Below are positions 1-64,000 of a stretch of 64,000 nucleotides of DNA, piece after piece. The stretch is taken from contig NZ_JABEQF010000006.1 in NCBI RefSeq assembly GCF_014174355.1, forward strand, positions 62,001-126,000. Direction: 5' to 3'. The first letter of the stretch is position 1; the number at the start of each line of letters is the position of its first letter. The notes under the pieces were generated by a model. The model was not told where the DNA came from and ran no database searches. It saw only the letters and a program-made list of their open reading frames with translations. A program made the translations under genes and the position numbers. Source of the DNA: Gluconacetobacter azotocaptans (GTDB taxonomy: Bacteria > Pseudomonadota > Alphaproteobacteria > Acetobacterales > Acetobacteraceae).

Positions 1-409
1 TGTGACGAGACAGGAGCGACATGATCGGCAGATTCTCCCTGGATTTCCGATGCAGTTTTGAGCGACGGCGGCGTGATGCCGGACGGAGTTTCGAAGAAGC
101 CGTGGCTGTGGCCGGCTTTTCCGGTCTTCGGATCCGCAGCGGACGCCCTCCTTGCTGACGATATGTCCCATGATGATAGTGTGGGGCGAGAAAGGCAATG
201 GCGAAGTAAAGATGTCTTCCTTTGGCCAGATGTTCGGATCGAATCGTACATAATATGAACACAATTCCCGTAACATCGAGTTTCATTGGGAAAGAGACAT
301 TTTGCGCCTCGTCCGGCTCTTGCATCGACCGGAAAGAGCGCACTAGGTTTGTCGAAGGGGTGCGCCGTGCCTCGTGTGTTCCGATTGAGGTGTGGGGATA
401 ATCCTGGAA
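1..409. other. Left-edge region without a confident gene
   Basis: No reading frame here has convincing protein character. A minus-strand ATG at 22-20 begins MSLLSRH and runs off the window. It has a GGGAGA sequence about a dozen bases upstream, so it could be the start of a divergent gene outside the window, but seven codons are too few to judge. The rest is probably leader and promoter sequence for the lipoprotein gene that starts at 410. Confidence 0.3.
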
Positions 410-1009
410 ATGAACTGTCGCATTCTGTGTCTGCTCGTTGTTTCCTCGCTTTCTCTGGGTCTGGGTGGGTGCGGATATTTTGATTCACGGGCTGCTCACA
501 AGGCACAGATCACCATGATCGGAATGACGTCCTACGATCTTCAGGCGTGTGCCGGGATTCCATCCGCCACCAAGCAGCTCAATGACACGACCCAGGTCTT
601 CGTCTATACCGGAACGCATGCGCAGCCGAACTATGGAGGCTCGACGCTCATTCCGGTGGGCGACATCATAACGACGCTTTCGCAGTTCAGCGGTGGGGGC
701 GGGACGACCTGCACGGCTGTGATCCGCCTGGACCACGACCGGGTATCGGACGTGCATTATACGGGCGATAATGACGAAATGGTCGGAACGGACGGGATCT
801 GTTCCATTATCACCCGTGGGTGCGCCCGCCAGCCTGAAAGCACGATGAAGAGGTCTGCCGGAGGCCTGTTTGGTCCGGTTTCGGCGTTCCACCCGCCCGT
901 TACACCGAATCAGTCGACATCGAATACATATTCCTCGCAATCCGGAGGGGTCGTTCTCAATCCCGACAAAAAATCTCCGGACGCGGTCATTATCCCCCGG
1001 CCCCAGTGA
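410..1009 (+). CDS. Putative outer-membrane lipoprotein, BamE/SmpA-like
   Basis: This encodes a 199-residue predicted lipoprotein. The N-terminus has a short charged start, a hydrophobic stretch and a lipobox LGGC with the lipidated cysteine at residue 21. I chose the ATG at 410 over an in-frame GTG at 392 because it puts the signal peptide in the right place. The segment after the signal (GMTSYDLQACAGIP, then a QVFVYTG strand) resembles the BamE/SmpA/OmlA fold, in which a GMT-x-D helix is followed by a strand reading W/F-x-Y. The C-terminal third is low in complexity, rich in Ser, Pro and Asn, and looks unstructured. Family membership is inferred from a short motif only. The gene stands alone, so a role in envelope integrity is a guess. 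Confidence 0.7.
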   Translation: MNCRILCLLVVSSLSLGLGGCGYFDSRAAHKAQITMIGMTSYDLQACAGIPSATKQLNDTTQVFVYTGTHAQPNYGGSTLIPVGDIITTLSQFSGGGGTTCTAVIRLDHDRVSDVHYTGDNDEMVGTDGICSIITRGCARQPESTMKRSAGGLFGPVSAFHPPVTPNQSTSNTYSSQSGGVVLNPDKKSPDAVIIPRPQ

Positions 1010-1056
1010 AGGGCCGTCTGTAGAGGGACGGGGGCAGACCGGGGCCCTATCTTTCG

Positions 1057-1482
1057 TCAGCCATGCGGACGGTCGTCGTTCGACCGCTGAATGGCCGTAT
1101 CCTGGGCCTTGGTCGTGACCCAGTGCAGGGCGGCCTCGGCCTGGGGCACGCTCAGGGTGCCGGCGTCGACATCCAGGCCGATGCGCAAAGAGGCCATATC
1201 GACCTGCGCAATCAGGTCGTAATTGGCGCCGATCGCGTCCGGGTCATATCTGAAATGGGCCTGGGCGATGCAGCCGAACCGGTCGTATGCGGTTCCCTTC
1301 TTGAACGGATACCGTGCAAAACATCGGGAAACGGCCGCATGCGCGGCGCCCTTGCCGTGGTCGTCCGTACACGCGGCCGAGATGCGACATGGGCGGGATT
1401 TTTCATGGTTTTCGGTAATATTGTCGCCAGGTTCAGTGTTTTCTAAGAAATGTCGTCCCTGATGTCCGTCGCGATCCGGACG
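1057..1482 (-). pseudogene. Headless open frame, probable decayed gene
   Basis: The minus-strand frame is open from a TAG at 1485-1483 to a TGA at 1059-1057 (142 codons). It has normal protein character: a Cys-containing stretch, then RYPFKKGTAYDRFGC, a repeated YD pattern and an amphipathic C-terminal helix. However, there is no ATG, GTG or TTG in frame until an internal Met far into the sequence. The nearest upstream ATG (about 1406, MKNPAHV) is in another frame, so a single-base indel or loss of the N-terminal signal region would explain the structure. I do not recognise the family. The frame could also be chance in GC-rich DNA, but its composition argues against that. Confidence 0.4.
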
Positions 1483-1606
1483 CTATCAATGGTCCGCAGG
1501 CCGGTCGTCCCGAAAGGTGCCTGTGGTAAAAGAGATAGTGTCACGCACCAATCGTTCCGTATCCTTTTTCAAAAGCGGGGCATTGCGGTGCAAGGGCGTC
1601 GTGCGT

Positions 1607-2911
1607 TCACCCCCGCAGGCGGGACAGGCGGTCGGTCAGGCGGCCCTGGATGATTTTGGCGGTGACCCCCAGGGGCCAGGCGGCGTGGAAGGGGATGGGG
1701 CGGATGGGGCTGGGGGGCAGCAGGATGTCCTCGGTGGTGGCGCCCAGGGCGCGGCGGGCGATTTCGCGGCCCAGCAGGGTGGCCATGGCGACGCCGCGGC
1801 CGTTGTAGCCCACGCAGGCGATGATGCCCGGCATGGGTTCGTGCCAGTGCGGGTAATGGTCCAGCGTGACGGCGACATGGCCGTTCCAGCCGTGCGTCCA
1901 TTGCACGCCGTGCAGGAACGGCCACAGCGTCAGCGCGTGGCGTTGCAGGAAGGGGAAGGCGCCGGGGCCGGAACGCTCGGCCAGGGACGATCGGCCGCCG
2001 ATCAGCAGCCGGCCGGCGTCGTCGATCCGGTAATAGGTGGTGATCTCGCCCAGTTCGTACAGCACCTCGCGCGCCGCCAGGATGCGCGCGCGGATGTCGG
2101 GGGGCAGGGGGGCGGTGGCGACGATGGCGCTGGAGGCCGGCACCACCGTCCGGCGCAGGCGGTTCCACAGCCGGTCGGCATAGCCGTTGGTGGCGAAGAC
2201 CACGCGGTCGGCCCGCACCGCGCCGTTGCGGGTGCCGATGCGCCAGCACCCGTCGTCGCGGCGCAGCGACAGGGCGCGCGTGCCGCCGAAGATCTGCGCC
2301 CCGTGCCCGATGGCGGCCTGGGCCATGCCGCGCGCCAGGCCCAGCGGATTGACCTGCCCGCCGCGCCGGTCCAGCAGGGCGGCGCGATAGCGGCCGGTGC
2401 CGGTGCGGGCTGCGATGGCGGCATCGTCCAGCCACGCCACGTCGCCGCCGCGCGCGCGGCATTCGTCGGTTAGTTGCCGCAGGGCCGGGATCTGGTCGTC
2501 GCTGGTGGCCACGCGCAACGTGCCGCCGCGCGCGGCGGCGCAGGCGATGCCGTGGCGTTCGACAAGTTCAAAGACCAGATCGGGGGCGTTCCAGGCCGCG
2601 TGGGCCAGGCGCGCGCCGCGTTCGGGGCCGAAATCGCGCTCGACGTCCGAAGGCAGGGTCTTCAGGCCGGGGTTGACCTGCCCGCCGTTGCGGCCGGACG
2701 CGCCCCAGCCGGGGGCGTTGGCCTCCAGCACCGCCACCGCGTGCCCGGCCTCGGCCAGATGCAGCGCGGCCGACAGGCCGGTGAAACCGCCGCCGATCAG
2801 GGCGGTGCCCACCCGGATTTCGCCCGTCAGGGGCGGGGTGGGGACGGCGGGGCGGGCGGTTTCGGCGTACAGGCTGTCGGGCAGGGGCCGGCCTTCGGTG
2901 GGGTGGGTCAC
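1607..2911 (-). CDS. FAD-dependent amine/D-amino-acid oxidase family protein (DadA/PuuB-like)
   Basis: This is a 434-residue flavoprotein of the DAO fold. A dinucleotide-binding GGGFTG motif lies at residues 40-45, followed by the acidic residue ending the second strand (VLEAN) and the GASGRNGGQV signature typical of PuuB/DadA-type oxidases. The start is taken as the GTG at 2911, which overlaps the TGA of the upstream aldehyde dehydrogenase (GTGA); a longer frame from 2977 would sit inside that gene. The pairing suggests oxidative deamination of an amine (gamma-glutamylputrescine or similar) whose aldehyde product is then oxidised by the neighbour. No PuuA or PuuD gene lies beside it, so the substrate is uncertain. 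Confidence 0.85.
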   Translation of the reverse strand: MTHPTEGRPLPDSLYAETARPAVPTPPLTGEIRVGTALIGGGFTGLSAALHLAEAGHAVAVLEANAPGWGASGRNGGQVNPGLKTLPSDVERDFGPERGARLAHAAWNAPDLVFELVERHGIACAAARGGTLRVATSDDQIPALRQLTDECRARGGDVAWLDDAAIAARTGTGRYRAALLDRRGGQVNPLGLARGMAQAAIGHGAQIFGGTRALSLRRDDGCWRIGTRNGAVRADRVVFATNGYADRLWNRLRRTVVPASSAIVATAPLPPDIRARILAAREVLYELGEITTYYRIDDAGRLLIGGRSSLAERSGPGAFPFLQRHALTLWPFLHGVQWTHGWNGHVAVTLDHYPHWHEPMPGIIACVGYNGRGVAMATLLGREIARRALGATTEDILLPPSPIRPIPFHAAWPLGVTAKIIQGRLTDRLSRLRG

Positions 2912-4341
2912 GCTTCGGGTCCGTATCCCAGGATGGCCTTGATTTCCAGGAAGTCGGTCAGGCCGTATTCGCCGCATTCGCGCCCGTTGCCCGACTGCTT
3001 GTAGCCGCCGAAGGGGGCGGCGACGGTCCAGGCGGCGCCGTTGATGTTCACGTTGCCCGCCCGCAGCCGCCGTGCCACCGCCCGGGCGCGGGCCAGGTCG
3101 CCGGACTGTACATAGGCCGCCAGCCCGTAGGGGGTGTCGTTGGCGATGGCGATGGCGTCTTCCTCGTCGTCGTAGGCGATGATCGACAGCACGGGGCCGA
3201 AGATTTCCTCGCGCGCGATGGTCATGGCGGGGGTGACGTTGCCGAAGATGGTCGGGCGCACGTAATAGCCGACCGGCAGCCCCTCGGGCCGGCCGGGGCC
3301 GCCGGCCACCAGGGTGGCGCCCTCGTCGAGGCCGGCCTGGATCAGGGCCTGGATCTTGGCGAACTGCACGTCGCTGACCACCGGACCCAGGCGCGTGCCC
3401 GGGGCGTCCGGCGGGCCGACGATGAAGGGGGCCGCGGCCTCGGCGGCGATGGCCATCGCCTCGGCCATGCGCGCGCGGGGCACCAGCATGCGGGTGGGGG
3501 CGTCGCAGGACTGGCCGGAATTGCCGAAGCAGCCCGCCACCCCGCGCCGCACCGCGTCGGCGAGGTCGGCGTCGGGCAGGATGATGTTGGGCGATTTGCC
3601 GCCCAGTTCCTGATGCACGCGCTTGACGGTGTCGGCGGCCAGGCGGGCCACGATGGTGCCGGCGCGGGTCGAGCCGGTGAAGGACACCATCTCGATATCC
3701 CTGTGGCGGGCGATGGCCTCGCCGACCTCGGGCCCGTCGCCGTTCACCAGGTTATAGACGCCGGGCGGCACGCCGGCCTCGTCCAGGATCTCGGTGAAGA
3801 CCAGGCCGCTGAGCGGTGCGATCTCGCTGGGTTTCAACACCATGGTGCAGCCGGCCGCCAGCGCCGGGCCGACCTTGCAGGCGATCTGGTTCATCGGCCA
3901 GTTCCACGGCGTGATCAGCCCCACCACGCCCACGGGCTCGCGGGTGATCAGCATGTCGTCCACCTGCTGGTCGAACGTAAAGTCGCGCAGGGCGCGGATC
4001 ATCTGTTCCAGATGCGCCATGCCGGCCCAGGCCTGCGCGTCGCGGGCGAAGGGCAGCGGCGCCCCCATTTCCTGCGAGATGGCGGACGCCATGTCGTCCA
4101 TGCGGCGGCGATAGACGGTCAGGATCCGTTCCAGCAGGTCGATCCGCTCGGCCCGGGTCGAGACCGACCATGTTCCGAACGCCCGGCGCGCGGCGGCCAC
4201 GGCCAGATCGACATCGGCGGCGCTGCCCAGCGCGATGGTGGCGCAGGGGGCCTCGGTCGCCGGATTGATGACGTCGATCGTCCGGGGAACGGTGGGATCG
4301 ACCCATTTTCCGTCGATATACATCTGCAGGGCGTGGGCCAT
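2908..4341 (-). CDS. NAD(P)-dependent aldehyde dehydrogenase
   Basis: This is a full-length 477-residue aldehyde dehydrogenase. The oxyanion-hole asparagine is in PWNWP (Asn147), the cofactor lysine in LKPSE (Lys170), the general base in QELGGKSP (Glu245) and the nucleophile in NSGQSC (Cys279). The FGPVL and GYKQSGNGRE motifs near the C-terminus are also present. It oxidises an aldehyde to the acid in the cytosol. Its 3' end overlaps the start of the FAD oxidase by four bases, so the two are one translationally coupled operon with this gene first. PuuC or an aminobutyraldehyde dehydrogenase is a plausible specific role, but the substrate cannot be deduced. Confidence 0.92.
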   Translation of the reverse strand: MAHALQMYIDGKWVDPTVPRTIDVINPATEAPCATIALGSAADVDLAVAAARRAFGTWSVSTRAERIDLLERILTVYRRRMDDMASAISQEMGAPLPFARDAQAWAGMAHLEQMIRALRDFTFDQQVDDMLITREPVGVVGLITPWNWPMNQIACKVGPALAAGCTMVLKPSEIAPLSGLVFTEILDEAGVPPGVYNLVNGDGPEVGEAIARHRDIEMVSFTGSTRAGTIVARLAADTVKRVHQELGGKSPNIILPDADLADAVRRGVAGCFGNSGQSCDAPTRMLVPRARMAEAMAIAAEAAAPFIVGPPDAPGTRLGPVVSDVQFAKIQALIQAGLDEGATLVAGGPGRPEGLPVGYYVRPTIFGNVTPAMTIAREEIFGPVLSIIAYDDEEDAIAIANDTPYGLAAYVQSGDLARARAVARRLRAGNVNINGAAWTVAAPFGGYKQSGNGRECGEYGLTDFLEIKAILGYGPEA

Positions 4342-4421
4342 CGGGGGTCTCCGGTCAGGCGGGGCCTGCCGTCACAAGATCGCATGGCGACCGCAGGCTC
4401 CCGGTGTGTGGGTGCAGGCCG

Positions 4422-5459
4422 TCAGGCCTGGGACTGGCTCTGCGCGGGTGCGGGCGCGGGGGGCGGTTCCATGGGCGGCCAGAAGGCCTGGGCGATCTCG
4501 CCCTGCACCAGCCGCAGTTCGCGCTGTACCCAGTCGAGGAATTCGTGCAGGCCGCGCAGGATGATGTCCTTGACCGTCTGTTCGGCCAGGGTGGCGCGCA
4601 GTTCCTCGATCCGTTCGGCCGCCGCGTACCCGTGCTTCAGCCCGTAATCGGTGCGCAGGTGCCCCACCGCCCAGTGCAGCTGGCGCAGGCAGGTGGACAG
4701 CGACCGGGGGAAGCCGTCGTTCTTCAGCAGGAAGCCTGCGACGGTGCCGGGCGTCATCTCGCCCGGCACGACGCGGCGGAACGCATGGTAGGCGGCGGCC
4801 GAACGCAGCACGGCGGTCCACTGGCTGATATCGACCTCGGACCCCACCCCGGCCACGCTGGGCAGCAGCGTGTGGTATTTGATGTCGATCAGCCGCGTGA
4901 TCTGGTCGCCGCGTTCCAGGTTGCGCCCGATGAGGTAGAACAGCCACGCCTGGTCGCGATAGAACGTGCCTTCGGTAATGCCGTGATGGGTCTGGCATTC
5001 CTGTTTCAGCCGGGCGCACAGCGCCGACAGGTTGGACGAGCGGATGTCGGTGGTGCCCAGCGCCCGGACGGTGTTGGTGAAGATATTGAGCTGCGTCCAC
5101 ATCTCGGTCGAGATCAGGGGCCGCAGCGCGCGCGCGTTTTCCCGCGCCGCATGGGCGATCGAGGCGATGGAGTTGGGGTTTTCGCGGTCGGTGACGTAGA
5201 AGCCGACCACGCTTTCCTCGGTCGCGACCGCGTGGCGTGCGAAGAACCGCTCCTCGTCGGCATTGATCTGGATGATCGACTGCCAGCCGTTCACGGTGCT
5301 GCCCGAGCGGACGAAGGTCTCGGTCACGTCGATCAGGCGCGCGAGGTTCTCGATCCGCTCCATGTAGCGCGCCAGCCAGATGGTGCATTCGGCATAGCGC
5401 GACAGCAGGATGGGCATGGTCCCGTCGGCGGGCGGGGCATCGACGATGATCGGGTTCAT
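4422..5459 (-). CDS. Alpha-E domain protein (COG2307)
   Basis: This 345-residue helical protein belongs to the alpha-E family, recognised by its opening LLSRYAECTIWLARYMERIE and the inner YRDQAWLFYLIGRNLERGDQ segment. The family has no established activity. It is almost always encoded with circularly permuted ATP-grasp proteins and transglutaminases, as here. The ATG at 5459 overlaps the TGA of the upstream ATP-grasp gene (ATGA), so the two products are probably made in fixed ratio. The C-terminus ends in a Pro/Ala tail. A second alpha-E domain is fused to an ATP-grasp protein at 11834-14386, which suggests that the two proteins here work as a complex. Confidence 0.88.
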   Translation of the reverse strand: MNPIIVDAPPADGTMPILLSRYAECTIWLARYMERIENLARLIDVTETFVRSGSTVNGWQSIIQINADEERFFARHAVATEESVVGFYVTDRENPNSIASIAHAARENARALRPLISTEMWTQLNIFTNTVRALGTTDIRSSNLSALCARLKQECQTHHGITEGTFYRDQAWLFYLIGRNLERGDQITRLIDIKYHTLLPSVAGVGSEVDISQWTAVLRSAAAYHAFRRVVPGEMTPGTVAGFLLKNDGFPRSLSTCLRQLHWAVGHLRTDYGLKHGYAAAERIEELRATLAEQTVKDIILRGLHEFLDWVQRELRLVQGEIAQAFWPPMEPPPAPAPAQSQSQA

Positions 5460-6928
5460 GACGCCAGCACCCATGTATCCTTCGACCCCCCGCCCTGCGA
5501 GGAATTGACCACCAGAGATCCCTTGCGCAGGGCCACGCGCGACAGCCCGCCCGGCAGCACCCAGGTGGAGCGGCCCGTTACCGCGAACGGCCGCAGGTCC
5601 ACATGCCGGGCCTCGACCCCCGCGTCGCACAAAGTGGGGCAGACCGACAGGCTGATGACCGGCTGGCTGATGTAGTTGGCCGGGTCGGCCAGCAGCTTGA
5701 CGCGGAACTCGTCCAGTTCGGTCCGGGTGGCGTGCGGGCCGATGATCAGCCCGTATCCGCCGGATTCGCCCACCGGCTTGACCACCAGCTTGTCCAGGTT
5801 GGCCAGCGTGTAGGCCAGCCCCTCGGCCTCGGCGCAGATATGGGTGTCGACGTTCGACAGGATGGGTTCTTCCGACAGGTAATAGCGGATGATGCGCGGC
5901 ATGTAGGCGTAGACCGCCTTGTCGTCGGCCACGCCGGTGCCGATGGCGTTGGCGATGGTCACGTTGCCGCGCCGGTAGGCGTCCACCAGCCCGGGCACGC
6001 CCAGCATGCTGTCGGGGTTGAAGACCTGGGGGTCGAGAAAATCGTCGTTCAGGCGGCGGTAGATCGAATGGACCGGGCGCAGGCCCGCGACGGTGCGCAT
6101 GTAGACGCGGCCGCCTTCCACCACCAGGTCGCGCCCCTCGACCAGCGGCACGCCCATTTCGCGCGCCAGGAACACATGCTCGAAATAGGCCGAATTGTAG
6201 ATGCCGGGCGACAGCAGCACCACCTGCGGGTCCATGACCCCCTGGGGGGCGACCTCGGCCAGGGCATGACGCAGGCGCAGGCCGTACTCGTCGACCGGCA
6301 TGAGGTCCAGCCCCGCCGCCAGGTCCGGCATGACGCGCAGCATCATGTGCCGGTTCTCGATGACGTACGACACGCCCGAGGGGGTGCGCGCATTGTCTTC
6401 CAGCACCAGGAACCGGCCGTCGCCGTCGCGCACGATGTCGGTGCCGTTGATATGGACGTAGACCCCGCCGGGCACGTCCAGCCCCTCCATCTCGGGCCGG
6501 TAGTTGGGGTTGCCCAGCACCAGCTCGGCCGGGATGATCCCGTCCTTCAGGATGCGCTTCTCGTGGTAGATGTCCCACAGGAAATGGTTGATGGCGGTGA
6601 CCCGCTGGCGCACCCCGCGCTCGACATGGTCCCACTCGGCGGCGGTCAGGATATGCGGGATCAGGTCGAAGGGCAGGATGCGGTCGATCGCGTCGCGGTC
6701 GGTATAGACGGTGAAGGTGATGCCCAGGTTGTACAGCTCGGCCTCGGCCGCGCCGGCGCGCTGGCGCAGTTCGGGCAGGTCGAAGCGCGACAGGCGTTCG
6801 CGCACCAGGGCCAGGCTGTCGGGCGGGGCATCCTTGCGATTCATCAGCTCGCAGAAGAAATCCGGCGTGTCATAGGCGACGAACAAGCCGGCGCGCTGGG
6901 CCGTGCCCCGATCTGTCAGGTCACTCAT
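5456..6928 (-). CDS. Circularly permuted ATP-grasp (type 2) protein, COG2308
   Basis: This 490-residue protein matches the DUF404/DUF407 circularly permuted ATP-grasp family. The N-terminus has the FDLIPHI and W..IERG-like region, then LNxFLxDIY (NHFLWDIYHEKRIL), the LEDNARTPSGVSYV motif near residue 185 and a late KPVGESGGYGL segment that supplies ATP-grasp residues. The fold predicts ATP-dependent ligation of a carboxylate to an amine, so a peptide or amide ligase role is likely. The substrate is unknown. It is the first gene of a two-gene minus-strand operon with the alpha-E gene and is divergent from the large transglutaminase gene at 7155. Confidence 0.9.
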   Translation of the reverse strand: MSDLTDRGTAQRAGLFVAYDTPDFFCELMNRKDAPPDSLALVRERLSRFDLPELRQRAGAAEAELYNLGITFTVYTDRDAIDRILPFDLIPHILTAAEWDHVERGVRQRVTAINHFLWDIYHEKRILKDGIIPAELVLGNPNYRPEMEGLDVPGGVYVHINGTDIVRDGDGRFLVLEDNARTPSGVSYVIENRHMMLRVMPDLAAGLDLMPVDEYGLRLRHALAEVAPQGVMDPQVVLLSPGIYNSAYFEHVFLAREMGVPLVEGRDLVVEGGRVYMRTVAGLRPVHSIYRRLNDDFLDPQVFNPDSMLGVPGLVDAYRRGNVTIANAIGTGVADDKAVYAYMPRIIRYYLSEEPILSNVDTHICAEAEGLAYTLANLDKLVVKPVGESGGYGLIIGPHATRTELDEFRVKLLADPANYISQPVISLSVCPTLCDAGVEARHVDLRPFAVTGRSTWVLPGGLSRVALRKGSLVVNSSQGGGSKDTWVLAS

Positions 6929-7154
6929 ATCCTATGTCCCCCGTGCCGGACGGGGGATCAGGCGCGAAGGAGTCATGTCCACCCACCTGCTGGTCCGTTT
7001 ATTCCATTGCAGCCAAGCAAGAAATCGTCCGCTCGCCAAGGGCCAATCCGATGCAGAATCGTGATGTCCGATTTTCCCGGCCACCCCCTGTTCGTCCGCA
7101 TGCCATGTGGGGTAGCGTTCTGCGGGCGGAACACTTAAATCTTAAGGCCGATGC
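6929..7154. promoter_or_regulatory. Divergent promoter region of the ATP-grasp and transglutaminase operons
   Basis: These 226 bases separate two divergent operons of the same functional set and must hold promoters for both. I see no convincing sigma-70 hexamer pair. TAAGG just before the ATG at 7155 can serve as ribosome binding site. The arrangement favours joint control of both arms. Confidence 0.45.
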
Positions 7155-10100
7155 ATGACCCTGCACGTCGCGCTGACACATAGCACACGGTATCGTTACG
7201 ATCGTCCGGTGGCCCTGGGCCCGCAGACGGTCCGGCTGAGGCCCGCACCCCACGCCCGCACCCCGATCGTGTCCTATGCGCTGCGGATCGAACCCAAGCC
7301 GCATTTCATCAACTGGATGCAGGATCCGTCGGGCAATTATCAGGCGCGGATCGTCTTTCCCGAACCGGTGACGCATTTCGACGTCACGGTTGATCTGGTG
7401 GCTGACATGGCCACGATCAACCCGTTCGACTTCTTCCTCGAACCCCAGGCCGAGCAGTGGCCGTTCGCCTACGATCCGGTGCTGGCCGGCGAACTGGCGC
7501 CCTACCGCACGCGCGAGACGCCCGGCCCGCTGCTGCAGGCGCTGCTGGACGGTATCGACCGCACGCCGCGCCATACGGTGGACATGCTGGTGGCGCTGAA
7601 CCAGCAGGTGCAGGCGCGCATCGCCTATGTCGTGCGGATGGAGCCGGGCGTCTGGACGCCCGAGGAAACGCTGGAAAGCGGCACCGGGTCGTGCCGCGAC
7701 AGCGCGTGGCTGCTGGTGCAGATCCTGCGGCACCTGGGCTTCGCGGCGCGGTTCGTGTCGGGCTACCTGATTCAGCTGGTCGCGGACCAGAAGCCGCTGA
7801 CCGGCCCCGAAGGCCCCACCGAGGACTTCACCGACCTGCATGCCTGGGCCGAGGTCTACCTGCCCGGCGCGGGCTGGGTGGGGCTGGACGCCACGTCGGG
7901 CCTGCTGACCGGCGAGGGCCACATTCCGCTGGCCGCGACCCCGGAACCGGCGTCGGCCGCCGCGATTTCCGGCCTGATCGGAAAATGCGAGACCGAGTTC
8001 GATTTCGCCATGTCGGTCACCCGGGTCCTGGAGACGCCCCGGACCACCAGGCCCTACAGCGAGGCGCAGTGGCAGGCGATCCTGGCCGCCGGCCGCACGG
8101 TGGACGCCAGCCTGGACGCCGGCGGCGTGGACCTGACGATGGGGGGCGAGCCCACCTTCATCGCCGCCGACGACATGGACGCGGCGGAATGGAACACCGA
8201 CGCGCTGGGCCCGACCAAGCGCGCCTATGCCGGGCGGCTGCTGCGGCGGCTGATGCCGCCGTGGACCACAGGGGCGGCGATCCAGCACGTGCTGGGCAAG
8301 CATTACCCCGGCGAGCAGCTGCCGCGCTGGGCGCTGCTGTGCCACTGGCGCCGGGATGGCGAGCCGGTGTGGACCGACCCGTCGCTGCTGGCGTCCGACG
8401 ACGATTCCGACACCGCGACCGAGGCCGACGCCGCCGCCTTCTGCCGCGCGCTGGCCGAGCGGTTGCAGGTCGATCCCGGGCTGGTCAGTCCGGCCTACGA
8501 GGACATCCATTACTATCTGTGGCGCGAGCATCGCCTGCCGGCGAACGTGATCGTCGAGGATGCGAAGCTGCGCGACCCGCTGGAGCGCGACCGCCTGGCC
8601 CGCGTCTACGGCCACGGGCTGAACGTGCCGGTGGGCAGCGTGCTGCCGCTGCGCGTGGTGGAACGCGACGGCGTGCGGCGCTGGCAGTCCGGCCGGTGGT
8701 TCTTCCGCGGCGACCTGATGTTCCTGGTGCCGGGCGACGCGCCGGTGGGCTTCCGCCTGCCGCTGCAAAGCCTGCTGTGGGCCGACGAGGCCAGCATCGA
8801 CCACGATATGGAGCGCGACCCCTTCGCGCCCCGCATGCCCCTGCCGCCCCATCCGGGGCTGGCCCGCCGCACGGCCGGCCCGGCGACCAGCGCGCCCGAA
8901 TGGGCGGGCCAGGGCGTGCCGGGCCGGGCGGCGCCGGGCGGCGTCGCCTCGGGCGGCGACATGCCGGCCCTGTCCGACCTGCCGGCCCTGCCGCCCTATC
9001 CGGGCGGGGGCGCGGGGCGGATGTCGCTGGACCAGGCGATGCGCGGCCATCTGGTCGCCGTGGGGCAGCAGGACCCGGAACTGGTGCGCACCGCCCTGGC
9101 GGTGGAGGCGCGGGGCGGCATCCTGCATGTGTTCTTCCCGCCGCTGTACGCCGTCGAGGACTGGCTGGACCTGTGCGCGGCGGTCGAGGACACGGCCCGC
9201 GCCGCCGGGCGCAAGGTAGTGCTGGAAGGCTACCAGCCGCCGCGCGACCCGCGCCTGCTGAATTTCTCGATCACGCCCGACCCGGGGGTGATCGAGGTCA
9301 ACATCCACCCCGCCGCAAGCTGGGACGAGCACGTCACCCGCAGCGAGCAGCTGTACGACCAGGCGCGGCAGGTGGGGCTGATCGCCGAGAAATTCATGCT
9401 GGACGGCCGCCATGTCGGCACCGGTGGCGGCAACCATGTGGTGATGGGCGCGGCCCGCGCCGCCGACAGCCCGTTCCTGCGCCGGCCGGACCTGCTGAAG
9501 TCGCTGGTGGGCTTCTGGCACAACCACCCGTCGCTGTCCTATCTGTTCAGCGGCCTGTTCATCGGCCCGTCCTCGCAGCATCCCCGGGTGGACGAGGCGC
9601 GCGACGACAGCGTGGCGGAACTGGAAATCGCGTTTTCCCAGGTCCATCCCGACCGGCCGACGCCGCCCTGGCTGACCGACCGCCTGTTCCGCAACACCCT
9701 GGCGGACATGACGGGCAACACGCATCGCACGGAATTCTGCATCGACAAGCTCTATGCGCCGGAAAGCAGCACCGGGCGGCTGGGGCTGGTGGAATATCGC
9801 GCGTTCGAGATGCCGCCCCATCACCAGATGGCGGCGGCGCAGATGCTGCTGATGCGCGCGGCGGTGGCGGCGTTCTGGGCGCAGCCCTACGACCGGCGGC
9901 TGGTGCGCTGGGGCACGCGTCTGCATGACGATTTCATGCTGCCGCATTACGTCCGGCAGGATTTCGACGACGCGCTGGCCGAACTGCGCGCGCTGGGCGC
10001 GCCGCTGGACCCCGGCTGGTTCGCGCCGCACATGGATTTCCGCTTCCCCGAAATCGGGTCGGTATCCGTGCTGGGCATGACGCTGGACCTGCGGCATGCG

Positions 10101-10586
10101 CTGGAACCGTGGAACACCCTGGCCGAGGAGCCGGGCTCGGGCGGCACCGTGCGCTATGTCGACAGCTCGGCCGAACGGGTGCAGGCGCGGGTGACCGGCT
10201 GGGTGGACGAACGCTACGTGCTGGCCTGCAACGGCGTGGCCGTGCCGCTGACGCGGACCGACCGCCAGGGCGAGTATGTCGGCGGCGTCCGCTTCAAGGC
10301 CTGGAACCCGCCCAGCGCCCTGCACCCCACGGTGGGCGTGCAGTCGCCGCTGATCTTCGACATCTACGACAGCTGGACCGGGCGCAGCGTGGGTGGGCTG
10401 ACGCACCATGTCGCCCATCCGGGCGGCCGCAATTACGAGACGCGGCCCGTCAACGCCAACGAGGCCGAGGCCCGGCGGCGCACGCGCTTCTTCCCGTTCG
10501 GCCATACCGTGGGCACGATGGCGCCCCCGGTGCTGCGCCGGTCGCTGGAGCAGCCGCGCACGCTGGACCTGCGCCGGTTTTCCTGA
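7155..10586 (+). CDS. Transglutaminase-DUF2126 fusion protein
   Basis: This very large (1143-residue) protein has a bacterial transglutaminase-like N-terminal domain (about residues 1-80, opening LHVALTHSTRYRYDRPV), a transglutaminase/cysteine-protease core and then a DUF2126 region from about residue 290 to the end. The catalytic triad is visible: Cys180 in GSCRDSAW, His229 in LHAWAEV and Asp245 in LDATSG. No signal peptide is seen, so it probably acts in the cytosol. The fold predicts amide hydrolysis or transamidation. DUF2126 has several conserved His, Glu and Asn stretches (for example TGGGNHVVMG and WHNHPSLSYLFSG) but no known activity. This gene heads the plus-strand arm of the cluster. 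Confidence 0.92.
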   Translation: MTLHVALTHSTRYRYDRPVALGPQTVRLRPAPHARTPIVSYALRIEPKPHFINWMQDPSGNYQARIVFPEPVTHFDVTVDLVADMATINPFDFFLEPQAEQWPFAYDPVLAGELAPYRTRETPGPLLQALLDGIDRTPRHTVDMLVALNQQVQARIAYVVRMEPGVWTPEETLESGTGSCRDSAWLLVQILRHLGFAARFVSGYLIQLVADQKPLTGPEGPTEDFTDLHAWAEVYLPGAGWVGLDATSGLLTGEGHIPLAATPEPASAAAISGLIGKCETEFDFAMSVTRVLETPRTTRPYSEAQWQAILAAGRTVDASLDAGGVDLTMGGEPTFIAADDMDAAEWNTDALGPTKRAYAGRLLRRLMPPWTTGAAIQHVLGKHYPGEQLPRWALLCHWRRDGEPVWTDPSLLASDDDSDTATEADAAAFCRALAERLQVDPGLVSPAYEDIHYYLWREHRLPANVIVEDAKLRDPLERDRLARVYGHGLNVPVGSVLPLRVVERDGVRRWQSGRWFFRGDLMFLVPGDAPVGFRLPLQSLLWADEASIDHDMERDPFAPRMPLPPHPGLARRTAGPATSAPEWAGQGVPGRAAPGGVASGGDMPALSDLPALPPYPGGGAGRMSLDQAMRGHLVAVGQQDPELVRTALAVEARGGILHVFFPPLYAVEDWLDLCAAVEDTARAAGRKVVLEGYQPPRDPRLLNFSITPDPGVIEVNIHPAASWDEHVTRSEQLYDQARQVGLIAEKFMLDGRHVGTGGGNHVVMGAARAADSPFLRRPDLLKSLVGFWHNHPSLSYLFSGLFIGPSSQHPRVDEARDDSVAELEIAFSQVHPDRPTPPWLTDRLFRNTLADMTGNTHRTEFCIDKLYAPESSTGRLGLVEYRAFEMPPHHQMAAAQMLLMRAAVAAFWAQPYDRRLVRWGTRLHDDFMLPHYVRQDFDDALAELRALGAPLDPGWFAPHMDFRFPEIGSVSVLGMTLDLRHALEPWNTLAEEPGSGGTVRYVDSSAERVQARVTGWVDERYVLACNGVAVPLTRTDRQGEYVGGVRFKAWNPPSALHPTVGVQSPLIFDIYDSWTGRSVGGLTHHVAHPGGRNYETRPVNANEAEARRRTRFFPFGHTVGTMAPPVLRRSLEQPRTLDLRRFS

Positions 10587-10599
10587 CGCCTGCCGCTGT

Positions 10600-10615
10600 C
10601 CCCCCGCCAGGGGGG
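10600..10615 (+). terminator. GC hairpin after the transglutaminase gene
   Basis: Six C, a GCCA loop and six G form a perfect stem 14 bases past the stop codon. No T-run follows, so it may attenuate rather than terminate, or act as an mRNA 3' stabiliser. Confidence 0.35.
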
Positions 10616-10650
10616 AACGCCATGGGGGGAACGGCCGCCGCCGCCCCGGC

Positions 10651-10673
10651 GTTATTCCCTTTTCGGGGATAAC
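10651..10673 (+). promoter_or_regulatory. Leader hairpin before the zinc peptidase gene
   Basis: GTTATTCCC at 10651-10659 and GGGGATAAC at 10665-10673 form a nine-base stem (one T-G wobble) with a five-base loop, ending 17 bases before the GTG at 10691. It could be an RNA structure affecting translation or a DNA operator. Function is inferred from position only. Confidence 0.3.
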
Positions 10674-10690
10674 TGCCGTGGGGGCGCGTC

Positions 10691-11773
10691 GTGAAACTGT
10701 TTGCCTGTCAGTCCTGCAACCAGATCCTGTTTTTCGAGAACACGATGTGCGAGCGCTGCCATCATGTGCTCGGCTACCTGCCCGATTGCAACGACCTGAC
10801 CGCGCTGGAACCCGTCGAGGACATCGAGGGGGCATGGCGTCCGCTGTCGGAAGCGGCCGGCGCCGATGCGGTGCGGTTCTGCGCCAACGCCGAGCATGGG
10901 GTGTGCAACTGGCTGGTGCCGGACGGGGGCGACGCCTTCTGCGTGGCCTGCCGCCATAACCGGGTGATCCCGGACCTGTCGATCGACGGCAACGGCGAAC
11001 GCTGGCGGCAGCTGGAATCGGCCAAGCACCGGCTTTTCTATACCCTGCTGTGCCTGGACCTGCCCATGCGGACCCGCCAGCAGGACCCGCAGGGCGGCCT
11101 GGCCTTCGATTTCCTGGAAGACCCGACGGGCGGCGGCCGGGTGATGACCGGCCATCAGGACGGCGTCATCACCATTGCGGTGCGCGAGGCCGACGACGCC
11201 ACGCGCGAGACCATGCGCGTCGAGATGGGCGAGCATTATCGCACCCTGCTGGGCCATTTCCGGCACGAGATCGGCCATTACTACTGGAACGTCCTGGTCC
11301 GCGACGGCGGCCGGCTGGAGGATTGCCGCGCGGTGTTCGGCGACGACAGCCAGGACTACCAGGCGGCGTTGCAGTACCATTACGAAGCCGGCCCCCCGCC
11401 GGGCTGGCAGGACGAATATGTCAGCGAATACGCCACCACCCACCCGTGGGAGGACTTCGCCGAGACCTGGGCCCATTACCTGCACATCGTCTCGACGCTG
11501 GAAACGGCGCAGGCGTACGGCCTGTCGGTGGGCGTGCGGATTTCCAGCGACCCGTCCTTTCAGACCGCGGTCGATTTCAACCCTTATACGGTCGATTCGT
11601 TCGACCAGGTGGCGCGGGCGTGGCTGCCGCTGACCTATGCGGTGAACAGCCTCAACCGGTCGATGGGCCAGTCGGATTTCTATCCGTTCGTCCTGCCCGT
11701 GCCCGTGCTGCGCAAGCTGGCCTTCATCCACGCGCTGGTGCATCGGGCGCCGGCGCCCCAACCGGCGACCTAG
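10691..11773 (+). CDS. Putative zinc-binding metallopeptidase with N-terminal zinc ribbon
   Basis: This 360-residue protein starts at a GTG. The N-terminus is a zinc ribbon with paired cysteines at 6, 9, 20 and 23, and a second set appears around the HGVCNW and FCVACRHN segments. A classic gluzincin motif HEIGH (His192-Glu193-His196) follows, and the downstream WEDFAETWAHYLH segment probably supplies the third metal ligand. This matches the family annotated as putative zinc-binding metallopeptidase (Peptidase_Mx). It lies between two genes of the ATP-grasp/transglutaminase set in the same orientation, so it probably processes the product or a protein partner of that system. It has no signal peptide. 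Confidence 0.88.
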   Translation: MKLFACQSCNQILFFENTMCERCHHVLGYLPDCNDLTALEPVEDIEGAWRPLSEAAGADAVRFCANAEHGVCNWLVPDGGDAFCVACRHNRVIPDLSIDGNGERWRQLESAKHRLFYTLLCLDLPMRTRQQDPQGGLAFDFLEDPTGGGRVMTGHQDGVITIAVREADDATRETMRVEMGEHYRTLLGHFRHEIGHYYWNVLVRDGGRLEDCRAVFGDDSQDYQAALQYHYEAGPPPGWQDEYVSEYATTHPWEDFAETWAHYLHIVSTLETAQAYGLSVGVRISSDPSFQTAVDFNPYTVDSFDQVARAWLPLTYAVNSLNRSMGQSDFYPFVLPVPVLRKLAFIHALVHRAPAPQPAT

Positions 11774-11833
11774 CCGACGGGGCGGCGCAAGGCCGTTTAC
11801 TGTTGACCGGCGTTCGCCCATACATCGGGCATC

Positions 11834-14386
11834 ATGGACCTGGAGCGCATTCCCCTGGACGAAATGGTGGACGGACGCGGTGGCGTTCGGCCCCATTGGC
11901 GCGGCCTGCTGGGCGCGATCAGCGATCTCGGCCATCGGGACCTGCTGGAACGCGCGCGGCAGATGGCGCGCGCGCTGCACGACCAGACCGGCATCGCGGG
12001 CGGCACGCCGCCGCTGGCCGGGGGGTGCGACCCGGTGCCGCTGCTGCTGACGGCGCAGGAATTCGACCGGCTGGGCGACGGGATCGTGCAGCGCGCGCGT
12101 ATCCTGGAGGACACGCTGCGCGACCTGTACGGCCCGCGCACGCTGCTGGCCGACGGTGTGCTGCCGCCGGCGCTGGTGTATCCGGCCCCGGGCTTCCTGC
12201 GCATGGGCGACCATCCGGGGCCGGGGTGGGACGTGCCGCCCCGGCAGTTCCTGTCGTTCTATTCGGCCGATCTGATTCGCGGGCCCGATGGCGGCTGGCG
12301 GGTGGTGGCCGACCGGGTGGCGCGGGCCAACGGCATCGGGCGGGCGCTGGAAAACCGCCGGCAGATGGCGCGCGTGCTGCCCGAACTGTTCTCGGGCCGC
12401 GAGGTCCGGCGCCTGACCCCGTTCTTCGAATCCTGGCAGGACAGCCTGCAACGGCTGGCGGGCCTGTCCGACCGCAACCCGGGGCTGGCGCTGCTGACCC
12501 CGGGCCCGCGGGGGCCGCAATGGGCGGAACACGTCATCCTGGCGCGCGAACTGGGCTGCGTGCTGGCCGAGGCCGGGGACCTGACGGTGCGCGACGGCGC
12601 GCTGTGGCTGAAGACCGTGCGGGGCCTGCGCCGGGTGGATGTGCTGCTGCTGCGGCAGGACGGCTGGACGGTCGATCCGCTGGAGCTGGACGGCGGGCCG
12701 GTGCCGGGCATCGCCGGGCTGCTGGATGCCGTGCGCAGCGGGGCGGTGCATCTGGTGAACGACCCCGCCGCCGGCGTGGTCGAGGCCCCGGGGTTCGCCG
12801 CCTTCATGCCCGACCTGGCCGCCCGGTTCCTGGAGCGCGACCTGCTGCTGCCGGACACGCGGACCCTGTGGCTGGGCGATGTGCCCGGCGGGCTGGGGGA
12901 TCTGCTGGCCGGTGACCGGTCGCGCTGGTGGCTGCGGCCCGTCGCGGACGCCATGGCGCCGGTGCGCCGGCTGGACCGGCTGGACGACGACGCCCTGGCG
13001 GCCCTGCGCCGCGCGCCCGAACGCTTCGTGGCGGTCGAGGCCGTGCCGCCGTCGGTGATGCCGTCGGTCCAGCCCGGTGGGATCGAACCCGGCGCCATCG
13101 TGCTGCGCCTGTTCGCCCTGTTCGACGGCGCCGACTGGCAGGTGCTGCCCGGCGGCATGGCGCATCTGCTGCCTGATGCCGACGCGGCGCCCGGCCGGCG
13201 GCTGGGTGGGCAGGTCGTCACCAAGGACGTCTGGGTCACGGTCGAGGACAGCACCGACACCATCGGGGCGGCGGTGCTGCCGACGATGACGCTGGCCATC
13301 CGCCGGGGGCAGGGGGACCTGCCCAGCCGGGCCGCCGATGATTTCTTCTGGCTGGGCCGCTATCTGGAACAGTTGGAAGGCGCCGGCCGCGTGCTGCGCG
13401 GGGTGACGGGCCGCGCCGGCCGGGTGGACGGGTCGCCGCGCGAACGGGTGGAACTGGAAACCCTGCTGCGGCTGGCCGGCCATGTCGGCCTGTTGCAGGA
13501 CGAACCGGCGATCGGCGCGGGGTTTCCGACCCTGGTGCGGATGCTGTCGGGCGTCGCCTTCGATTCCGGCCTGCCGCAGCGCCTGCTGTCCGAGATCGCG
13601 CGGGTCGCGGCGGGATTGCAGGACCGGCTGACGGCGGAAACCTACGACACCATCGTCCAGGGCACCGAGGCCCTGCGCGGCCAGTTGCAGGACACCCGCG
13701 TGCCCGGCGACCCGGGCCGCACGCTGGAACGGATCGGGCGGGTGACCGACGGGCTGCTGCGCTATGGCGCCACCATTTCGGGCCTGACGGCCGAGAACAT
13801 GGTGCGCAACGGCGGGCGGCAGTTCCTGGACCTCGGCCGCCGGATCGAGCGCGCCGGGGCGATCCTGACGTCGATCGCGCTGGTGCTGCAGCAGAAGGAC
13901 GTGGCGCAGCGCGGCCGGATGGAGGGCGCGCTGCGCCTGATCCTGGAACTGAGCGACTGCGTCATCACCTATCGCTCGCGCTATTTCGCGGTGTTGCAGC
14001 CGGGGCCGGTGCTGGACCTGCTGCTGCTGGACGAGGGCAATCCGCGCGGGGTCGCCAGCCAGATGGCCATGATCGGCGACGCGCTGGCTGATCTGAGCCA
14101 GGCCGATCCGGACCGGCCGGCCGCCGGCCCGGTGGGCGGGGCCGACCTGCTGCGCGCCGTCCGCGCCATCATGGACCGGCTGCACGGGGTGGTCGACGAC
14201 GTGCTGGCGGCGCCGCGGCAGGACAGCATGGCCGCGACCCTGCCCGACCGCATCCTGGACATCCGCGACGACATCCGCGACCTGGCCCGCCAGATCGCGC
14301 GCCGCTACTTCGTGGTGCTGATACCGCCGCGCGCGGTGGGTGGCGGGCATTATGTCGACAGGGGCGGAGCGGGGGACGAGGCATGA
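11834..14386 (+). CDS. Circularly permuted ATP-grasp/alpha-E fusion protein
   Basis: This 850-residue protein joins in one chain the two activities that are split at 4422-6928. The N-terminal half (about 1-480) is a circularly permuted ATP-grasp domain with FLSFYSADLIRGPDGGWRVV, LENRRQMARVLPELF and a QVVTKDVWV-type end. From about residue 494 an alpha-E domain begins (PSRAADDFFWLGRYLEQLE) and runs to the C-terminus. Fusion supports physical coupling of the two domains. The ATP-grasp half differs strongly from the 490-residue paralogue: the usual LEDNARTPSG region here reads VADRVARANGIG, so its active site may be altered. It sits between the zinc peptidase and a second transglutaminase gene. 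Confidence 0.9.
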   Translation: MDLERIPLDEMVDGRGGVRPHWRGLLGAISDLGHRDLLERARQMARALHDQTGIAGGTPPLAGGCDPVPLLLTAQEFDRLGDGIVQRARILEDTLRDLYGPRTLLADGVLPPALVYPAPGFLRMGDHPGPGWDVPPRQFLSFYSADLIRGPDGGWRVVADRVARANGIGRALENRRQMARVLPELFSGREVRRLTPFFESWQDSLQRLAGLSDRNPGLALLTPGPRGPQWAEHVILARELGCVLAEAGDLTVRDGALWLKTVRGLRRVDVLLLRQDGWTVDPLELDGGPVPGIAGLLDAVRSGAVHLVNDPAAGVVEAPGFAAFMPDLAARFLERDLLLPDTRTLWLGDVPGGLGDLLAGDRSRWWLRPVADAMAPVRRLDRLDDDALAALRRAPERFVAVEAVPPSVMPSVQPGGIEPGAIVLRLFALFDGADWQVLPGGMAHLLPDADAAPGRRLGGQVVTKDVWVTVEDSTDTIGAAVLPTMTLAIRRGQGDLPSRAADDFFWLGRYLEQLEGAGRVLRGVTGRAGRVDGSPRERVELETLLRLAGHVGLLQDEPAIGAGFPTLVRMLSGVAFDSGLPQRLLSEIARVAAGLQDRLTAETYDTIVQGTEALRGQLQDTRVPGDPGRTLERIGRVTDGLLRYGATISGLTAENMVRNGGRQFLDLGRRIERAGAILTSIALVLQQKDVAQRGRMEGALRLILELSDCVITYRSRYFAVLQPGPVLDLLLLDEGNPRGVASQMAMIGDALADLSQADPDRPAAGPVGGADLLRAVRAIMDRLHGVVDDVLAAPRQDSMAATLPDRILDIRDDIRDLARQIARRYFVVLIPPRAVGGGHYVDRGGAGDEA

Positions 14387-14420
14387 GGGCGACGGGCGCG
14401 CAGGGCCGGGGGGGCCGCAC

Positions 14421-15317
14421 ATGATCTATCGCGTGCGCCACGCCACCCGCTACGTCTATGGCCGCCCGGTCGATCTGGCGGCCCATATCGTGCATGTGAC
14501 GCCGCGCGACCTGCCGGGCCAGGCGGTGCTGTGGACGCGGCTGGAGGTCACGCCCGCCCCGGTGCGGCGCGTGGACGGCGTGGATTATTTCGGCAATCCG
14601 GTCGCGTGGCTGTATCACGAGGCCCCGCACCTGACCTTCGACGTGCTGACGGAATCGGAGGTCGATGTCGATTTCGCCCGGCCTCCGCCGGAGGAGACGA
14701 CCCTGGCGTGGGAGGATGTGGCGGCCCTGGCGCGGGTGGGCGGGGGCCCGGCCCTGGATGCGGCGGAATTCCTGTTCGACAGCCCGATGTGCGCGGCCAA
14801 CGCGGCGGCGGGGGAGTACGCGGCCCTGTCGTTCGCGCCGGGGCGCCCCGTGCTGGCGGCGCTGCTGGACCTGAACCGGCGGATCTATACCGAATTCCGC
14901 TTTCGCGCCGGGGTCACCACGCTGTCCACCCCGGTCGATCAGGTGCTGAGCCGGCGCGAGGGCGTGTGCCAGGATTTCACGCATCTGATGATCAGCGCGC
15001 TGCGCCAGGTCGGCGTGCCGGCGCGCTACATGTCCGGCTATATCCGCACGCGGCCGCCGCCGGGGCAGAAGCGCCGCCTGGGGTCCGACCAGTCCCACGC
15101 CTGGGTGGGGGCCTGGCTGGGGCCGGAGCACGGCTGGGTGGGGCTGGACCCCACGAACGGCATCGTGGTGCGGGCCGAGCATGTGGTGCTGGGCTGGGGC
15201 CGCGATTACGGCGACATCAGCCCGGTGCGCGGCCTGATCCTGGGGGGCGGGGACGACGTGCTGACGGTGGGGGTCGATCTGGTCCCGGCCGACGAATGGC
15301 CCGACATCGCCCCATAG
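14421..15317 (+). CDS. Transglutaminase-like family protein
   Basis: This 298-residue protein starts at the ATG at 14421, behind a G-rich Shine-Dalgarno stretch; a longer frame from 14340 would overlap the previous gene. It has a transglutaminase N-terminal domain (MIYRVRHATRYVYGRPV) and a core with Cys183 in GVCQDFTHL, His226 in SHAWVGAW and Asp243 in LDPTNG, so the triad is complete. It is the stand-alone relative of the transglutaminase part of the 1143-residue fusion and closes the plus-strand arm of the cluster. It probably hydrolyses or transfers an amide or isopeptide bond; the substrate is unknown. Confidence 0.92.
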   Translation: MIYRVRHATRYVYGRPVDLAAHIVHVTPRDLPGQAVLWTRLEVTPAPVRRVDGVDYFGNPVAWLYHEAPHLTFDVLTESEVDVDFARPPPEETTLAWEDVAALARVGGGPALDAAEFLFDSPMCAANAAAGEYAALSFAPGRPVLAALLDLNRRIYTEFRFRAGVTTLSTPVDQVLSRREGVCQDFTHLMISALRQVGVPARYMSGYIRTRPPPGQKRRLGSDQSHAWVGAWLGPEHGWVGLDPTNGIVVRAEHVVLGWGRDYGDISPVRGLILGGGDDVLTVGVDLVPADEWPDIAP

Positions 15318-15352
15318 GCACCAAGTTATATGGGACAAGGAAGGTCGGGCGC

Positions 15353-15470
15353 TGCCCGAACCCGGCAAGGGCCTCGGCCCGTGCATCCCATTCGTTTCAT
15401 GAAGTCCTGGGTTTCCAAAGGGCCAGGCCCTTTGGTGGGTCAAGGGCAACGCCCTTGCCGGGTTCGGGCA
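15353..15470. repeat. Inverted-repeat element with nested hairpins
   Basis: Arms TGCCCGAACCCGGCAAGGGC at 15353-15372 and its perfect reverse complement at 15451-15470 enclose about 80 bases. Inside or at the edge lie two smaller hairpins, CCAAAGGGCC/GGCCCTTTGG (15415-15435) and AAGGGC/GCCCTT (15442-15456). It lies between convergent genes. It could be a bidirectional terminator or a dispersed intergenic repeat of the REP/BIME kind; copy number in the genome would decide. Confidence 0.6.
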
Positions 15471-15486
15471 GAGCCCGGCCTCTCCC

Positions 15487-15648
15487 TCAGGGGGTCTTCT
15501 GCAATCCGTCCTGGTAGCCCAGCGCCTGCCACCGTTCCCGCGTGCTGACGGGGCCATGGTGGTGGGCGTGCTTTCCGCCGCCCCCGCCGCAGGCGGCAAG
15601 CAAGAGAAGAAGTGTGGTCATGCTGAAAAGCCGGATCGTCTGGGTCAA
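15487..15648 (-). CDS. Small lipoprotein (53 residues)
   Basis: This small gene reads from a TTG at 15648 to a TGA at 15487. AGGAGG stands six bases before the TTG, which decides the start; the only in-frame ATG (15621) would cut the signal peptide. The product has an Arg in the n-region, the hydrophobic run MTTLLLLLAAC and a lipobox LAAC, followed by five glycines, a His-rich KHAHHH tract and a short tail RERWQALGYQDGLQ. The lipidated protein would be only about 35 residues, perhaps binding metal through the His cluster. I do not recognise a family. It is followed by the inverted-repeat element, which may be its terminator. Confidence 0.65.
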   Translation of the reverse strand: MTQTIRLFSMTTLLLLLAACGGGGGKHAHHHGPVSTRERWQALGYQDGLQKTP

Positions 15649-15733
15649 CGCTGCCTCCTGCCGGGGAAGGCACCGTCCTTAGCAGACAACCCCGCCCGCG
15701 CGGAAGATGCGCGGGCGGAACGGGTGCGCGCGG

Positions 15734-16645
15734 TCAGCCGGCCTGCGGCAGCACGGTGCGGACGATGCTGCCGTCCAGCGCCTCGTACTCGTGATAGCGC
15801 AGGGTGCGGTACAGTTCCTCGCGCGTCTGCATGCGCGGCAGCATGCGCTGCGTGCTGCCGTCCTGGCGCAGGGCGGCGTACAGTTCGGCCTGGGCGCGGT
15901 TGGCGACGCGCAGCGAACTGACGGGCCAGATGACCATGCGATAGCCCATGGCCTGGAACTGGGACGCGGTGAAGAACGGCGTGCGGCCGAATTCCGTCAT
16001 GTTGGCCAGCAGCGGCACGTCGGGCAGGCGCTGGGCGAAGGCGCGGAACATCGCCTCGTCGGTCATGGCCTCGGGGAAGATCGCGTCGGCCCCGGCTTCG
16101 CGATACAGGCGGGCGCGGGCCACGGCGCCGTCCAGCCCTTCGGTGGCGGCGGCGTCGGTGCGCGCCACCACCACCAGGTGGCGTGCTGCGCGCGACGCGG
16201 CCTGGATCTTCAGCGCCATTTCCTGCGGCGGGACCAGCTTCTTGTCGTTCAGGTGCCCGCATTTCTTGGGCAGGACCTGATCCTCGATATGCACGGCGGC
16301 CGCGCCGGCGTCCTCGAACGCGCGGACCATGTTCATCACGTTCAGCGTCTCGCCATAGCCGGTGTCGCCGTCCACCAGCAGCGGCAGGCCGCTGGCGCGG
16401 ACGATCTGGCGGATGAAGAACGTCACCTCGTCGATGGTGATGATGCCCAGGTCCGGCAGGCCCATGCTGGCGGTCATGGCCGCGCCCGACAGGTAGAGCG
16501 CGTCGAACCCGGCATCGCGGGCCTGGAGGGCGGCCTGGCCGTTGTGCGCGCCGGGCAGTTGCAGGATGCCGTCGCCTTGCAGCAGGCGGCGGAAGCGGAG
16601 GCCGGCGGCCTGGTCGGGCAGGTCCGCCCCGGTCAGGTAGGTCAT
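15734..16645 (-). CDS. prpB: Methylisocitrate lyase
   Basis: This 303-residue enzyme of the isocitrate lyase/PEP mutase superfamily cleaves 2-methylisocitrate to pyruvate and succinate, the last step of the 2-methylcitrate cycle for propionyl-CoA. The catalytic signature KKCGH has its cysteine at residue 129; metal and substrate segments VDGDTGYGE and HIEDQ precede it and ARTDA follows. The ATG at 16645 overlaps the TGA of prpC (ATGA). The gene order on the transcript is prpD, prpC, prpB. Length and motifs are normal for the family. Confidence 0.95.
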
Positions 16646-17805
16646 GCCGCGATCTCCATCGTCTCGCGTTCCGCCATCGGCACGAAGCGGCGGGGCGCCG
16701 GGCCGGTGTAGTTGGCCGACGGCCGGATGATCTTGCCGTCCTGGCGCTGTTCCATCACATGGGCGCTCCATCCCGCCGTGCGGGCCATGACGAACAGGGG
16801 CGTGAACATCGCCGTGGGCACGTTCATCATGTGGTAGGACACGGCGCTGAACCAGTCGAGGTTCGGAAACATGCCCCTGCTGTCGGCCATGACCTGTTCC
16901 ACCCGCGCTGCGATGTCGTAGGTCCGGCGTGTCCGCGCCCGGTCGGACAAGGTGCGCGCGAACCCCTTGATTATGGCGTGCCGGGGGTCGGCGATGGTGT
17001 AGACCGGATGGCCGAAGCCGATGACGATTTCGCGTTCGGCCAGGCGGCGGCGGATATCGGCCTCGGCCTCGTCCGGGTCGGCGTAGCGCTGCTGGATGTC
17101 CAGCGCGACCTCGTTGGCGCCGCCGTGCCGGGGGCCACGCAGGGCGCCGATGCCGGCGGTGATGGCCGAATACATGTCGGCCCCGGTGCCCGCCACCACC
17201 CGGCAGGCGAAGGTCGAGGCGTTGAATTCGTGCTCGGCATACAGGATCAGCGACGCATGCATCGCGCGCACCCATTCGTCGGGGGGCTGCCGCCCGTGCA
17301 GCAGGTGCAGGAAATGGCCGCCGATGCTGTCGTCGGCGGTCTCGACGTCGATGCGGCGGCCGTGGTTCGAGAAATGATACCAGTACATCAGCATCGAACC
17401 CATGGACGCCAGCAGCCTGTCGGCGACCTCGCGCGCGCCGGCGGGCGACAGGTCGGCGCGTTCGGGCAGCACGCAGCCCATGATCGACACGCCCGATCGC
17501 AGCACGTCCATCGGATGGGCGGCGGCGGGCAGGTCTTCCAGCGCGCGGCGCACCGCTTCGGGAAGGCCCCGGCTGGCGCGTAGCTTTTCCATATAGGCGG
17601 CCAGCACCGATGCGCCGGGCAGCGTGCCGTGGACCAGCAGATGGGCGATTTCCTCGAAACGGCAGTTTTCGGCCAGGTCGCGGATGTCATAGCCCCGGTA
17701 CTGCAGGTCGTTGCCGCTGTGCCCGACCGAACTCAGCGCCGTGTTGCCGGCGGCGACGCCGGACAGGGCGACCGATTTCTTGGGGCGGGGTGGGGTCTGG
17801 GTCAT
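16642..17805 (-). CDS. prpC: 2-methylcitrate synthase
   Basis: This 387-residue member of the citrate synthase family condenses propionyl-CoA with oxaloacetate. It has the family landmarks [13 protein letters not shown] near the N-terminus, [14 protein letters not shown] with the catalytic His, [10 protein letters not shown] and [13 protein letters not shown], and an arginine-containing C-terminus (RRFVPM). The shorter length than housekeeping citrate synthase and the position between prpD and prpB support PrpC rather than GltA. It starts 29 bases after prpD and is coupled to prpB by a four-base overlap. Confidence 0.95.
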
Positions 17806-17834
17806 GGATCAGGCTCCCTTGCGTAGAGTGGTTC

Positions 17835-19355
17835 TTATTTTTCCTGATGGCAGAAGAAGATTCCGCGGCGCTCGTTGCGGGCCAGCGTGCCCTGCGGCAC
17901 CGCCAGTTCCAGCGCCGTCAGCTCGCCGGCCCGCAGGTCGGGCAGGCGCTGCACGGTGGCGAGGAAGCGCCGGGCTTCGGCGGGGTCGATCACGCCTTCG
18001 GTCAGGGTCTGGAACTTGCGGATGTAGTCCGGGCGCGTCCAGGGCGTGGCGCCCAGCGGGTGGGCGTTGGCCACCGCCAGTTCGTCGGTGATCGTCCGGC
18101 CGTCCTTGAAACGGATGGTGATGCGGCCGCCGAACGCCTTGATCGCCGGATCGTCGGAATGGTAGCGCGTGGTCCAGTCCGGGTCTTCCACCGTATGGAT
18201 CCTGCGCCACAGCCGCACCGTGTCGGCCCGTCGCGCGCGTTCGGGCAGGTACGAGCGCACATGGTGCCAGGACCCGTCCTGCAACGCCACGGCCACGATA
18301 TACATGATGGAATGGTCCAGCGTTTCGCGCGACGCCTCGGGGTCGAACTTCTGCGGGTCGTTGGCCCCGGTGCCGATCACGTAGTGGGTGTGGTGGCTGG
18401 TGTGGATGGCGATGTCGTCGACCTGGTCCCAGTCGTCCACCCGCCGGCCCAGCCGGAAAGCCAGGTCGATCAGCGCCTGGCTCTGGTACTCGGCGGAATG
18501 TTCCTTGGTGAAACTGTCCAGGATCGCGCGCTTGGGCTCGCCGGGTTCGGGCAGGGGCACCAGATAGCGCGCCTCGGGGCCGTCCAGCATCCGGGCGATG
18601 ACGCCGTCCTCGCCTTCGTAGATCGGGCTGGGGGCGCCTTCGCCCAGCATGGCACGGTCCACGGCCTCGACCGCCAGCTTGCCGGCATGGGCGGGGGCGA
18701 AGGCCTTCCACGACGAAATCTCGCCCTTGCGGCTCTGCCGGGTCGCGGTGGTGACGTGCAGCGCCTGCTGGATCGCCTGGTAGGTCACCTCGGGTTCCAG
18801 GTGCAGCAGGGTGCCGATCCCGGCGGCGACCGAGGGGCCGAGATGGGCCACATGGTCGATCTTGTGCGCGTGCAGGCAGATGGCGCGCACCAGGTCGATC
18901 TGGATTTCATAGCCGGTGGCGATGCCGCGGATCAGGTCGCGGCCCGATCGCCCGCATTGCTGCGCCACGGCCAGGATAGGGGGGATGTTGTCACCGGGGT
19001 GGGAATAGTCGGCGGCCAGGAAGGTGTCGTGGAAATCCAGTTCCCGCACCGCCGTGCCGTTGGCCCAGGCCGCCCATTCGGCATGGACGCGGATGTCGGG
19101 GCCGCAGCCGAACAGGGTGGCGCCCCCCGGCCGCGCATGGGCCAGCGCCTGGGCCCGCGCGGTGACGGCGGGGTGGCGGTTGACCGACGCGATGGCGACG
19201 GCCGCGTTGTCGATGATGCGGTTGACGATCATGTCGGCCACCGCGTCTTCGACCGCCACCGGGTCGGCGGCGATTTCGGCCATGCGCCAGGCCAGTTGCC
19301 GCGCGCGCGGCAGGCGGTCGCTTTCGGGGTGGACCTTGACCTCGCGGCGTTTCAC
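17835..19355 (-). CDS. prpD: 2-methylcitrate dehydratase
   Basis: This 506-residue MmgE/PrpD-family protein dehydrates 2-methylcitrate in the methylcitrate cycle. It is recognised by its overall pattern ([43 protein letters not shown], the [12 protein letters not shown] segment). The start is the GTG at 19355, with AGGAGG seven bases upstream; ATG starts further up in the same frame would run through the regulator gene on the other strand. It heads the prpDCB operon and is divergent from the probable regulator. No AcnD/PrpF or PrpE gene is next to it, so aconitase and acyl-CoA synthetase functions must be supplied elsewhere. Confidence 0.93.
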
Positions 19356-19472
19356 GGGCGCCTCCTGTTTTTGATTTCCTGCTTGTGAATATTGCAAGAA
19401 TCCGGCGTCGGATAAGCTGCATTCGGGCGAATAAGGGCAACAGCCCGGCCCCGCGTTGCGAAAGGTGCGAAG
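19356..19472. promoter_or_regulatory. prpDCB/regulator divergent promoter region
   Basis: This 117-base spacer between divergent genes holds an imperfect palindrome, CTTGTGAATATTGCAAG at 19382-19398, with outer arms CTTG and CAAG. It is a plausible binding site for the adjacent regulator: RamB/PrpR-type proteins elsewhere bind TTTGCAAA-like sites, and the TTGCAAG half is similar. This assignment is inference. Confidence 0.35.
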
Positions 19473-20921
19473 ATGGCGAGACCGGCGGCGAAGCTCTTTG
19501 CCGGGCACAGGATCCGGCAGTTGCGCGACCGGGACCGCATGACGCAGAGCGCGCTGGCGCGCGGGCTGGCGGTTTCGGCCAGCTACCTCAACCAGATCGA
19601 GCACGACCAGCGCCCGCTGTCGCCGAAGCTGCTGGCGCGGCTGGGCGCGTTGTTCGGCGTGCCGGCCGATTATTTCGGCGACAGCGACGAACTGCGCCAG
19701 CTTCAGGCCCTGCGCGAGATCATGGGCGACCCGCTGTTCGGGCCGGCCGGCGTGCCGGCGGCGGAATTGCAGGCCGCCGTCCGGGCCGCCCCGTCGCTGG
19801 CCGGGCAGGTGGTGCACCTCTATCGCGCCTATCTGGCGGGGCGCGAGCAGGGGACGCTGCCCACGCTCGGCCCCGGCACCCGCCCGGTGCCCGAGGCCGT
19901 GGCCCCGTACGAGGCCGTGGGCGACTGGGTGCAGGCCGAACGCAACTATTTCGACGGAATCGACCGCGCGGCCGAGGACCGCGCGCGGGCGCTGGACCTG
20001 GCCGGCCTGGGGCCGGTCGAGGCGATGATCCGCCATCTGCGCGACCGGCACGGGCTGGCGGTGCAGGACGGCGACCTGGCCGAGCACGGGGTGATGTGGC
20101 GGCTGGACCGGCGGCAGGGGCGGTTGCTGCTGGCGCGCGGGGCGCCGGCCGAAAGCCGGGCCTTCTGGATGGCGCAGGTGGTGGCGCAGGCCGAGGACGG
20201 CGCGCGCTTCGACCGGGTCATCCGTCGTTCGCCGCTGATGACGGCCGATGCGCGTGCGCTGGCGCGGGTGGGGCTGGTCAATTATTACGCCGGGGCGCTG
20301 ATGATGCCCTATGACCGCTTCCGCGCCGCCGCGCACGACAGCCGGCACGATATCGAGCGGCTGCAACACCAGTTCGGCGCCAGTTTCGAGCAGGTGTGCC
20401 ATCGGCTGAGCACGTTGCAGGGGCCGGGGCGGGAAGGGGTGCCGTTCTATTTCCTCAAGACCGACATCGCCGGGAACGTCCTCAAAAGCTCCAGCGCCAA
20501 CAGCTTCCGCCTGTCGCGCTTCGGCGGGCCGTGTCCGTTATGGAACGTGTTCCGGGCCTTCGGCATGCCGGGGCAGATCTCGGTGCAGTTATCGCGGACG
20601 ACCGACGACGCCCTGTACCTGAACGTCGCGCGCACGGTGGGCCATGCCGGCCAGTCCTATTTCGACCGGCCCCGGCTGGTGGCGGTGGTGCTGGGCTGCG
20701 CGGTGTCGGACGCGCGGGACATGGTCTACGCCACCGGCCTGGCGCTGGGCGATCCGCGCATCGCGGTGCCCATCGGCCCCGGCTGCCGGGGGTGCGACCG
20801 GGTGGACTGCCGCCACCGCGCCGTGCCGGCGATCGGCCAGCCGCTGGACGTGGGCAGCGAGGAACGCGGCGTCGTGCCCTATCGCATCGGAAGCCATCGT
20901 CCCGGGGGGCGACTCGCGTAG
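19473..20921 (+). CDS. XRE-family short-chain acyl-CoA regulator (PrpR/RamB/ScfR type)
   Basis: This 482-residue regulator has an N-terminal XRE helix-turn-helix (about residues 10-70; [19 protein letters not shown] is the recognition region), a middle ImmA/IrrE-like domain whose usual HEIGH is degenerate ([19 protein letters not shown]) and a C-terminal DUF2083 region with clustered cysteines ([15 protein letters not shown]). This architecture is that of RamB and PrpR of Actinobacteria, which sense acyl-CoA or propionate metabolism. It is divergent from prpD with 117 bases between them, so control of prpDCB is very likely. It is unrelated to the sigma-54-type PrpR of enterobacteria. Confidence 0.88.
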
Positions 20922-20986
20922 GGCTTCCCCTGGCGCGGGATCGGGCCGATATATCCCGCCAGGACAGTCTCCCAGAGGGAAACACC

Positions 20987-21883
20987 ATGCTGAAGACGCT
21001 TACGCCCGAGATGCGCACGGTCCATACGGTCGAGGCCCTGCGGCGCATCGTGCGCGGCTGGAAGCAGGACGGGCTGACGGTGGGGCTGGTGCCCACCATG
21101 GGGGCGCTGCACGACGGGCATCTCAGCCTGGTGCGGGCGGCGCTGCGGACGATGGACCGGGTGATCGTCTCGATCTTCGTCAACCCGACGCAGTTCGACA
21201 ATCCGGCCGACCTGGGCAGCTACCCCCGGACCGGGGACGAGGACGCGCGCATGCTGGCCGAGGCCGGCACGCACCTGCTGTACGCCCCCACGGTGGACGA
21301 GATGTATCCGCCGGGCTTTGCGACCCGCATTTCGGCCGGCGGCGTGGCCGAGGGGCTGTGCGGCGCGCACCGCCCCGGCCATTTCGACGGGGTGGCGACG
21401 GTGGTCTGCAAGCTGTTCCTGCAAAGCCAGGCCGATGCCGCCTTTTTCGGCGAGAAGGATTTCCAGCAGGTCCATGTCGTGCGCCGCATGGCGACCGACC
21501 TGGATATCCCGATCCGCGTGGTGGCCTGCCCCACCCGGCGTGAGGCGGACGGGCTGGCGATGTCCTCGCGCAACCGCCGGCTGGCGGGCGCGGGCGAGCG
21601 CGACCGCGCGGGCGTGTTGCCGGCGGCGCTGACCGATGCCGCGCGCGACATCGCGGCCGGCCGCCCGGTGGGGGCGGTGCTGGCGGCCACCCGCGCGCGG
21701 CTGTTGCAGGCGGGCTTTGCCGACATCGAATATCTGGAACTGCGCCGGGACGCCGACCTGGCGCCGCTGTCGGAACAGGGGGGGCAGCCGGCGCGCCTGC
21801 TGGCGGCCGGCCGGGTGGGCACGGTCAGGCTGATCGACAACGTGCCGGTGGGCAGCCCGGGCGACCGGCCCGCTCAGGGCTGA
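20987..21883 (+). CDS. panC: Pantothenate synthetase
   Basis: This 298-residue enzyme joins pantoate and beta-alanine with ATP to make pantothenate. It has the nucleotidyl-transferase HxGH motif in [15 protein letters not shown], the [10 protein letters not shown] substrate segment, GEKDFQQ and the KMSKS-equivalent AMSSRNRRL. The ATG at 20987 follows CAGAGGGAA; a longer frame from 20396 would lie inside the regulator gene and is rejected. The 3' end overlaps the convergent Trm112-like gene by 10 bases. No panB is nearby. Confidence 0.95.
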
Positions 21884-22080
21884 AGCGGGCGGGCCTCGTC
21901 GGGCAGCATGATGGGGATGCCGTCGCGAATCGGGAAGGCCAGGCCGGCCTGCCGGCTGATCAGTTCCCCGGCCTCGCGATCATAGATCAGCGGGCCCTTG
22001 GTGACGGGGCAGACCAGGACGGACAGCAGCCGGGGGTCGAGCGGCGGCTGCGGGGCGGGCTGTTGAGCGGTTTTGGTCAT
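21874..22080 (-). CDS. Trm112/YcaR-like small protein (UPF0434)
   Basis: This 68-residue protein has the family core [14 protein letters not shown], then [26 protein letters not shown]. Members are small zinc-ribbon-like partners of methyltransferases (Trm112) or uncharacterised YcaR proteins. Only one cysteine is present: the second position of the usual CPxCKGPL is Thr, so zinc binding is doubtful. It follows the LON-domain gene by 23 bases and is the last gene of a three-gene minus-strand operon. Its end overlaps panC by 10 bases. Confidence 0.85.
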
Positions 22081-22103
22081 CGTATCGGCTTCCCTGCGAA
22101 GGA

Positions 22104-22832
22104 TCAGGATAATGGGGGCCGGGATGCACCCTCGTCGGGTTCATGTCCAGCCAGGTCCAGAAGGGTCTGGAGGGTGCGGGCGCGATCGGCCAACGTGCCC
22201 GATTCCAGCAGCGCCTGCTTTTCGGCGGCCACGAAGGGGCAGATCATCGGCAGCGTGACCAGCAGGGCCTCGTCGTCCATCTGCTCGATCATGCTCCAGC
22301 GCGCGCCGATGCCGCGGCTGCGGCAATAGCGGCGCAGGGCCTGCATCATCCGGTCCCGGTCGTAGAGCGTCGCCTCGGCCTCGGTCAGGTCCGAGGCGAA
22401 GGACGACACATCGATCCGCGCCCGGCGATAGCCGCGATGCAGCCCGCTTTCCCGCAACAGCCGGAAGCGTGCCAGGCCGGTCAGGGTGACGGCGTAGGTG
22501 CCGTCCGACCGCTCGGTCATCGAGGTGATGCGCCCGACGCAGCCGATTCGGTACAGGTCGGGCGAGGGGCCGTCCCCGCCGTCGCCCGGGGGGTCGTCGT
22601 CCTGGTCCAGTTCGTCCTGGCGCGGCTGGATCATGCCGATCAGCCGCGTCGCGGCCAGCGCGTCCTCGACCAGCGCGACATAGCGCGGTTCGAACACGTT
22701 CAGCGGCAGCTTGCCCTGCGGCAGCAGCAGGGCCGCGCGCAGGGGGAACAATCCCAGTTCCGGCGGGATGTCCGCCAGCGTCATCTCGCGCGGGCGCGGA
22801 ATGCTGCGGGGGATGTCGTCGTCCCCCGTCAC
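22104..22832 (-). CDS. LON peptidase substrate-binding domain protein
   Basis: This roughly 242-residue protein consists of an isolated Lon N-terminal (substrate-binding) domain: [34 protein letters not shown], then IGCVGRITS and a helical C-terminus. It lacks the AAA+ and protease parts, so it is not a protease; such proteins are common and poorly understood. The start is uncertain. I give the GTG at 22832 (MTGDDDIPR); the ATG at 22784 ([11 protein letters not shown]) is also possible. A longer frame from 22916 overlaps the thioredoxin gene. It lies between thioredoxin and Trm112-like genes. Confidence 0.8.
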
Positions 22833-22857
22833 CGGCGGCGCGCCGTCCGCGACCGGG

Positions 22858-23856
22858 TCACGAGAACAGCAGGGCCGACATGCGCCTGCGCGCCTGCAGG
22901 GTTGCGGGGTCGGCATGCCCCCACGATTCGAACAGGCGGATCAGCTGCAGGCGGGCGGCGTCGTCGTTCCAGGCCCGGTCCTGCCGCATGATGGACAGCA
23001 GTTCGTCGGCGGCCTCCTGCCGCTTGCCTGCCGCATTCAGCGCAGCGGCCAGTTCGTAGCGCGCCGCATGGTCGGCGGGGTTGGCCGCCAGGCGCTGCTG
23101 CAGGGTCTCGGCCTCCTCGGCGGCCTTGCGGCCCTCGCGCTTCAGCTCCAGCGCGGCGCGCGCGCCGGTGATCTCGGCATGGTCGGCGATCTTGGCCGGC
23201 ACGTCGGCCAGCGCGGCCTCGGCCGCTTCCTCGTCGCTCATCAGGATCAGGGCGCGCACCAGCCCGCCCCAGGCGGCGGGGTTTTCGGGCTCGATCTCGA
23301 TGGTCTGGGAATACAGGCCGGCGGCCTCCTCGGCGCTGCCGTTCTCCATCGCCGCGCCGGCGGCGGCGATCAGGTCGGCGGCCGGCATCGTGCCGCCCCC
23401 GGCCGAGGCCAGCAGGCCCTCGACGAATCGCTTGATCTCGCTCTCGGGCAGGGCGCCCTGGAACAGGTCGAGGATCTGCCCCTGCCAGAACGCCGCCACC
23501 AGCGGAATCGACTGCAACGGCAGTCCCACCTGGGTCAGCTGCTGGGCCAGGGCACGGTTGGCGTCGATATCGATCTTCACCAGCCGCACGCGGCCGCCGG
23601 CGGCCCGGACGATCTTTTCCAGAACCGGGGTCAGCTGGCGGCACGGGCCGCACCAGCTGGCCCAGAAATCGACCAGGATCGGCACCGTGCGGCTGGCCTC
23701 CAGCACCTCCTGCATGAAGGTGTCCTGGCTGCCGTCGACGATCAGGCCCGCCTCCGTGGCCCCGGCACCCGGGGCGGAGGTTGAAACGCCCGCTTCGTCC
23801 ACCAATCCGTTGGCGGGGCGCTGTCCCGCGCGGGGCTGACCGATGATGTAATCCAT
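22858..23856 (-). CDS. Thioredoxin-TPR protein (CnoX/YbbN-like)
   Basis: This 332-residue protein has an N-terminal thioredoxin domain with WASWCGPC (Cys69, Cys72) and a C-terminal tetratricopeptide-type helical region (AAGAAMENGSAEEAAGLYSQ, NPADHAARYELAAALNAAGK). The architecture matches CnoX (YbbN), a holdase that protects clients from oxidation and hands them to chaperonins. Unlike the E. coli protein, both redox cysteines are present, as in Caulobacter-type CnoX, so redox activity is likely. It is the first gene of the operon with the LON-domain and Trm112-like genes. The ATG at 23856 is the natural start. Confidence 0.9.
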   Translation of the reverse strand: MDYIIGQPRAGQRPANGLVDEAGVSTSAPGAGATEAGLIVDGSQDTFMQEVLEASRTVPILVDFWASWCGPCRQLTPVLEKIVRAAGGRVRLVKIDIDANRALAQQLTQVGLPLQSIPLVAAFWQGQILDLFQGALPESEIKRFVEGLLASAGGGTMPAADLIAAAGAAMENGSAEEAAGLYSQTIEIEPENPAAWGGLVRALILMSDEEAAEAALADVPAKIADHAEITGARAALELKREGRKAAEEAETLQQRLAANPADHAARYELAAALNAAGKRQEAADELLSIMRQDRAWNDDAARLQLIRLFESWGHADPATLQARRRMSALLFS

Positions 23857-23953
23857 AGAACCCGATCCTGCTTGCCTGTGTCGTTCCCCGCCGCCGGTGA
23901 GCGACCGCGCGGCGGGGAGGGGCGCCGGGCCACGGCGCCATGGATAATCCAAG

Positions 23954-23970
23954 GGATAACATTGTTATCC
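23954..23970. promoter_or_regulatory. Perfect palindrome between thioredoxin gene and tRNA-Gly
   Basis: GGATAAC and GTTATCC flank ATT, giving perfect seven-base arms. It lies in the 228-base spacer upstream of both the minus-strand thioredoxin operon and the plus-strand tRNA, so it may be an operator. The same half-site (GGGATAAC, GTTATCC) appears just upstream. Confidence 0.35.
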
Positions 23971-24084
23971 GCGCGGTGTCCGACAAGCCACTCCCCCGCC
24001 TCGCCAAAAAAAGCACGGCGGACGTTTTTCCCCCCTTGCCAGGTCCTGCGCTATCCCCTAAACCCCCGTTCACCGACACGGTGA

Positions 24085-24159
24085 GCGGGCGTAGCTCAGG
24101 GGTAGAGCACAACCTTGCCAAGGTTGGGGTCGTGGGTTCGAATCCCATCGCCCGCTCCA
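24085..24159 (+). tRNA. tRNA-Gly (anticodon GCC)
   Basis: The 75-base sequence folds as a complete cloverleaf. The acceptor stem GCGGGCG pairs with CGCCCGC, the D-arm contains AGCTCAGGGGTAGAGC, the anticodon loop is TTGCCAA within the AACC/GGTT stem, and the T-arm is GTGGGTTCGAATCCCAT. The discriminator is T and CCA is encoded. Decayed integrase DNA begins about 110 bases downstream, so this tRNA was probably the integration target of a past element. Confidence 0.97.
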
Positions 24160-24272
24160 AGAAAACGGCAGTTTTCTGCGGAAATTAACCGCTCCCGTCT
24201 CGGTCTTATTGGACAAAAATGGACAGAACGGCACGTGAACATTCCAAGCGGATTGGGCACAGGCTGGGCAAG

Positions 24273-24554
24273 CTATGTCAGGCGCTTGATGGCTTCGGCC
24301 ATGTGGTCTGCGCTGACTGCTGCATACCGCTGCACCATTGCAGGGCTGCTCCATCCCCCTAGCCGCATCAGCGTTACCAGATCGCATCCAGTCATCACCA
24401 TCCACGAGGCCCAGTGGTGACGCCAGGAATGAGGGCTGAAGTCCACGATCCCAGCCCGCCGGCAGGCCGTCTGGTGCGCCTTGGTGATCGGATTGCCTCC
24501 TTCCTTCTTCTCGCCCGTGTCGGTATATGGCTTCCCGGCCGGATCCCAGTCCGT
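24273..24554 (-). pseudogene. Tyrosine recombinase (phage-type integrase), C-terminal fragment
   Basis: About 94 codons remain of a site-specific integrase. They cover the catalytic end: HSWRHHWAS (box II HxxR), GGWSSPAMVQRYA with the nucleophilic tyrosine, and a final MAEAIKRLT tail before TAG at 24275-24273. The frame is closed upstream by a TAG at 24557-24555, so the N-terminal DNA-binding and core parts are missing. It sits just past tRNA-Gly, the usual place of an integrase after integration of an island or prophage, which supports a relic of such an element. It cannot make an active enzyme. Confidence 0.8.
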
Positions 24555-24589
24555 CTATTACGTCGGCCCCGGCGCGGACCTTGATACCG

Positions 24590-24739
24590 CACAGCGGGCT
24601 CGTATTGACGGACGGCGCATGCTGGCTGGCGCGAAATGGAGCGGCGTGGCTGATCTACGTTATCGCCAGCGTGCGGCACCGTCCGCTCATCCGGGCCGAG
24701 GAGCAGGAGTTCTGGACGCTCCAGGTCGATCTGAAGAAA
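24590..24739 (+). pseudogene. DUF6876-like fragment
   Basis: About 50 codons (SGLVLTDG, then AAWLIYVIAS and EEQEFWTLQVDLKK) resemble the conserved middle of small DUF6876 proteins, which are frequent on plasmids and integrative elements. Both ends are missing: the 5' side joins the integrase remnant and the 3' side meets the IS256-type DNA. Identity rests on a remembered pattern and needs a profile search. Confidence 0.45.
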
Positions 24740-24745
24740 TCTTGT

Positions 24746-25036
24746 GGGTCGTGTCCGTCAACGTGGTGGAAAAAGCGTTGTAGCTGAAGTGGCTGTGGAT
24801 CATGCGGCTTCGGTTGCGATCTGCGGTGGCTGGACGTCGATGGCGGGTGCCATGAGCTCAGCCATGGGTTCGGTCTGCATGTAACGGTTCTGGGTCTGCC
24901 ATTCGTCATTGACCTCCAGCAGGACGGCGCCGATCAGGCGGATAATGGCGCCCTCGTTGGGGAAGATGCCCACCACATCGGCGCGACGCTTCACGTCCTT
25001 GTTCAGCCGTTCGAGTGAATTGGTGCTATGGATCCG
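24746..25036 (-). mobile_element. IS256-family insertion sequence remnant (transposase C-terminus)
   Basis: The minus strand encodes about 79 codons ending at 24800 that match the C-terminal part of IS256-family (mutator type) transposases: IHSTNSLERLNKDVKRR, then VVGIFPNEGAIIRLIGAVL and NDEWQ. The catalytic DDE residues lie further upstream in such proteins and are absent, so the remnant is inactive. The apparent Met start at 25063 lies in the neighbouring aldo/keto reductase fragment and is an artefact of the junction at about 25030-25040. The outer end probably lies near GGGTCGTGTCCGTCAAC at about 24746; no second inverted repeat is visible. Confidence 0.75.
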
Positions 25037-25148
25037 TGAGATCGGTCGAGCCGACCTTGGCAAATGCGCCGGTCCCGCCGAACGTCATCGTACCCAATGT
25101 CAGGACCGATACTTTCAGCTCCGAACGTCCCAATGGTCGATCATCCAT
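25037..25148 (-). pseudogene. Aldo/keto reductase, N-terminal fragment
   Basis: The ATG at 25148 opens about 36 codons: MDDRPLGRSELKVSVLTLG, then MTFGGTGAFAKVGSTDL, the start of a typical aldo/keto reductase barrel. Reading stops where IS256-type sequence begins, at about 25036. The gene was truncated by the insertion or by a later deletion between elements. The catalytic Asp, Tyr, Lys and His are not reached, so no activity is expected. Confidence 0.7.
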
Positions 25149-25182
25149 GGTTTCCGTTCCGTGGTCGTGTTGAATGTGGTGA

Positions 25183-25249
25183 AGGAAGGCTGGCCTCTGC
25201 CCGGGTCCGGCGACGGGGGCGCCGGCCCGGGCAGAGGGCGTGCCTTCCT
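25183..25249 (-). terminator. Long GC-rich hairpin, likely terminator or repeat element
   Basis: AGGAAGGC (25183-25190), CCTCTGCCCGGG (25194-25205) and CCGGCG (25207-25212) pair in order with CGCCGG (25220-25225), CCCGGGCAGAGG (25226-25237) and GCCTTCCT (25242-25249), leaving a seven-base loop. It lies eight bases past the stop of the monooxygenase gene on the minus strand and probably terminates that operon. The CGGGCAGAG core also occurs at the right end of the 15353-15470 element. Confidence 0.6.
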
Positions 25250-25256
25250 GAAACGA

Positions 25257-25568
25257 TCAGCGGTCGTACGTGCTGACCATATCGAAGAATTTCATTTCGG
25301 CCGGCTGGGCCAGAAGCTCCGGCTGGCGCTTGAACCATTCCTGCTGGTACGGCAGCGCCATATGCCGGTCGAGGTCCGCCCGCGCGACCCAGTTTTCATA
25401 GAACATGAAGACCAGCGGGTCATCCTTGCTGACCTGGAGCTGGTATTCGAGGCAGCCCGGCTCGCTGCGGGATTTGTCGATGAAGGTGCTGAGCAGGGCC
25501 AGGAGTTCGCCGCGCGTTTCGGGCTTGGCACGGAGGGTCGCGGTCAGGGTGCAGCCTGGAGCAGTCAT
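25257..25568 (-). CDS. Antibiotic biosynthesis monooxygenase (ABM) domain protein, YgiN-like
   Basis: This 103-residue ferredoxin-fold protein has the ABM domain pattern (TATLRAKPETRGELLALL, SRSEPGCLEYQL, FMFYENWVARADLDRHM). YgiN and relatives act as quinol monooxygenases, while others only bind small aromatic or sugar compounds; some (RhaM-like) are sugar mutarotases. The start is the ATG at 25568 behind AAGGAAA; the longer frame runs into the next gene. It is the last gene of the DeoR-kinase-binding protein operon, 49 bases after the binding protein, so a sugar-related role (for example mutarotase) is worth considering. Confidence 0.8.
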   Translation of the reverse strand: MTAPGCTLTATLRAKPETRGELLALLSTFIDKSRSEPGCLEYQLQVSKDDPLVFMFYENWVARADLDRHMALPYQQEWFKRQPELLAQPAEMKFFDMVSTYDR

Positions 25569-25617
25569 GGTGAGTTTCCTTGTTCTTGTTGGTCTGTTGC
25601 GGAAACGACAAGATCGG

Positions 25618-26613
25618 TCAGCTATTGTGCGGTGCGTTCCAGCCTTTGTAGCTGCCGATCGTGTCATGGGTGATCAGGCTGGGGTCGAGCAGGCGCACGA
25701 CGCCCGGCTTGACCCGTCCGGCCCGAATATCGAACCCGATGCGGGTCGCCGTGGCTGCAATGGCGAAGGGGTCCTGCGATGCCGTCGCCGCGATCAGCGT
25801 GTTGCCGCGCCGCATTTCCTGTTCCACGTCGGGCGAGCCGTCGACGGAAGTCAGGAAGAAATCCTGCCGTCCCGCCTGGCGCGCCGCCAGTTCGACGCCC
25901 AGCGCGGTCGGGTCGTTGACCGCGAACATGGCGTCCACCTTGGGAAAGCGCACCAGCAGGCTCTGGCCCACTGCCAGCCCGCCGTCGCGCGAGCCCTTTG
26001 CGTCGAGGTTGGAGGACAGGACATTGATCCCGGTCGCCTTGGAGAACACTGACTGGCAGCCCTTCACCCGGTCGGTCAGTGCCGTGACCGGCGGGCCATT
26101 GACGATCACGACGTCGCCGTGTCCGTGCAGGCGATCGACGATATACTGGCACGCGATCTCGCCGGCCTTGACGTTGTTCGTGGTGACGGTCGCGTCCGCG
26201 CCGGGCGCGCCGACGTCGAAGGCGACGACCGTCGCACCGCTGGCGTGCATGCGGCGGACCAACGGGGCGGCGGCCTGGTAGTCCACGGCGTTGAACATGA
26301 CCAGGTCGTTGCCGGCCGCCACGAAGGAATCGACCTGCGACGCCTGTTTGCCGATATCGTAATCGGCCGAGGCGCTCTGCACAGGCACGGTGGGCGCCAG
26401 GGTCTTGGCCTGTTGCGTGATCCCCCTGATGGTCGCGATGAAGAACGGATTGCCGAGCGACCCCACGGTCACCCCGATTTTGTGGACCGCGCCATCCGCC
26501 GCATGCGCGGCGGCTGCATTACCAAGGGCGAGCAGCCCCGTAAGCAGCAGGATCTTCCGGCTGTACCGGCGTGCCGATCCACGAGACGTCGGCCGGACGT
26601 GCGTTGTACGCAT
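25618..26613 (-). CDS. Sugar ABC transporter substrate-binding protein (ribose type), first copy
   Basis: This 331-residue periplasmic binding protein has a long n-region and the hydrophobic run ILLLTGLLALGNAAAAHA, with predicted cleavage after residue 39. The mature part has the type I pattern IGVTVGSLGNPFF, then VDSFVAAGNDLVMFNAVD, GATVVAFDVG and AMFAVNDPTALG, typical of RbsB/XylF relatives. The first 95 bases overlap the 3' end of the upstream kinase gene in another frame. It has no permease next to it, so it probably delivers ligand to the transporter at 33268-36808, which already has its own binding protein. Confidence 0.88.
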   Translation of the reverse strand: MRTTHVRPTSRGSARRYSRKILLLTGLLALGNAAAAHAADGAVHKIGVTVGSLGNPFFIATIRGITQQAKTLAPTVPVQSASADYDIGKQASQVDSFVAAGNDLVMFNAVDYQAAAPLVRRMHASGATVVAFDVGAPGADATVTTNNVKAGEIACQYIVDRLHGHGDVVIVNGPPVTALTDRVKGCQSVFSKATGINVLSSNLDAKGSRDGGLAVGQSLLVRFPKVDAMFAVNDPTALGVELAARQAGRQDFFLTSVDGSPDVEQEMRRGNTLIAATASQDPFAIAATATRIGFDIRAGRVKPGVVRLLDPSLITHDTIGSYKGWNAPHNS

Positions 26614-28111
26614 GATGATGATCCTTGTCGGGCGCGTTGTGCGCCAGTGTGGCCGGTTCGATCCGGCTCTTGCCGCGCTGGTCGGCCAGATGCCGCCAGC
26701 GGGCCACGTAGTCCCGCCATCCCGGCGGGTCGAAGGGCGCCACGCGGGCCGCCCGTTCGTTGCGAAAGGGGTCCAGCCCCAGCGCGGCATAGGCCAGGCC
26801 CGCCGCGCCGCATGCCGTTCCCTCCGGATTCCGCCCGACCAGCACGGCCTGCGCGGGACGCAGCGCCGCGACCAGGCGCGGAATGGCGCCGACCTTCGCC
26901 AGCCCGCCATCGAACACGATCGCGTCCGTGCTGCGCAGCAGCTCGAGCGTCAGGTCGGTCATCGCGGCGATATACAGGGCGGCCAGCGCGGCGCGGTCGT
27001 CCGGCGCCGGCACCAGGGGCCGCCCTGCCTCGTCGACGAATTTCCCCGTCTGCCCCGGATAAGGCCCGCCGTCGGCGAAGGATGGCAGGGCGAACAGGCC
27101 GCGCGCCACCAGGGAGACGATGCGCTCGTCCGTGACGTCGGCCGGCCCCTCGCCGCGGATCAGGTCGAATTCGCGGCCGCCCATGAAACGCGCGGTCGGA
27201 ACCGGTTCGTGCCGCACCGAGACGTTGGCGAGCATGTCGCGTTCCGGCGCCAGGGCGTCCAGCGGGCAATCGGGGTTCATGACGATGACCCACGTCCCGG
27301 TGGAAACCATCGTCATGCCGCCCGGCACGACGCGCCGGTAATGGCTGAGCGAGGCGTTGCTGTCATGCACCCCGTTATGCACATCCAGCGTCACCGTCCC
27401 GCGCCCGGAAACGTCCAGCGTCATCGTGCCGACCACGGCCCCGGCCTCGCGGAAGGGCGGCATCTTGTCCCGCCACCCGCGCTGGTCCACCAGCGACGAG
27501 AAATCGTCGCGGTAAGGCGACCACAGATGGGTATGGCAGCCCAGCGACGAGATTTCGGACACCAGCGCGCCACACAGTCGCCATACCCAGAACTGCGGGT
27601 AGGTCAGGATATGCCGCGTGCGCGCGGCCAGCGTCGGGTCACGCATTTCCTGCCAGACGATATGCTTGCCGAACGCGAAGCCGCGTTCCATCGCCGGGGT
27701 CGCGGTTTCGGAAAAGGGCGGGCGGATGCGCGCGAACGCCGCCTCGATGTCCGGCGGCACGCGTTCCTCATAATCGATTACGGGCACCGCAAGATCGTCC
27801 TCGCCCAGAAGGGCGAAGGTGCACCCGTGCGTGGTGATCATGATACCGCTCACATCGAAGGTTGCGACGGCCTCGCGCAGCACCGCCAGCATCCAGTGCA
27901 GCAGGGCCGCGTCGTCCAGCACACGCAGGCCGTCGGCCACCGGCCAGGCGGCGTGGGTACGTCGTTCGGCAAGGATCGACCCGCCGGCGCCGAACACCAG
28001 CAGCTTGGCGTTCGTCTTGCCGAAATCGAACACCGCGAGCGTGGGGTGCGCGACCGGAAGGGCTTCCGGTGGCGTCACGGGCGGCCCGGCCGAGGGGCGG
28101 GCGGGGGTCAC
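26519..28111 (-). CDS. FGGY-family carbohydrate kinase (rhamnulokinase/fuculokinase-like)
   Basis: This 530-residue sugar kinase of the ASKHA fold carries the first phosphate motif FDFGKTNAK and GTWVIVMNPD, then FDGGLAKVGAIPRLVAAL and NPEGTACGAAGLA in the C-terminal domain. The GKTN variant is typical of rhizobial rhamnose-type kinases rather than of xylulokinase or glycerol kinase. It phosphorylates a keto-sugar with ATP in the cytosol. The GTG start at 28111 overlaps the TGA of the DeoR gene. The stop is unusual in lying 95 bases inside the following binding-protein gene; the tail beyond about residue 490 looks like non-family extension. Confidence 0.88.
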   Translation of the reverse strand: MTPARPSAGPPVTPPEALPVAHPTLAVFDFGKTNAKLLVFGAGGSILAERRTHAAWPVADGLRVLDDAALLHWMLAVLREAVATFDVSGIMITTHGCTFALLGEDDLAVPVIDYEERVPPDIEAAFARIRPPFSETATPAMERGFAFGKHIVWQEMRDPTLAARTRHILTYPQFWVWRLCGALVSEISSLGCHTHLWSPYRDDFSSLVDQRGWRDKMPPFREAGAVVGTMTLDVSGRGTVTLDVHNGVHDSNASLSHYRRVVPGGMTMVSTGTWVIVMNPDCPLDALAPERDMLANVSVRHEPVPTARFMGGREFDLIRGEGPADVTDERIVSLVARGLFALPSFADGGPYPGQTGKFVDEAGRPLVPAPDDRAALAALYIAAMTDLTLELLRSTDAIVFDGGLAKVGAIPRLVAALRPAQAVLVGRNPEGTACGAAGLAYAALGLDPFRNERAARVAPFDPPGWRDYVARWRHLADQRGKSRIEPATLAHNAPDKDHHHAYNARPADVSWIGTPVQPEDPAAYGAARPW

Positions 28112-28884
28112 GTCTTGTCGTCCATGCGCGGGGCGACCAGTACCGTCACGCCCGCATCTTCAAGGATACGCACATCGTCCTCCTGCACGCCGTCATCGGT
28201 GATGAGGGTGGAAATCCGGTCGATCGGACATGAGAGAAAGCGCGCCCGCACGGCCAGTTTGCGGCTGTCGGCCAACACGATCACGTCGTCGGCGCGTTCC
28301 AGCATCGGGCGCGTCGCCATGGGCAGCAGCGGGTGCGATTCCATCACGCCCTCCGGGCCGACACCCTGCGCGCCGAGAAACAGGCGCGAGGCAAAGAAAT
28401 CCGGCGCGGGCGCCTTGGGATCGTACAGGATGCCCGGTTCGCGGTGCAGCGCGCCGCCCGCCACCGAGAGCTGGCAGACGCCCTGGGTGCCCAACGCCGC
28501 CGCCAGCGGCATCGAATTGGTGTAGAGCCCGATCGACCGCCCCGCGAGGCGAAGCCCCAACTGGTGGCATGTCGATCCGCCGGCGACCATGACCATGTCC
28601 CCGTCGCGGCACAGCCCCTCGGCCATGGCGGCGATCGCGTGCTTGGCGTCGACCGCCAGGTCGCTGCTCTGCGCAAAGGGCAGCGCATGCGTCCGCGATG
28701 CGGCGGTGAGGGACGCGACGCCGCCGAAGACCTTGCGCGCCTCGCCGGCCTCGTGAAGCTTTTCGATGTCGCGGCGAACGGTGGCAGGCGACACGCTCAG
28801 CATGTCGATCAGTTCCCGCACGGTCGCGAAGGGGCGCGTCTCGAGCATGGTGATGATCTGGCGCTGGCGTTCGGTCTCGGTCAC
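28108..28884 (-). CDS. DeoR-family transcriptional repressor of the sugar locus
   Basis: This 258-residue regulator has an N-terminal DeoR helix-turn-helix (ERQRQIITMLETRPFATVRELID, then SPATVRRDIEKL) and a C-terminal sensor domain of the ribose-isomerase-like type (MAEGLCRDGDMVMVAGGSTC, ADDVIVLADSRK) that usually binds a phosphorylated sugar. The start is the GTG at 28884, with GAGGA about ten bases upstream; longer frames have no family character. It heads the operon with kinase and binding protein and is divergent from the aldolase gene. It probably represses both arms and perhaps the ABC operon, which shares an upstream sequence box. Confidence 0.9.
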   Translation of the reverse strand: MTETERQRQIITMLETRPFATVRELIDMLSVSPATVRRDIEKLHEAGEARKVFGGVASLTAASRTHALPFAQSSDLAVDAKHAIAAMAEGLCRDGDMVMVAGGSTCHQLGLRLAGRSIGLYTNSMPLAAALGTQGVCQLSVAGGALHREPGILYDPKAPAPDFFASRLFLGAQGVGPEGVMESHPLLPMATRPMLERADDVIVLADSRKLAVRARFLSCPIDRISTLITDDGVQEDDVRILEDAGVTVLVAPRMDDKT

Positions 28885-28972
28885 TGGGTCGCGTCCTCGT
28901 AGGGGGTGTGGGTGGCTTGTGATGCCTGGAACGCACGATTCTCCGGTTCTCCGCTTGTGGTCAAGCGAAATT

Positions 28973-28981
28973 TGATTGACC
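28973..28981 (+). promoter_or_regulatory. TGATTGACC box in the DeoR-aldolase intergenic region
   Basis: The 188-base divergent spacer 28885-29072 contains TTTGATTGACCTGCGCC. TGATTGACC recurs on the minus strand upstream of the ABC operon at 37920-37912 (ATGATTGACC), in both cases pointing toward the catabolic genes. TTGACC can serve as a -35 hexamer, so the match may be a shared promoter, a DeoR site, or both. CATGATGG is also shared by the two regions. Confidence 0.4.
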
Positions 28982-29072
28982 TGCGCCAAATCATGATGGC
29001 ATTCCGTCTTTTGTGATTGTAATGCGTCATTCGCTTCCGGGAATGCCGCCATCATCGTGAAGGAATATCCGC

Positions 29073-30185
29073 ATGTTGTCGCAGGTTCGACCGGCCGCCC
29101 CCATGAGCCCGCCTGCCCTGGCTGAAGACGAACTCGACGCGCTGCGCAGGCTTTCGGCGCGTCTGGGTGCGGACCCCAGCCGAACTCAGGGGGCGGGGGG
29201 AAATACCTCGATCAAGAAAGATGGCACGATGTGGATCAAGGCGTCAGGCACGTGGCTGGCCCATGCGCTGGACCGGTCGATCATGGTGCCGGTGGCGCTT
29301 GCCCCCCTGCTGGAGGCGTACGGGCAGGGCAGCGAGGAGGCCGAAACCGCGCTCAGTTTCGTCGTGGCCCAGCCCGAGGGGGCGCAAGGCGCGCCGGCCG
29401 TGGCGTTGCGGCCGTCGATCGAAACGACGGTCCATGCCGTGATTCCGTGGCGCGTCGTCATCCATCTGCATTGCGTGGAGACAATCGCTCATGCCGTGCG
29501 CACCGATGCGCATGCTCGGGTGGCGGCGAGGCTGGACGGGTTGCGGGGCGTGCATTGGGCGCTGGTACCCTATGCCCGGCCGGGGCTGCCGCTGGCGCGC
29601 GCGATCGTCGGGGCGCGTCCGTACGGGGAACGGGCGAATGTCCATGTGCTGGCCAATCACGGGCTGATCGTCTCCGCCGACACGGTGGCGGGGGCGGAGG
29701 CGCTGCTGGAACGGGTGATCGCCGCCCTGGCCGTGGACATACGCGCGGCGCCGCTGGCGGATCTCCGCGCCCTGGCCGCTCTGGCCGAGGGCTCGGCCTA
29801 TCGTCTGCCGGCCGACCCGGCCGCCCATGCCATCGCTCTGGACCCCGCCACGCTGGCCGTGGCGCGGGGGGCGCCGCTCTATCCGGATCACGTCATCTTC
29901 CTGGGAGATCGGATCGATCTGCTGGAGGACGGGGCCTGTCCCCCGCCCGTCGCCCCGCCCGCCGCCGCGTCGATGCTGGTGATGCCGGGCCGGGGCGTGC
30001 TGCTGCGGCGTGACGGCTGGACGGCGGGCGTGGACGCCATGGCGCGTTGCCTGGCCGACGTGGCGTCGCGCCTGTCCCCCGCCGATCCGATCCGCCGTCT
30101 GAGTGGCGCGGAGATCCATGCCCTGACGCATTGGGAGGCGGAAACCTATCGGCAGGCCGTGAACGGGAGCCCCCGGCATGGTTGA
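29073..30185 (+). CDS. Class II aldolase/adducin-family protein (COG3347, RhaD-like N-domain)
   Basis: This 370-residue protein resembles the aldolase part of bifunctional rhamnulose-phosphate aldolase/dehydrogenases: QGAGGNTSIKKDGTMWIKASGTW near the N-terminus, then ETTVHAVIP, a metal-binding HLH (His131, His133) in VIHLHCVETI and LANHGLIVS with a further His. It lacks the C-terminal short-chain dehydrogenase of the bifunctional enzymes. It probably cleaves a sugar 1-phosphate to dihydroxyacetone phosphate and an aldehyde. It is the first gene of a plus-strand operon, overlapping the next kinase gene by eight bases. Confidence 0.85.
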   Translation: MLSQVRPAAPMSPPALAEDELDALRRLSARLGADPSRTQGAGGNTSIKKDGTMWIKASGTWLAHALDRSIMVPVALAPLLEAYGQGSEEAETALSFVVAQPEGAQGAPAVALRPSIETTVHAVIPWRVVIHLHCVETIAHAVRTDAHARVAARLDGLRGVHWALVPYARPGLPLARAIVGARPYGERANVHVLANHGLIVSADTVAGAEALLERVIAALAVDIRAAPLADLRALAALAEGSAYRLPADPAAHAIALDPATLAVARGAPLYPDHVIFLGDRIDLLEDGACPPPVAPPAAASMLVMPGRGVLLRRDGWTAGVDAMARCLADVASRLSPADPIRRLSGAEIHALTHWEAETYRQAVNGSPRHG

Positions 30186-31470
30186 GGCAGCAGGAGCGGC
30201 AGCGCTCGGGATCGATCTGGGCACGTCGGGCGTGCGCGCGGCGGTGCTGGACGGAAGGGGAGAGGTGCGGGCCGTGGAGGGCGCGCGTTTCGCGGGGCTG
30301 GGTGCGGCGGCCGCGCCGTCCGTCTGGTGGCAGGCGCTGGTTCACACGCTCGATGCGCTGAAGGCCCGGGTGTCATTGCGCGACGTGCGGTCCGTCACCG
30401 TGGACGGCACATCGGGCACGCTGGTCGCCGTCGATGCCGCCGGGGCCGTGATCGGCCCCGCGTCGATGTATCACGCGCGGGCTGCCGATCGCGCCGTGCT
30501 GGCGCGGATCGACGCGATCGCGCCGCCCGACAGCCCGGCGCGCGGCGTGGGCTCGCCGTTGGCGCGCGCCGTGGAGTTGGCGCGTCGTCCCGGCGTGCGC
30601 GCCATCCTGCATCAGGCCGACTGGATCGCCGGCCGCCTGCGCGGATGCTTCGACGCGACGGACGCCAACAACGCGCTCAAGACCGGCGGAGACCCGGACG
30701 CGCTGGCCTGGCCGGACTGGGTGGCGGGGGCCGGACTGGCGCCGGCGCTTCTGCCGGCCATTCACCTGCCGGGCGCGGCGCTGGGGCCGGTGGGGGCCGA
30801 GGGGCTGGCGGTCGGCCTGCCGCCCGGTGCGGTCGTGCATGCGGGCACGACGGACGGATGCGCGTCGTTTCTGGCAACTGGGGCGGATCGGGCAGGGGAT
30901 GCGGTAACGGCGCTGGGGTCCACCCTGGTCGTCAAGCTGCTGTCGGACGTGAAAATCGATGCGCCTGCCTATGGGATCTACAGCCACCGGATCGGCAACC
31001 GCTATCTGGCGGGTGGGGCGTCCAATAGCGGGGGGGCGGTCCTGCTGGCCCTGTTCGGTGCCGACCGGCTTGCCTCCCTGACGGCAAGGCTCCGCCCCGA
31101 TGTGCCGACCGGGCTGGATTATTATCCGCTGGTGCGCGCAGGTGAACGGTTTCCGGTCAGCGACCCGGCGTTCCAGCCCCGGCTGGAGCCGCGTCCGGCC
31201 GATGACGGGGTGTTCTTTCAGGGGGTGCTGGAGGGCATGGCGATGATCGAGGCGACGGGATATGCCCGGCTGGAACAACTGGGGGCGACAGCGCTTCGCT
31301 CGGTTCGTACGGTCGGCGGCGGTGCGGCGAATGCGGGCTGGACCGCCCTGCGCCAGGCACGGATCGGCGTGTCGTTTCTGCCCAGCCGGTCCGAGGATGC
31401 GTGCGTGGGCGTGGCGCGACTGGGTCTGTTCGGCGGCGTGGCCGTCTGCCGGCCGGGTGAGGCGGCATGA
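30178..31470 (+). CDS. FGGY-family kinase, D-ribulokinase-like (SePSK/XK1 type)
   Basis: This 430-residue kinase starts within the end of the aldolase gene. Phosphate motif IDLGTSGVRAAV and TVDGTSGTLVAVD lie in the N-terminal domain; TALGSTLVVKLLS, YGIYSHRIG and GGASNSGGAVL lie in the second. These are typical of the cyanobacterial and plant kinases now assigned to D-ribulose rather than classical xylulokinase. It is the second FGGY kinase of the locus and is only distantly similar to the first, so two substrates or two steps are likely. The ATGA at its end couples it to the HAD phosphatase. Confidence 0.87.
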   Translation: MVEAAGAAALGIDLGTSGVRAAVLDGRGEVRAVEGARFAGLGAAAAPSVWWQALVHTLDALKARVSLRDVRSVTVDGTSGTLVAVDAAGAVIGPASMYHARAADRAVLARIDAIAPPDSPARGVGSPLARAVELARRPGVRAILHQADWIAGRLRGCFDATDANNALKTGGDPDALAWPDWVAGAGLAPALLPAIHLPGAALGPVGAEGLAVGLPPGAVVHAGTTDGCASFLATGADRAGDAVTALGSTLVVKLLSDVKIDAPAYGIYSHRIGNRYLAGGASNSGGAVLLALFGADRLASLTARLRPDVPTGLDYYPLVRAGERFPVSDPAFQPRLEPRPADDGVFFQGVLEGMAMIEATGYARLEQLGATALRSVRTVGGGAANAGWTALRQARIGVSFLPSRSEDACVGVARLGLFGGVAVCRPGEAA

Positions 31471-32306
31471 GCTCGCGCGCGCTGGCCGGGGTCGCGGCAC
31501 TCGCGGGGCGCTACGACGCCCTGTTCGTCGATCAATATGGCGTCCTGCATGATGGCGCTACACCGTATCCGGGTGCGCGCGATGCGCTGCTGCGCCTGCG
31601 CGATGCGGGGCAGCGGGTGCTGCTGCTCAGCAATTCGGGGCGGCCCGGCCCCTATAATGCGGAACGGCTGGCGCGACTGGGGCTGGGCCCCGAGTTGTAC
31701 GAAACGATCGTGACCTCCGGCGACACGGCGCTGGCGCTGGCGCGGTCGGGGGATATTCCGGTGCGACGGGGAATGCGCTGCCTGCTGATCGACGGCGGGG
31801 GGCACGATACGCATTTCTGCGACGTGCTGGGGCTGGTGGTGGATGCGACGCCCGCGCGGGCGGACCTGGTCGTGATTGCGGGAAGCCAGGGCGGCACGCT
31901 GACCGAGGCGCAGTACCGCGCGATGCTGGCCCCCCTGGCACGGCGCGGCGTCTACGCGGTGTGCACCAATCCGGACCGGCGGATGCTCGTGCCCGGGGGT
32001 ACGGCGTTCGGCGCGGGCCGCATCGCGGAACTGTACGAGGAGGAAGGCGGCAGGGTGGTCTGGATCGGCAAGCCCCACCGCGCCATCTACACGCACGCGG
32101 CCCGGATCTGCGATGTGCGGCCCGAGCGCGTGCTGTGCGTCGGCGACAGCGTGGAACATGACATTGCCGGCGCGCTCGGCTTTGGTGCCGACAGCGCCCT
32201 GGTCAGGACAGGCATCCTGGCCGACGCCACCCCGCGGGAGCTTGAAGCGGCGTTCGTCCGGTACTCGGCGCGGCCGGATTACATCCTGCCCGGCCTGGCC
32301 TGGTAG
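31467..32306 (+). CDS. HAD-superfamily (IIA, TIGR01459-type) phosphatase
   Basis: This 279-residue HAD hydrolase has motif I DQYGVLHDG (nucleophile Asp22), motif II LLSNSGR, a C2 cap and the C-terminal GKPHRAIY and GDSVEHDIAGA motifs with metal-binding aspartates. It belongs with the TIGR01459 group of NagD-like phosphatases. It dephosphorylates a small sugar phosphate or phosphoglycolate-like compound in the cytosol. Its ATG overlaps the stop of the kinase gene. A phosphatase in a kinase operon suggests removal of a side product or release of the aldolase product. Confidence 0.87.
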   Translation: MSSRALAGVAALAGRYDALFVDQYGVLHDGATPYPGARDALLRLRDAGQRVLLLSNSGRPGPYNAERLARLGLGPELYETIVTSGDTALALARSGDIPVRRGMRCLLIDGGGHDTHFCDVLGLVVDATPARADLVVIAGSQGGTLTEAQYRAMLAPLARRGVYAVCTNPDRRMLVPGGTAFGAGRIAELYEEEGGRVVWIGKPHRAIYTHAARICDVRPERVLCVGDSVEHDIAGALGFGADSALVRTGILADATPRELEAAFVRYSARPDYILPGLAW

Positions 32307-32353
32307 CGTGGGTCGTGTGGGCGGCGTTTCGGACGCCGCCCGTCATGTCCCCC

Positions 32354-33271
32354 TCACGCCGTATTCTCGGCGCGTTCCGCCGCCGCCATCTGCGCGGCGA
32401 TGAAGAGGCGCGCATGGCGTGCCAGGTCGGCACCGTCGTCCCACAGGTTTCGCCAGACGCCCAGCGTGTGGGACAGATGCGGATCCACGACGGTCGAGGA
32501 GAACGATTCGAAGGCGATCGGCCCCGTATAAGCGATGCGTCGCAGGGCGCGGAAGACCGGGCCCCAATCGACGGTCCCGGTTCCCAGATAGCCGCGATGG
32601 CTTTCGCCGACATGGAAATAGCCGATAGCGTCGCCACATTTCTCGATCGCGTTCGACAGGATGCCTTCCTCGATATTCATGTGATAGGTGTCGAGATGCA
32701 CGCCGATCTCCGGCCGCCCGACCTTGCCGATGAAGGCGACCGCCTGCGCGCCGGTATTGATGATGTTGCTTTCGTAGCGGTTGACGACTTCCAGATGCAG
32801 CCGGATGCCCGCGCGGCCCGCGCGCTCGGCCAGGGCGCGCAGCACCTCGGTCGAATGCGCGATGCCGCGTTCGGTGGCGGGCCGGTCATATTTGCGCATG
32901 GCCGAGAAGATGACCCCCGCCAGGTCGGTGCCGCCAAGGTCGCGCAGGACCGACACGGCATGGTCCAGCAGCGCCGCCCCCCGCTTCACGACCTGTGGGT
33001 CGTCCGATGAAATGTCGGTGTCGGCCGACAGCCCCAGCGATGCCGTCAGGCCGATCCCCGCGTCCTCCGCCGCCTGGCGCAGGGCGGGAACGGCGATCCC
33101 ATCCGGGCTGGACAGGGGAAGTTCCAGGAAATCATATCCGGTCGCCGCCGTTTCGTGCATGGCGCGCACGCCGTCATCATTGTCCCAGCGGCCCGACCAG
33201 ACCGAGCCATGGATGCCGATCCGGTTGGCGCCGGTCCTGGTGGTGCCCGTCTTGTGGGTGATGGTCGTCAT
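32354..33271 (-). CDS. Sugar 3-epimerase/isomerase, D-tagatose 3-epimerase-like
   Basis: This 305-residue TIM-barrel protein is of the AP-endonuclease-2 fold. The metal ligands can be placed as Glu161 (LHLEVVNRYE), Asp194 (HLDTYHMNIEE), His220 (YFHVGESHRG) and Glu255 (FESFSS), the same order and spacing as D-tagatose/D-psicose 3-epimerases. It would interconvert ketoses at C3 before phosphorylation. The ATG at 33271 overlaps the stop of the permease gene and has GGAG ahead of it. It is the last gene of the ABC transporter operon and convergent with the HAD gene. Confidence 0.88.
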   Translation of the reverse strand: MTTITHKTGTTRTGANRIGIHGSVWSGRWDNDDGVRAMHETAATGYDFLELPLSSPDGIAVPALRQAAEDAGIGLTASLGLSADTDISSDDPQVVKRGAALLDHAVSVLRDLGGTDLAGVIFSAMRKYDRPATERGIAHSTEVLRALAERAGRAGIRLHLEVVNRYESNIINTGAQAVAFIGKVGRPEIGVHLDTYHMNIEEGILSNAIEKCGDAIGYFHVGESHRGYLGTGTVDWGPVFRALRRIAYTGPIAFESFSSTVVDPHLSHTLGVWRNLWDDGADLARHARLFIAAQMAAAERAENTA

Positions 33272-34257
33272 GCCATCTTTCTCCTGTTGCGCGCGGCGGC
33301 GATCAGGCGTGGCAGATGCCCCCGCACGAGATTTTCGACCAGCACGACCAGCACGAGGATCAGGCCCATCATGCCGGCCTGCAGGGTCGGGTTGAAATCG
33401 TTGTAGTTCAGGCCGTAATTGACCACCGCGATGGCGATGGTGGCGATCGCGGTCCCGACGGGCGAGCCGTCCCCGCCGAAGATGCTGGCCCCCCCCAGCA
33501 CGACGATCGCGATGCTGATCAGGTTCGCTTCCGGCACGCCGTCCGGCGTCGCCGTGCCCAGCCGCGCCGCCGCGATCACCCCGGCCAGCCCGGACAGCGC
33601 GCCCGACAGCACATAGGTCGCCGCCCGAAGTCGCTTGACGTGTATGCCGGCCAGCCAGGCGGCGGTGGCGTTCGTGCCGGCCAGATACAAGGCGCGGCCG
33701 AACCGGCTGCGGTGCTGGACCAGCACCAGGACGCCAAGCAGCGGCAGATAGACACACAGGATCTGAAACGGCACGCCCAGCACGCTGCCCTGGCCCGCGG
33801 CCAGGAAGCGCGCGGGGGCGGCGGTCAGGTCGATGGTGTTGCCCTCCGACGCGATCAGCGCCAGGCCCGTGAAGGCGAACATCGTGCCCAGCGTCGCGAT
33901 GATGGGCGGGATCCTGAACCGGGCGATCGCGGCGGCATTGCAGCCCCCCATCGCGGCGCCGGAGAGGATTCCGATGCCGATTCCCACGGGCCAGGGCAGG
34001 CCGTGCGTGATGAACAGGGCGGTCAGGATCTGTGCCAGTCCCGATATGGCGCCGACGCTCAGGTCGATGGCGCCGTCACCGCCCTCGATCACCAGCCCCT
34101 GGCCGAAGGCGATGATGCCCAGTTCGACGGCGAAGACCGCCATGCTCGACACATTGTCGGCCGACAGGATGGTCGGGTTGCCGACGGCGAAACCGCCCAG
34201 CACCAGAAGCGCGAAGACGCCGAGGATAAGGATCCGGCCGGAGCGGAAGCCGCTCAT
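33268..34257 (-). CDS. Sugar ABC transporter permease (RbsC family), second permease
   Basis: This 329-residue integral membrane protein has about eight to ten hydrophobic segments and the RbsC/XylH signature LSVGAISGLAQI near residue 66 and VLGGASIFGG(D)GSP late in the sequence, where the ATPase coupling helix lies. It forms the membrane channel with the 339-residue permease. Start and stop overlap neighbours by four bases on both sides. Confidence 0.92.
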   Translation of the reverse strand: MSGFRSGRILILGVFALLVLGGFAVGNPTILSADNVSSMAVFAVELGIIAFGQGLVIEGGDGAIDLSVGAISGLAQILTALFITHGLPWPVGIGIGILSGAAMGGCNAAAIARFRIPPIIATLGTMFAFTGLALIASEGNTIDLTAAPARFLAAGQGSVLGVPFQILCVYLPLLGVLVLVQHRSRFGRALYLAGTNATAAWLAGIHVKRLRAATYVLSGALSGLAGVIAAARLGTATPDGVPEANLISIAIVVLGGASIFGGDGSPVGTAIATIAIAVVNYGLNYNDFNPTLQAGMMGLILVLVVLVENLVRGHLPRLIAAARNRRKMA

Positions 34258-35269
34258 GACACCACCTGCCGGGCGCGGCGGCCCTCGTTGAGTCCCACGG
34301 ACGCGAGAATGATGGAGCCCAGCACCACGCCGCTCCAGAACGGCTGGATGTGCATCAGCACGATGGCGTCGCCGACCAGACCCACGACCAGCGTGCCCAG
34401 GAACGTCCCGAACATGCCGCCGCGCCCGCCGGACAGTTCGGTGCCGCCCAGTACCACGGCCGCGATGACGCCCAGTTCGAAGCCGCTGCCGGTCGTAGTC
34501 TGGACGATGGGGGACTGGCCCAGCCGCATCAGCGCGCCCAGCCCGACGCAGGCGCCCAGTATCGTGTAGGTCATCCAGCGCAGCCGCCGCACGGGAATGC
34601 CGACCAGGCGCGCCGCTTCCTCGTTATTGCCGATCGCGAACAGGCGGCGGCCGGTGCGATGCACCCGCAGAAAGGCCGCCAGCGCCGCCATGATGACCAG
34701 CGCGATAACGGCGGCGCCCGGCAGGGGGCCGAGATGGTCGGCCACGAAAAACCGCGTCAGCCCCGGCGGCAGCGCCGTGATCCACTCGCTGCCCATCATC
34801 AGGAACACGCCCATGCGAAAGATGCTGAGCGTGCCCAGCGTGCAGACGATCGGCGGCACGCGGCCGCACAGGATGATCAGGCCATTGATCCAGCCCAGCG
34901 CCGCGCCGGCCAGCAGGAAGACCGGCACCACCGCCGCGACGGGCCACCCCGCGACGAACAGCAATCCCCCGATCGCCGAGACCAGCCCGAGCATGGAGCC
35001 GATGGAGGCGTCTATCCCGCCGGTCAGGATGACCAGGGTCATGCCCGCGGCCGGCACGGCGGTGATGGCGCAGGTGACCATCAGCCCGTCCAGGTTGACC
35101 CGGGTCCAGAACCCGCCATGCGCGCCGAGGCTGACCGCCGTCACCACCAGGACGATGACGCCCAGCAATGCGGTTTCGCGCCGCGCCAGCAGCGCGCGCC
35201 AGGCGACCGGGACACGCCGCGGGCCGTGCAGGGCCGGCGCGGCGGGGCCGAGATTCAGGGCAGAACTTT

Positions 35270-35273
<4 letters not shown>
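34254..35273 (-). CDS. Sugar ABC transporter permease (RbsC family), first permease
   Basis: This 339-residue permease has a 30-residue cytosolic N-terminus and then repeated hydrophobic helices. The signature TGGIDASIGSMLGLVSAIGG is the family site near the third helix, and VVLGGTELSGGRGGMFGT is the C-terminal coupling region. It pairs with the downstream permease; two different permease genes with one ATPase are typical of rhizobial RhaP/RhaQ-type transporters. Its ATG overlaps the end of the ATPase gene. Confidence 0.92.
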
Positions 35274-36808
<1,535 letters not shown>

Positions 36809-36816
36809 GACGCACC

Positions 36817-37800
36817 TCAGAAATCGAGGGAAATGTTCTCTTTGGTGAAGATCATCGGCTGGCCCAGCAGCAGCGTCTTCGTCGTCGCGTCATACGCGAT
36901 GGTGCCCAGCCCGGGCACGGCGTTCTGCGGCTGCAGCGTCTTGTGCTGCAGAAGCTGCGTCAGGCCCCAGACCGTCAGGTACCCAAGGTCGATCGGGTTC
37001 CACAGGACCGCGCTCTTGACGGTGCCGTTCAGCACGTAAGCCCGGATGGTGTTCGGATCGTCGATGCCGGTCACGGCGACCTTTCCGGACAGGCCGGCCT
37101 GCAGGACCGCCTGGGCCGCGCCCGGCGTCGCGGTGGTGTTGACGCCGATGATCCCCTTCAGCCCCGGATAGGCCGACAGGATCTGCGACGTGATCTCGGT
37201 CGCCTTGCTGATATCCTCGCCGGCATACTGGACGCTGACGAGTTCGAGCTTGGGATATCTGGCGGCCAGATAGGATTTCATCAGGGAAATCCACAAATTC
37301 AGGTTGGTCGCGGTCGGGCCGCCGGAGACGAAGGCGATCTGTCCCCCGCCCTCGATCTGTGCGGCAAGCTGGTCGACCAGTGTGTGGGCGATGGCTTCGT
37401 CCGTGGCCTGCATGACCCGCAACGACACCGCCTCGCCATCCACCTGGCTGTCGGTCGAGGCGAAGGCGACGCCGCGCTCCCGGGCATGGGTGGCCTGGGC
37501 CTGGAGGGCGGTCGGGCTGTTGGCGGCGACGGCCACCGCGTCCAGCTTGCGATTGATCAGGCTCTGGACGATCTGCGCCTGCGCCGCGACCGACGACGTC
37601 GTCGGCCCTTGATAGACGATTTTGGCGTCGAACGTGCGGCCTCCCTTCAGGAAGCCCTGCTGCATGGCGCTGAAATAGGGGATGCCGATCACCTTCGGCA
37701 CGAAGCCGATCTGGAATGTTTCCGCACGGCCATGTGCCGGGGCCACGCAGGATATCCCCGCTGCCACCAGCGCCGCGATCACCGCCGAATGCTTCTTCAC
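36817..37800 (-). CDS. Sugar ABC transporter substrate-binding protein, second copy
   Basis: This 327-residue periplasmic binding protein is of the autoinducer-2/ribose type. The GTG at 37800 with GAGGAG upstream gives a clean signal peptide (KKHSAVIAALVAAG) with cleavage near residue 26 (GRA-ET); longer frames from 37887 add unrelated residues. The mature part has IGFVPKVIGIPYF, then VAVAANSPTALQ, FASTDSQVDGEA and ITGIDDPN-like (VTGIDDPNTI) ligand-loop segments. RhaS and LsrB relatives share this pattern. It is the first gene of the ABC operon. Confidence 0.92.
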   Translation of the reverse strand: MKKHSAVIAALVAAGISCVAPAHGRAETFQIGFVPKVIGIPYFSAMQQGFLKGGRTFDAKIVYQGPTTSSVAAQAQIVQSLINRKLDAVAVAANSPTALQAQATHARERGVAFASTDSQVDGEAVSLRVMQATDEAIAHTLVDQLAAQIEGGGQIAFVSGGPTATNLNLWISLMKSYLAARYPKLELVSVQYAGEDISKATEITSQILSAYPGLKGIIGVNTTATPGAAQAVLQAGLSGKVAVTGIDDPNTIRAYVLNGTVKSAVLWNPIDLGYLTVWGLTQLLQHKTLQPQNAVPGLGTIAYDATTKTLLLGQPMIFTKENISLDF

Positions 37801-38118
37801 GATGTTGTCTCCTCGTGGCCCATGTCTGCGCATGGTTCCCACAGCGTTGAGACGGCGCCGTCCGGTTGGAAGGGCGCCGAGCATCAAACGCTAACGAGGA
37901 TAAGTGATCATGGTCAATCATAATCCGTCACATGATGGAGTAAGTGCGCCATAATGTGATCGAATGAGATCATGGGGCCAGGCAACCTGTCGGACGTCTC
38001 GTGCGGGGCCGGCTTCACTCAGGAGGTGACGCGTTCGCCGAATATGACGTCCGCAGGTCGGCAGGGCTGGAACGATCCTCGTCGATCCGGAGAAAAACGA
38101 GATTGTCGCTCTGCCGAG
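37801..38118. promoter_or_regulatory. Promoter region of the sugar ABC operon
   Basis: The region holds the minus-strand ATGATTGACC box at 37921-37912, shared with the DeoR-aldolase spacer, plus several ATCATG/CATGAT half-sites between 37905 and 37975 (GATCATGG, CACATGATGG, GAGATCATGG) that could bind a regulator. From about 37980 to 38118, behind the hydantoinase stop codon, I see no gene and no clear terminator. Confidence 0.4.
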
Positions 38119-39687
38119 TCAGCAAGGCCCGAGACCGGCCCCGCCTGGCGTCATGAGAATCAGCGTGTCATCCGGAGTGATGACCGTAAGTCCCTTGCCG
38201 GGAAGCGTCCTGCCTGAGGCGGTCAGTACGCGCCCAGGCGCGCCGTTGCCGCCGCCCTGCGCGCCGCGTGGCGGGTAGCAGACGCGGTCGAAGGCCGCCA
38301 GAAGTTCAAACGGACGGTCCTGCGTGGTGCCGATCCGCATGACCTGCCCGTCCCCTCCCTTGGTCGCGCCGTCGCCCCCGCTGCCGTCGCGGAGTTCCTT
38401 TTGCCAGAAGATCAGCGGGCATTGCAGTTCCGCGATCTCGACCGGGGTGCCGTGCACGCCGGACGGGAAGGCGGTGGCGGACAACCCGTCCAGGCCCGGT
38501 CGCGCCCCGGTGCCGCCGTTGGTGGTAATGGCCAGCGCATAGGTCTGCGGTGTCGAGGCACCGCCCGGATTCCACTGGCCGCGTACGGCAATGTTCCAAA
38601 GGCATGACGTTCCTTCTGCCGGGATGCGGTCGGGCAGGGGCGTGCGCAGGCAGCCGAATACCATGTCCGGCAGCATCTGCCCGATGATATGGCGCGACGA
38701 GACCGGGGCGGGGCGCAGGGCGTTGAGCACCGACCCCGCAGGTGCGACCACACGATAGGGCGCGAGCGAACCGGCATTGTTCGGTACGTCCGGCGAGATG
38801 GCGCAGGCGAGCCCGAAGACGGTATAGGCCTTCGTATAGGCCAGAGGGACGTTGATCCCGCGTGAAACAGCGGGGGCAGTGCCGTCATAATCGACCAGAA
38901 CGCCGTCCTCGCCAATTGTCAGCCGGGCCTTCAGCGTCAGAGGAGCGTCATAGCCGTCAATGGTCATCTCATGGGACCAGACGCCCTTGGGAAGGGCGGC
39001 AATCTTGTCGAGGACGGCCTGGCGCGAGCGGTCGATGATGAAATCCGCCAGAGGTTCCAGCGTATCGAGCGCGAACTCCTCCATCATGGTGCGCAACGCG
39101 CGGACGCCGATGTCATTGCACGCCGCGAGCGAGTAGGTGTCGCCTTCGGTATCGACGGGCAGGCGCGTATTGGCGCGGATCATCTCCATCAGCGTCTCGT
39201 TCACCTTGCCCTGGTCGATCAGCTTGAGCATGGGGATCGATAGACCCTCCATGTACACATCCGTCGCTTCAGGCCCGTTTCCGAGACCTCCGATATCCAT
39301 CAGATGACTGGTGCACGAAAACAGTCCGACCAGTTTTCCACGATGGAAGGCGGGCGTCGTGATGACGAAATCGTTCAGGTGTCCGGTACCCATCCACGGG
39401 TCGTTGGTGATGTAGGCGTCGCCTTCCTTCATTGTCTCGATCGGGAAGTGGCGCAGGAAATGCCCGACCGATTCCGCCATCGAGTTGACGTGGCCGGGCG
39501 TGCCCGTGACGGCCTGGGCGATCATGCGGCCCCGGATGTCGAAAATACCGGCGGAAATGTCCTCGCATTCGCGAACGATGGGGCTGAAAGCGGTGCGGAT
39601 GAGAACCTGGGCCTGCTCGCCGACCACCGCGATCAGGCGGTTCCACATGATCTGGAGGTCGATTTCCCCATGGGCTGTGCCGTGCAT
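38119..39687 (-). CDS. Hydantoinase B/oxoprolinase family protein
   Basis: This 522-residue protein is the HyuB-type subunit of the hydantoinase/5-oxoprolinase/acetone carboxylase family: MWNRLIAVVGEQAQVLIRTAFSP and ECEDISAGIFD near the N-terminus, ITNDPWMGTGHLNDF, then GGDGATKGGDGQ and a Gly-rich PGGAGLGPC end. With HyuA it opens a cyclic amide in an ATP-dependent reaction. The ATG at 39687 overlaps the stop of the hyuA-like gene (TGATG). The C-terminus is slightly shorter than in some relatives. Confidence 0.9.
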   Translation of the reverse strand: MHGTAHGEIDLQIMWNRLIAVVGEQAQVLIRTAFSPIVRECEDISAGIFDIRGRMIAQAVTGTPGHVNSMAESVGHFLRHFPIETMKEGDAYITNDPWMGTGHLNDFVITTPAFHRGKLVGLFSCTSHLMDIGGLGNGPEATDVYMEGLSIPMLKLIDQGKVNETLMEMIRANTRLPVDTEGDTYSLAACNDIGVRALRTMMEEFALDTLEPLADFIIDRSRQAVLDKIAALPKGVWSHEMTIDGYDAPLTLKARLTIGEDGVLVDYDGTAPAVSRGINVPLAYTKAYTVFGLACAISPDVPNNAGSLAPYRVVAPAGSVLNALRPAPVSSRHIIGQMLPDMVFGCLRTPLPDRIPAEGTSCLWNIAVRGQWNPGGASTPQTYALAITTNGGTGARPGLDGLSATAFPSGVHGTPVEIAELQCPLIFWQKELRDGSGGDGATKGGDGQVMRIGTTQDRPFELLAAFDRVCYPPRGAQGGGNGAPGRVLTASGRTLPGKGLTVITPDDTLILMTPGGAGLGPC

Positions 39688-41777
39688 CAGACCGTTTCCT
39701 TCATGTCCAGAATGATGTTGCCGCTGCCGTCCAGGCAGGCGTCATAGTGGGCGGAGACGTAGGTGGTGGTTTCCTGTTCCACGATCAGGGCCGGGCCGAC
39801 GACCCGGCTGCCGGGCTGCATCGTCGCACGGTCATAGAGCGGGAGATCCACATGGGTTGCCGTCGAACCGTCGAACAGGTGACGCATCCGCACGGACGTC
39901 ACGTCATGAAGAGGAGGCGTGGGGGCGAAGGGCGGTGGCGTTTCCGTCGGCGTGAACACGCTGACGGACCAGTTGAGAATTTCCACCGCGGCATTCGGGA
40001 TGACGCGTGCGAACTGTCGTGCATATTCCGCTTCGAACGCTGCGCGCAGGGCAGGCAGTTCGTCCGTCCGCACCGGCCCGTCAGGCAGGGTGACGACGAT
40101 TTCGTGCCCCTGGCCGACATACCGCATGAAACCTGTGCGCCTGACCACAAGGGCCGCGGCCTGCCCGGCGTCCTGCACCATGGCGCGGGCGGAGGCTTCC
40201 ATCCCGTCGAGGAGCGCACGGACGCCGGGGGCGTCGAACGTGTCATCCAGGCACGTCGGGAAGGAGCGTACGAGTTCGAACGAGACCGGCGCGGCGAGGA
40301 AGCCCACGGCGGAGCCGACGCCGGCATTGGACGGAATGACCAGTCGCCGGATGCCCAGCTTTTCGGCCACGCGCGCGGCATGAAGCGGGGCCGCGCCGCC
40401 GAACGCGATCATTGTGTGCTCGCCGATCGCAGCCCCGCGTTCGGCGGCATGGACACGCGCCGCGCTCGCCATGTTCTCGCAGACGATTTCATAGACGGCA
40501 TGGGCCGCCATTTCGGCAGACAGTCCCAGCGGCGCGCCGACATCGTTCTTCAGCGCCGCCGCCGCGCGGTCGGGCTGGAGCGTCATGCTGCCGCCCGCGA
40601 AGCCCTCGGGCTGGATCAGGCCGAGCATGACGTCGGCGTCCGTCACGGCGGGACGCGTGCCCCCAAGTCCGTAGCAGGCCGGACCAGGCACGGACGAGGC
40701 GCTTTCGGGTCCTACGACCACGCGCTGCATGGCGTCCAGATGGGCGATCGACCCGCCGCCCGCGCCGATTTCGACCATCTCGATGACAGGAATGCGCAGC
40801 GGCAGACCGGACCCTTTCATGAAGCGTGCTGTGCGGTCGACCTCGAAGAAGCGGGATGAAGAGGGCTTGCCGTCTTCAATCAGGCAGACCTTGGCGGTGG
40901 TTCCTCCCATGTCGAAGGACAGAACGCGGTCTTCCTTCAGCCGCTCGGCGCATTCGGCGGCGAAAATTGCTCCGCCTGCCGGTCCGGATTCGACGAGCCG
41001 GACAGGGAACTGCCGGGCGGTCTCCAGCGACGTCAGGCCGCCGCCGGAGGTGACGAGGTACAGGGCGCCGGTAAAGTTTCGCGCGGTCAGGGCCTCGCGC
41101 AGCCGGCCGAGATAGCCCGCCATCAACGGCTGCACGTAGGCATTGGCCACTGTCGTCGAGGTGCGTTCGTACTCCCGCACTTCCGGGCAGACCGCGCTGG
41201 AGATCGAGATTGTAACATCCGGCAAGGCCGCGGCGAGGATGTCGCGGACCCGTTCCTCATGGGCCGGATTCGCATAGGCGTGCAGGAACGTGATGGCCAC
41301 GCTTTCGATGGCGGCCGCCTCAAGGCGGGGGATCAGGGCCCGGACGGCCTGTTCATCCAGAGGGCGCTGGATGGTGCCGCGCGCGTCCATCCGTTCGGGG
41401 ACTGTGAAGCGCAGTTCGCGGGGGACGAGCGGCCGAGGCTTCTGGAGCATGAGGTCATACTGGTTGAAGCGGCTTTCCGTGCCGATTTCCAGAATGTCCC
41501 GGAATCCATCCGTTCCGATCAGGGCCGTTCGCGCGCCACGCCTTTCGATGATGGCGTTGGTGGCCAGCGTCGTGCCATGGACGAAAGCCGTCACGTCCTG
41601 GAAGCCGAGACCCGCGTCCGCCAGAACCAGCTCCAGGCCGGTCATCACGCCGTTTTCCGGGACCCGCGGGGTCGTCAGGACCTTGCGGGTCAGGCGCTGC
41701 CGGGGCGTTTCAAGGACGATGTCGGTAAAAGTCCCGCCGATATCGGCTGCAAGGCGGATTTGTGAGCTGGAGATCAT
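39687..41777 (-). CDS. Hydantoinase/oxoprolinase A family protein
   Basis: This 696-residue ATPase-like subunit has the phosphate motif ADIGGTFTDIVLE at the N-terminus, HGTTLATNAIIERRGA, TSGGGLTSLE, SFDMGGTTAKVCLIE and EIGAGGGSIAHLD, all typical of HyuA/5-oxoprolinase A chains. It drives ring opening of hydantoin, oxoproline or related compounds together with the HyuB-type subunit. The start chosen is the ATG at 41777; a longer frame from 41816 overlaps the upstream winged-helix promoter zone. The nearby M20 amidohydrolase (54347-55606) could hydrolyse an N-carbamoyl product. Confidence 0.92.
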   Translation of the reverse strand: MISSSQIRLAADIGGTFTDIVLETPRQRLTRKVLTTPRVPENGVMTGLELVLADAGLGFQDVTAFVHGTTLATNAIIERRGARTALIGTDGFRDILEIGTESRFNQYDLMLQKPRPLVPRELRFTVPERMDARGTIQRPLDEQAVRALIPRLEAAAIESVAITFLHAYANPAHEERVRDILAAALPDVTISISSAVCPEVREYERTSTTVANAYVQPLMAGYLGRLREALTARNFTGALYLVTSGGGLTSLETARQFPVRLVESGPAGGAIFAAECAERLKEDRVLSFDMGGTTAKVCLIEDGKPSSSRFFEVDRTARFMKGSGLPLRIPVIEMVEIGAGGGSIAHLDAMQRVVVGPESASSVPGPACYGLGGTRPAVTDADVMLGLIQPEGFAGGSMTLQPDRAAAALKNDVGAPLGLSAEMAAHAVYEIVCENMASAARVHAAERGAAIGEHTMIAFGGAAPLHAARVAEKLGIRRLVIPSNAGVGSAVGFLAAPVSFELVRSFPTCLDDTFDAPGVRALLDGMEASARAMVQDAGQAAALVVRRTGFMRYVGQGHEIVVTLPDGPVRTDELPALRAAFEAEYARQFARVIPNAAVEILNWSVSVFTPTETPPPFAPTPPLHDVTSVRMRHLFDGSTATHVDLPLYDRATMQPGSRVVGPALIVEQETTTYVSAHYDACLDGSGNIILDMKETV

Positions 41778-41854
41778 GCCATGTCTTCCGGATCGGGTTA
41801 GGATGCATCTTGGCATCGGAAGCCGACACCATGTGGGTTGGAGGGAAGGGCGTC

Positions 41855-42427
41855 ATGACGGACGTGAAAACTGGGAAAACGCGCAAGCTCACGCCGAAAG
41901 CGCCTGATGTGGCGGAGATGGAGCGCGCCTTCATCGTTTCCTCCTCTCATCTGGCGACGCCGGGAAACGAAGATCTGAGCGAATTCGAATTCGCGCTGAC
42001 GGTGGTGAATCATGCCTTCCAGCGCTGGGTGGTGCGCGGCATGGCGGCGGCCGGACTGCCGGCGCTTTCGCCGCTCGATGCGCTGATTCTGCATAGCATC
42101 AACCACAGGAACCGCGAGAAAAGCCTTTCGGACCTGATGTTCACGCTTAACCTGTCGGAGCGGCATTACCTTAACTATGCAATGAAGAAACTGGATGACC
42201 TCGGACTTGTCACGCGTCGGCGCCATGGCAAGGAAGTATTCGTCAGTGCGACGGAAAAGGGACGAGGCTGCTGCGAGGAGTACGCGCGCCTGCGTCGCTT
42301 CTGCCTGCTGGAGCTGATTCCGCCGGACAGGATGACGGCGGGCGTGCCCATCGTGGACGTGGCGAAGGCCCTGCGCGTGCTCACCGGATTCTACGAGCAG
42401 GCGTCGCGTTCGGCGGCGTCGCTGTAG
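41855..42427 (+). CDS. Winged-helix DNA-binding protein (MarR-like)
   Basis: This 190-residue protein has a MarR-type winged helix: PLDALILHSINHRNREKSL, then LMFTLNLSERHYLNYAMKKL (recognition region) and GLVTRRRHGKEVFVSATEKG (wing). The start is the ATG at 41855 behind GGAGGGAAGGG; the longer frame from 41762 lacks a ribosome binding site. It is divergent from hyuAB with 77 bases between the starts, so it probably controls those genes. The ligand is unknown. It is convergent with the BCCP-like gene. Confidence 0.87.
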   Translation: MTDVKTGKTRKLTPKAPDVAEMERAFIVSSSHLATPGNEDLSEFEFALTVVNHAFQRWVVRGMAAAGLPALSPLDALILHSINHRNREKSLSDLMFTLNLSERHYLNYAMKKLDDLGLVTRRRHGKEVFVSATEKGRGCCEEYARLRRFCLLELIPPDRMTAGVPIVDVAKALRVLTGFYEQASRSAASL

Positions 42428-42440
42428 GAGGGCCGGCGCC

Positions 42441-42821
42441 TCAGCCATGTCGGATCTCGAAGAGCGAGAGATGATATCCGACCACCTCGCCCTTTTCGAC
42501 AAGAGGGTGGCCGAGCATGCCGCCGCGCGGGGCGGTCACCGGCAGAAGCACGGCGCCAATTTCCACGAAACCGACGATTTCGTCCTGTTCGACCGGCCGC
42601 TCCTCCACCGGCCCCGCCGGGTGGAAAATGCCCATTTCCGGACTCAGAACCGGCGTGACGGAAGGCGGAGGTGATATTTCGGCGGCCGGAGAAGGCCCGG
42701 ATACGACTTCCGGCGCCAGGACCAGCGTCAGCGCGCTTTCATCATCCGCGCTGGACAGGCGCCGCACGCCGTGTGCTCTCATCCGCGCGACGAGGTGTGG
42801 AAGATCGTCCAGTACCGTCAT
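42441..42821 (-). CDS. Biotinyl/lipoyl-like domain protein lacking the modified lysine
   Basis: This 126-residue protein has the two-part layout of a biotin carboxyl carrier protein: a short helical N-domain (LPHLVARMRAHGVRRL), a Pro-rich linker and a barrel-like C-domain (GIFHPAGPVEE, DEIVGFVEIGAVLLPVTAP, VEKGEVVGYHLSLFEI). The hairpin that should carry E-x-M-K-M reads VEIGAVLLPV and has no lysine, so it cannot be biotinylated. It may be a structural or regulatory partner of the acyl-CoA carboxylase-like subunits. The start overlaps the stop of the biotin carboxylase gene (ATGA). The alternative is an uncharacterised AccB-related family. Confidence 0.75.
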   Translation of the reverse strand: MTVLDDLPHLVARMRAHGVRRLSSADDESALTLVLAPEVVSGPSPAAEISPPPSVTPVLSPEMGIFHPAGPVEERPVEQDEIVGFVEIGAVLLPVTAPRGGMLGHPLVEKGEVVGYHLSLFEIRHG

Positions 42822-44176
42822 GACGCCGATTTCTCCCGTGCGAGGGATTCGAGGTAATGGACGCTGACGCCGCCCGCGCAAAAGCCCGGCTCGTCCATGA
42901 GCCGGCGATGCAGGGGGGCCGTCGTCGGGATGCCGGACACCTGCATTTCATCGAGCGCCGCGCGCATTCGTGTCATGGCGTCCTGCCGGTCCGCGCCATG
43001 GACGATCAGCTTGGCGACCAGCGAATCATAATGAGGCGGGACGACGTAGCCATCGTAGAGGTGGGTCTCCACCCGCACGCCCGGGCCGCCCGGCGCGCGC
43101 CATGTCCGCACCCGGCCGGGCGCGGGACGGAATGTCTCGGGGTCTTCGGCATTGATCCGGCATTCGATGGCGTGACCGGTCGTCGTGACGTGATCCTGGG
43201 TCACGGAGAGGGGGCGGCCCATGGCGATCAGAAGCTGCTCGCGCACGATGTCGACGCCTGTGGTCATTTCCGTCACAGGATGTTCGACCTGAAGGCGCGT
43301 ATTCATCTCGATGAAGGAGAACGTGCCGTCTTCATACAGGAATTCGAACGTCCCGGCGCCGACATAGCCCATTTGCCTGCAGGCGCGTGCGCAGGCCGTG
43401 CCCAGTTCCGCGATGGTTTCCGGCGCGATGCCGATGGCCGGCGCCTCCTCGATGAGTTTCTGGTGCCGCCGCTGGACGGAACAGTCCCGCGCGCCGAGCC
43501 AGACGGCATTGCCTATGCGGTCCGCGAGTACCTGGATTTCCACATGGCGGGGATGTTCGAGGAAACGTTCGGCATAAACGGCAGGGTTGCCGAAGGCGCG
43601 CCCCGCTTCTTCCCGCGCGGTTTCGATGGCATCGCGCAACATGTCCGCCTGCCGGACGACGCGCATGCCTCGGCCGCCGCCGCCGCCGGCGGCCTTGACG
43701 ATGAGCGGATAGCCGATGGTGTCGCAGAGGTGCTGCGCCTGGGACAGGTCCTCCGGCAGGGCGCCGTCCGAGCCCGGCAGGCAGGGTATGCCGGAAAGGC
43801 GCATCTGGTGCTTGGCGCTGATCTTGTCCCCCATCAAGCGCATGACCTGCGCGGAAGGACCGACGAGCACCAGCCCGGCACGTTCCACGGCGTCGGCGAA
43901 ATCGGCGTTTTCGGACAGGAAACCATAGCCCGGGTGGATCGCATCCGCCCCCGTCAGCGCGGCGGCGCGCAGCACGCGGTCACCGTCCAGATAGCTGCGG
44001 GATGCCGCAGCCGGGCCGATGCAGAGCGCCTGGTCGACAAGCCGAAGATGGGCAAGGCCGCTGTCCGCTTCGGAGTGGATCCCGATACTGTGCAGGCCCA
44101 GCAGGCGGCATGCGCGGACTACGCGCAGGGCGATTTCGCCACGATTGGCGATCAGGACGCGGCGCACCTCACGCAT
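42818..44176 (-). CDS. Biotin carboxylase subunit (AccC-like)
   Basis: This 452-residue ATP-grasp enzyme carboxylates biotin on the carrier protein using ATP and bicarbonate. It has the family marks RVLIANRGEIALRVVRACR, HPGYGFLSENADFA, KAAGGGGGRGM, RDCSVQRRHQKLIEEAP, EFLYEDGTFSFIEMNTRLQVEHPVTE and the C-terminal ECRINAEDP. A housekeeping accC would be elsewhere; the copy here, next to PxpABC and a dedicated carrier, probably serves a specialised carboxylation linked to the oxoprolinase locus. Its start overlaps the AccB-type gene by eight bases. Confidence 0.92.
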   Translation of the reverse strand: MREVRRVLIANRGEIALRVVRACRLLGLHSIGIHSEADSGLAHLRLVDQALCIGPAAASRSYLDGDRVLRAAALTGADAIHPGYGFLSENADFADAVERAGLVLVGPSAQVMRLMGDKISAKHQMRLSGIPCLPGSDGALPEDLSQAQHLCDTIGYPLIVKAAGGGGGRGMRVVRQADMLRDAIETAREEAGRAFGNPAVYAERFLEHPRHVEIQVLADRIGNAVWLGARDCSVQRRHQKLIEEAPAIGIAPETIAELGTACARACRQMGYVGAGTFEFLYEDGTFSFIEMNTRLQVEHPVTEMTTGVDIVREQLLIAMGRPLSVTQDHVTTTGHAIECRINAEDPETFRPAPGRVRTWRAPGGPGVRVETHLYDGYVVPPHYDSLVAKLIVHGADRQDAMTRMRAALDEMQVSGIPTTAPLHRRLMDEPGFCAGGVSVHYLESLAREKSAS

Positions 44177-44612
44177 CGAGGCGTTCCACGGAAAAGAGCG
44201 GCGTTCCCGGCTCGACGGCCTGTGCGTTTCCGCATAGCACGGCGATGATGCGGCAGCGGAACTCGGCTTCCATGCGTGACAGTGTCTTCATCACTTCCAG
44301 GATGTAAAGCGGCTGGCCTTCGTCCACGATGTCTCCGGGTGTGACGAAGGGGGGGGCGTCCGGCGCGGGCGCCGTGTAGAACAGGCCATGCATGGACGCC
44401 GCGATCGTCATGGCCGCGGCAGGGGGCGAAGGCGGTTCGTATGCCGGGACACCGGCAAGATCGGTTGGTGCGGCAGGAGCGGCGGGGCCGGGAACAGGTG
44501 CGTCCCGGACGAGATGAATGCGTTCGCCGTCCTTCGCATACTCGAGTTCGGTAATGCCCAGTTCCCGCATCCGGGACATCAGGGCGTCGAGCCGCGTCAG
44601 GTCGATGGCCAT
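44169..44612 (-). CDS. Biotin carboxyl carrier protein (AccB-like)
   Basis: This 147-residue carrier has a helical N-domain (LDALMSRMRELGITELEYAKDG), a Pro/Ala linker and a biotinyl domain with the modification site ILEVMKTLS (Lys109). The usual E-A-M-K-M is E-V-M-K-T here, a tolerated variant. It supplies carboxybiotin to the partner carboxyltransferase, possibly the PxpC homologue, which belongs to the biotin-dependent carboxyltransferase family. It lies 23 bases after pxpA and overlaps the AccC-like gene. Confidence 0.9.
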   Translation of the reverse strand: MAIDLTRLDALMSRMRELGITELEYAKDGERIHLVRDAPVPGPAAPAAPTDLAGVPAYEPPSPPAAAMTIAASMHGLFYTAPAPDAPPFVTPGDIVDEGQPLYILEVMKTLSRMEAEFRCRIIAVLCGNAQAVEPGTPLFSVERLDA

Positions 44613-44635
44613 GGGCTGCGGATCTTTCGGGGCGT

Positions 44636-45400
44636 TCAGGTCAGGGCGCGCAGGGCGATGCCTGCCGCTTCCAGCTTCGCGCGGACCGTTCGGGCGACAT
44701 CCACGGATTCGGCGTTGTCACCATGCACGCAGATGGTATCGATCCGCGTCGGCAGCAGCCTGCCGGAAATCGTCTCGATCGCGCCCGCATTGACCATGCG
44801 GACCACGCGGTCCGCCGCGAACTCCGCGTCATGCAGGACGGCGCCAGGTTCCTTGCGGGAGACGAGATGACCGTCTTCCGTATAGGCGCGGTCGGCGAAG
44901 ATTTCGGAAAACACCGTCAGCCCGCTGTCGCGCCCGATGCGTTCGAGGTGGCTTAGGGCAATGGCCAGGATCGGCAGGTTCGGGTCCACCCCCTTGACGG
45001 CATTGACCACGGCCTGCGCGACGGCGGGGTCGCGTTCCGTCAGGTTGCCCAGGGCGCCATGCGTTTTCACATAAGCCACGCGATGGCCGGCGTAGGTCGC
45101 CATGGCCGTGGCCGCGCCCACCTGGTAGGCGACGATCCGCTCGATCTCCGCCGGAGAAAACGGCATGATCCGGCGTCCGAAGCCCCAGAGATCCGGAAAG
45201 CCCGGATGGGCGCCCACCGCGACCCCCTTTTCCCGTGCCACGCGGAACGTCGCGTTCATCACCTCGGGGTCGCCGCCGTGAAAGCCGCAGGCGACATTGG
45301 CGGAGGTGACGATGTCCAGCATCGCGGCGTCGTCGCCGATCGTGTAGGCGCCGAAACTCTCGCCGAGATCCGCGTTGAGGTCGATGGTCCGGGTCGACAT
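44636..45400 (-). CDS. pxpA: 5-oxoprolinase subunit A (LamB/YcsF family)
   Basis: This 254-residue protein matches PxpA: IDLNADLGESFGAY, ANVACGFHGGDPEVM, GAHPGFPDLWGFGRR, YVKTHGALGNL and TICVHGDN motifs. With PxpB and PxpC it forms the widespread ATP-dependent prokaryotic 5-oxoprolinase that opens pyroglutamate to glutamate. I chose the ATG at 45400, served by GGAG within the upstream TGGAGACG; an ATG at 45415 would use that same sequence as codons. It follows pxpC by 25 bases and precedes the carrier gene. Confidence 0.93.
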   Translation of the reverse strand: MSTRTIDLNADLGESFGAYTIGDDAAMLDIVTSANVACGFHGGDPEVMNATFRVAREKGVAVGAHPGFPDLWGFGRRIMPFSPAEIERIVAYQVGAATAMATYAGHRVAYVKTHGALGNLTERDPAVAQAVVNAVKGVDPNLPILAIALSHLERIGRDSGLTVFSEIFADRAYTEDGHLVSRKEPGAVLHDAEFAADRVVRMVNAGAIETISGRLLPTRIDTICVHGDNAESVDVARTVRAKLEAAGIALRALT

Positions 45401-45425
45401 GATGTTCGTCTCCATTGAATAAGGG

Positions 45426-46397
45426 TCAGGCGGTCAGGGACGTGCGCAGGCGGGCGACGTCCCTGGCCAGCACCTGGACGGCGCGTGTTTCCGCGCGGAT
45501 GGCGTCGACCGCTTCCTCTCGCGTGATCGCGATGAAGCGGATGAAGGTGCCGACCGGCGTCTGGGCCAGAAGGCGGAGGTCGGGTTCGATGACCGTGGCA
45601 ATCTTGGGATAGCCGCCGCAGGTATTGGCATCCGTCATCTGGATGATCGGCTGGCCAGCCGGCGGCACCTGCACCGTTCCCGGCACGATGCCGTGCGAGA
45701 ACAGGTTGAGTGGCCGCGTGAGGGCCAATGTTGTTTCTCCTTCCAGGCGGTAGCCCATCCGGTTGGCGCTGGGCGTAAGGCGCCATGCCTGCCCGTGGAA
45801 CAGCGTCTGCGCGGCCGTAGTGAAGACGTCGTATTCGGCGGCCGGCAGGACGCGGACGGTTGTCCCATCGGACGAAGGCAGCGGGCAGCGCCGGGACAGG
45901 CCGTAGCCGGAATGTGGCAGCGGCGATGCCAGGGCGGGGACGCAGGCCAGCCTGTCGCCCTTCCGGAGGGCGCGGCCATCCAGCCCGCCGAAGCCGCCCT
46001 TGAGATCCGTTGCGCGCGCGCCCAGAACCGGTGGAACGTCGATGCCGCCGCCGAGGGCGAGATAGCAGCGCGCCCCTTGCGCCGGGGCCTGCAGGGCCAG
46101 GACCTGACCGGGTTGGGCGGTGGTCGCCCAGTCCTTCGGGAGGGCCTGGCCATCCAGCGTCGCAGGGCATTCGGCGCCCGTGACGGCAAAGGTCGTCGCC
46201 GTGTGGAAGCGTACTCGGAACGGGAAGAAGACGATTTCGATCCCGGCGGCATCCGGCGCGTTGCCGAGCAGGATATTGCCGCAGGCCAATGCAAGGCGAT
46301 CCATTGCGCCGCCGCGGGCCACGCCGAGCGTCATGGCGTGCGCGCGTCCGAAATCCTGAATGGTGTTCAAGGTCGAACCGGTGAGGACCTCGATCAT
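45426..46397 (-). CDS. pxpC: 5-oxoprolinase subunit C (biotin-dependent carboxyltransferase family)
   Basis: This 323-residue protein carries the AHS2/allophanate hydrolase subunit 2 pattern: TIQDFGRAHAMTLGVARGGAMD, ALACGNILLGN, YLALGGGIDVPPVLGARATDL and SNRMGYRLEGE, ending with QPIIQMTDANTCGGYPKIATVI. It forms the active complex with PxpB. Its ATG overlaps the stop of pxpB. Confidence 0.93.
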   Translation of the reverse strand: MIEVLTGSTLNTIQDFGRAHAMTLGVARGGAMDRLALACGNILLGNAPDAAGIEIVFFPFRVRFHTATTFAVTGAECPATLDGQALPKDWATTAQPGQVLALQAPAQGARCYLALGGGIDVPPVLGARATDLKGGFGGLDGRALRKGDRLACVPALASPLPHSGYGLSRRCPLPSSDGTTVRVLPAAEYDVFTTAAQTLFHGQAWRLTPSANRMGYRLEGETTLALTRPLNLFSHGIVPGTVQVPPAGQPIIQMTDANTCGGYPKIATVIEPDLRLLAQTPVGTFIRFIAITREEAVDAIRAETRAVQVLARDVARLRTSLTA

Positions 46398-47035
46398 GGC
46401 ACCCTCACGAAGCGCACGGTGTCGCCCAGCCGCAGGAGACAGGGTTCGGAGCGGAAAGCGTCGAACAGCGCGAGGTCGGTCCGGCCGAGGATATGCCAGC
46501 CCGAGGGCGACGTGCAGGGCATGACCCCGGCATGACCACCACCGATGCAGACAGCGCCCTGTTCGACCTTCAGGCGCGGTGTGTCCCTTCGCGGAATGGC
46601 CAGGCGCGGATCGAGGCCGGTAAGGTAGGCGAATCCCGGCATGGCCCCGATGGCCGCGACGCTATAGCGGCCCGATGTGTGCAGGGCGATGGTCTGGTCG
46701 ATGGACAGGCCGGCGAAGTGGGAGACGAGCGCGAGATCCTCACCGAAATCCCCACCATAGGTCACGGGAATCTCGATGTCCCGCGAAGGTGTCGTCTCGG
46801 GCGTCGTCCTGTCCCAGGTTTCAAGGAGGGTCCGTTCCACGACGGGCGGGTCGATGTCGTTCACGTCGAACGTGACGAGCAGATTGTTGACGCCGGGAAC
46901 GGCCTGGATGACCGAGGGCTGGGCGCCCATCAGTCGGGCCGTCGCCCAGATGCGCTGCTGTGTGGCGTCACTGAACGCGCCGTTCGCCGCGTCCAGCAGC
47001 AGGGCGCCGGCGCCGGCCATGCTGATGCGGATCAT
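46394..47035 (-). CDS. pxpB: 5-oxoprolinase subunit B (allophanate hydrolase subunit 1 family)
   Basis: This 213-residue AHS1 domain protein has the signature PGVNNLLVTFDVN, IEIPVTYGGDFGEDL, AAIGAMPGFAYLTGLDPRLAIPRRDTPRLKV and a Gly-rich CIGGGHAGVMPCTSPSGWHILGRT segment. It is the cyclophilin-like partner of PxpC. It is coupled to both neighbours by four-base overlaps, so MFS, PxpB and PxpC are read from one message. Confidence 0.93.
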   Translation of the reverse strand: MIRISMAGAGALLLDAANGAFSDATQQRIWATARLMGAQPSVIQAVPGVNNLLVTFDVNDIDPPVVERTLLETWDRTTPETTPSRDIEIPVTYGGDFGEDLALVSHFAGLSIDQTIALHTSGRYSVAAIGAMPGFAYLTGLDPRLAIPRRDTPRLKVEQGAVCIGGGHAGVMPCTSPSGWHILGRTDLALFDAFRSEPCLLRLGDTVRFVRVP

Positions 47036-48291
47036 GCAATGTCGTCCCGGGCAGGGAGGGCGTGGATCGGTCGCCGGGGCACGAAGCGGGCGGCTACGGC
47101 GCCGCAGAGGATGATGGCGGCGGTGATGTAGAAGACGTCGCGGAAATTGCCGGTGGCCTGGACCAGATAGCCGGTCATCACCGGAGCGATGATGCCGAGG
47201 CCGTTGCTGAACGTCAATGTCAGGCCGGTGACCGAGCCGAGCAGTTCATGTTCGACCAGCAGATCGGCCAGAAGCGCCATGTTCGCCCCCGTGCCGCCCG
47301 CCATGAAGGCCATCGACACGGCAAGGAGTGGGATGAGAATGGAGGCCGAGTGGACAAGGGGCAGGAGACCCATCAGGGATGCCAGCACCAGATAGAGGCA
47401 GACCACGTTGCGGCGTGCGCCCCGGTGGAGCGGATGGCCGCGGACCAATGTTTCGCCGGCCTTTCCGGCCATCACCGAAATCGCCGCGGCACCCAGATAG
47501 GCATAGGCGGTGTAGGCGCCGGACTGCATGAGATCGAGGTGAAGCGTCTGGCGCATGATGACCGGCAGCCAGGACATGAGCAGGAAATTCGCATAGTTCG
47601 CGCAGCACTGGGGGATCACGACGCCCCAGAAGGCGGAGGAGCGGAACAATGTCGGCACCGACAGCATGGTGAAATGCGTCTGTTCCCGGACGGTCTTCTG
47701 TTCGGGGTGGGTCAGAAGCCAGACCACCGACCATACGAGGCCAAGCGCGCCCAGGCCGGAGAACGCCGTGCGCCAGCCGAAATGCGCCACCAGCCAGGCG
47801 CCCGCCGCGGCGCCGCCGGCCAGGCCGACCGGAATGCCGCAGATGAATGCGGTCATCATGACACCGCGCTCGTGCACGGGGGCCCAGGCCCTCACGACCT
47901 TGTTGCCGAGTGAAAAGGTCGGAGCTTCACCGATGCCGAGGAGCACACGGGTGGCGATGAAGGCGGGAACCGTGGCGGCCAGGCTGCCCAGGATCATGGC
48001 AAGCGACCAGAGGGCCACGGCGGCAGCCCCGACGATCCGGACCCCCACCCTGTCGAGCACGATCGCGCTCGGCAGGTTGAGGACGAAATAGGACCAGAGA
48101 AAGCTGGAGAGAACCCAGCCCGTCTCGGCGGGCGTAAGGGCAAATTCCTGTGCGATCCGGGGCATTCCCACGGACAGGGCCGCCCGATCGCCATAGCAGA
48201 TCACGCACATGGCAATGGTCAGTGCATAGATGACAAATCGAAAGGAACGCGGTGGGATCGTATCGCTTTGTGGAGTTGTCTGCAAAGACAT
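47032..48291 (-). CDS. MFS transporter (ACS-type anion:cation symporter)
   Basis: This 419-residue membrane protein has about 12 hydrophobic helices. The motif between helices 2 and 3 (LPSAIVLDRVGVRIV), RVLLGIGEAPTFSLGNKVVRAWAPVHERG and the two-half layout place it in the anion:cation symporter family (relatives carry organic acids such as tartrate, phthalate and glucarate). It probably imports 5-oxoproline or a related acidic amide across the inner membrane, given the pxp genes directly after it. It follows the TonB receptor by 22 bases. Confidence 0.9.
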   Translation of the reverse strand: MSLQTTPQSDTIPPRSFRFVIYALTIAMCVICYGDRAALSVGMPRIAQEFALTPAETGWVLSSFLWSYFVLNLPSAIVLDRVGVRIVGAAAVALWSLAMILGSLAATVPAFIATRVLLGIGEAPTFSLGNKVVRAWAPVHERGVMMTAFICGIPVGLAGGAAAGAWLVAHFGWRTAFSGLGALGLVWSVVWLLTHPEQKTVREQTHFTMLSVPTLFRSSAFWGVVIPQCCANYANFLLMSWLPVIMRQTLHLDLMQSGAYTAYAYLGAAAISVMAGKAGETLVRGHPLHRGARRNVVCLYLVLASLMGLLPLVHSASILIPLLAVSMAFMAGGTGANMALLADLLVEHELLGSVTGLTLTFSNGLGIIAPVMTGYLVQATGNFRDVFYITAAIILCGAVAARFVPRRPIHALPARDDIA

Positions 48292-48313
48292 CGCCTTCCC
48301 GAATGGAGCAGGA

Positions 48314-50792
48314 TCAGAAGTTGAAATTGGTTTTTACATAGTACATGCCGCCATTGAACCCGAAGGGGGAGTAGAAGGAGTAGTTATACGCACCGAATAG
48401 CGGGGCAATGACGGATTTGGGGATGCGTGTGGGATATTTGTTTCCGACATTGTTCGCGCCGACGGCGACGCTCCATCTGGGCAGGATTTTGTAGTCCACT
48501 TCGAGATTGGTCAAGAAGGCCGGGTTGACCGTAACCGCGGGCGAAGTCGGGCTGGCCAGGAACAGGGTCGAGCCGAAACGCTGCTCCTGGACGAAGAAGC
48601 TCCATTTTCCGTAATTCCAGTTTACGGACAGGCTCTCGCGGTTCTTCGGCGCGGCATGCAGCAAAATCTGTTCCGCATACTTATTGAACGTGGTGAGATG
48701 AAGATTGGCGAGGACCTCCGGGGTCTTGTTGTAGCTGCGGATCTCGTTGTCGGAATAGTTGAACGTGAAGGCAAAGCGGAATGTGCCCGCGCGCGTGGTG
48801 TGCAGTGTATAGTCGGTGTTGATATCGCCGCCATAGGTCTGAGTATTGACCGGGTTGGTGTAATACGACGCATAGGTAACGTTCTGCAGGCCCGCCGCAG
48901 CGAGGATGGACGCGACGCTGGGGCCGCCGAGGGTCGTGGTGCTTGCGAGGCGGTCGTTGATGGCGATGTAATAAAGATTGCCCGTCACATGCCAGTTTTC
49001 GACAGGGGTGGCGTCGAGGCCGATGCTGTAGTTGCGGGAGTACTCCCCCTTGATGTTGCCCGCGCCCAGCGCCTTGGCCGCCGGGCTGCTGTTGGGGAGC
49101 TGGTCCACGGCATAAGTGGGGAAGGGGGCATTATAGAAATAATAGGTCTGCCCGAGAGTCGGCGGACGGTATCCGGTGTTGACGCTCGCCCGAATGGCCC
49201 AGTTCCTGTTGAAATTGTAACGAGTCCCGATCGATCCGGTTTCCACCGTCGCAAGGTGGGCGTAGCTGACGGCGCGTCCGCCCATCGTCCATTCCCATTT
49301 TCGCGTCAGAAAGAAATCGAGGTCGACGTTGCCGTCATAAACGTCACGTCCGCGGTTGGTCACGGCACTGGGGTTGTTGCCGCCATGATCCATGGCCCCC
49401 AGCCCGATCCAGGAGGCTTCTTCGCCCTCCGTCATCTGGAACGTGTCGCGGCGGTATTCGGCGCCAAAGCGCAGGGCAATCGGACGGGGCAGAAGTGAGG
49501 TGTGGAAAAGGTGCGAGCCCCGCAGGCCCCGTCGAGAACTGGGACGTGATGGCCTTCCCGTCATAGAAGTCGCGCTGGTCGGCGCTGCCGAGGGAGAGGT
49601 TGTTGCTATGGATGGTTGAATAAGCCTGGTCGTCGCGGCCGTAATTCACGTAGGCATCCCAGGCGAAGCCGAATTTGTGTGCCTTTATGCCGTTATCCGT
49701 CTCGAAATCATATTGATCCATTGAGATATAGGGAATCGCGCCATTCGGCCAGAGAGTGACGTCCGTCAGGCTGTTGGCCGCGCTGCGGTAGGTTTCCGCG
49801 ACATGCACGCGCCGGTGGCCGAAGGTGGATGTGCTGTAGAGAGAGATGTTCCCGGCCAGCGGGACGGACATGTTCTCGCTGAGCGTTTCCATGGTCGATT
49901 TGGGAATGCCAAGGATCCGCTGGACGTCGCGGCTTGCCGTTTCGTTACGCGGGTCACCAACGGGATAGAATTGCCCTACGTAGTCGGCGGTACGGTTGGT
50001 GGGGAGTTGATGGACGACCTGGGCCGCCAGATCCAGGTAGCCGCCACTTTTGCCCAGAGCCGTGCCCCAGTCGGCGTATCCGTTCAGCGCCTGGCCATCG
50101 CCCGCGTAATAGCCGCTGTTCTGGAAATTGATCGATCCGCCATGCGTATTCTGTTTGAGTACGATGTTGACGGCCCCTGCCAGAGCGTCCTGTCCGTAGA
50201 GGGCCGTGGCGCCTTCCGTAATGACCTCGACATGGTCGATGGCTGAAATCGGAATGAGTGAAATATCGGCTGGCTCGGTGCCCCAGTTTGGCCCGGCGTT
50301 GGCATTGAAATTCGCGCCGATATGCCGGCGATGCCCGTTGATGAGAATCAGCGTGTCATCCGCGGATTGCCCGCGGAGCTGCATTGTCTGGACGAAGGCA
50401 TTGTTGCCGACCCCCGGCTGCGGAGGCGCCGTGATGGCGGCGGAGGCCTGGGCAAGGGCGCTCATGACGTTGGTCTGGCCCGTGGCCAGAAGCTGCGCGC
50501 CGGAGAAGACCGTGACCTGGGTTGTGCTGTGAACGCGCGTTGAAGGTGAGAGCACGGATTCGCCCGGCGCCGCCACGCCGGAGACGCTTACCTCCTCTGG
50601 GGCGGCGCTCAGGGAGGCCGCCCTGGACTGCGCGGCGTGGCGCGAACTCGGCGATTTGGCCGCATGATGCGCGCTGGGCTGGAGTGCGGCGCCGGAGGCC
50701 GATTGTGCGTGCGCGCCCGTAAAGCCGGGAACGAGGGCGGGCAGTGCTACGCCGCAGAGCCAAACAGCCTTTGATAGGAAAGAGCTCTCCAT
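48314..50792 (-). pseudogene. TonB-dependent receptor interrupted by a frameshift
   Basis: The two halves together encode about 820 residues of a complete outer-membrane receptor: signal peptide (LSKAVWLCGVALPALVPG), plug domain (LILINGHRRHIG, VEVITEGATALYGQDALAGAVNIVLK) and a 22-strand barrel ending NGGMYYVKTNFNF. The reading frame breaks at CCCC 49527-49530 (GGGG on the coding strand): one G fewer would restore STGLRGSHLF. Upstream, the frame runs from the ATG at 50792 (RBS AAGGTGA); downstream, it continues to the stop at 48314. The rest is well preserved, so the shift is recent, phase-variable or a sequencing error. It is a paralogue of the intact receptor at 55730. Confidence 0.85.
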
Positions 50793-51049
50793 GAGCGTCA
50801 CCTTGTCCGGGGTTGTGGTTCGTCCGTCACTGTCATATCGGTTTCGTGATCAAATCACACATATAACGGAATGGCAATAAAAATATGGGATTCCGAAAAC
50901 GCGCCGGGTGACGGGAAAGGCGTGAATAAATAAGGTGTTATTTCAATGTGTTGAATATCATGTCGTCAGAGCCGGCACGAGATGGGCTCTCATGACATGA
51001 ACAAAAAAAGTTTTTGACGTTCCGAATAAAAAAAATATATTTTTTGTAG
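50793..51049. promoter_or_regulatory. Divergent promoter region of the receptor-pxp operon and LysR gene
   Basis: This 257-base spacer is AT-rich. For the LysR gene the best promoter is TTGACG at 51014-51019, 16 bases, then TATATT at 51036-51041. The start codon at 51050 lies only nine bases past the -10, which predicts a leaderless mRNA. Promoter elements for the receptor operon should lie in the other half; AATAAAAATATGGG lies around 50876-50889, but I see no clear hexamer pair. Confidence 0.45.
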
Positions 51050-51952
51050 ATGATCGCAGAACTCCGGACCTTCGTCCTGGTCGCCCGGCTGGGAAGCTTT
51101 GCGGCGGCAGCCAGGCAGATTGGCCTGACGCAGGCGGCCATCGGCGCGCAGATCAGGCGCCTGGAGCAGGAGCTTGGTTACGAGGTGTTCGATCGGAGCG
51201 GCTGGTCCGTGACATTGAGCGGGAAAGGCGGTGCGATCCTGCCGGAGGTGGAGGGCATTCTCTCCAGCTTCAATGGACTCCGCCATTTCTCCCCGCGGGA
51301 GCCAAGCCGCCGGACCTTGCGGGTCGGCGCCATCTCCACCACCCAGACGTCCATTCTCGCACCCGCGGTCGCCGCCCTCTCTGCCGAGATGCCGTCGCTC
51401 ATGGTCCGCCTGGTGCCCGGAATTTCCATGGTTCTGCTGGACCGGCTGGATGCGGGCGACTTGGACGCGGCCCTGATCGTCCGGCCGCCGCTGGGGCCGA
51501 TGCCGCATATGACATGGCATCCGCTCGTCACGCAGGACTATGTGATGGTGCTTCCCGAGCGGATGCCCGGCGATGACTGGCGGCAGGTCCTGATGGAGCA
51601 GCCGTTTATTCGCTATGACAGCCGATCGTTCGGGGGGCGCACGCTTGACCGTTTTCTGCGTGCGCAGCACCTCGCACCGAGGTCGGTCATCGAGACCGAA
51701 GAAGTGCATACCATCCTGCAGATGGTGGCAAGCAACATGGGGTGCACGATCATCCCGCGCGTGCTGGCGATCGGGCTGTTGCCGAACATCCGGACGCTTC
51801 CCCTGGGCGAGCATCGCATTTCACGCGAGGTCGGCCTGATGACCGTGGGTCCTCACCAGGATGCCGCCATCGCGGCTTTGATCGGTCATCTGGCAGCCGC
51901 GGCGCGCAAGAGCGTCTCTCCATCACCGAGGGAGGGCGGGAGGACCCTCTGA
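51050..51952 (+). CDS. LysR-family transcriptional regulator
   Basis: This 300-residue LysR protein has an N-terminal winged HTH (LRTFVLVARLGSFAAAARQI, then AAIGAQIRRLEQELGYEVFDRS) and a C-terminal substrate-binding domain (LRVGAISTTQTSILAPAV, DAALIVRPPL). It is divergent from the TonB receptor-MFS-pxp operon and is probably its activator, with a pathway acid as effector. The ATG at 51050 has no ribosome binding site, consistent with the leaderless promoter described for the spacer. Its end is convergent with the 2-hydroxyacid dehydrogenase gene. Confidence 0.92.
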   Translation: MIAELRTFVLVARLGSFAAAARQIGLTQAAIGAQIRRLEQELGYEVFDRSGWSVTLSGKGGAILPEVEGILSSFNGLRHFSPREPSRRTLRVGAISTTQTSILAPAVAALSAEMPSLMVRLVPGISMVLLDRLDAGDLDAALIVRPPLGPMPHMTWHPLVTQDYVMVLPERMPGDDWRQVLMEQPFIRYDSRSFGGRTLDRFLRAQHLAPRSVIETEEVHTILQMVASNMGCTIIPRVLAIGLLPNIRTLPLGEHRISREVGLMTVGPHQDAAIAALIGHLAAAARKSVSPSPREGGRTL

Positions 51953-51996
51953 TATCGCTTCGATAATGAGGTCGTCGGATGCGACTGCCCGCGACG

Positions 51997-52956
51997 TCAC
52001 GTCGGCGAGGCGGTAACCGGATGGGCCGGCGTACGGCCGTTCAGGCAATCGATGATCTGCGTCGCGCACAGCACGGCCGTGGCGCGCATGGCCTCCTCGG
52101 TCGCGCCGGCGATATGCGGCGACAGCACCACACGTGGCATGGCCAGGACCGGGTCGTCGGTCGCCGGTGGTTCCCGGGCAAAGACATCCAGGGCGGCTCC
52201 GCCGAGCCGGCCGTCTCGCAGGGCGCGGTTCAGGGCCTGGATATCCACCAGGCCACCCCGCCCGGTATTGATCAGCATCGCCCCCGGCCTGATCGCCCTG
52301 AGCGCCGCGTCATCGATCGTATTGACCGTATCCGGACGCAGGGGGCGATGCAGCGACACGACATCGGACATCGCCAGCAGGCCGTGCAGCGTATCGGCGC
52401 GGCGGACACCCGCCATCCGGATGATGTCGTCGGGGACGTTGGGCGACCAGACCGCGACCTCCATGTCCAGGGCGGCGCGTGCCATGGATGCGACCAGCCG
52501 CGCGATCTGCCCGAAGCCGACCAGGCCCAGGGACTTGCCGTGCAGTTCGGCCATGTGGCCCTGATAGCGGAAGCCCCAATTTCCGGCGCGGACTGCCCGG
52601 TCCGCCTCGGTGATGCGGCGGGCGACCGCGAACATCAGGCCGATCGTATATTCGGCCACGGACCGGATATTGGTGTCAGGGGTGTTGACCACCATGATGC
52701 CGCGCCGTTTCGCCTGGGGCAGGTCGATCCGGTTGGTGCCGACCCCATGCCCTGCGATGACGCGCAGGCCCGACGCGGCTGCCATGGCGCGGGCATCCAG
52801 CCCCGCATCCCGGGTGATCACCGCTACGGCGTCCCCGATTTCCGCCGCGACGACCGCCATGTCGGCACTGGAGGCGAACCGCACGGTGATGCCGGCGTCG
52901 CGCAGGCACGCGACACCGTCGGAATGAACCGGTTGGACGATGAAGCAGGTCGTCAT
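51997..52956 (-). CDS. D-isomer-specific 2-hydroxyacid dehydrogenase
   Basis: This 319-residue enzyme has the family layout: split catalytic domain and a Rossmann domain with GLVGFGQIARLVASMARAALDMEVAVW. The catalytic Arg lies in MLINTGRGGLVD, Glu in the VFAREPPATDDP region and His in LSPHIAGATEEA. It reduces a 2-oxoacid to a D-2-hydroxyacid (or the reverse) with NAD(P)H. It may belong to the serA/phosphoglycerate-like branch, but its length and neighbours fit a catabolic role. It follows the CapA-like gene by 29 bases. Confidence 0.9.
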   Translation of the reverse strand: MTTCFIVQPVHSDGVACLRDAGITVRFASSADMAVVAAEIGDAVAVITRDAGLDARAMAAASGLRVIAGHGVGTNRIDLPQAKRRGIMVVNTPDTNIRSVAEYTIGLMFAVARRITEADRAVRAGNWGFRYQGHMAELHGKSLGLVGFGQIARLVASMARAALDMEVAVWSPNVPDDIIRMAGVRRADTLHGLLAMSDVVSLHRPLRPDTVNTIDDAALRAIRPGAMLINTGRGGLVDIQALNRALRDGRLGGAALDVFAREPPATDDPVLAMPRVVLSPHIAGATEEAMRATAVLCATQIIDCLNGRTPAHPVTASPT

Positions 52957-52985
52957 TTCACATGTCCGATCGGCACTGCGCTGTC

Positions 52986-54296
52986 CTACAGATTACACAG
53001 CAGCATATTATCCCCGCTGTCGAACGTCACGCCGAAGGGGCGGGAGAGGTCGGCGAAACGGGACAGGATCCGCTGGCCTTCCGCCCCCCGTGCCAGGAAC
53101 GGCACGCCCCTGCGATGGGCCGATTGCCCCAGCCCCAGGGAGACCGGATGGATTTCGATCGCCTCCAGGCCGTCCGGCCCGAAGGTGCAGATCGGCATGA
53201 CCGTCTCCCAGAAGCGCCGGTCGGCCGGAAAGCCCTTCCGGTCATTGTTGCTGCGGTTCTTGTAGATGCGATGGGGTGTCATCTCCGGGCCTGCCTTGTA
53301 GGCCGCATAGGAATCGGCGGGCAGACGCTCCACCAGTTCGTTCTGGCCGATAAAATTCCCGAGGCTGTAGAAGATTGGCCGGTTCTTGTAGATCTCCATG
53401 CCGCGCAACAGGTGCGGACCGTGGCAGGCGACGATATCCGCGCCGGCGTCGATCGCGCGTTCCGCGAACAGACGCAGGAAATCGGCGGGGATTTCCACGT
53501 CGATCTCGCCCGCGTCGTTATATCCGCTTTCATGTGAATGAACGCTGACGATGACCACGTCGGAGACCAGGCGCGCTTCGCCAATCCAGCGGACGATCCC
53601 GGCGACGTCCTTCTCGTTCGGCGTCGTGTGGACCTTCGTATGGTCGGATTCGGTGAAATGCACGCCCTCGAACGACAGCGTGCCTGGGGCGGGCGGATAG
53701 CCGAAACCCAGCTGGATCTTGTCGTCGCGCGCCTTCTCCAGGCCCAGCTTCTCGTAAATGGCGCGCAACGTCGCCATTTCATCGGCCGTCACGTGGTGGG
53801 ACAGAGTGAAATGCAGGGGGCTGACACCCGGACGGCCGGCCATCAGGTTTGTCTGCTCGGCGGCCTCCTGCCCGCGTGCGAAGGTCGAGACGCAGGACAG
53901 CATCGCGACGGCGCCCTTCGGGTGGGTGGCGTAGACCGGCCGGCGTGCTTCTTCCAGGTTTCGCCCCACGCCGGCGTACTGGATCTGCCGGCGATCCATC
54001 GCCTCGATGGCCTGGCGCAGGCCGGAGATGCTGTAGTCGAGGCTGTGATTCGTGGCCGAGGCAAAAAGATCGAAGCCCGCGTCGGACAGTTCGTCCAGCA
54101 CCCACGCCGGGGCGCCGAAATGCGTGCCGCCATGATCCAGCGCGGGATCACCTAAGAAATCGTTCGGCACCAGCTCCAGATTGGTAAACGAGATATCGCA
54201 GTCCCGGATCATGTCGAACAGTGGCGAGACCATCCCGTCCGTACGGCTGTTCAGACGCCTGAACAGGATGCTGTCGCCCGTCAATGAAACCTTCAT
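52986..54296 (-). CDS. CapA-family protein (poly-gamma-glutamate-type metallophosphoesterase fold)
   Basis: This 436-residue protein is of the PGA_cap/CapA family: MKVSLTGDSILFRRL, ISFTNLELV, SATNHSLDYSISGLRQAIEAM, VIVSVHSHESGY and ADIVACHGPHLLRGMEIYKNRPIFYSLGNFI. The opening GDS, NLE, NH, HxHE and HGPH motifs match the calcineurin-like metal site. Unlike capsule-anchored CapA, it has no signal peptide or membrane helix, so it should act in the cytosol, perhaps cleaving or editing gamma-linked or phosphorylated substrates. It lies between the M20 hydrolase and the dehydrogenase genes. Confidence 0.87.
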   Translation of the reverse strand: MKVSLTGDSILFRRLNSRTDGMVSPLFDMIRDCDISFTNLELVPNDFLGDPALDHGGTHFGAPAWVLDELSDAGFDLFASATNHSLDYSISGLRQAIEAMDRRQIQYAGVGRNLEEARRPVYATHPKGAVAMLSCVSTFARGQEAAEQTNLMAGRPGVSPLHFTLSHHVTADEMATLRAIYEKLGLEKARDDKIQLGFGYPPAPGTLSFEGVHFTESDHTKVHTTPNEKDVAGIVRWIGEARLVSDVVIVSVHSHESGYNDAGEIDVEIPADFLRLFAERAIDAGADIVACHGPHLLRGMEIYKNRPIFYSLGNFIGQNELVERLPADSYAAYKAGPEMTPHRIYKNRSNNDRKGFPADRRFWETVMPICTFGPDGLEAIEIHPVSLGLGQSAHRRGVPFLARGAEGQRILSRFADLSRPFGVTFDSGDNMLLCNL

Positions 54297-54346
54297 GAAG
54301 CCAGTGCCTTGTTATTATCGAAAAGGAAAATAAGGAAGTGAAGCGG

Positions 54347-55606
54347 TTATCCTGCCCGCCGCCATAACAGCGCCGACAGCAGTTCCGTACCCTGGACGAA
54401 ATCCTGAAAATCCATCGCCTCGTCCGGATTATGGCTGCCATTGGCGTTTCGGACGAACAGCATCGCCGTCGGGACGCCCTGATTGGCGAAGGTCGCCGCA
54501 TCGTGGCCGGCTCCGCTGGGCATCGACCGGGCCGCAAACCCAAGTTCCGATGCCAGGGATGTCAGATCGTCCTGCAAACCGGCATCCATGCTGGCCGGCG
54601 TACTGCCCGACAGTGTGCCGAGGTCGATGCGAACACCGTATTCGGCCTCGACCGCCGTGACGGCGGTGTGGATATGCCGGTCCATCCGTTCCAGGATCGA
54701 CGGCGTGCGTGACCGCACGTCTATCGACAGATCCACACGTCCGGCGATCGTGCTGAAGTCGGATTGCCGTGGGTCTGTCCGGCAGACCCCGAAGGTGAGG
54801 GTCATTTCTCCGCCTTCGGCCTCGATCGCCAGCCACGTGGCTTCCAGCATGCCGATAAGCCGGGCGGTCGCCGCCATCGCATCCTGCCGGTAGGCCCGCG
54901 GCGTTGCACCCGAATGGGCGTAGCGGCCATGCACGACGACCTCGCGATAGCGCAGGCTGCCGCAGATGCCCGTGACGATGCCCAGGGTCATGTCGGTTTC
55001 CGTCAGGACCGGCCCTTGTTCGATATGGAGTTCCACGAAGCAGTCGATAGCCGACGGTGCCAGGACCGCGGCCGTTACGCGGTTCGACGGATCACCGCCG
55101 GCCTGGGCCATATGCGCGGCCAGAGGGCGCCCGCTGTCGCGTTGCGGCACGGTCAGCGCCGCATCGTCCAGCAGCCCGAACGCCGCCTTGCTGCCGATAT
55201 AGGAAACCGGGAACCAGGCGCTTTCTTCCGCCCGAATGGCCATGACGGTGACATCGTGCACCGGCTGGCAGTCCGCGCGGATCCACCCCGCCAGCAGCGC
55301 AATGCCGGCGACCACGCCGGCAGCGCCGTCGAAATTGCCCCCGACGGGTACAGTATCCACATGCGATCCGGTCATGACGACCGGGGCGAGGCGATCCCGT
55401 CCCGGCAGCGTCATGTAGAGATTGGCGGCCCAGTCAGTGCGGATTTCGAGCCCGAGGCCGCGCGCCGTGTCGGCCAGCAGCGCATGGGCGCGATTTTCCC
55501 CGTCATCGTAAGAGGCGCGGGTCATGCCGACGCCGTCGAAGCCGATCCGATGCAACGCATCGAACAGGGAACGGGCCAGTGCGAAATCGGGCTCCATCGT
55601 CGCCAT
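54347..55606 (-). CDS. M20-family Zn-dependent amidohydrolase (N-carbamoyl-L-amino acid hydrolase/allantoate amidohydrolase type)
   Basis: This 419-residue M20 enzyme has GSHVDTVPVGGNFDGAAGV with the first metal ligands, RAEESAWFPVSYIGSKAAFG, ELHIEQGPVL and SGAGHDAATFA. These place it with N-carbamoyl amino acid hydrolases and allantoate amidohydrolases. It would complete hydantoin breakdown together with HyuAB. The C-terminal HNPDEAMD replaces the more common HSPDE. The start is the ATG at 55606 behind GGAGC; a GTG at 55639 is weaker. It lies 50 bases ahead of the CapA-like gene. Confidence 0.9.
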   Translation of the reverse strand: MATMEPDFALARSLFDALHRIGFDGVGMTRASYDDGENRAHALLADTARGLGLEIRTDWAANLYMTLPGRDRLAPVVMTGSHVDTVPVGGNFDGAAGVVAGIALLAGWIRADCQPVHDVTVMAIRAEESAWFPVSYIGSKAAFGLLDDAALTVPQRDSGRPLAAHMAQAGGDPSNRVTAAVLAPSAIDCFVELHIEQGPVLTETDMTLGIVTGICGSLRYREVVVHGRYAHSGATPRAYRQDAMAATARLIGMLEATWLAIEAEGGEMTLTFGVCRTDPRQSDFSTIAGRVDLSIDVRSRTPSILERMDRHIHTAVTAVEAEYGVRIDLGTLSGSTPASMDAGLQDDLTSLASELGFAARSMPSGAGHDAATFANQGVPTAMLFVRNANGSHNPDEAMDFQDFVQGTELLSALLWRRAG

Positions 55607-55729
55607 CTTGTTGCTCCACAATGTTCGGGTGGACGCCACCCCGCAAACAGATCGAAAGGAAAGGGCGCGACCAGCCCTTTCCTTTCATCCACGCCATAAG
55701 GGAAAATCCGGTCCCGGGTGTGTCCCGGA

Positions 55730-58162
55730 TCAGAACGTGGTGTTCACGCGCAGGTAATAGTAGCCACCATTATAGCCCATCTGGTTCGAATAATCGTCGT
55801 AGATCTCGGCCCCCGCATAGGCGCCGTTGGCGGGCAGGCGTCTCGGCTTCATGTTGAACAGGTTGTTCGCACCGACGGCGACGTGAATCTTCTGCGTGGC
55901 CTGGTATCCCAGCTCCATGTTGGTGACCCAGACGGGCGTGTTCACGAATTGATAGAAAACGGAATTCGAATTCGCGAAGGGGCCGGAGCGGAAGGACTTC
56001 ATGTCCTTCGTCTCGCCCCAGCGGAGTTCCTGGAGGTAGACGTCGAATTTCCGCCAGTTCCAGCGCGCGCCCAGCATGATCTTGCTGCGCGGCGACGTCG
56101 TCGTCAGATAGGAAATACCCTGTGCCGTCAGCAGGGGATTGCCATTGGTATCATCGCCAAGATGAGTCAGTCGGGTCCGGTTCAGCGAAATGCCCAGATC
56201 CCAGGTGATCCGTCCCATGCGATTCAGGTCGGTCAGATAGTTGGCGACGATATCCAATCCCTGCGTCCGTGTGCTGGCGCCGTTGGAATAGTAATGCGCC
56301 GTCACGGCCGACGGCGAGATCGTCGAGGGAACCTGGATTCCCATCGCCTGGATGGCATCGACGGCCTGCAGGCCGGAATAGCTGCCGCCATTGACGATGC
56401 GGTCGCGGATATTGATCTGGTAGACGTCCGTGGTGATGTTGAGGTTCTTGATCGGGCGCAGCACGAACCCGGCGCTGACGTTCGTCGAGAATTCCGGCGT
56501 CAGGGGCACGGCCCCCAATGCGGCGGCGGCGTTCGAATTCACGGCCAGCTGACCACCGGCATAGGTCGGGGCGACGCCCAGGGTCGAATAATGCTCTTCC
56601 GCCAGCGTCGGGGCGCGGAAGCCCGTGCTGATGGCGCCGCGGATCGCGAAATATCGGTTGAAGTCGTAGCGGGTCGCGATCTTGCCGGTCTTCGCATCCC
56701 CGGCATCCGTATAGTGCTCGAAACGGCCGGCCACGTCGACGTCCAGATGCTTCACCGGCTGGATGTCGAGGTCCACATATCCGGCATAGACATCCCTGTA
56801 CCACGATCCGGCATTGGTAGGGGACAGACCGACCAGCGCCTGCGAGCCTGCGCCGTAGTAGGAGGCATAGTCACCCGCGCTCATCGTATAGCTTTCCATG
56901 CGATGCTCGGCGCCGAACGCCAGGTGCAGCGGTGCGGCCAGGACCGGAACCGGAATCGCACGATGGAAATCGAGGTTGTTGGTCCACTGGGTCGACTGGA
57001 AGCCACGCAAGGTGAAGCTGGTCGGTGTCCAGCCATAGGTCTGCAGATAGCTGAGATTCGCCGAATCATGCTGGCGCAGATGGATGTTGTCGGACCCGTA
57101 GGTGCTGCTGACATCCCACCCGAAACCCAGGAAATCGTCGCCCTTCAGGCCGATGGTCGCGGCGTAGTCGTCCTCGTCCGACGTGTCGACGGGGTCGAAG
57201 CCCCAGGGGTAATAGGACGGCAGCGTGCTGGCGACACGAAAAAATTGCGGTGTTTCACCGTGACGGTGGCCGTAGATGACGTTGCCGTAGAAGTTCGCCT
57301 TGCCGCCGAACAGGTCCTTGCCCCAGTTGATCGCCGCGTTCGCCCGCGTCTGGTCGGGCTCGCCTTCCTGATGGAAATCCTTGCGGCCGGTGCGGTTGTC
57401 GACCGCGTCGCGCGAGGTCAGGTCGTTATGCTTGAATTCCAGTGCGACATGCAGGAAACCGTCGTCGCCCAGACTGAAGCCATGGTCGCCGCGCACCAGG
57501 TAGGTAAAGCCGTCGCCCTGATAGTTCGCGCCGACCAGTCCCTGCTCCGAGCCGCCATGTGCCGATTTCTTCAGGATGATGTTGACGACGCCGGCGATGG
57601 CGTCCGATCCGTACTGGGCCGCCGCCCCATCGCGCAGCACTTCGATATGATCGATCATGCTGACCGGGATCATGTCGATGTCGACCGGCGTTTCACCCGA
57701 TTCCGGTCCGGAATCGGAATTGATGTTGGCGGTGGTGTGACGCCGCTTGCCGTCGATCAGGATCAGAACCTGATCGGGATTGAGCCCGCGCATGCGGATC
57801 GACGATGTCAGCGCCGCCTGATCGGTCTGGTGGGCCTGCATGTTCAGCGAGGGGTTGGTCAGCACCAGGGCATCGCCCAGGTCGCCCTGGCCGGTGCGCG
57901 TCAGCTGCGCCGAGGTCACCACGTCGATGGGGTTGATGCTGTCGGTCACCTTGCGGCCCAAGCCGCGGGACCCGGTTACGACGATCTGTTCCTTGCCGGC
58001 GGATGCGGCGTCGGCCGGCATCGTCATCGGCTTCGGCCGGGTGGTCGCCGTCCCGATCTTCGCTGCCGCCGTCTGCGCATGTGACGCCGGCACCGAGAGA
58101 AGGGGCATGCACGTCGTTACCAGAAGGCTCAATACCCGGCGGTTGCCTGGTTTCTTGCTCAC
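55730..58162 (-). CDS. TonB-dependent outer-membrane receptor
   Basis: This intact 810-residue receptor has a signal peptide (RRVLSLLVTTCMPLLSVPA, cleavage near SHA), a plug domain with VVTGSRG, RIRGLNPDQVLILIDGKRRH-like (RMRGLNPDQVLILIDG) and IEVLRDGAAAQYGSDAIAGVVNIILKK, then a beta-barrel ending YYYLRVNTTF with a terminal aromatic. It takes up a ligand across the outer membrane using TonB-ExbBD energy. It is a paralogue of the frameshifted receptor at 48314. With M20, CapA and ABC genes alongside, it probably imports an amide or peptide-like compound; iron-siderophore uptake is the alternative. Confidence 0.94.
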   Translation of the reverse strand: MSKKPGNRRVLSLLVTTCMPLLSVPASHAQTAAAKIGTATTRPKPMTMPADAASAGKEQIVVTGSRGLGRKVTDSINPIDVVTSAQLTRTGQGDLGDALVLTNPSLNMQAHQTDQAALTSSIRMRGLNPDQVLILIDGKRRHTTANINSDSGPESGETPVDIDMIPVSMIDHIEVLRDGAAAQYGSDAIAGVVNIILKKSAHGGSEQGLVGANYQGDGFTYLVRGDHGFSLGDDGFLHVALEFKHNDLTSRDAVDNRTGRKDFHQEGEPDQTRANAAINWGKDLFGGKANFYGNVIYGHRHGETPQFFRVASTLPSYYPWGFDPVDTSDEDDYAATIGLKGDDFLGFGWDVSSTYGSDNIHLRQHDSANLSYLQTYGWTPTSFTLRGFQSTQWTNNLDFHRAIPVPVLAAPLHLAFGAEHRMESYTMSAGDYASYYGAGSQALVGLSPTNAGSWYRDVYAGYVDLDIQPVKHLDVDVAGRFEHYTDAGDAKTGKIATRYDFNRYFAIRGAISTGFRAPTLAEEHYSTLGVAPTYAGGQLAVNSNAAAALGAVPLTPEFSTNVSAGFVLRPIKNLNITTDVYQINIRDRIVNGGSYSGLQAVDAIQAMGIQVPSTISPSAVTAHYYSNGASTRTQGLDIVANYLTDLNRMGRITWDLGISLNRTRLTHLGDDTNGNPLLTAQGISYLTTTSPRSKIMLGARWNWRKFDVYLQELRWGETKDMKSFRSGPFANSNSVFYQFVNTPVWVTNMELGYQATQKIHVAVGANNLFNMKPRRLPANGAYAGAEIYDDYSNQMGYNGGYYYLRVNTTF

Positions 58163-58230
58163 CCTGCTTTCCTTCTCTGCATAATCGTCAAAATCATTTC
58201 GATCAAATCATTGCATGAAAGAAACTATGA

Positions 58231-58256
58231 ATGAACGTTCGCAAAAATACGTTCAT
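58231..58256 (-). terminator. Hairpin after the polyamine-type ATPase gene
   Basis: ATGAACGT at 58231-58238 and ACGTTCAT at 58249-58256 form an eight-base stem with a ten-base loop, 40 bases past the stop of the ATPase gene. It has no strong T-run on the minus strand, so it may be a weak terminator or an operator upstream of the receptor gene at 58162. Confidence 0.35.
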
Positions 58257-58295
58257 GTTTTACTTTTTCTATCGATCTGCGTGGGAGGCGCGACG

Positions 58296-59294
58296 TCATG
58301 CAATGGGCATGACGTCGGCGTCGGCAAAGCCGATTTCGACCAGTTGTCCGACGGAAAACCGGTCCGGTTCGTTTTCTGTGGGAACCAGCGCGACGACATC
58401 CGCCTGCCCGACACGGGCCGTCACCCGCATGTTGGCCCCCAGGAACGTGACACGTTCGACCCGTCCGCTCATGACGTGATCCTGCGTCCGCGCATCGGCG
58501 CCAAGACGAAGCCGGGCGGGCCGGATGCCGGCCGGACCCGACGGCAGTTCCACGTAGTTGCATTCGTCAAGAAACGACGCGACGAAGCGATTTTTTGGTT
58601 GCCTGTACAGTTCCCATGGGGATCCCGCCTGTTCGATCGCCCCCTGGCGCATCAGCACGATCTGGTCGGACATATGCAGGGCCTCCTCCTGATCGTGGGT
58701 GACGAAGATGACGGTTATGCCAAGCTCTTTCTGGATGACCCTGATCTGGACCTGCAATGTCTGGCGTAGTGCGCGGTCCAGCGCGCCCAGCGGTTCGTCC
58801 ATCAGCAGGATGTCCGGCCGTATCACCAGCGCCCGCGCCAGGGCCACCCGTTGCTGCTGTCCGCCGGACAGGTCGCGCGGACGACGATCGGCCAGGTCGT
58901 CGAGCCCGACCATCTCCAGTGCCTCGTCGACCCGCCGGGCAGACTCGCCAGGCGATATCCGGCGCATGTCCAGGCCAAAAGAGACATTGTGCCGCACGGA
59001 CATATGCGGGAACAGCGCATAATTCTGAAAGACCATGCCGATGTTGCGCCGGTTGACCGGCACCTTGCCGACATCGTTTCCACCGATGCGGATCACCCCG
59101 GCATCCGGCGTCTCGAACCCGGCGATCAGCTTCAGCAGCGTGCTCTTGCCCGACCCGGACGATCCCAGCAGGGTGCAGAAGCATCCTGCCGGGATATCGA
59201 GCGACAGGTCGCGCAATACGGTTGTCGTGCCGTAGGATTTGCGAATCGCGTCCAGACGGACGGATTTGCCGAGAACGGTGTTCTGTCCGGTCAT
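58296..59294 (-). CDS. Polyamine/opine-type ABC transporter ATP-binding protein (PotA-like)
   Basis: This 332-residue ATPase has Walker A GSSGSGKST, signature LSGGQQQRVALARAL, Walker B ILLMDEPLGALD and the switch His in VTHDQEEAL. A C-terminal TOBE-type domain (about 240-332) follows. This is the PotA/PotG/AfuC-like class. It powers the fused permease encoded immediately upstream on the transcript; the ATG overlaps the permease stop (ATGA). The substrate class (polyamine, amino acid derivative or iron) is set by the binding protein. Confidence 0.93.
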   Translation of the reverse strand: MTGQNTVLGKSVRLDAIRKSYGTTTVLRDLSLDIPAGCFCTLLGSSGSGKSTLLKLIAGFETPDAGVIRIGGNDVGKVPVNRRNIGMVFQNYALFPHMSVRHNVSFGLDMRRISPGESARRVDEALEMVGLDDLADRRPRDLSGGQQQRVALARALVIRPDILLMDEPLGALDRALRQTLQVQIRVIQKELGITVIFVTHDQEEALHMSDQIVLMRQGAIEQAGSPWELYRQPKNRFVASFLDECNYVELPSGPAGIRPARLRLGADARTQDHVMSGRVERVTFLGANMRVTARVGQADVVALVPTENEPDRFSVGQLVEIGFADADVMPIA

Positions 59295-60988
59295 CGCGTA
59301 TCCTTCTGAAAAAAGACATTGAGCAGCAGGGTCAGCAGGGTCAGCAGGATCACCAGAACGGCAACGGCGGTGATCGTCGGACTGATTTCCTCGGAAACGT
59401 TCTCATAGATCAGGCGGGGCAGGGTGCGGCCGCGCACGTCGGTCAGGAACAGGGCCAGAATCACGTCGTCGAAACTGGTGATGAAGGCAAAGATGGCGCC
59501 GGCGGCGACGCCCGGGCCGATGGCCGGCAGCATCACGCGCCGGAACATGGTCGGCCAACTGGCCCCCAGTCCCAGGGCCGCACGTTCCAAGTTGCGGTCG
59601 AACCCGCGCAGTGCGGCCTGCGCCGAGAGGAAGACGAACGGCAGGGCGATGACGATGTGTCCCAGTCCCAGCCCCCAATGCCCGCGTATCAGGCCCAGGG
59701 GCACCATCTGGTAATACAATCCGACCGCCAGGATGATCGGCGGAACGATCATCGGCAGGATGAACAGGACTTCCAGCCCGCGCGCCAGCCCCCCGCGCAG
59801 GCGCGAGACCCCGAGGGCCGCCATCGTGCCGAGCAGCGTCGCGCCCGGGACCGCGATGGCGGCGACCTGTAGGGAATTCCACGCCGAGGCCAGCCATTGC
59901 GGCCGCGCCAGCAATTCATGATACCAGCGCAGGGACAGATGCTGTGGCGGGAACGACAGGAACGGCGACGACCCGACGCTCATCGGGAAGACGATCAGCA
60001 CCGGCGCCAGCAGGAACAGCAGCACCGCGCCCCCCAGCACCAGCATCGCACGGCCCGAGGCGGAGCGGCCGCGCGCGCCCACGGCGAACGGCACCACGCC
60101 CCGACCCGACGGGGCCGCGTCGCCGAACAGCCGGTCGAGACCGAATACCGCCTGGAACAGGAAGAAGATCAGCAGGGACGCCAGCAGCATGACGACCGAC
60201 AGCGCACCGGCCATGGCCCAGTCGAGCTGCTCCTCCACGTTGAACGAGATAAGCTGGGCCACCATCGTCTGTGCCGGACCGCCCATCAGCGCCGGCGTGA
60301 TGTAATAGCCGAGGGCGCTCATGAACACGATCGTCGCCCCCGCGGCGACGCCCGGGGCCGTCAGTGGCAGGAACACGCGCCGGCACAGCGTCGTCGGGCC
60401 GGCGCCCAGCGTTTCCGCGGCATGGATCAGGTTCTGATCGATGCCGCGGAAGGCGTTGTAGAGTGGGAAGACGATGAACGGCATCAGGACGTGGCTCATG
60501 CCGATCAGGACGCCGGACAGGTTGTAGACGAACGAGACGGGATGGCGCAGCAGATGGCTGTCCACCAGCAGGGTGTTCAGAACGCCATATCGTTGCAGCA
60601 GGATGATCCAGGCCGTGGTCCGCACCAGTGCGCTGGTCCAGAACGGCAGCAGGACGCACAATCCCAGCAGGCGGGCCACGCGCGGGGGAACGGTCGCCAT
60701 CAGATAGGCGACGGGATAGGCCAGCAGGACCGACAGCACCGTCACCAGCCCCCCGATGCCCACCGTGGTCAGCAGCGCGGTCCGATAGGCGGGGATGTCG
60801 ACGATCCGCCAATAGGGGCTGAACGGACCGGCCGGGTCGGAAAAACTGAGGATCAGCAGGCGCAGGACCGGCAGCGCGAACAGCGCGGCCAGAAACAGGG
60901 TCGGCGGCAGGGCGACCCATGCCGCGCCGCGCCGCATGACGGCGGCGCGCAGGCGCCCGCGCCGGGGTACGGCGGACTCCCTGCTCAC
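59291..60988 (-). CDS. Fused PotB-PotC-type ABC transporter permease
   Basis: This 565-residue membrane protein holds two complete permease halves in one chain. The first (about 20-290) has the coupling motif HAAETLGAGPTTLCRRVFLPLTAPG; the second (about 300-565) has RAALGLGASWPTMFRRVMLPAIGPG. The two are normally separate PotB and PotC proteins. The start is the GTG at 60988, overlapping the stop of the M24 gene (GTGA); the longer open frame to 61993 lies antisense-shifted within that gene and is not used. Together with the ATPase dimer, one fused chain makes the full channel, as in AfuB/FbpB-type ferric transporters. Confidence 0.92.
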   Translation of the reverse strand: MSRESAVPRRGRLRAAVMRRGAAWVALPPTLFLAALFALPVLRLLILSFSDPAGPFSPYWRIVDIPAYRTALLTTVGIGGLVTVLSVLLAYPVAYLMATVPPRVARLLGLCVLLPFWTSALVRTTAWIILLQRYGVLNTLLVDSHLLRHPVSFVYNLSGVLIGMSHVLMPFIVFPLYNAFRGIDQNLIHAAETLGAGPTTLCRRVFLPLTAPGVAAGATIVFMSALGYYITPALMGGPAQTMVAQLISFNVEEQLDWAMAGALSVVMLLASLLIFFLFQAVFGLDRLFGDAAPSGRGVVPFAVGARGRSASGRAMLVLGGAVLLFLLAPVLIVFPMSVGSSPFLSFPPQHLSLRWYHELLARPQWLASAWNSLQVAAIAVPGATLLGTMAALGVSRLRGGLARGLEVLFILPMIVPPIILAVGLYYQMVPLGLIRGHWGLGLGHIVIALPFVFLSAQAALRGFDRNLERAALGLGASWPTMFRRVMLPAIGPGVAAGAIFAFITSFDDVILALFLTDVRGRTLPRLIYENVSEEISPTITAVAVLVILLTLLTLLLNVFFQKDTR

Positions 60989-62115
60989 GTCACGAACAGT
61001 CGACGGGGGAAGTTCGTCAGCCGTTCGTACCCGCCATCGGTGACATGAATGGTCTCGGACATGCCGAAACCGCGCGCCAGGACGTAGGTGTGGAATGTCA
61101 TGCCCGGCTGGAACGCCCAGGTGCAGCCGGGGGCCGCATCCAGCCCCTCGGCCGCGTTCGGCTGCAGCATCAGGCCCACGGAATAGAACGTCTTGTTCGT
61201 GTAGGTCGCGGCCAGGCCGGCCGACAGCACGCCGTCGCGATAGATGCCGTCCGGAACGGCGGCCGGCACGCCGGGCGCTACGGTCGCCAGGGCGGCATCC
61301 TGGATTGCGATCAATCGTTCCACCACGCGATGGTCCGCGTCCGTGGCGGTGCCGACCTTCATCGGCCGCATGAATCGCGCGTGGTACTGCCTGACGTTCG
61401 GCGTGGTTTCCAGTTGGACGACGTCGCCCCGCAGCAGCGTCCGGTCGGTGTAGGACCCATGCAGGTGGAAGGCCCGTTCGCCGGACGACAGCACCCCCGG
61501 GCCGGGCAGGTCGCTGCCGGCGTGGATCATGGCGGCGCAGATCGCGGCCGCCATGTCGCGTTCGTTCGCGCCCGGCCGCGCGCTGTCGATTCCGGCCTGC
61601 ATCCCGCGTTCGGCCGCCCGCGCGGCGCGGCGCTGATAGGCCACTTCGGCGGGCGACTTGATCAGACGCAGGGCCGACACCAGCGTTCCCGCATCCTCCA
61701 GGCGCGCGCGCGGCATGGCCGCGCACAGGGCGAGGTACCGCGCGGCCGTCAGCGTCCAGGACGACAATTCCACCGCCAGGCGGGGGGCATCGCCCACGAC
61801 GCGGCGGATTGCGGCGATCCCGACATCCATCGGCACGTCGCTGTCGCACCACAGCGCGCGTCCGGAAAAAACGCATGTCTGGTCGAGATAATAGGCTTCG
61901 ACATCGCGGCAGACCACCACGGGCTCTCCGTCCGCGGGAATGATGGCGAACTGGAACGTGCCGTATGCGCGCGTGAAATATCCGGTCAGCCACGTCACGG
62001 TTTCCGGCAGGAACGCCAGCAGCGCGTCCTGCCCGGCGGCCTTCAGCACGGCCTGCACACGCTCGACGCGACGAAGATATTCATCGCGCGCGAACCAGAA
62101 TCCTGCCTCGCTCAT
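60985..62115 (-). CDS. M24-family (creatinase/ectoine hydrolase-like) hydrolase
   Basis: This 376-residue pita-bread-fold protein has an N-terminal creatinase-type domain (about 1-140) and an M24 domain. The region that in metal-dependent aminopeptidases carries two Asp ligands reads VVQLETTPNVRQYHARFMRP, which looks like the metal-free creatinase/ectoine hydrolase (DoeA) branch instead of prolidase. The C-terminus has PGMTFHTYVLARGFGMSETIHVT. It probably hydrolyses a small amide or cyclic compound brought in by the transporter. The ATG at 62115 overlaps the stop of the binding-protein gene (TGATG). Confidence 0.85.
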   Translation of the reverse strand: MSEAGFWFARDEYLRRVERVQAVLKAAGQDALLAFLPETVTWLTGYFTRAYGTFQFAIIPADGEPVVVCRDVEAYYLDQTCVFSGRALWCDSDVPMDVGIAAIRRVVGDAPRLAVELSSWTLTAARYLALCAAMPRARLEDAGTLVSALRLIKSPAEVAYQRRAARAAERGMQAGIDSARPGANERDMAAAICAAMIHAGSDLPGPGVLSSGERAFHLHGSYTDRTLLRGDVVQLETTPNVRQYHARFMRPMKVGTATDADHRVVERLIAIQDAALATVAPGVPAAVPDGIYRDGVLSAGLAATYTNKTFYSVGLMLQPNAAEGLDAAPGCTWAFQPGMTFHTYVLARGFGMSETIHVTDGGYERLTNFPRRLFVT

Positions 62116-63167
62116 CAGTTTCCTTCCATCACGGCGGTATATTTTTCGGTCGCGTCCTGGCCGTGGCGCGCCCACCAGTCATTGTCGACGAACAGCCCGC
62201 GCGCCATCCGTTCGGGCGTCGAGGGCAGCCGCGTGCGACGGGCCGGTTCGATCCCGGGCAGGACGTCGGTGCGGGTGGGGCCATAGGCGACGTAGCGGCT
62301 GAATCGCGCCTGCGCCTCGGCCGACGAGATGTAACGCAGGAAGCGGATCGCCGCGTCCCGGTCCGGCGCGCCTTTCACGATCAGGAAATAGCCCACCTGC
62401 AGGATGCTCTGGTCCCAGGACATCGCGATCGGCAGGTCCGCATCCTGACCATCCTGGAAGCGGCCGTTCCACCCCAGCGCCATCGCCGCGTCGCCGCTGG
62501 CCAGGGCCTGGACCACCTGCGCGCCGGAATTCCACCAGACCGCCACCGAGGGGCGAATGGCGCGCACCTTGTCCAGCGCACGCTGCAGGCCCGCCGGCGT
62601 CGACAGCGTGGCGTAGACGTCGGCGGCCGGCACGCCATCGGCCAGCAACGCGGCCTCCAACACCGTAGTGGGGCGGGCGGGCAACATGCGACGGCCCGGA
62701 AATTTCTTCACATCCCAGAAATCGGCGAAGGTGCGTGGATGGTCGTGCGGAAAGGCCCGCGTGGAATAGCCCAGCACGGTCGCGAAGATTTCCGACGGTA
62801 CCCCATAGGGCGTTCGCGCGCCAGGGATCAGGTGGCTCTGATCCACCATGTCGTCGGTAATGCGTTCGAACAATCCCAGCTTCACGCCCAGCATGAAGCT
62901 GGCGCCGCTGGTGCCGACGACATCCCAGCTGACCGATCCGGTTTCCACCATCGCCCGGATCTTCGCCAGTGATGGCCCGGTATCCTCCAGCACGGCAAGA
63001 CCGGTTTCCTTACCGAACGGCGTGAGCCAGGCGTCGCGCACCGCATCCTGGTAGGCCCCGCCCCAACTGGTGAAGACCAGTTCGCCCGCCCGCGCCGGTC
63101 CGCACAGGCCCGCCAGCAGACACAGTCCGCCGATGATCGTCCGGTATGGCGGGGCGGTCCGTGTCAT
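62115..63167 (-). CDS. Polyamine-type ABC transporter substrate-binding protein (PotD-like)
   Basis: This 350-residue periplasmic protein has a signal peptide (TIIGGLCLLAGLCGPARA) and the family start LVFTSWGGAYQDAVRDAWL, then WDVVGTSGASF, FWDVKKFPGRR, WWNSGAQVVQAL and VAYGPTRTD. It is of the PotD/extracellular-binding family 1 class that binds polyamines, opines or related amines. It delivers substrate to the fused permease. The ATG at 63167 overlaps the TGA of the amidotransferase gene; an ATG at 63176 is also in frame. Confidence 0.92.
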   Translation of the reverse strand: MTRTAPPYRTIIGGLCLLAGLCGPARAGELVFTSWGGAYQDAVRDAWLTPFGKETGLAVLEDTGPSLAKIRAMVETGSVSWDVVGTSGASFMLGVKLGLFERITDDMVDQSHLIPGARTPYGVPSEIFATVLGYSTRAFPHDHPRTFADFWDVKKFPGRRMLPARPTTVLEAALLADGVPAADVYATLSTPAGLQRALDKVRAIRPSVAVWWNSGAQVVQALASGDAAMALGWNGRFQDGQDADLPIAMSWDQSILQVGYFLIVKGAPDRDAAIRFLRYISSAEAQARFSRYVAYGPTRTDVLPGIEPARRTRLPSTPERMARGLFVDNDWWARHGQDATEKYTAVMEGN

Positions 63168-63862
63168 TGACGGCACAGTTGGGCGAAGTCGCGCAGCATC
63201 GTCTTGGCGTCCTCGGCCTCGCTGGCCGTCCGCATCAGTTCGTCGAGATCCGCGCCGTCGCGTTCCAGCCGCGCGCGGCTGCTCTCGAACCAGGCGCGGG
63301 CCTGCACCATGGTGATTTCCGGATGGCCCTGGATGCCCCAGACCGGCATGTCGCGATAGCGCCAGATCTGGTTGGGGCAGAGGTCGGACGAGGCGATGAT
63401 GCGCATGTCGGGATGGTCGGCGCGGACTTCGTCGTTATGCCAGACGAACATGTGCATGCGCGCGCCGAGATGGCGGCAGAGCGGATCGCCGCTCGCGGCC
63501 GGATGGACGTCGAGCCATTTGAACCCGACTTCGCACCCGTCGCGGCGAAACACCTGGTCGCGCCCGCACAGCGCCGAGGCCAGGATCTGGTGCCCGAAGC
63601 AGATCCCCAGCATCGGAATCCCACGCGCGGCGGCCTCGCGCACCAGATCATGCTCGCGCAGGATGAAGGGAATATCCTCGTACGCGCCATGCGGGCTGCC
63701 CGAAAGGAAGATCCCGGTGTAACCGTCGAGCGAGTCCGGGAACTCGTCGCGATAGGCCCAGTGAATATCCACCTCCATCCCCTCGGAAGCGAATCGCTCG
63801 TCGAGCCGCGCCGCGGATATCCGCTGCGCCCCGTTGGCAAGATACAGCAGCCTGTTGCCCAT
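63164..63862 (-). CDS. Class I glutamine amidotransferase-like protein
   Basis: This 232-residue protein of the GATase1 fold has an intact triad: nucleophile Cys88 in GICFGHQIL, and His/Glu in the GIQGHPEIT segment. The N-terminus reads LLYLANGAQRISAARLDERF, unlike GuaA. Free-standing members of this family hydrolyse or transfer gamma-glutamyl groups, for example PuuD-type gamma-glutamyl-GABA hydrolase. In an operon with a polyamine-type transporter, a gamma-glutamyl hydrolase role is attractive but unproven. The ATG at 63862 overlaps the TGA of the GntR gene. Confidence 0.87.
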   Translation of the reverse strand: MGNRLLYLANGAQRISAARLDERFASEGMEVDIHWAYRDEFPDSLDGYTGIFLSGSPHGAYEDIPFILREHDLVREAAARGIPMLGICFGHQILASALCGRDQVFRRDGCEVGFKWLDVHPAASGDPLCRHLGARMHMFVWHNDEVRADHPDMRIIASSDLCPNQIWRYRDMPVWGIQGHPEITMVQARAWFESSRARLERDGADLDELMRTASEAEDAKTMLRDFAQLCRQ

Positions 63863-64000
63863 CAGTCGTCTTGTCCTTGCAGCATGGAAATGATCGCATC
63901 GCGGGCCCGGTCGAGGTGCAGCCGCATCCGATCCTCCGCCGCGTTGCAATCGCGCGCGGCGATGGCGTCCAGGATGGCCAGATGCTCGTCCTTGCCGCGA
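63862..64000 (-). CDS. GntR-family regulator, C-terminal end only (cut by window edge)
   Basis: The last 45 codons of a gene run in from the right edge. The peptide (KDEHLAILDAIAARDCNAAEDRM, then LHLDRARDAIISML) matches the end of an FCD-type ligand-binding domain of FadR/GntR regulators. It is upstream of, and overlaps by one base with, the amidotransferase gene, so it is the first known member of this operon and its probable controller. The DNA-binding part lies outside the window. Confidence 0.75.
   Translation of the reverse strand, partial: RGKDEHLAILDAIAARDCNAAEDRMRLHLDRARDAIISMLQGQDD

Follow-up and report, generated by a model that had tools for sequence, protein, structure and literature searches.

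Iyer et al. (2009) reportedly predicted that linked genes for ATP-grasp, alpha-E and transglutaminase proteins serve to form peptides and to cleave them again. Glutathionylspermidine synthetase/amidase, which carries a cysteine amidase domain, both forms and hydrolyses the amide between a peptide and an amine within a single protein. Two gene groups of M. tuberculosis, Rv2566-Rv2569c and Rv2409c-Rv2411c, presumably encode the same domain families. The Anbu operon (PMC6376114, PMC5666114) consists of genes for circularly permuted ATP-grasp, alpha-E, transglutaminase and Anbu proteins. The ATP-grasp protein of the Yersinia bercovieri operon released phosphate from ATP, whereas Yersinia Anbu was inactive on three standard substrates in vitro and did not associate stably with the other proteins of its operon (PMC6376114 / PMC5666114). 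In Burkholderia cenocepacia H111, proteins with DUF404/407 and DUF403, a transglutaminase and a large transglutaminase protein are encoded in one cluster (I35_5080-5083), which was reported as NtrC/sigma-54 dependent and was given without a function (PMC5491218).

The window analysed here is a 64,000-nucleotide stretch of Gluconacetobacter azotocaptans DNA. Profile searches confirmed the six genes in two divergent arms (4422-15317) that a preliminary description had reported, with the Pfam domains assigned there. On the minus strand, E (4422..5459; PF04168, 279 bits) encodes an alpha-E protein, the partner of a split ATP-grasp protein, and A (5456..6928; PF14403, 536 bits) encodes that split, circularly permuted ATP-grasp ligase, which is predicted to be active. 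On the plus strand lie TD (7155..10586; PF08379, PF01841 and PF09899, 1235 bits), a transglutaminase domain fused to DUF2126; Mx (10691..11773; Peptidase_Mx PF15887, 373 bits, and zinc ribbon PF10005, 100 bits), an accessory zinc-ribbon metallopeptidase; F (11834..14386; PF14403, 316 bits, and PF04168, 168 bits), an ATP-grasp/alpha-E fusion predicted to be a pseudo-ligase; and T (14421..15317; PF01841 and PF08379), a stand-alone transglutaminase-like protein with an intact triad. The probable start of E is ATG 5459, which forms an ATGA overlap with the stop of A, and for T the start ATG 14421 was preferred over GTG 14340. GC3 was 0.88-0.92 in the five of six frames that passed the composition filter, the alpha-E frame having no separate score because its longest ORF extends upstream into the A gene.

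The order of all six genes was unchanged in 5/5 other genomes of the genus, and dN/dS values of 0.07-0.37 across the six genes showed purifying selection, together indicating that the arrangement is beyond chance. An aldehyde dehydrogenase gene 3' of E was present in three of these five genomes (L194-L196) and a DAO oxidase gene downstream of E in two (L194 and L195, the stretch of L196 stopping short of the oxidase position); both were absent in L192-L193. The family of the window's aldehyde dehydrogenase occurred at 14/80 loci of the wider set (median 4.3 kb), and with these counts the dehydrogenase and oxidase were dropped as a conserved part of the locus.

Compared with the described systems, the window has the A, E and T families in common with the Anbu operon (PMC6376114, PMC5666114), whereas it adds TD, F and Mx, and its genome gave no Anbu match. 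It resembles the Burkholderia cluster (PMC5491218) in domain content, but neither A nor TD of the window is preceded by a sigma-54-type site. Glutathionylspermidine synthetase/amidase (2io7) shares the ATP-grasp fold with F and, by analogy, may share the make-and-cleave logic, whereas the ligase and cysteine enzymes of the window are separate or otherwise fused; in the domain search, none of the six genes encoded an amidase-ATP-grasp synthetase fusion. The link that the preliminary description drew to predicted amidoligase systems was borne out through citations in the Anbu papers (PMC6376114, PMC5666114). Of that description as a whole, the linked amidoligase-type set stood; readings of the ATP-site change as a local oddity and of Mx as a required part were not supported.

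The two ATP-grasp proteins differ at the ATP site. In A, the active-site residues of circularly permuted ATP-grasp proteins (E177, N179 and K384) and the Gly-rich loop GGYG are all present, and the Glu-x-Asn element Glu177-Asp178-Asn179 (6392..6400, minus strand) is intact in the alignment. Glu, Asn and Lys of the ATP site were kept in 78/78 split proteins, the alignment set having 79 rows of which one (L257) is a fusion truncated by a contig end. A solved homologue of A was 3n6x (E 1.6e-167), titled putative glutathionylspermidine synthase, and the Arg/Glu motifs of alpha-E were conserved across the split family. A is predicted to be a working ATP-using ligase.

For F, the earlier pairing of LEDNARTPSG with VADRVARANGIG proved to be the correct alignment, in which Ala159-Asp160-Arg161 (12308..12316, plus strand) stands against Glu-Asp-Asn of A. 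In the window's F, Ala-Asp-Arg replaces Glu-Asp-Asn, and the ATP lysine and Gly-rich loop are lost. This altered site is neither a local oddity nor the mark of a recent duplicate, since the trait marks the whole fused clade: among 124 aligned fusions, Asn was kept in 0, Glu in 1 and the ATP lysine in 57, and the Gly-rich loop was mostly gone. The picture was unchanged with 76 split and 123 fused distinct sequences. The fused proteins formed one clade with support 1.0 (single FastTree run, 459 columns), inside which the truncated fusion L257 also grouped. The dN/dS of F was 0.13-0.33, and this purifying selection together with the single fused clade led us to read F as a conserved pseudo-ligase; judged from its sequence, it is a fold member of PF14403, not an active-site member. 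Decay of F in the window's lineage was rejected given the same dN/dS range and the identical loss across the clade. The AlphaFold model of F (pLDDT 85.9) matched 3n6x best, followed by glutathione synthetases, glutathionylspermidine synthetase/amidase and trypanothione synthetase.

Both transglutaminase domains have intact Cys/His/Asp triads, in agreement with the preliminary description. The TD triad (Cys180/His229/Asp245) was invariant over 43 proteins and that of T was retained by no fewer than 95% of 120 relatives, and the PF01841 match together with Cys-His-Asp places the N-terminal domain of TD and T in the transglutaminase superfamily. The AlphaFold model of TD had a pLDDT of 71.6, and its Foldseek matches to glutamine synthetases, for which aligned ranges are not given, were weak (E 0.012-0.28 and target TM 0.23-0.31 among the 50 matches listed). 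An hhalign comparison of DUF2126 with 24 GS and 17 GCS2 proteins, using shallow alignments, gave a probability of 0.1%. From its Pfam name and the weak fold matches of the model, DUF2126 may be a second ligase of the glutamine-synthetase type.

The survey covered 249 genomes of one phylum; in 200 of them completeness was 90% or higher and contamination did not exceed 5%. The ATP-grasp family was found in 136/249 genomes and DUF2126 in 71/249, and all 71 DUF2126 genomes also carried the ATP-grasp family. Copy number was counted as matches at E 0.001, second copies being matches not each confirmed as fusions; by this count, four of the 71 DUF2126 genomes had a single ATP-grasp match and eight genomes had two matches in the absence of DUF2126, indicating that F and TD are separable. 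A and E occurred without the rest in many genomes, DUF2126 being absent from 53 one-copy ATP-grasp genomes. These co-occurrence counts, and that of Mx among DUF2126 genomes given below, omit four genomes in which every ATP-grasp match was weak (G021, G121, G152 and G180) and two in which every Mx match was weak (G200 and G217). TD, F and T lay on the same strand in 37/50 and 64/70 loci with room, and A and E were in the TD locus in 23/50 and 24/70; the linkage counts omit loci in which the sequence downstream of TD was too short (1, 0 and 10 per set), the first set includes the window, and one genome is duplicated between two locus sets (L144 = L272).

The linked ATP-grasp/alpha-E/transglutaminase set claimed earlier was recovered. 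TD, F and T were as a rule neighbours rather than scattered, and A and E were often at the same locus, although in about half of the TD loci or fewer. The neighbourhoods likewise showed a five-gene core as usual, but Mx was not constant. The usual core is A, E, TD, F and T, and the set is widespread, not peculiar to the window. A co-directional A-E-TD-F-T unit without Mx was found on an Enterobacter plasmid, and the order at a Burkholderia locus (L233) was A-E-T-TD-F-T.

In Mx, the HEIGH motif (residues 192-196) is intact, as described before, and is accompanied by eight zinc-ribbon cysteines; with HExxH and the zinc ribbon present, Mx is a member of Peptidase_Mx, and its cysteines and HExGH were kept in at least 92% of 39 relatives. 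It is not a necessary component, since a strong Mx match was found in 22/71 DUF2126 genomes. Mx was located at most 10 kb from an A or TD gene in 11/32 strong-match genomes, drafts included, in which contig breaks may hide some cases. Anbu was found in 84/249 genomes, of which 83 also had the ATP-grasp family. It was present at 25/80 loci, with a median distance of 24 bases to a core gene, and among ORFs of at least 110 aa no other family was nearly as frequent close to the core genes of these 80 loci. The profile search found no Anbu match in the window's own genome, so the locus does not qualify as an Anbu operon. Substitution of Mx for Anbu was unsupported: ATP-grasp genomes comprised 23 with both, 8 with Mx only, 60 with Anbu only and 41 with neither (p 0.20). 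The p-values ignore kinship beyond 90% clustering (sigma-54 counts) and so overstate independence.

A strict sigma-54-type motif was found upstream of TD in 37/137 cases and of A in 15/79 (fusion L257 included), compared with 54/2852 other ORFs, a control set that includes non-genes. After clustering at 90% identity the counts were 29/111 for TD and 15/68 for A. This enrichment in relatives is in line with published nitrogen data: A, E, T and the large transglutaminase protein (I35_5080-5083) were lowered in a Burkholderia cenocepacia H111 ntrC mutant (PMC5491218), and in published Pseudomonas putida data PP_2686-2688 were increased in nitrogen limitation and PP_2685 and PP_2688 were higher on nitrate than on ammonium. 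In the window, neither A nor TD has a strict site upstream, and the idea that sigma-54 controls the genes of this locus was dropped for this reason. The two strict matches in its first 20 kb are both inside genes. With the looser score (maximum 22.2), the regions preceding A and TD reached 16.5 and those preceding Mx and F 19.0-19.2, but the Mx and F groups as a whole were not above background.

Our main reading, to which we give a probability of roughly 0.4, is a nitrogen-linked amide make-and-break system in which an active ligase works with a partner that is not itself catalytic. A would convert a carboxylate, on a peptide or a glutamate-like substrate, to an acyl phosphate and join it to an amine, with alpha-E helping substrate binding. 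F would not use ATP; acting as a scaffold or regulator, it would bind either A or the substrate of A. The amide would be cut or transferred by TD and T, DUF2126 may contribute a second ligase activity, and Mx and Anbu would be optional peptidases beside the system. Expression of the genes follows nitrogen supply in both relatives for which it has been measured, so a role of the product in storing, tagging or recycling amine nitrogen is possible; no product of the gene set was in print in the open literature searched. The nearest functional analogy appears to be glutathionylspermidine synthetase/amidase. The complete make-edit-cleave cycle suggested in the preliminary description remains an inference.

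The same enzymes could instead tag proteins with a peptide and take the tag off again, in a pupylation-like manner, with Anbu or Mx as the peptidase processing or degrading the tag. The linkage to Anbu, a proteasome relative, in the genomes and loci counted above favours this, and tagging hypotheses are stated in the Anbu papers (PMC6376114, PMC5666114). However, no candidate tag was seen among neighbour ORFs of at least 110 aa, a size at which a shorter tag would be missed, the window's genome has no Anbu match, and Anbu was inactive in vitro (PMC6376114 / PMC5666114). We consider tagging possible at somewhat unfavourable odds. It corresponds to that part of the published amidoligase prediction which concerns tags on proteins.

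That the two arms are separate pathways which share domain families and simply lie side by side is very unlikely. The one-copy ATP-grasp genomes without DUF2126 and the partial presence of A and E in TD loci would fit such independence, but DUF2126 was never seen without the ATP-grasp family (71/71 carry both), one co-directional five-gene unit is known, and the Burkholderia A, E, T and large transglutaminase proteins share NtrC dependence (PMC5491218). It is also hardly probable, if a little less so, that F is not dead but has changed its chemistry, its Asp-Arg-Thr-Gln motif binding another ligand and catalysing an ATP-independent step. F has a consensus of its own, with Arg for Asn in 114/124 fusions and Gln for Arg181 in 98/124, Arg446 is retained in 124/124, and purifying selection acts on F; yet the Gly-rich loop is largely lost, the ATP lysine remains in 57/124 fusions, and the window's F is without the TQAPSG usual in the fused family, a sign that constraint on the former ATP site may have relaxed. 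An extended form of the amide make-and-break reading makes F a non-catalytic ATP-grasp subunit dependent on its active sibling. Alongside alpha-E, DUF2126 and the two cysteine enzymes of transglutaminase type, it would be part of an unrecognised nitrogen-starvation machine that makes and cleaves a new peptide-amine conjugate, as a self-contained five-gene unit found also on an enterobacterial plasmid; in this full form we regard it as unlikely.

The window locus is a further member of a widespread, functionally uncharacterised amidoligase-type gene set, which is spread through the surveyed phylum. Its active and inactive sibling ligases offer a handle on the system, as they can be distinguished by point mutants, and the five-gene unit shows that linkage to Mx and Anbu is dispensable. 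Nitrogen supply provides the condition under which the product may be sought.

All six genes that the preliminary description had placed in the window were present and positioned as described. The minus strand carries the split, circularly permuted ATP-grasp protein A (PF14403, 5456-6928) and the alpha-E protein E (PF04168, 4422-5459), which overlaps A by an ATGA. On the plus strand are the transglutaminase fused to DUF2126 (PF09899), here TD (7155-10586), the Peptidase_Mx zinc-ribbon metallopeptidase Mx (PF15887, 10691-11773), the ATP-grasp/alpha-E fusion F (11834-14386) and the stand-alone transglutaminase T (14421-15317). No NCBIfam model matched the six window proteins at E 0.001. Both PF14403 matches in the window's own genome lie inside the window, and an alignment-based search of this genome for Anbu, the proteasome relative linked to A, E and T in other genomes, gave no match. 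The closest named relatives of TD were from Acetobacter (75% identical), in a listing that may omit records very near the window; this suggests an origin of the window in or near the Acetobacteraceae. In all five same-genus genomes fetched, the six genes were found in unchanged order.

Downstream of E, on the same strand and after a gap of 80 bases, are a DAO-type oxidase and an aldehyde dehydrogenase (1607-4341, minus strand), for which no NCBIfam family among the matches listed reached its cut-off; the aldehyde dehydrogenase follows E in 3/5 genus mates, and the oxidase was seen in 2. Elsewhere in the window are a citrate synthase, an MmgE/PrpD protein and an ScfR-type regulator (16642-20921), resembling a methylcitrate-type cluster; hydantoinase/oxoprolinase A and B with a biotin carboxylase and a carboxyltransferase protein, all encoded on the minus strand (38119-46397), possibly for nitrogen-compound breakdown; and a PGA_cap (bacterial capsule synthesis) protein (52986-54296, minus).

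Among 249 surveyed genomes drawn from the phylum, PF14403 was present in 136, DUF2126 in 71 and Peptidase_Mx in 34. With weak matches excluded, PF14403 accompanied DUF2126 in 71/71 genomes, with at least two matches in 67 and a single match in 4; a single PF14403 match without DUF2126 was found in 53 genomes, and two matches without DUF2126 in 8, one of which (G126) carries A, E, F and T together (locus L131). From these match counts and the G126 locus, A is the constant member, and TD and F are usual yet separable additions.

Linkage was counted only in loci with room downstream of TD, in the phylum set (window included) and in a second collection of named loci. F followed TD on the same strand in 37/50 phylum and 65/70 named loci, with T behind F in all 37 phylum loci and in 64 of the 65 named ones. 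Where F did not follow TD, it was elsewhere in the locus in 10 of 13 phylum and 1 of 5 named loci. A and E shared the locus with TD in 23/50 phylum and 24/70 named loci, and all six genes stood in one locus in 3/50 (phylum), 5/8 and 2/70 (named) across three sets. The position of Mx between TD and F is a local arrangement, observed in the window, its five genus mates and, among named loci, one from Acetobacter conturbans (L212).

On the Enterobacter roggenkampii plasmid NZ_CP116251.1, A-E-TD-F-T all run in one direction, with overlapping ends at the A/E/TD junctions and at F/T, and no Mx in the stretch seen. By megablast with this unit, NZ_CP116251.1 was the sole plasmid record matched, and no E. 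coli genome matched. The unit (15034-24225) lies near arsC and an IS26 transposase, and the host is a blood isolate. The Sinorhizobium meliloti Ak57 replicon pSymB encodes a transglutaminase together with a long ATP-grasp protein that matches F; the 20 kb seen there contain no TD gene, and glycogen genes adjoin.

The F family is predicted to be a pseudo-ligase. In 45 split proteins (the A family), Glu177, Asn179, Arg181, Lys384 and the GG of the GGYG loop were all invariant, whereas among 49 fusions Asn was kept in none, Glu in 1, Arg181 in 1 and Lys in 10. In the larger set, Glu, Asn and Lys were present in 78/78 split proteins, and in the fusions Asn in 0/124, Glu in 1/124 and Lys in 57/124; with distinct sequences only, the counts were 76/76 for split proteins and 0, 1 and 56 of 123 for fusions. 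The sole Glu keeper (L119 of G162, 5890-8400, minus strand) has His in place of Asn. In ATP-grasp enzymes, the Glu-x-Asn motif contributes metal ligands. The fusions formed a single clade (support 1.0, branch 0.74), and the window F is under purifying selection (dN/dS 0.13-0.33). Their alpha-E half kept the shared Arg/Glu motifs and lost several residues invariant in split alpha-E.

The predicted structure of F was confident (pLDDT 85.9), with 3n6x as its best fold match, followed by glutathione synthetases, glutathionylspermidine synthetase/amidase, YjfC/YgiC and trypanothione synthetase. The alpha-E half had no convincing fold placement among the best 50 matches listed, and a sequence search of split alpha-E against known structures found no relative at E 1. 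No published account of an inactive fusion was found in the literature searched; as that scope excludes Iyer et al. 2009, the fusion is not called unreported.

DUF2126 showed strong conservation (mean column identity of TD 57%, 43 proteins). It is named putative amidoligase in Pfam, and in a Foldseek search with a moderate model, glutamine synthetase and gamma-glutamylmethylamide synthetase scored weakly. By sequence, TD matched transglutaminase structures only, plus two matches at E 0.5, and no relation of DUF2126 to GS or GCS2 profiles was detected with shallow alignments.

A strict -24/-12 pattern within 250 bases upstream was found for 37/137 TD and 15/79 A genes, compared with 54/2852 other ORFs and 1/124 F genes; shuffled upstream sequences gave 4 (TD), 0 (A), 13 (other ORFs) and 1 (F). 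After clustering at 90% identity, 29/111 TD and 15/68 A genes retained it. In the window, no strict pattern was found upstream of A or TD. In published studies, P. putida PP_2685 and PP_2688 were higher on nitrate than on ammonium (PMC8050072); PP_2686-2688 were up in nitrogen limitation, with printed values of 11 to 37 in three strains, and PP_2685 had values of 1.1 to 4.8 (PMC7801951); I35_5080-5083 were lowered in a B. cenocepacia ntrC mutant (PMC5491218); and, in marine metagenomes, DUF403/404/407 showed an association with domains of urea metabolism (PMC3597751). A Yersinia study reports that the ATP-grasp protein releases phosphate, that Anbu was inactive on the substrates tried and that a stable complex was not found (PMC6376114).

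The active-site inventory, co-occurrence and linkage are established, and the mechanism is a proposal. A with E would make an amide, F may serve as a non-catalytic partner, TD and T would cut or transfer the amide, and Mx and Anbu would be optional members. The fold neighbours and the link to nitrogen make a peptide-amine conjugate the preferred product class, with a protein tag as the main rival. The window locus is a real member of a known, uncharacterised kind of system, to which the family-wide predicted pseudo-ligase, the five-gene core of A, E, TD, F and T, and the promoter enrichment are useful additions.
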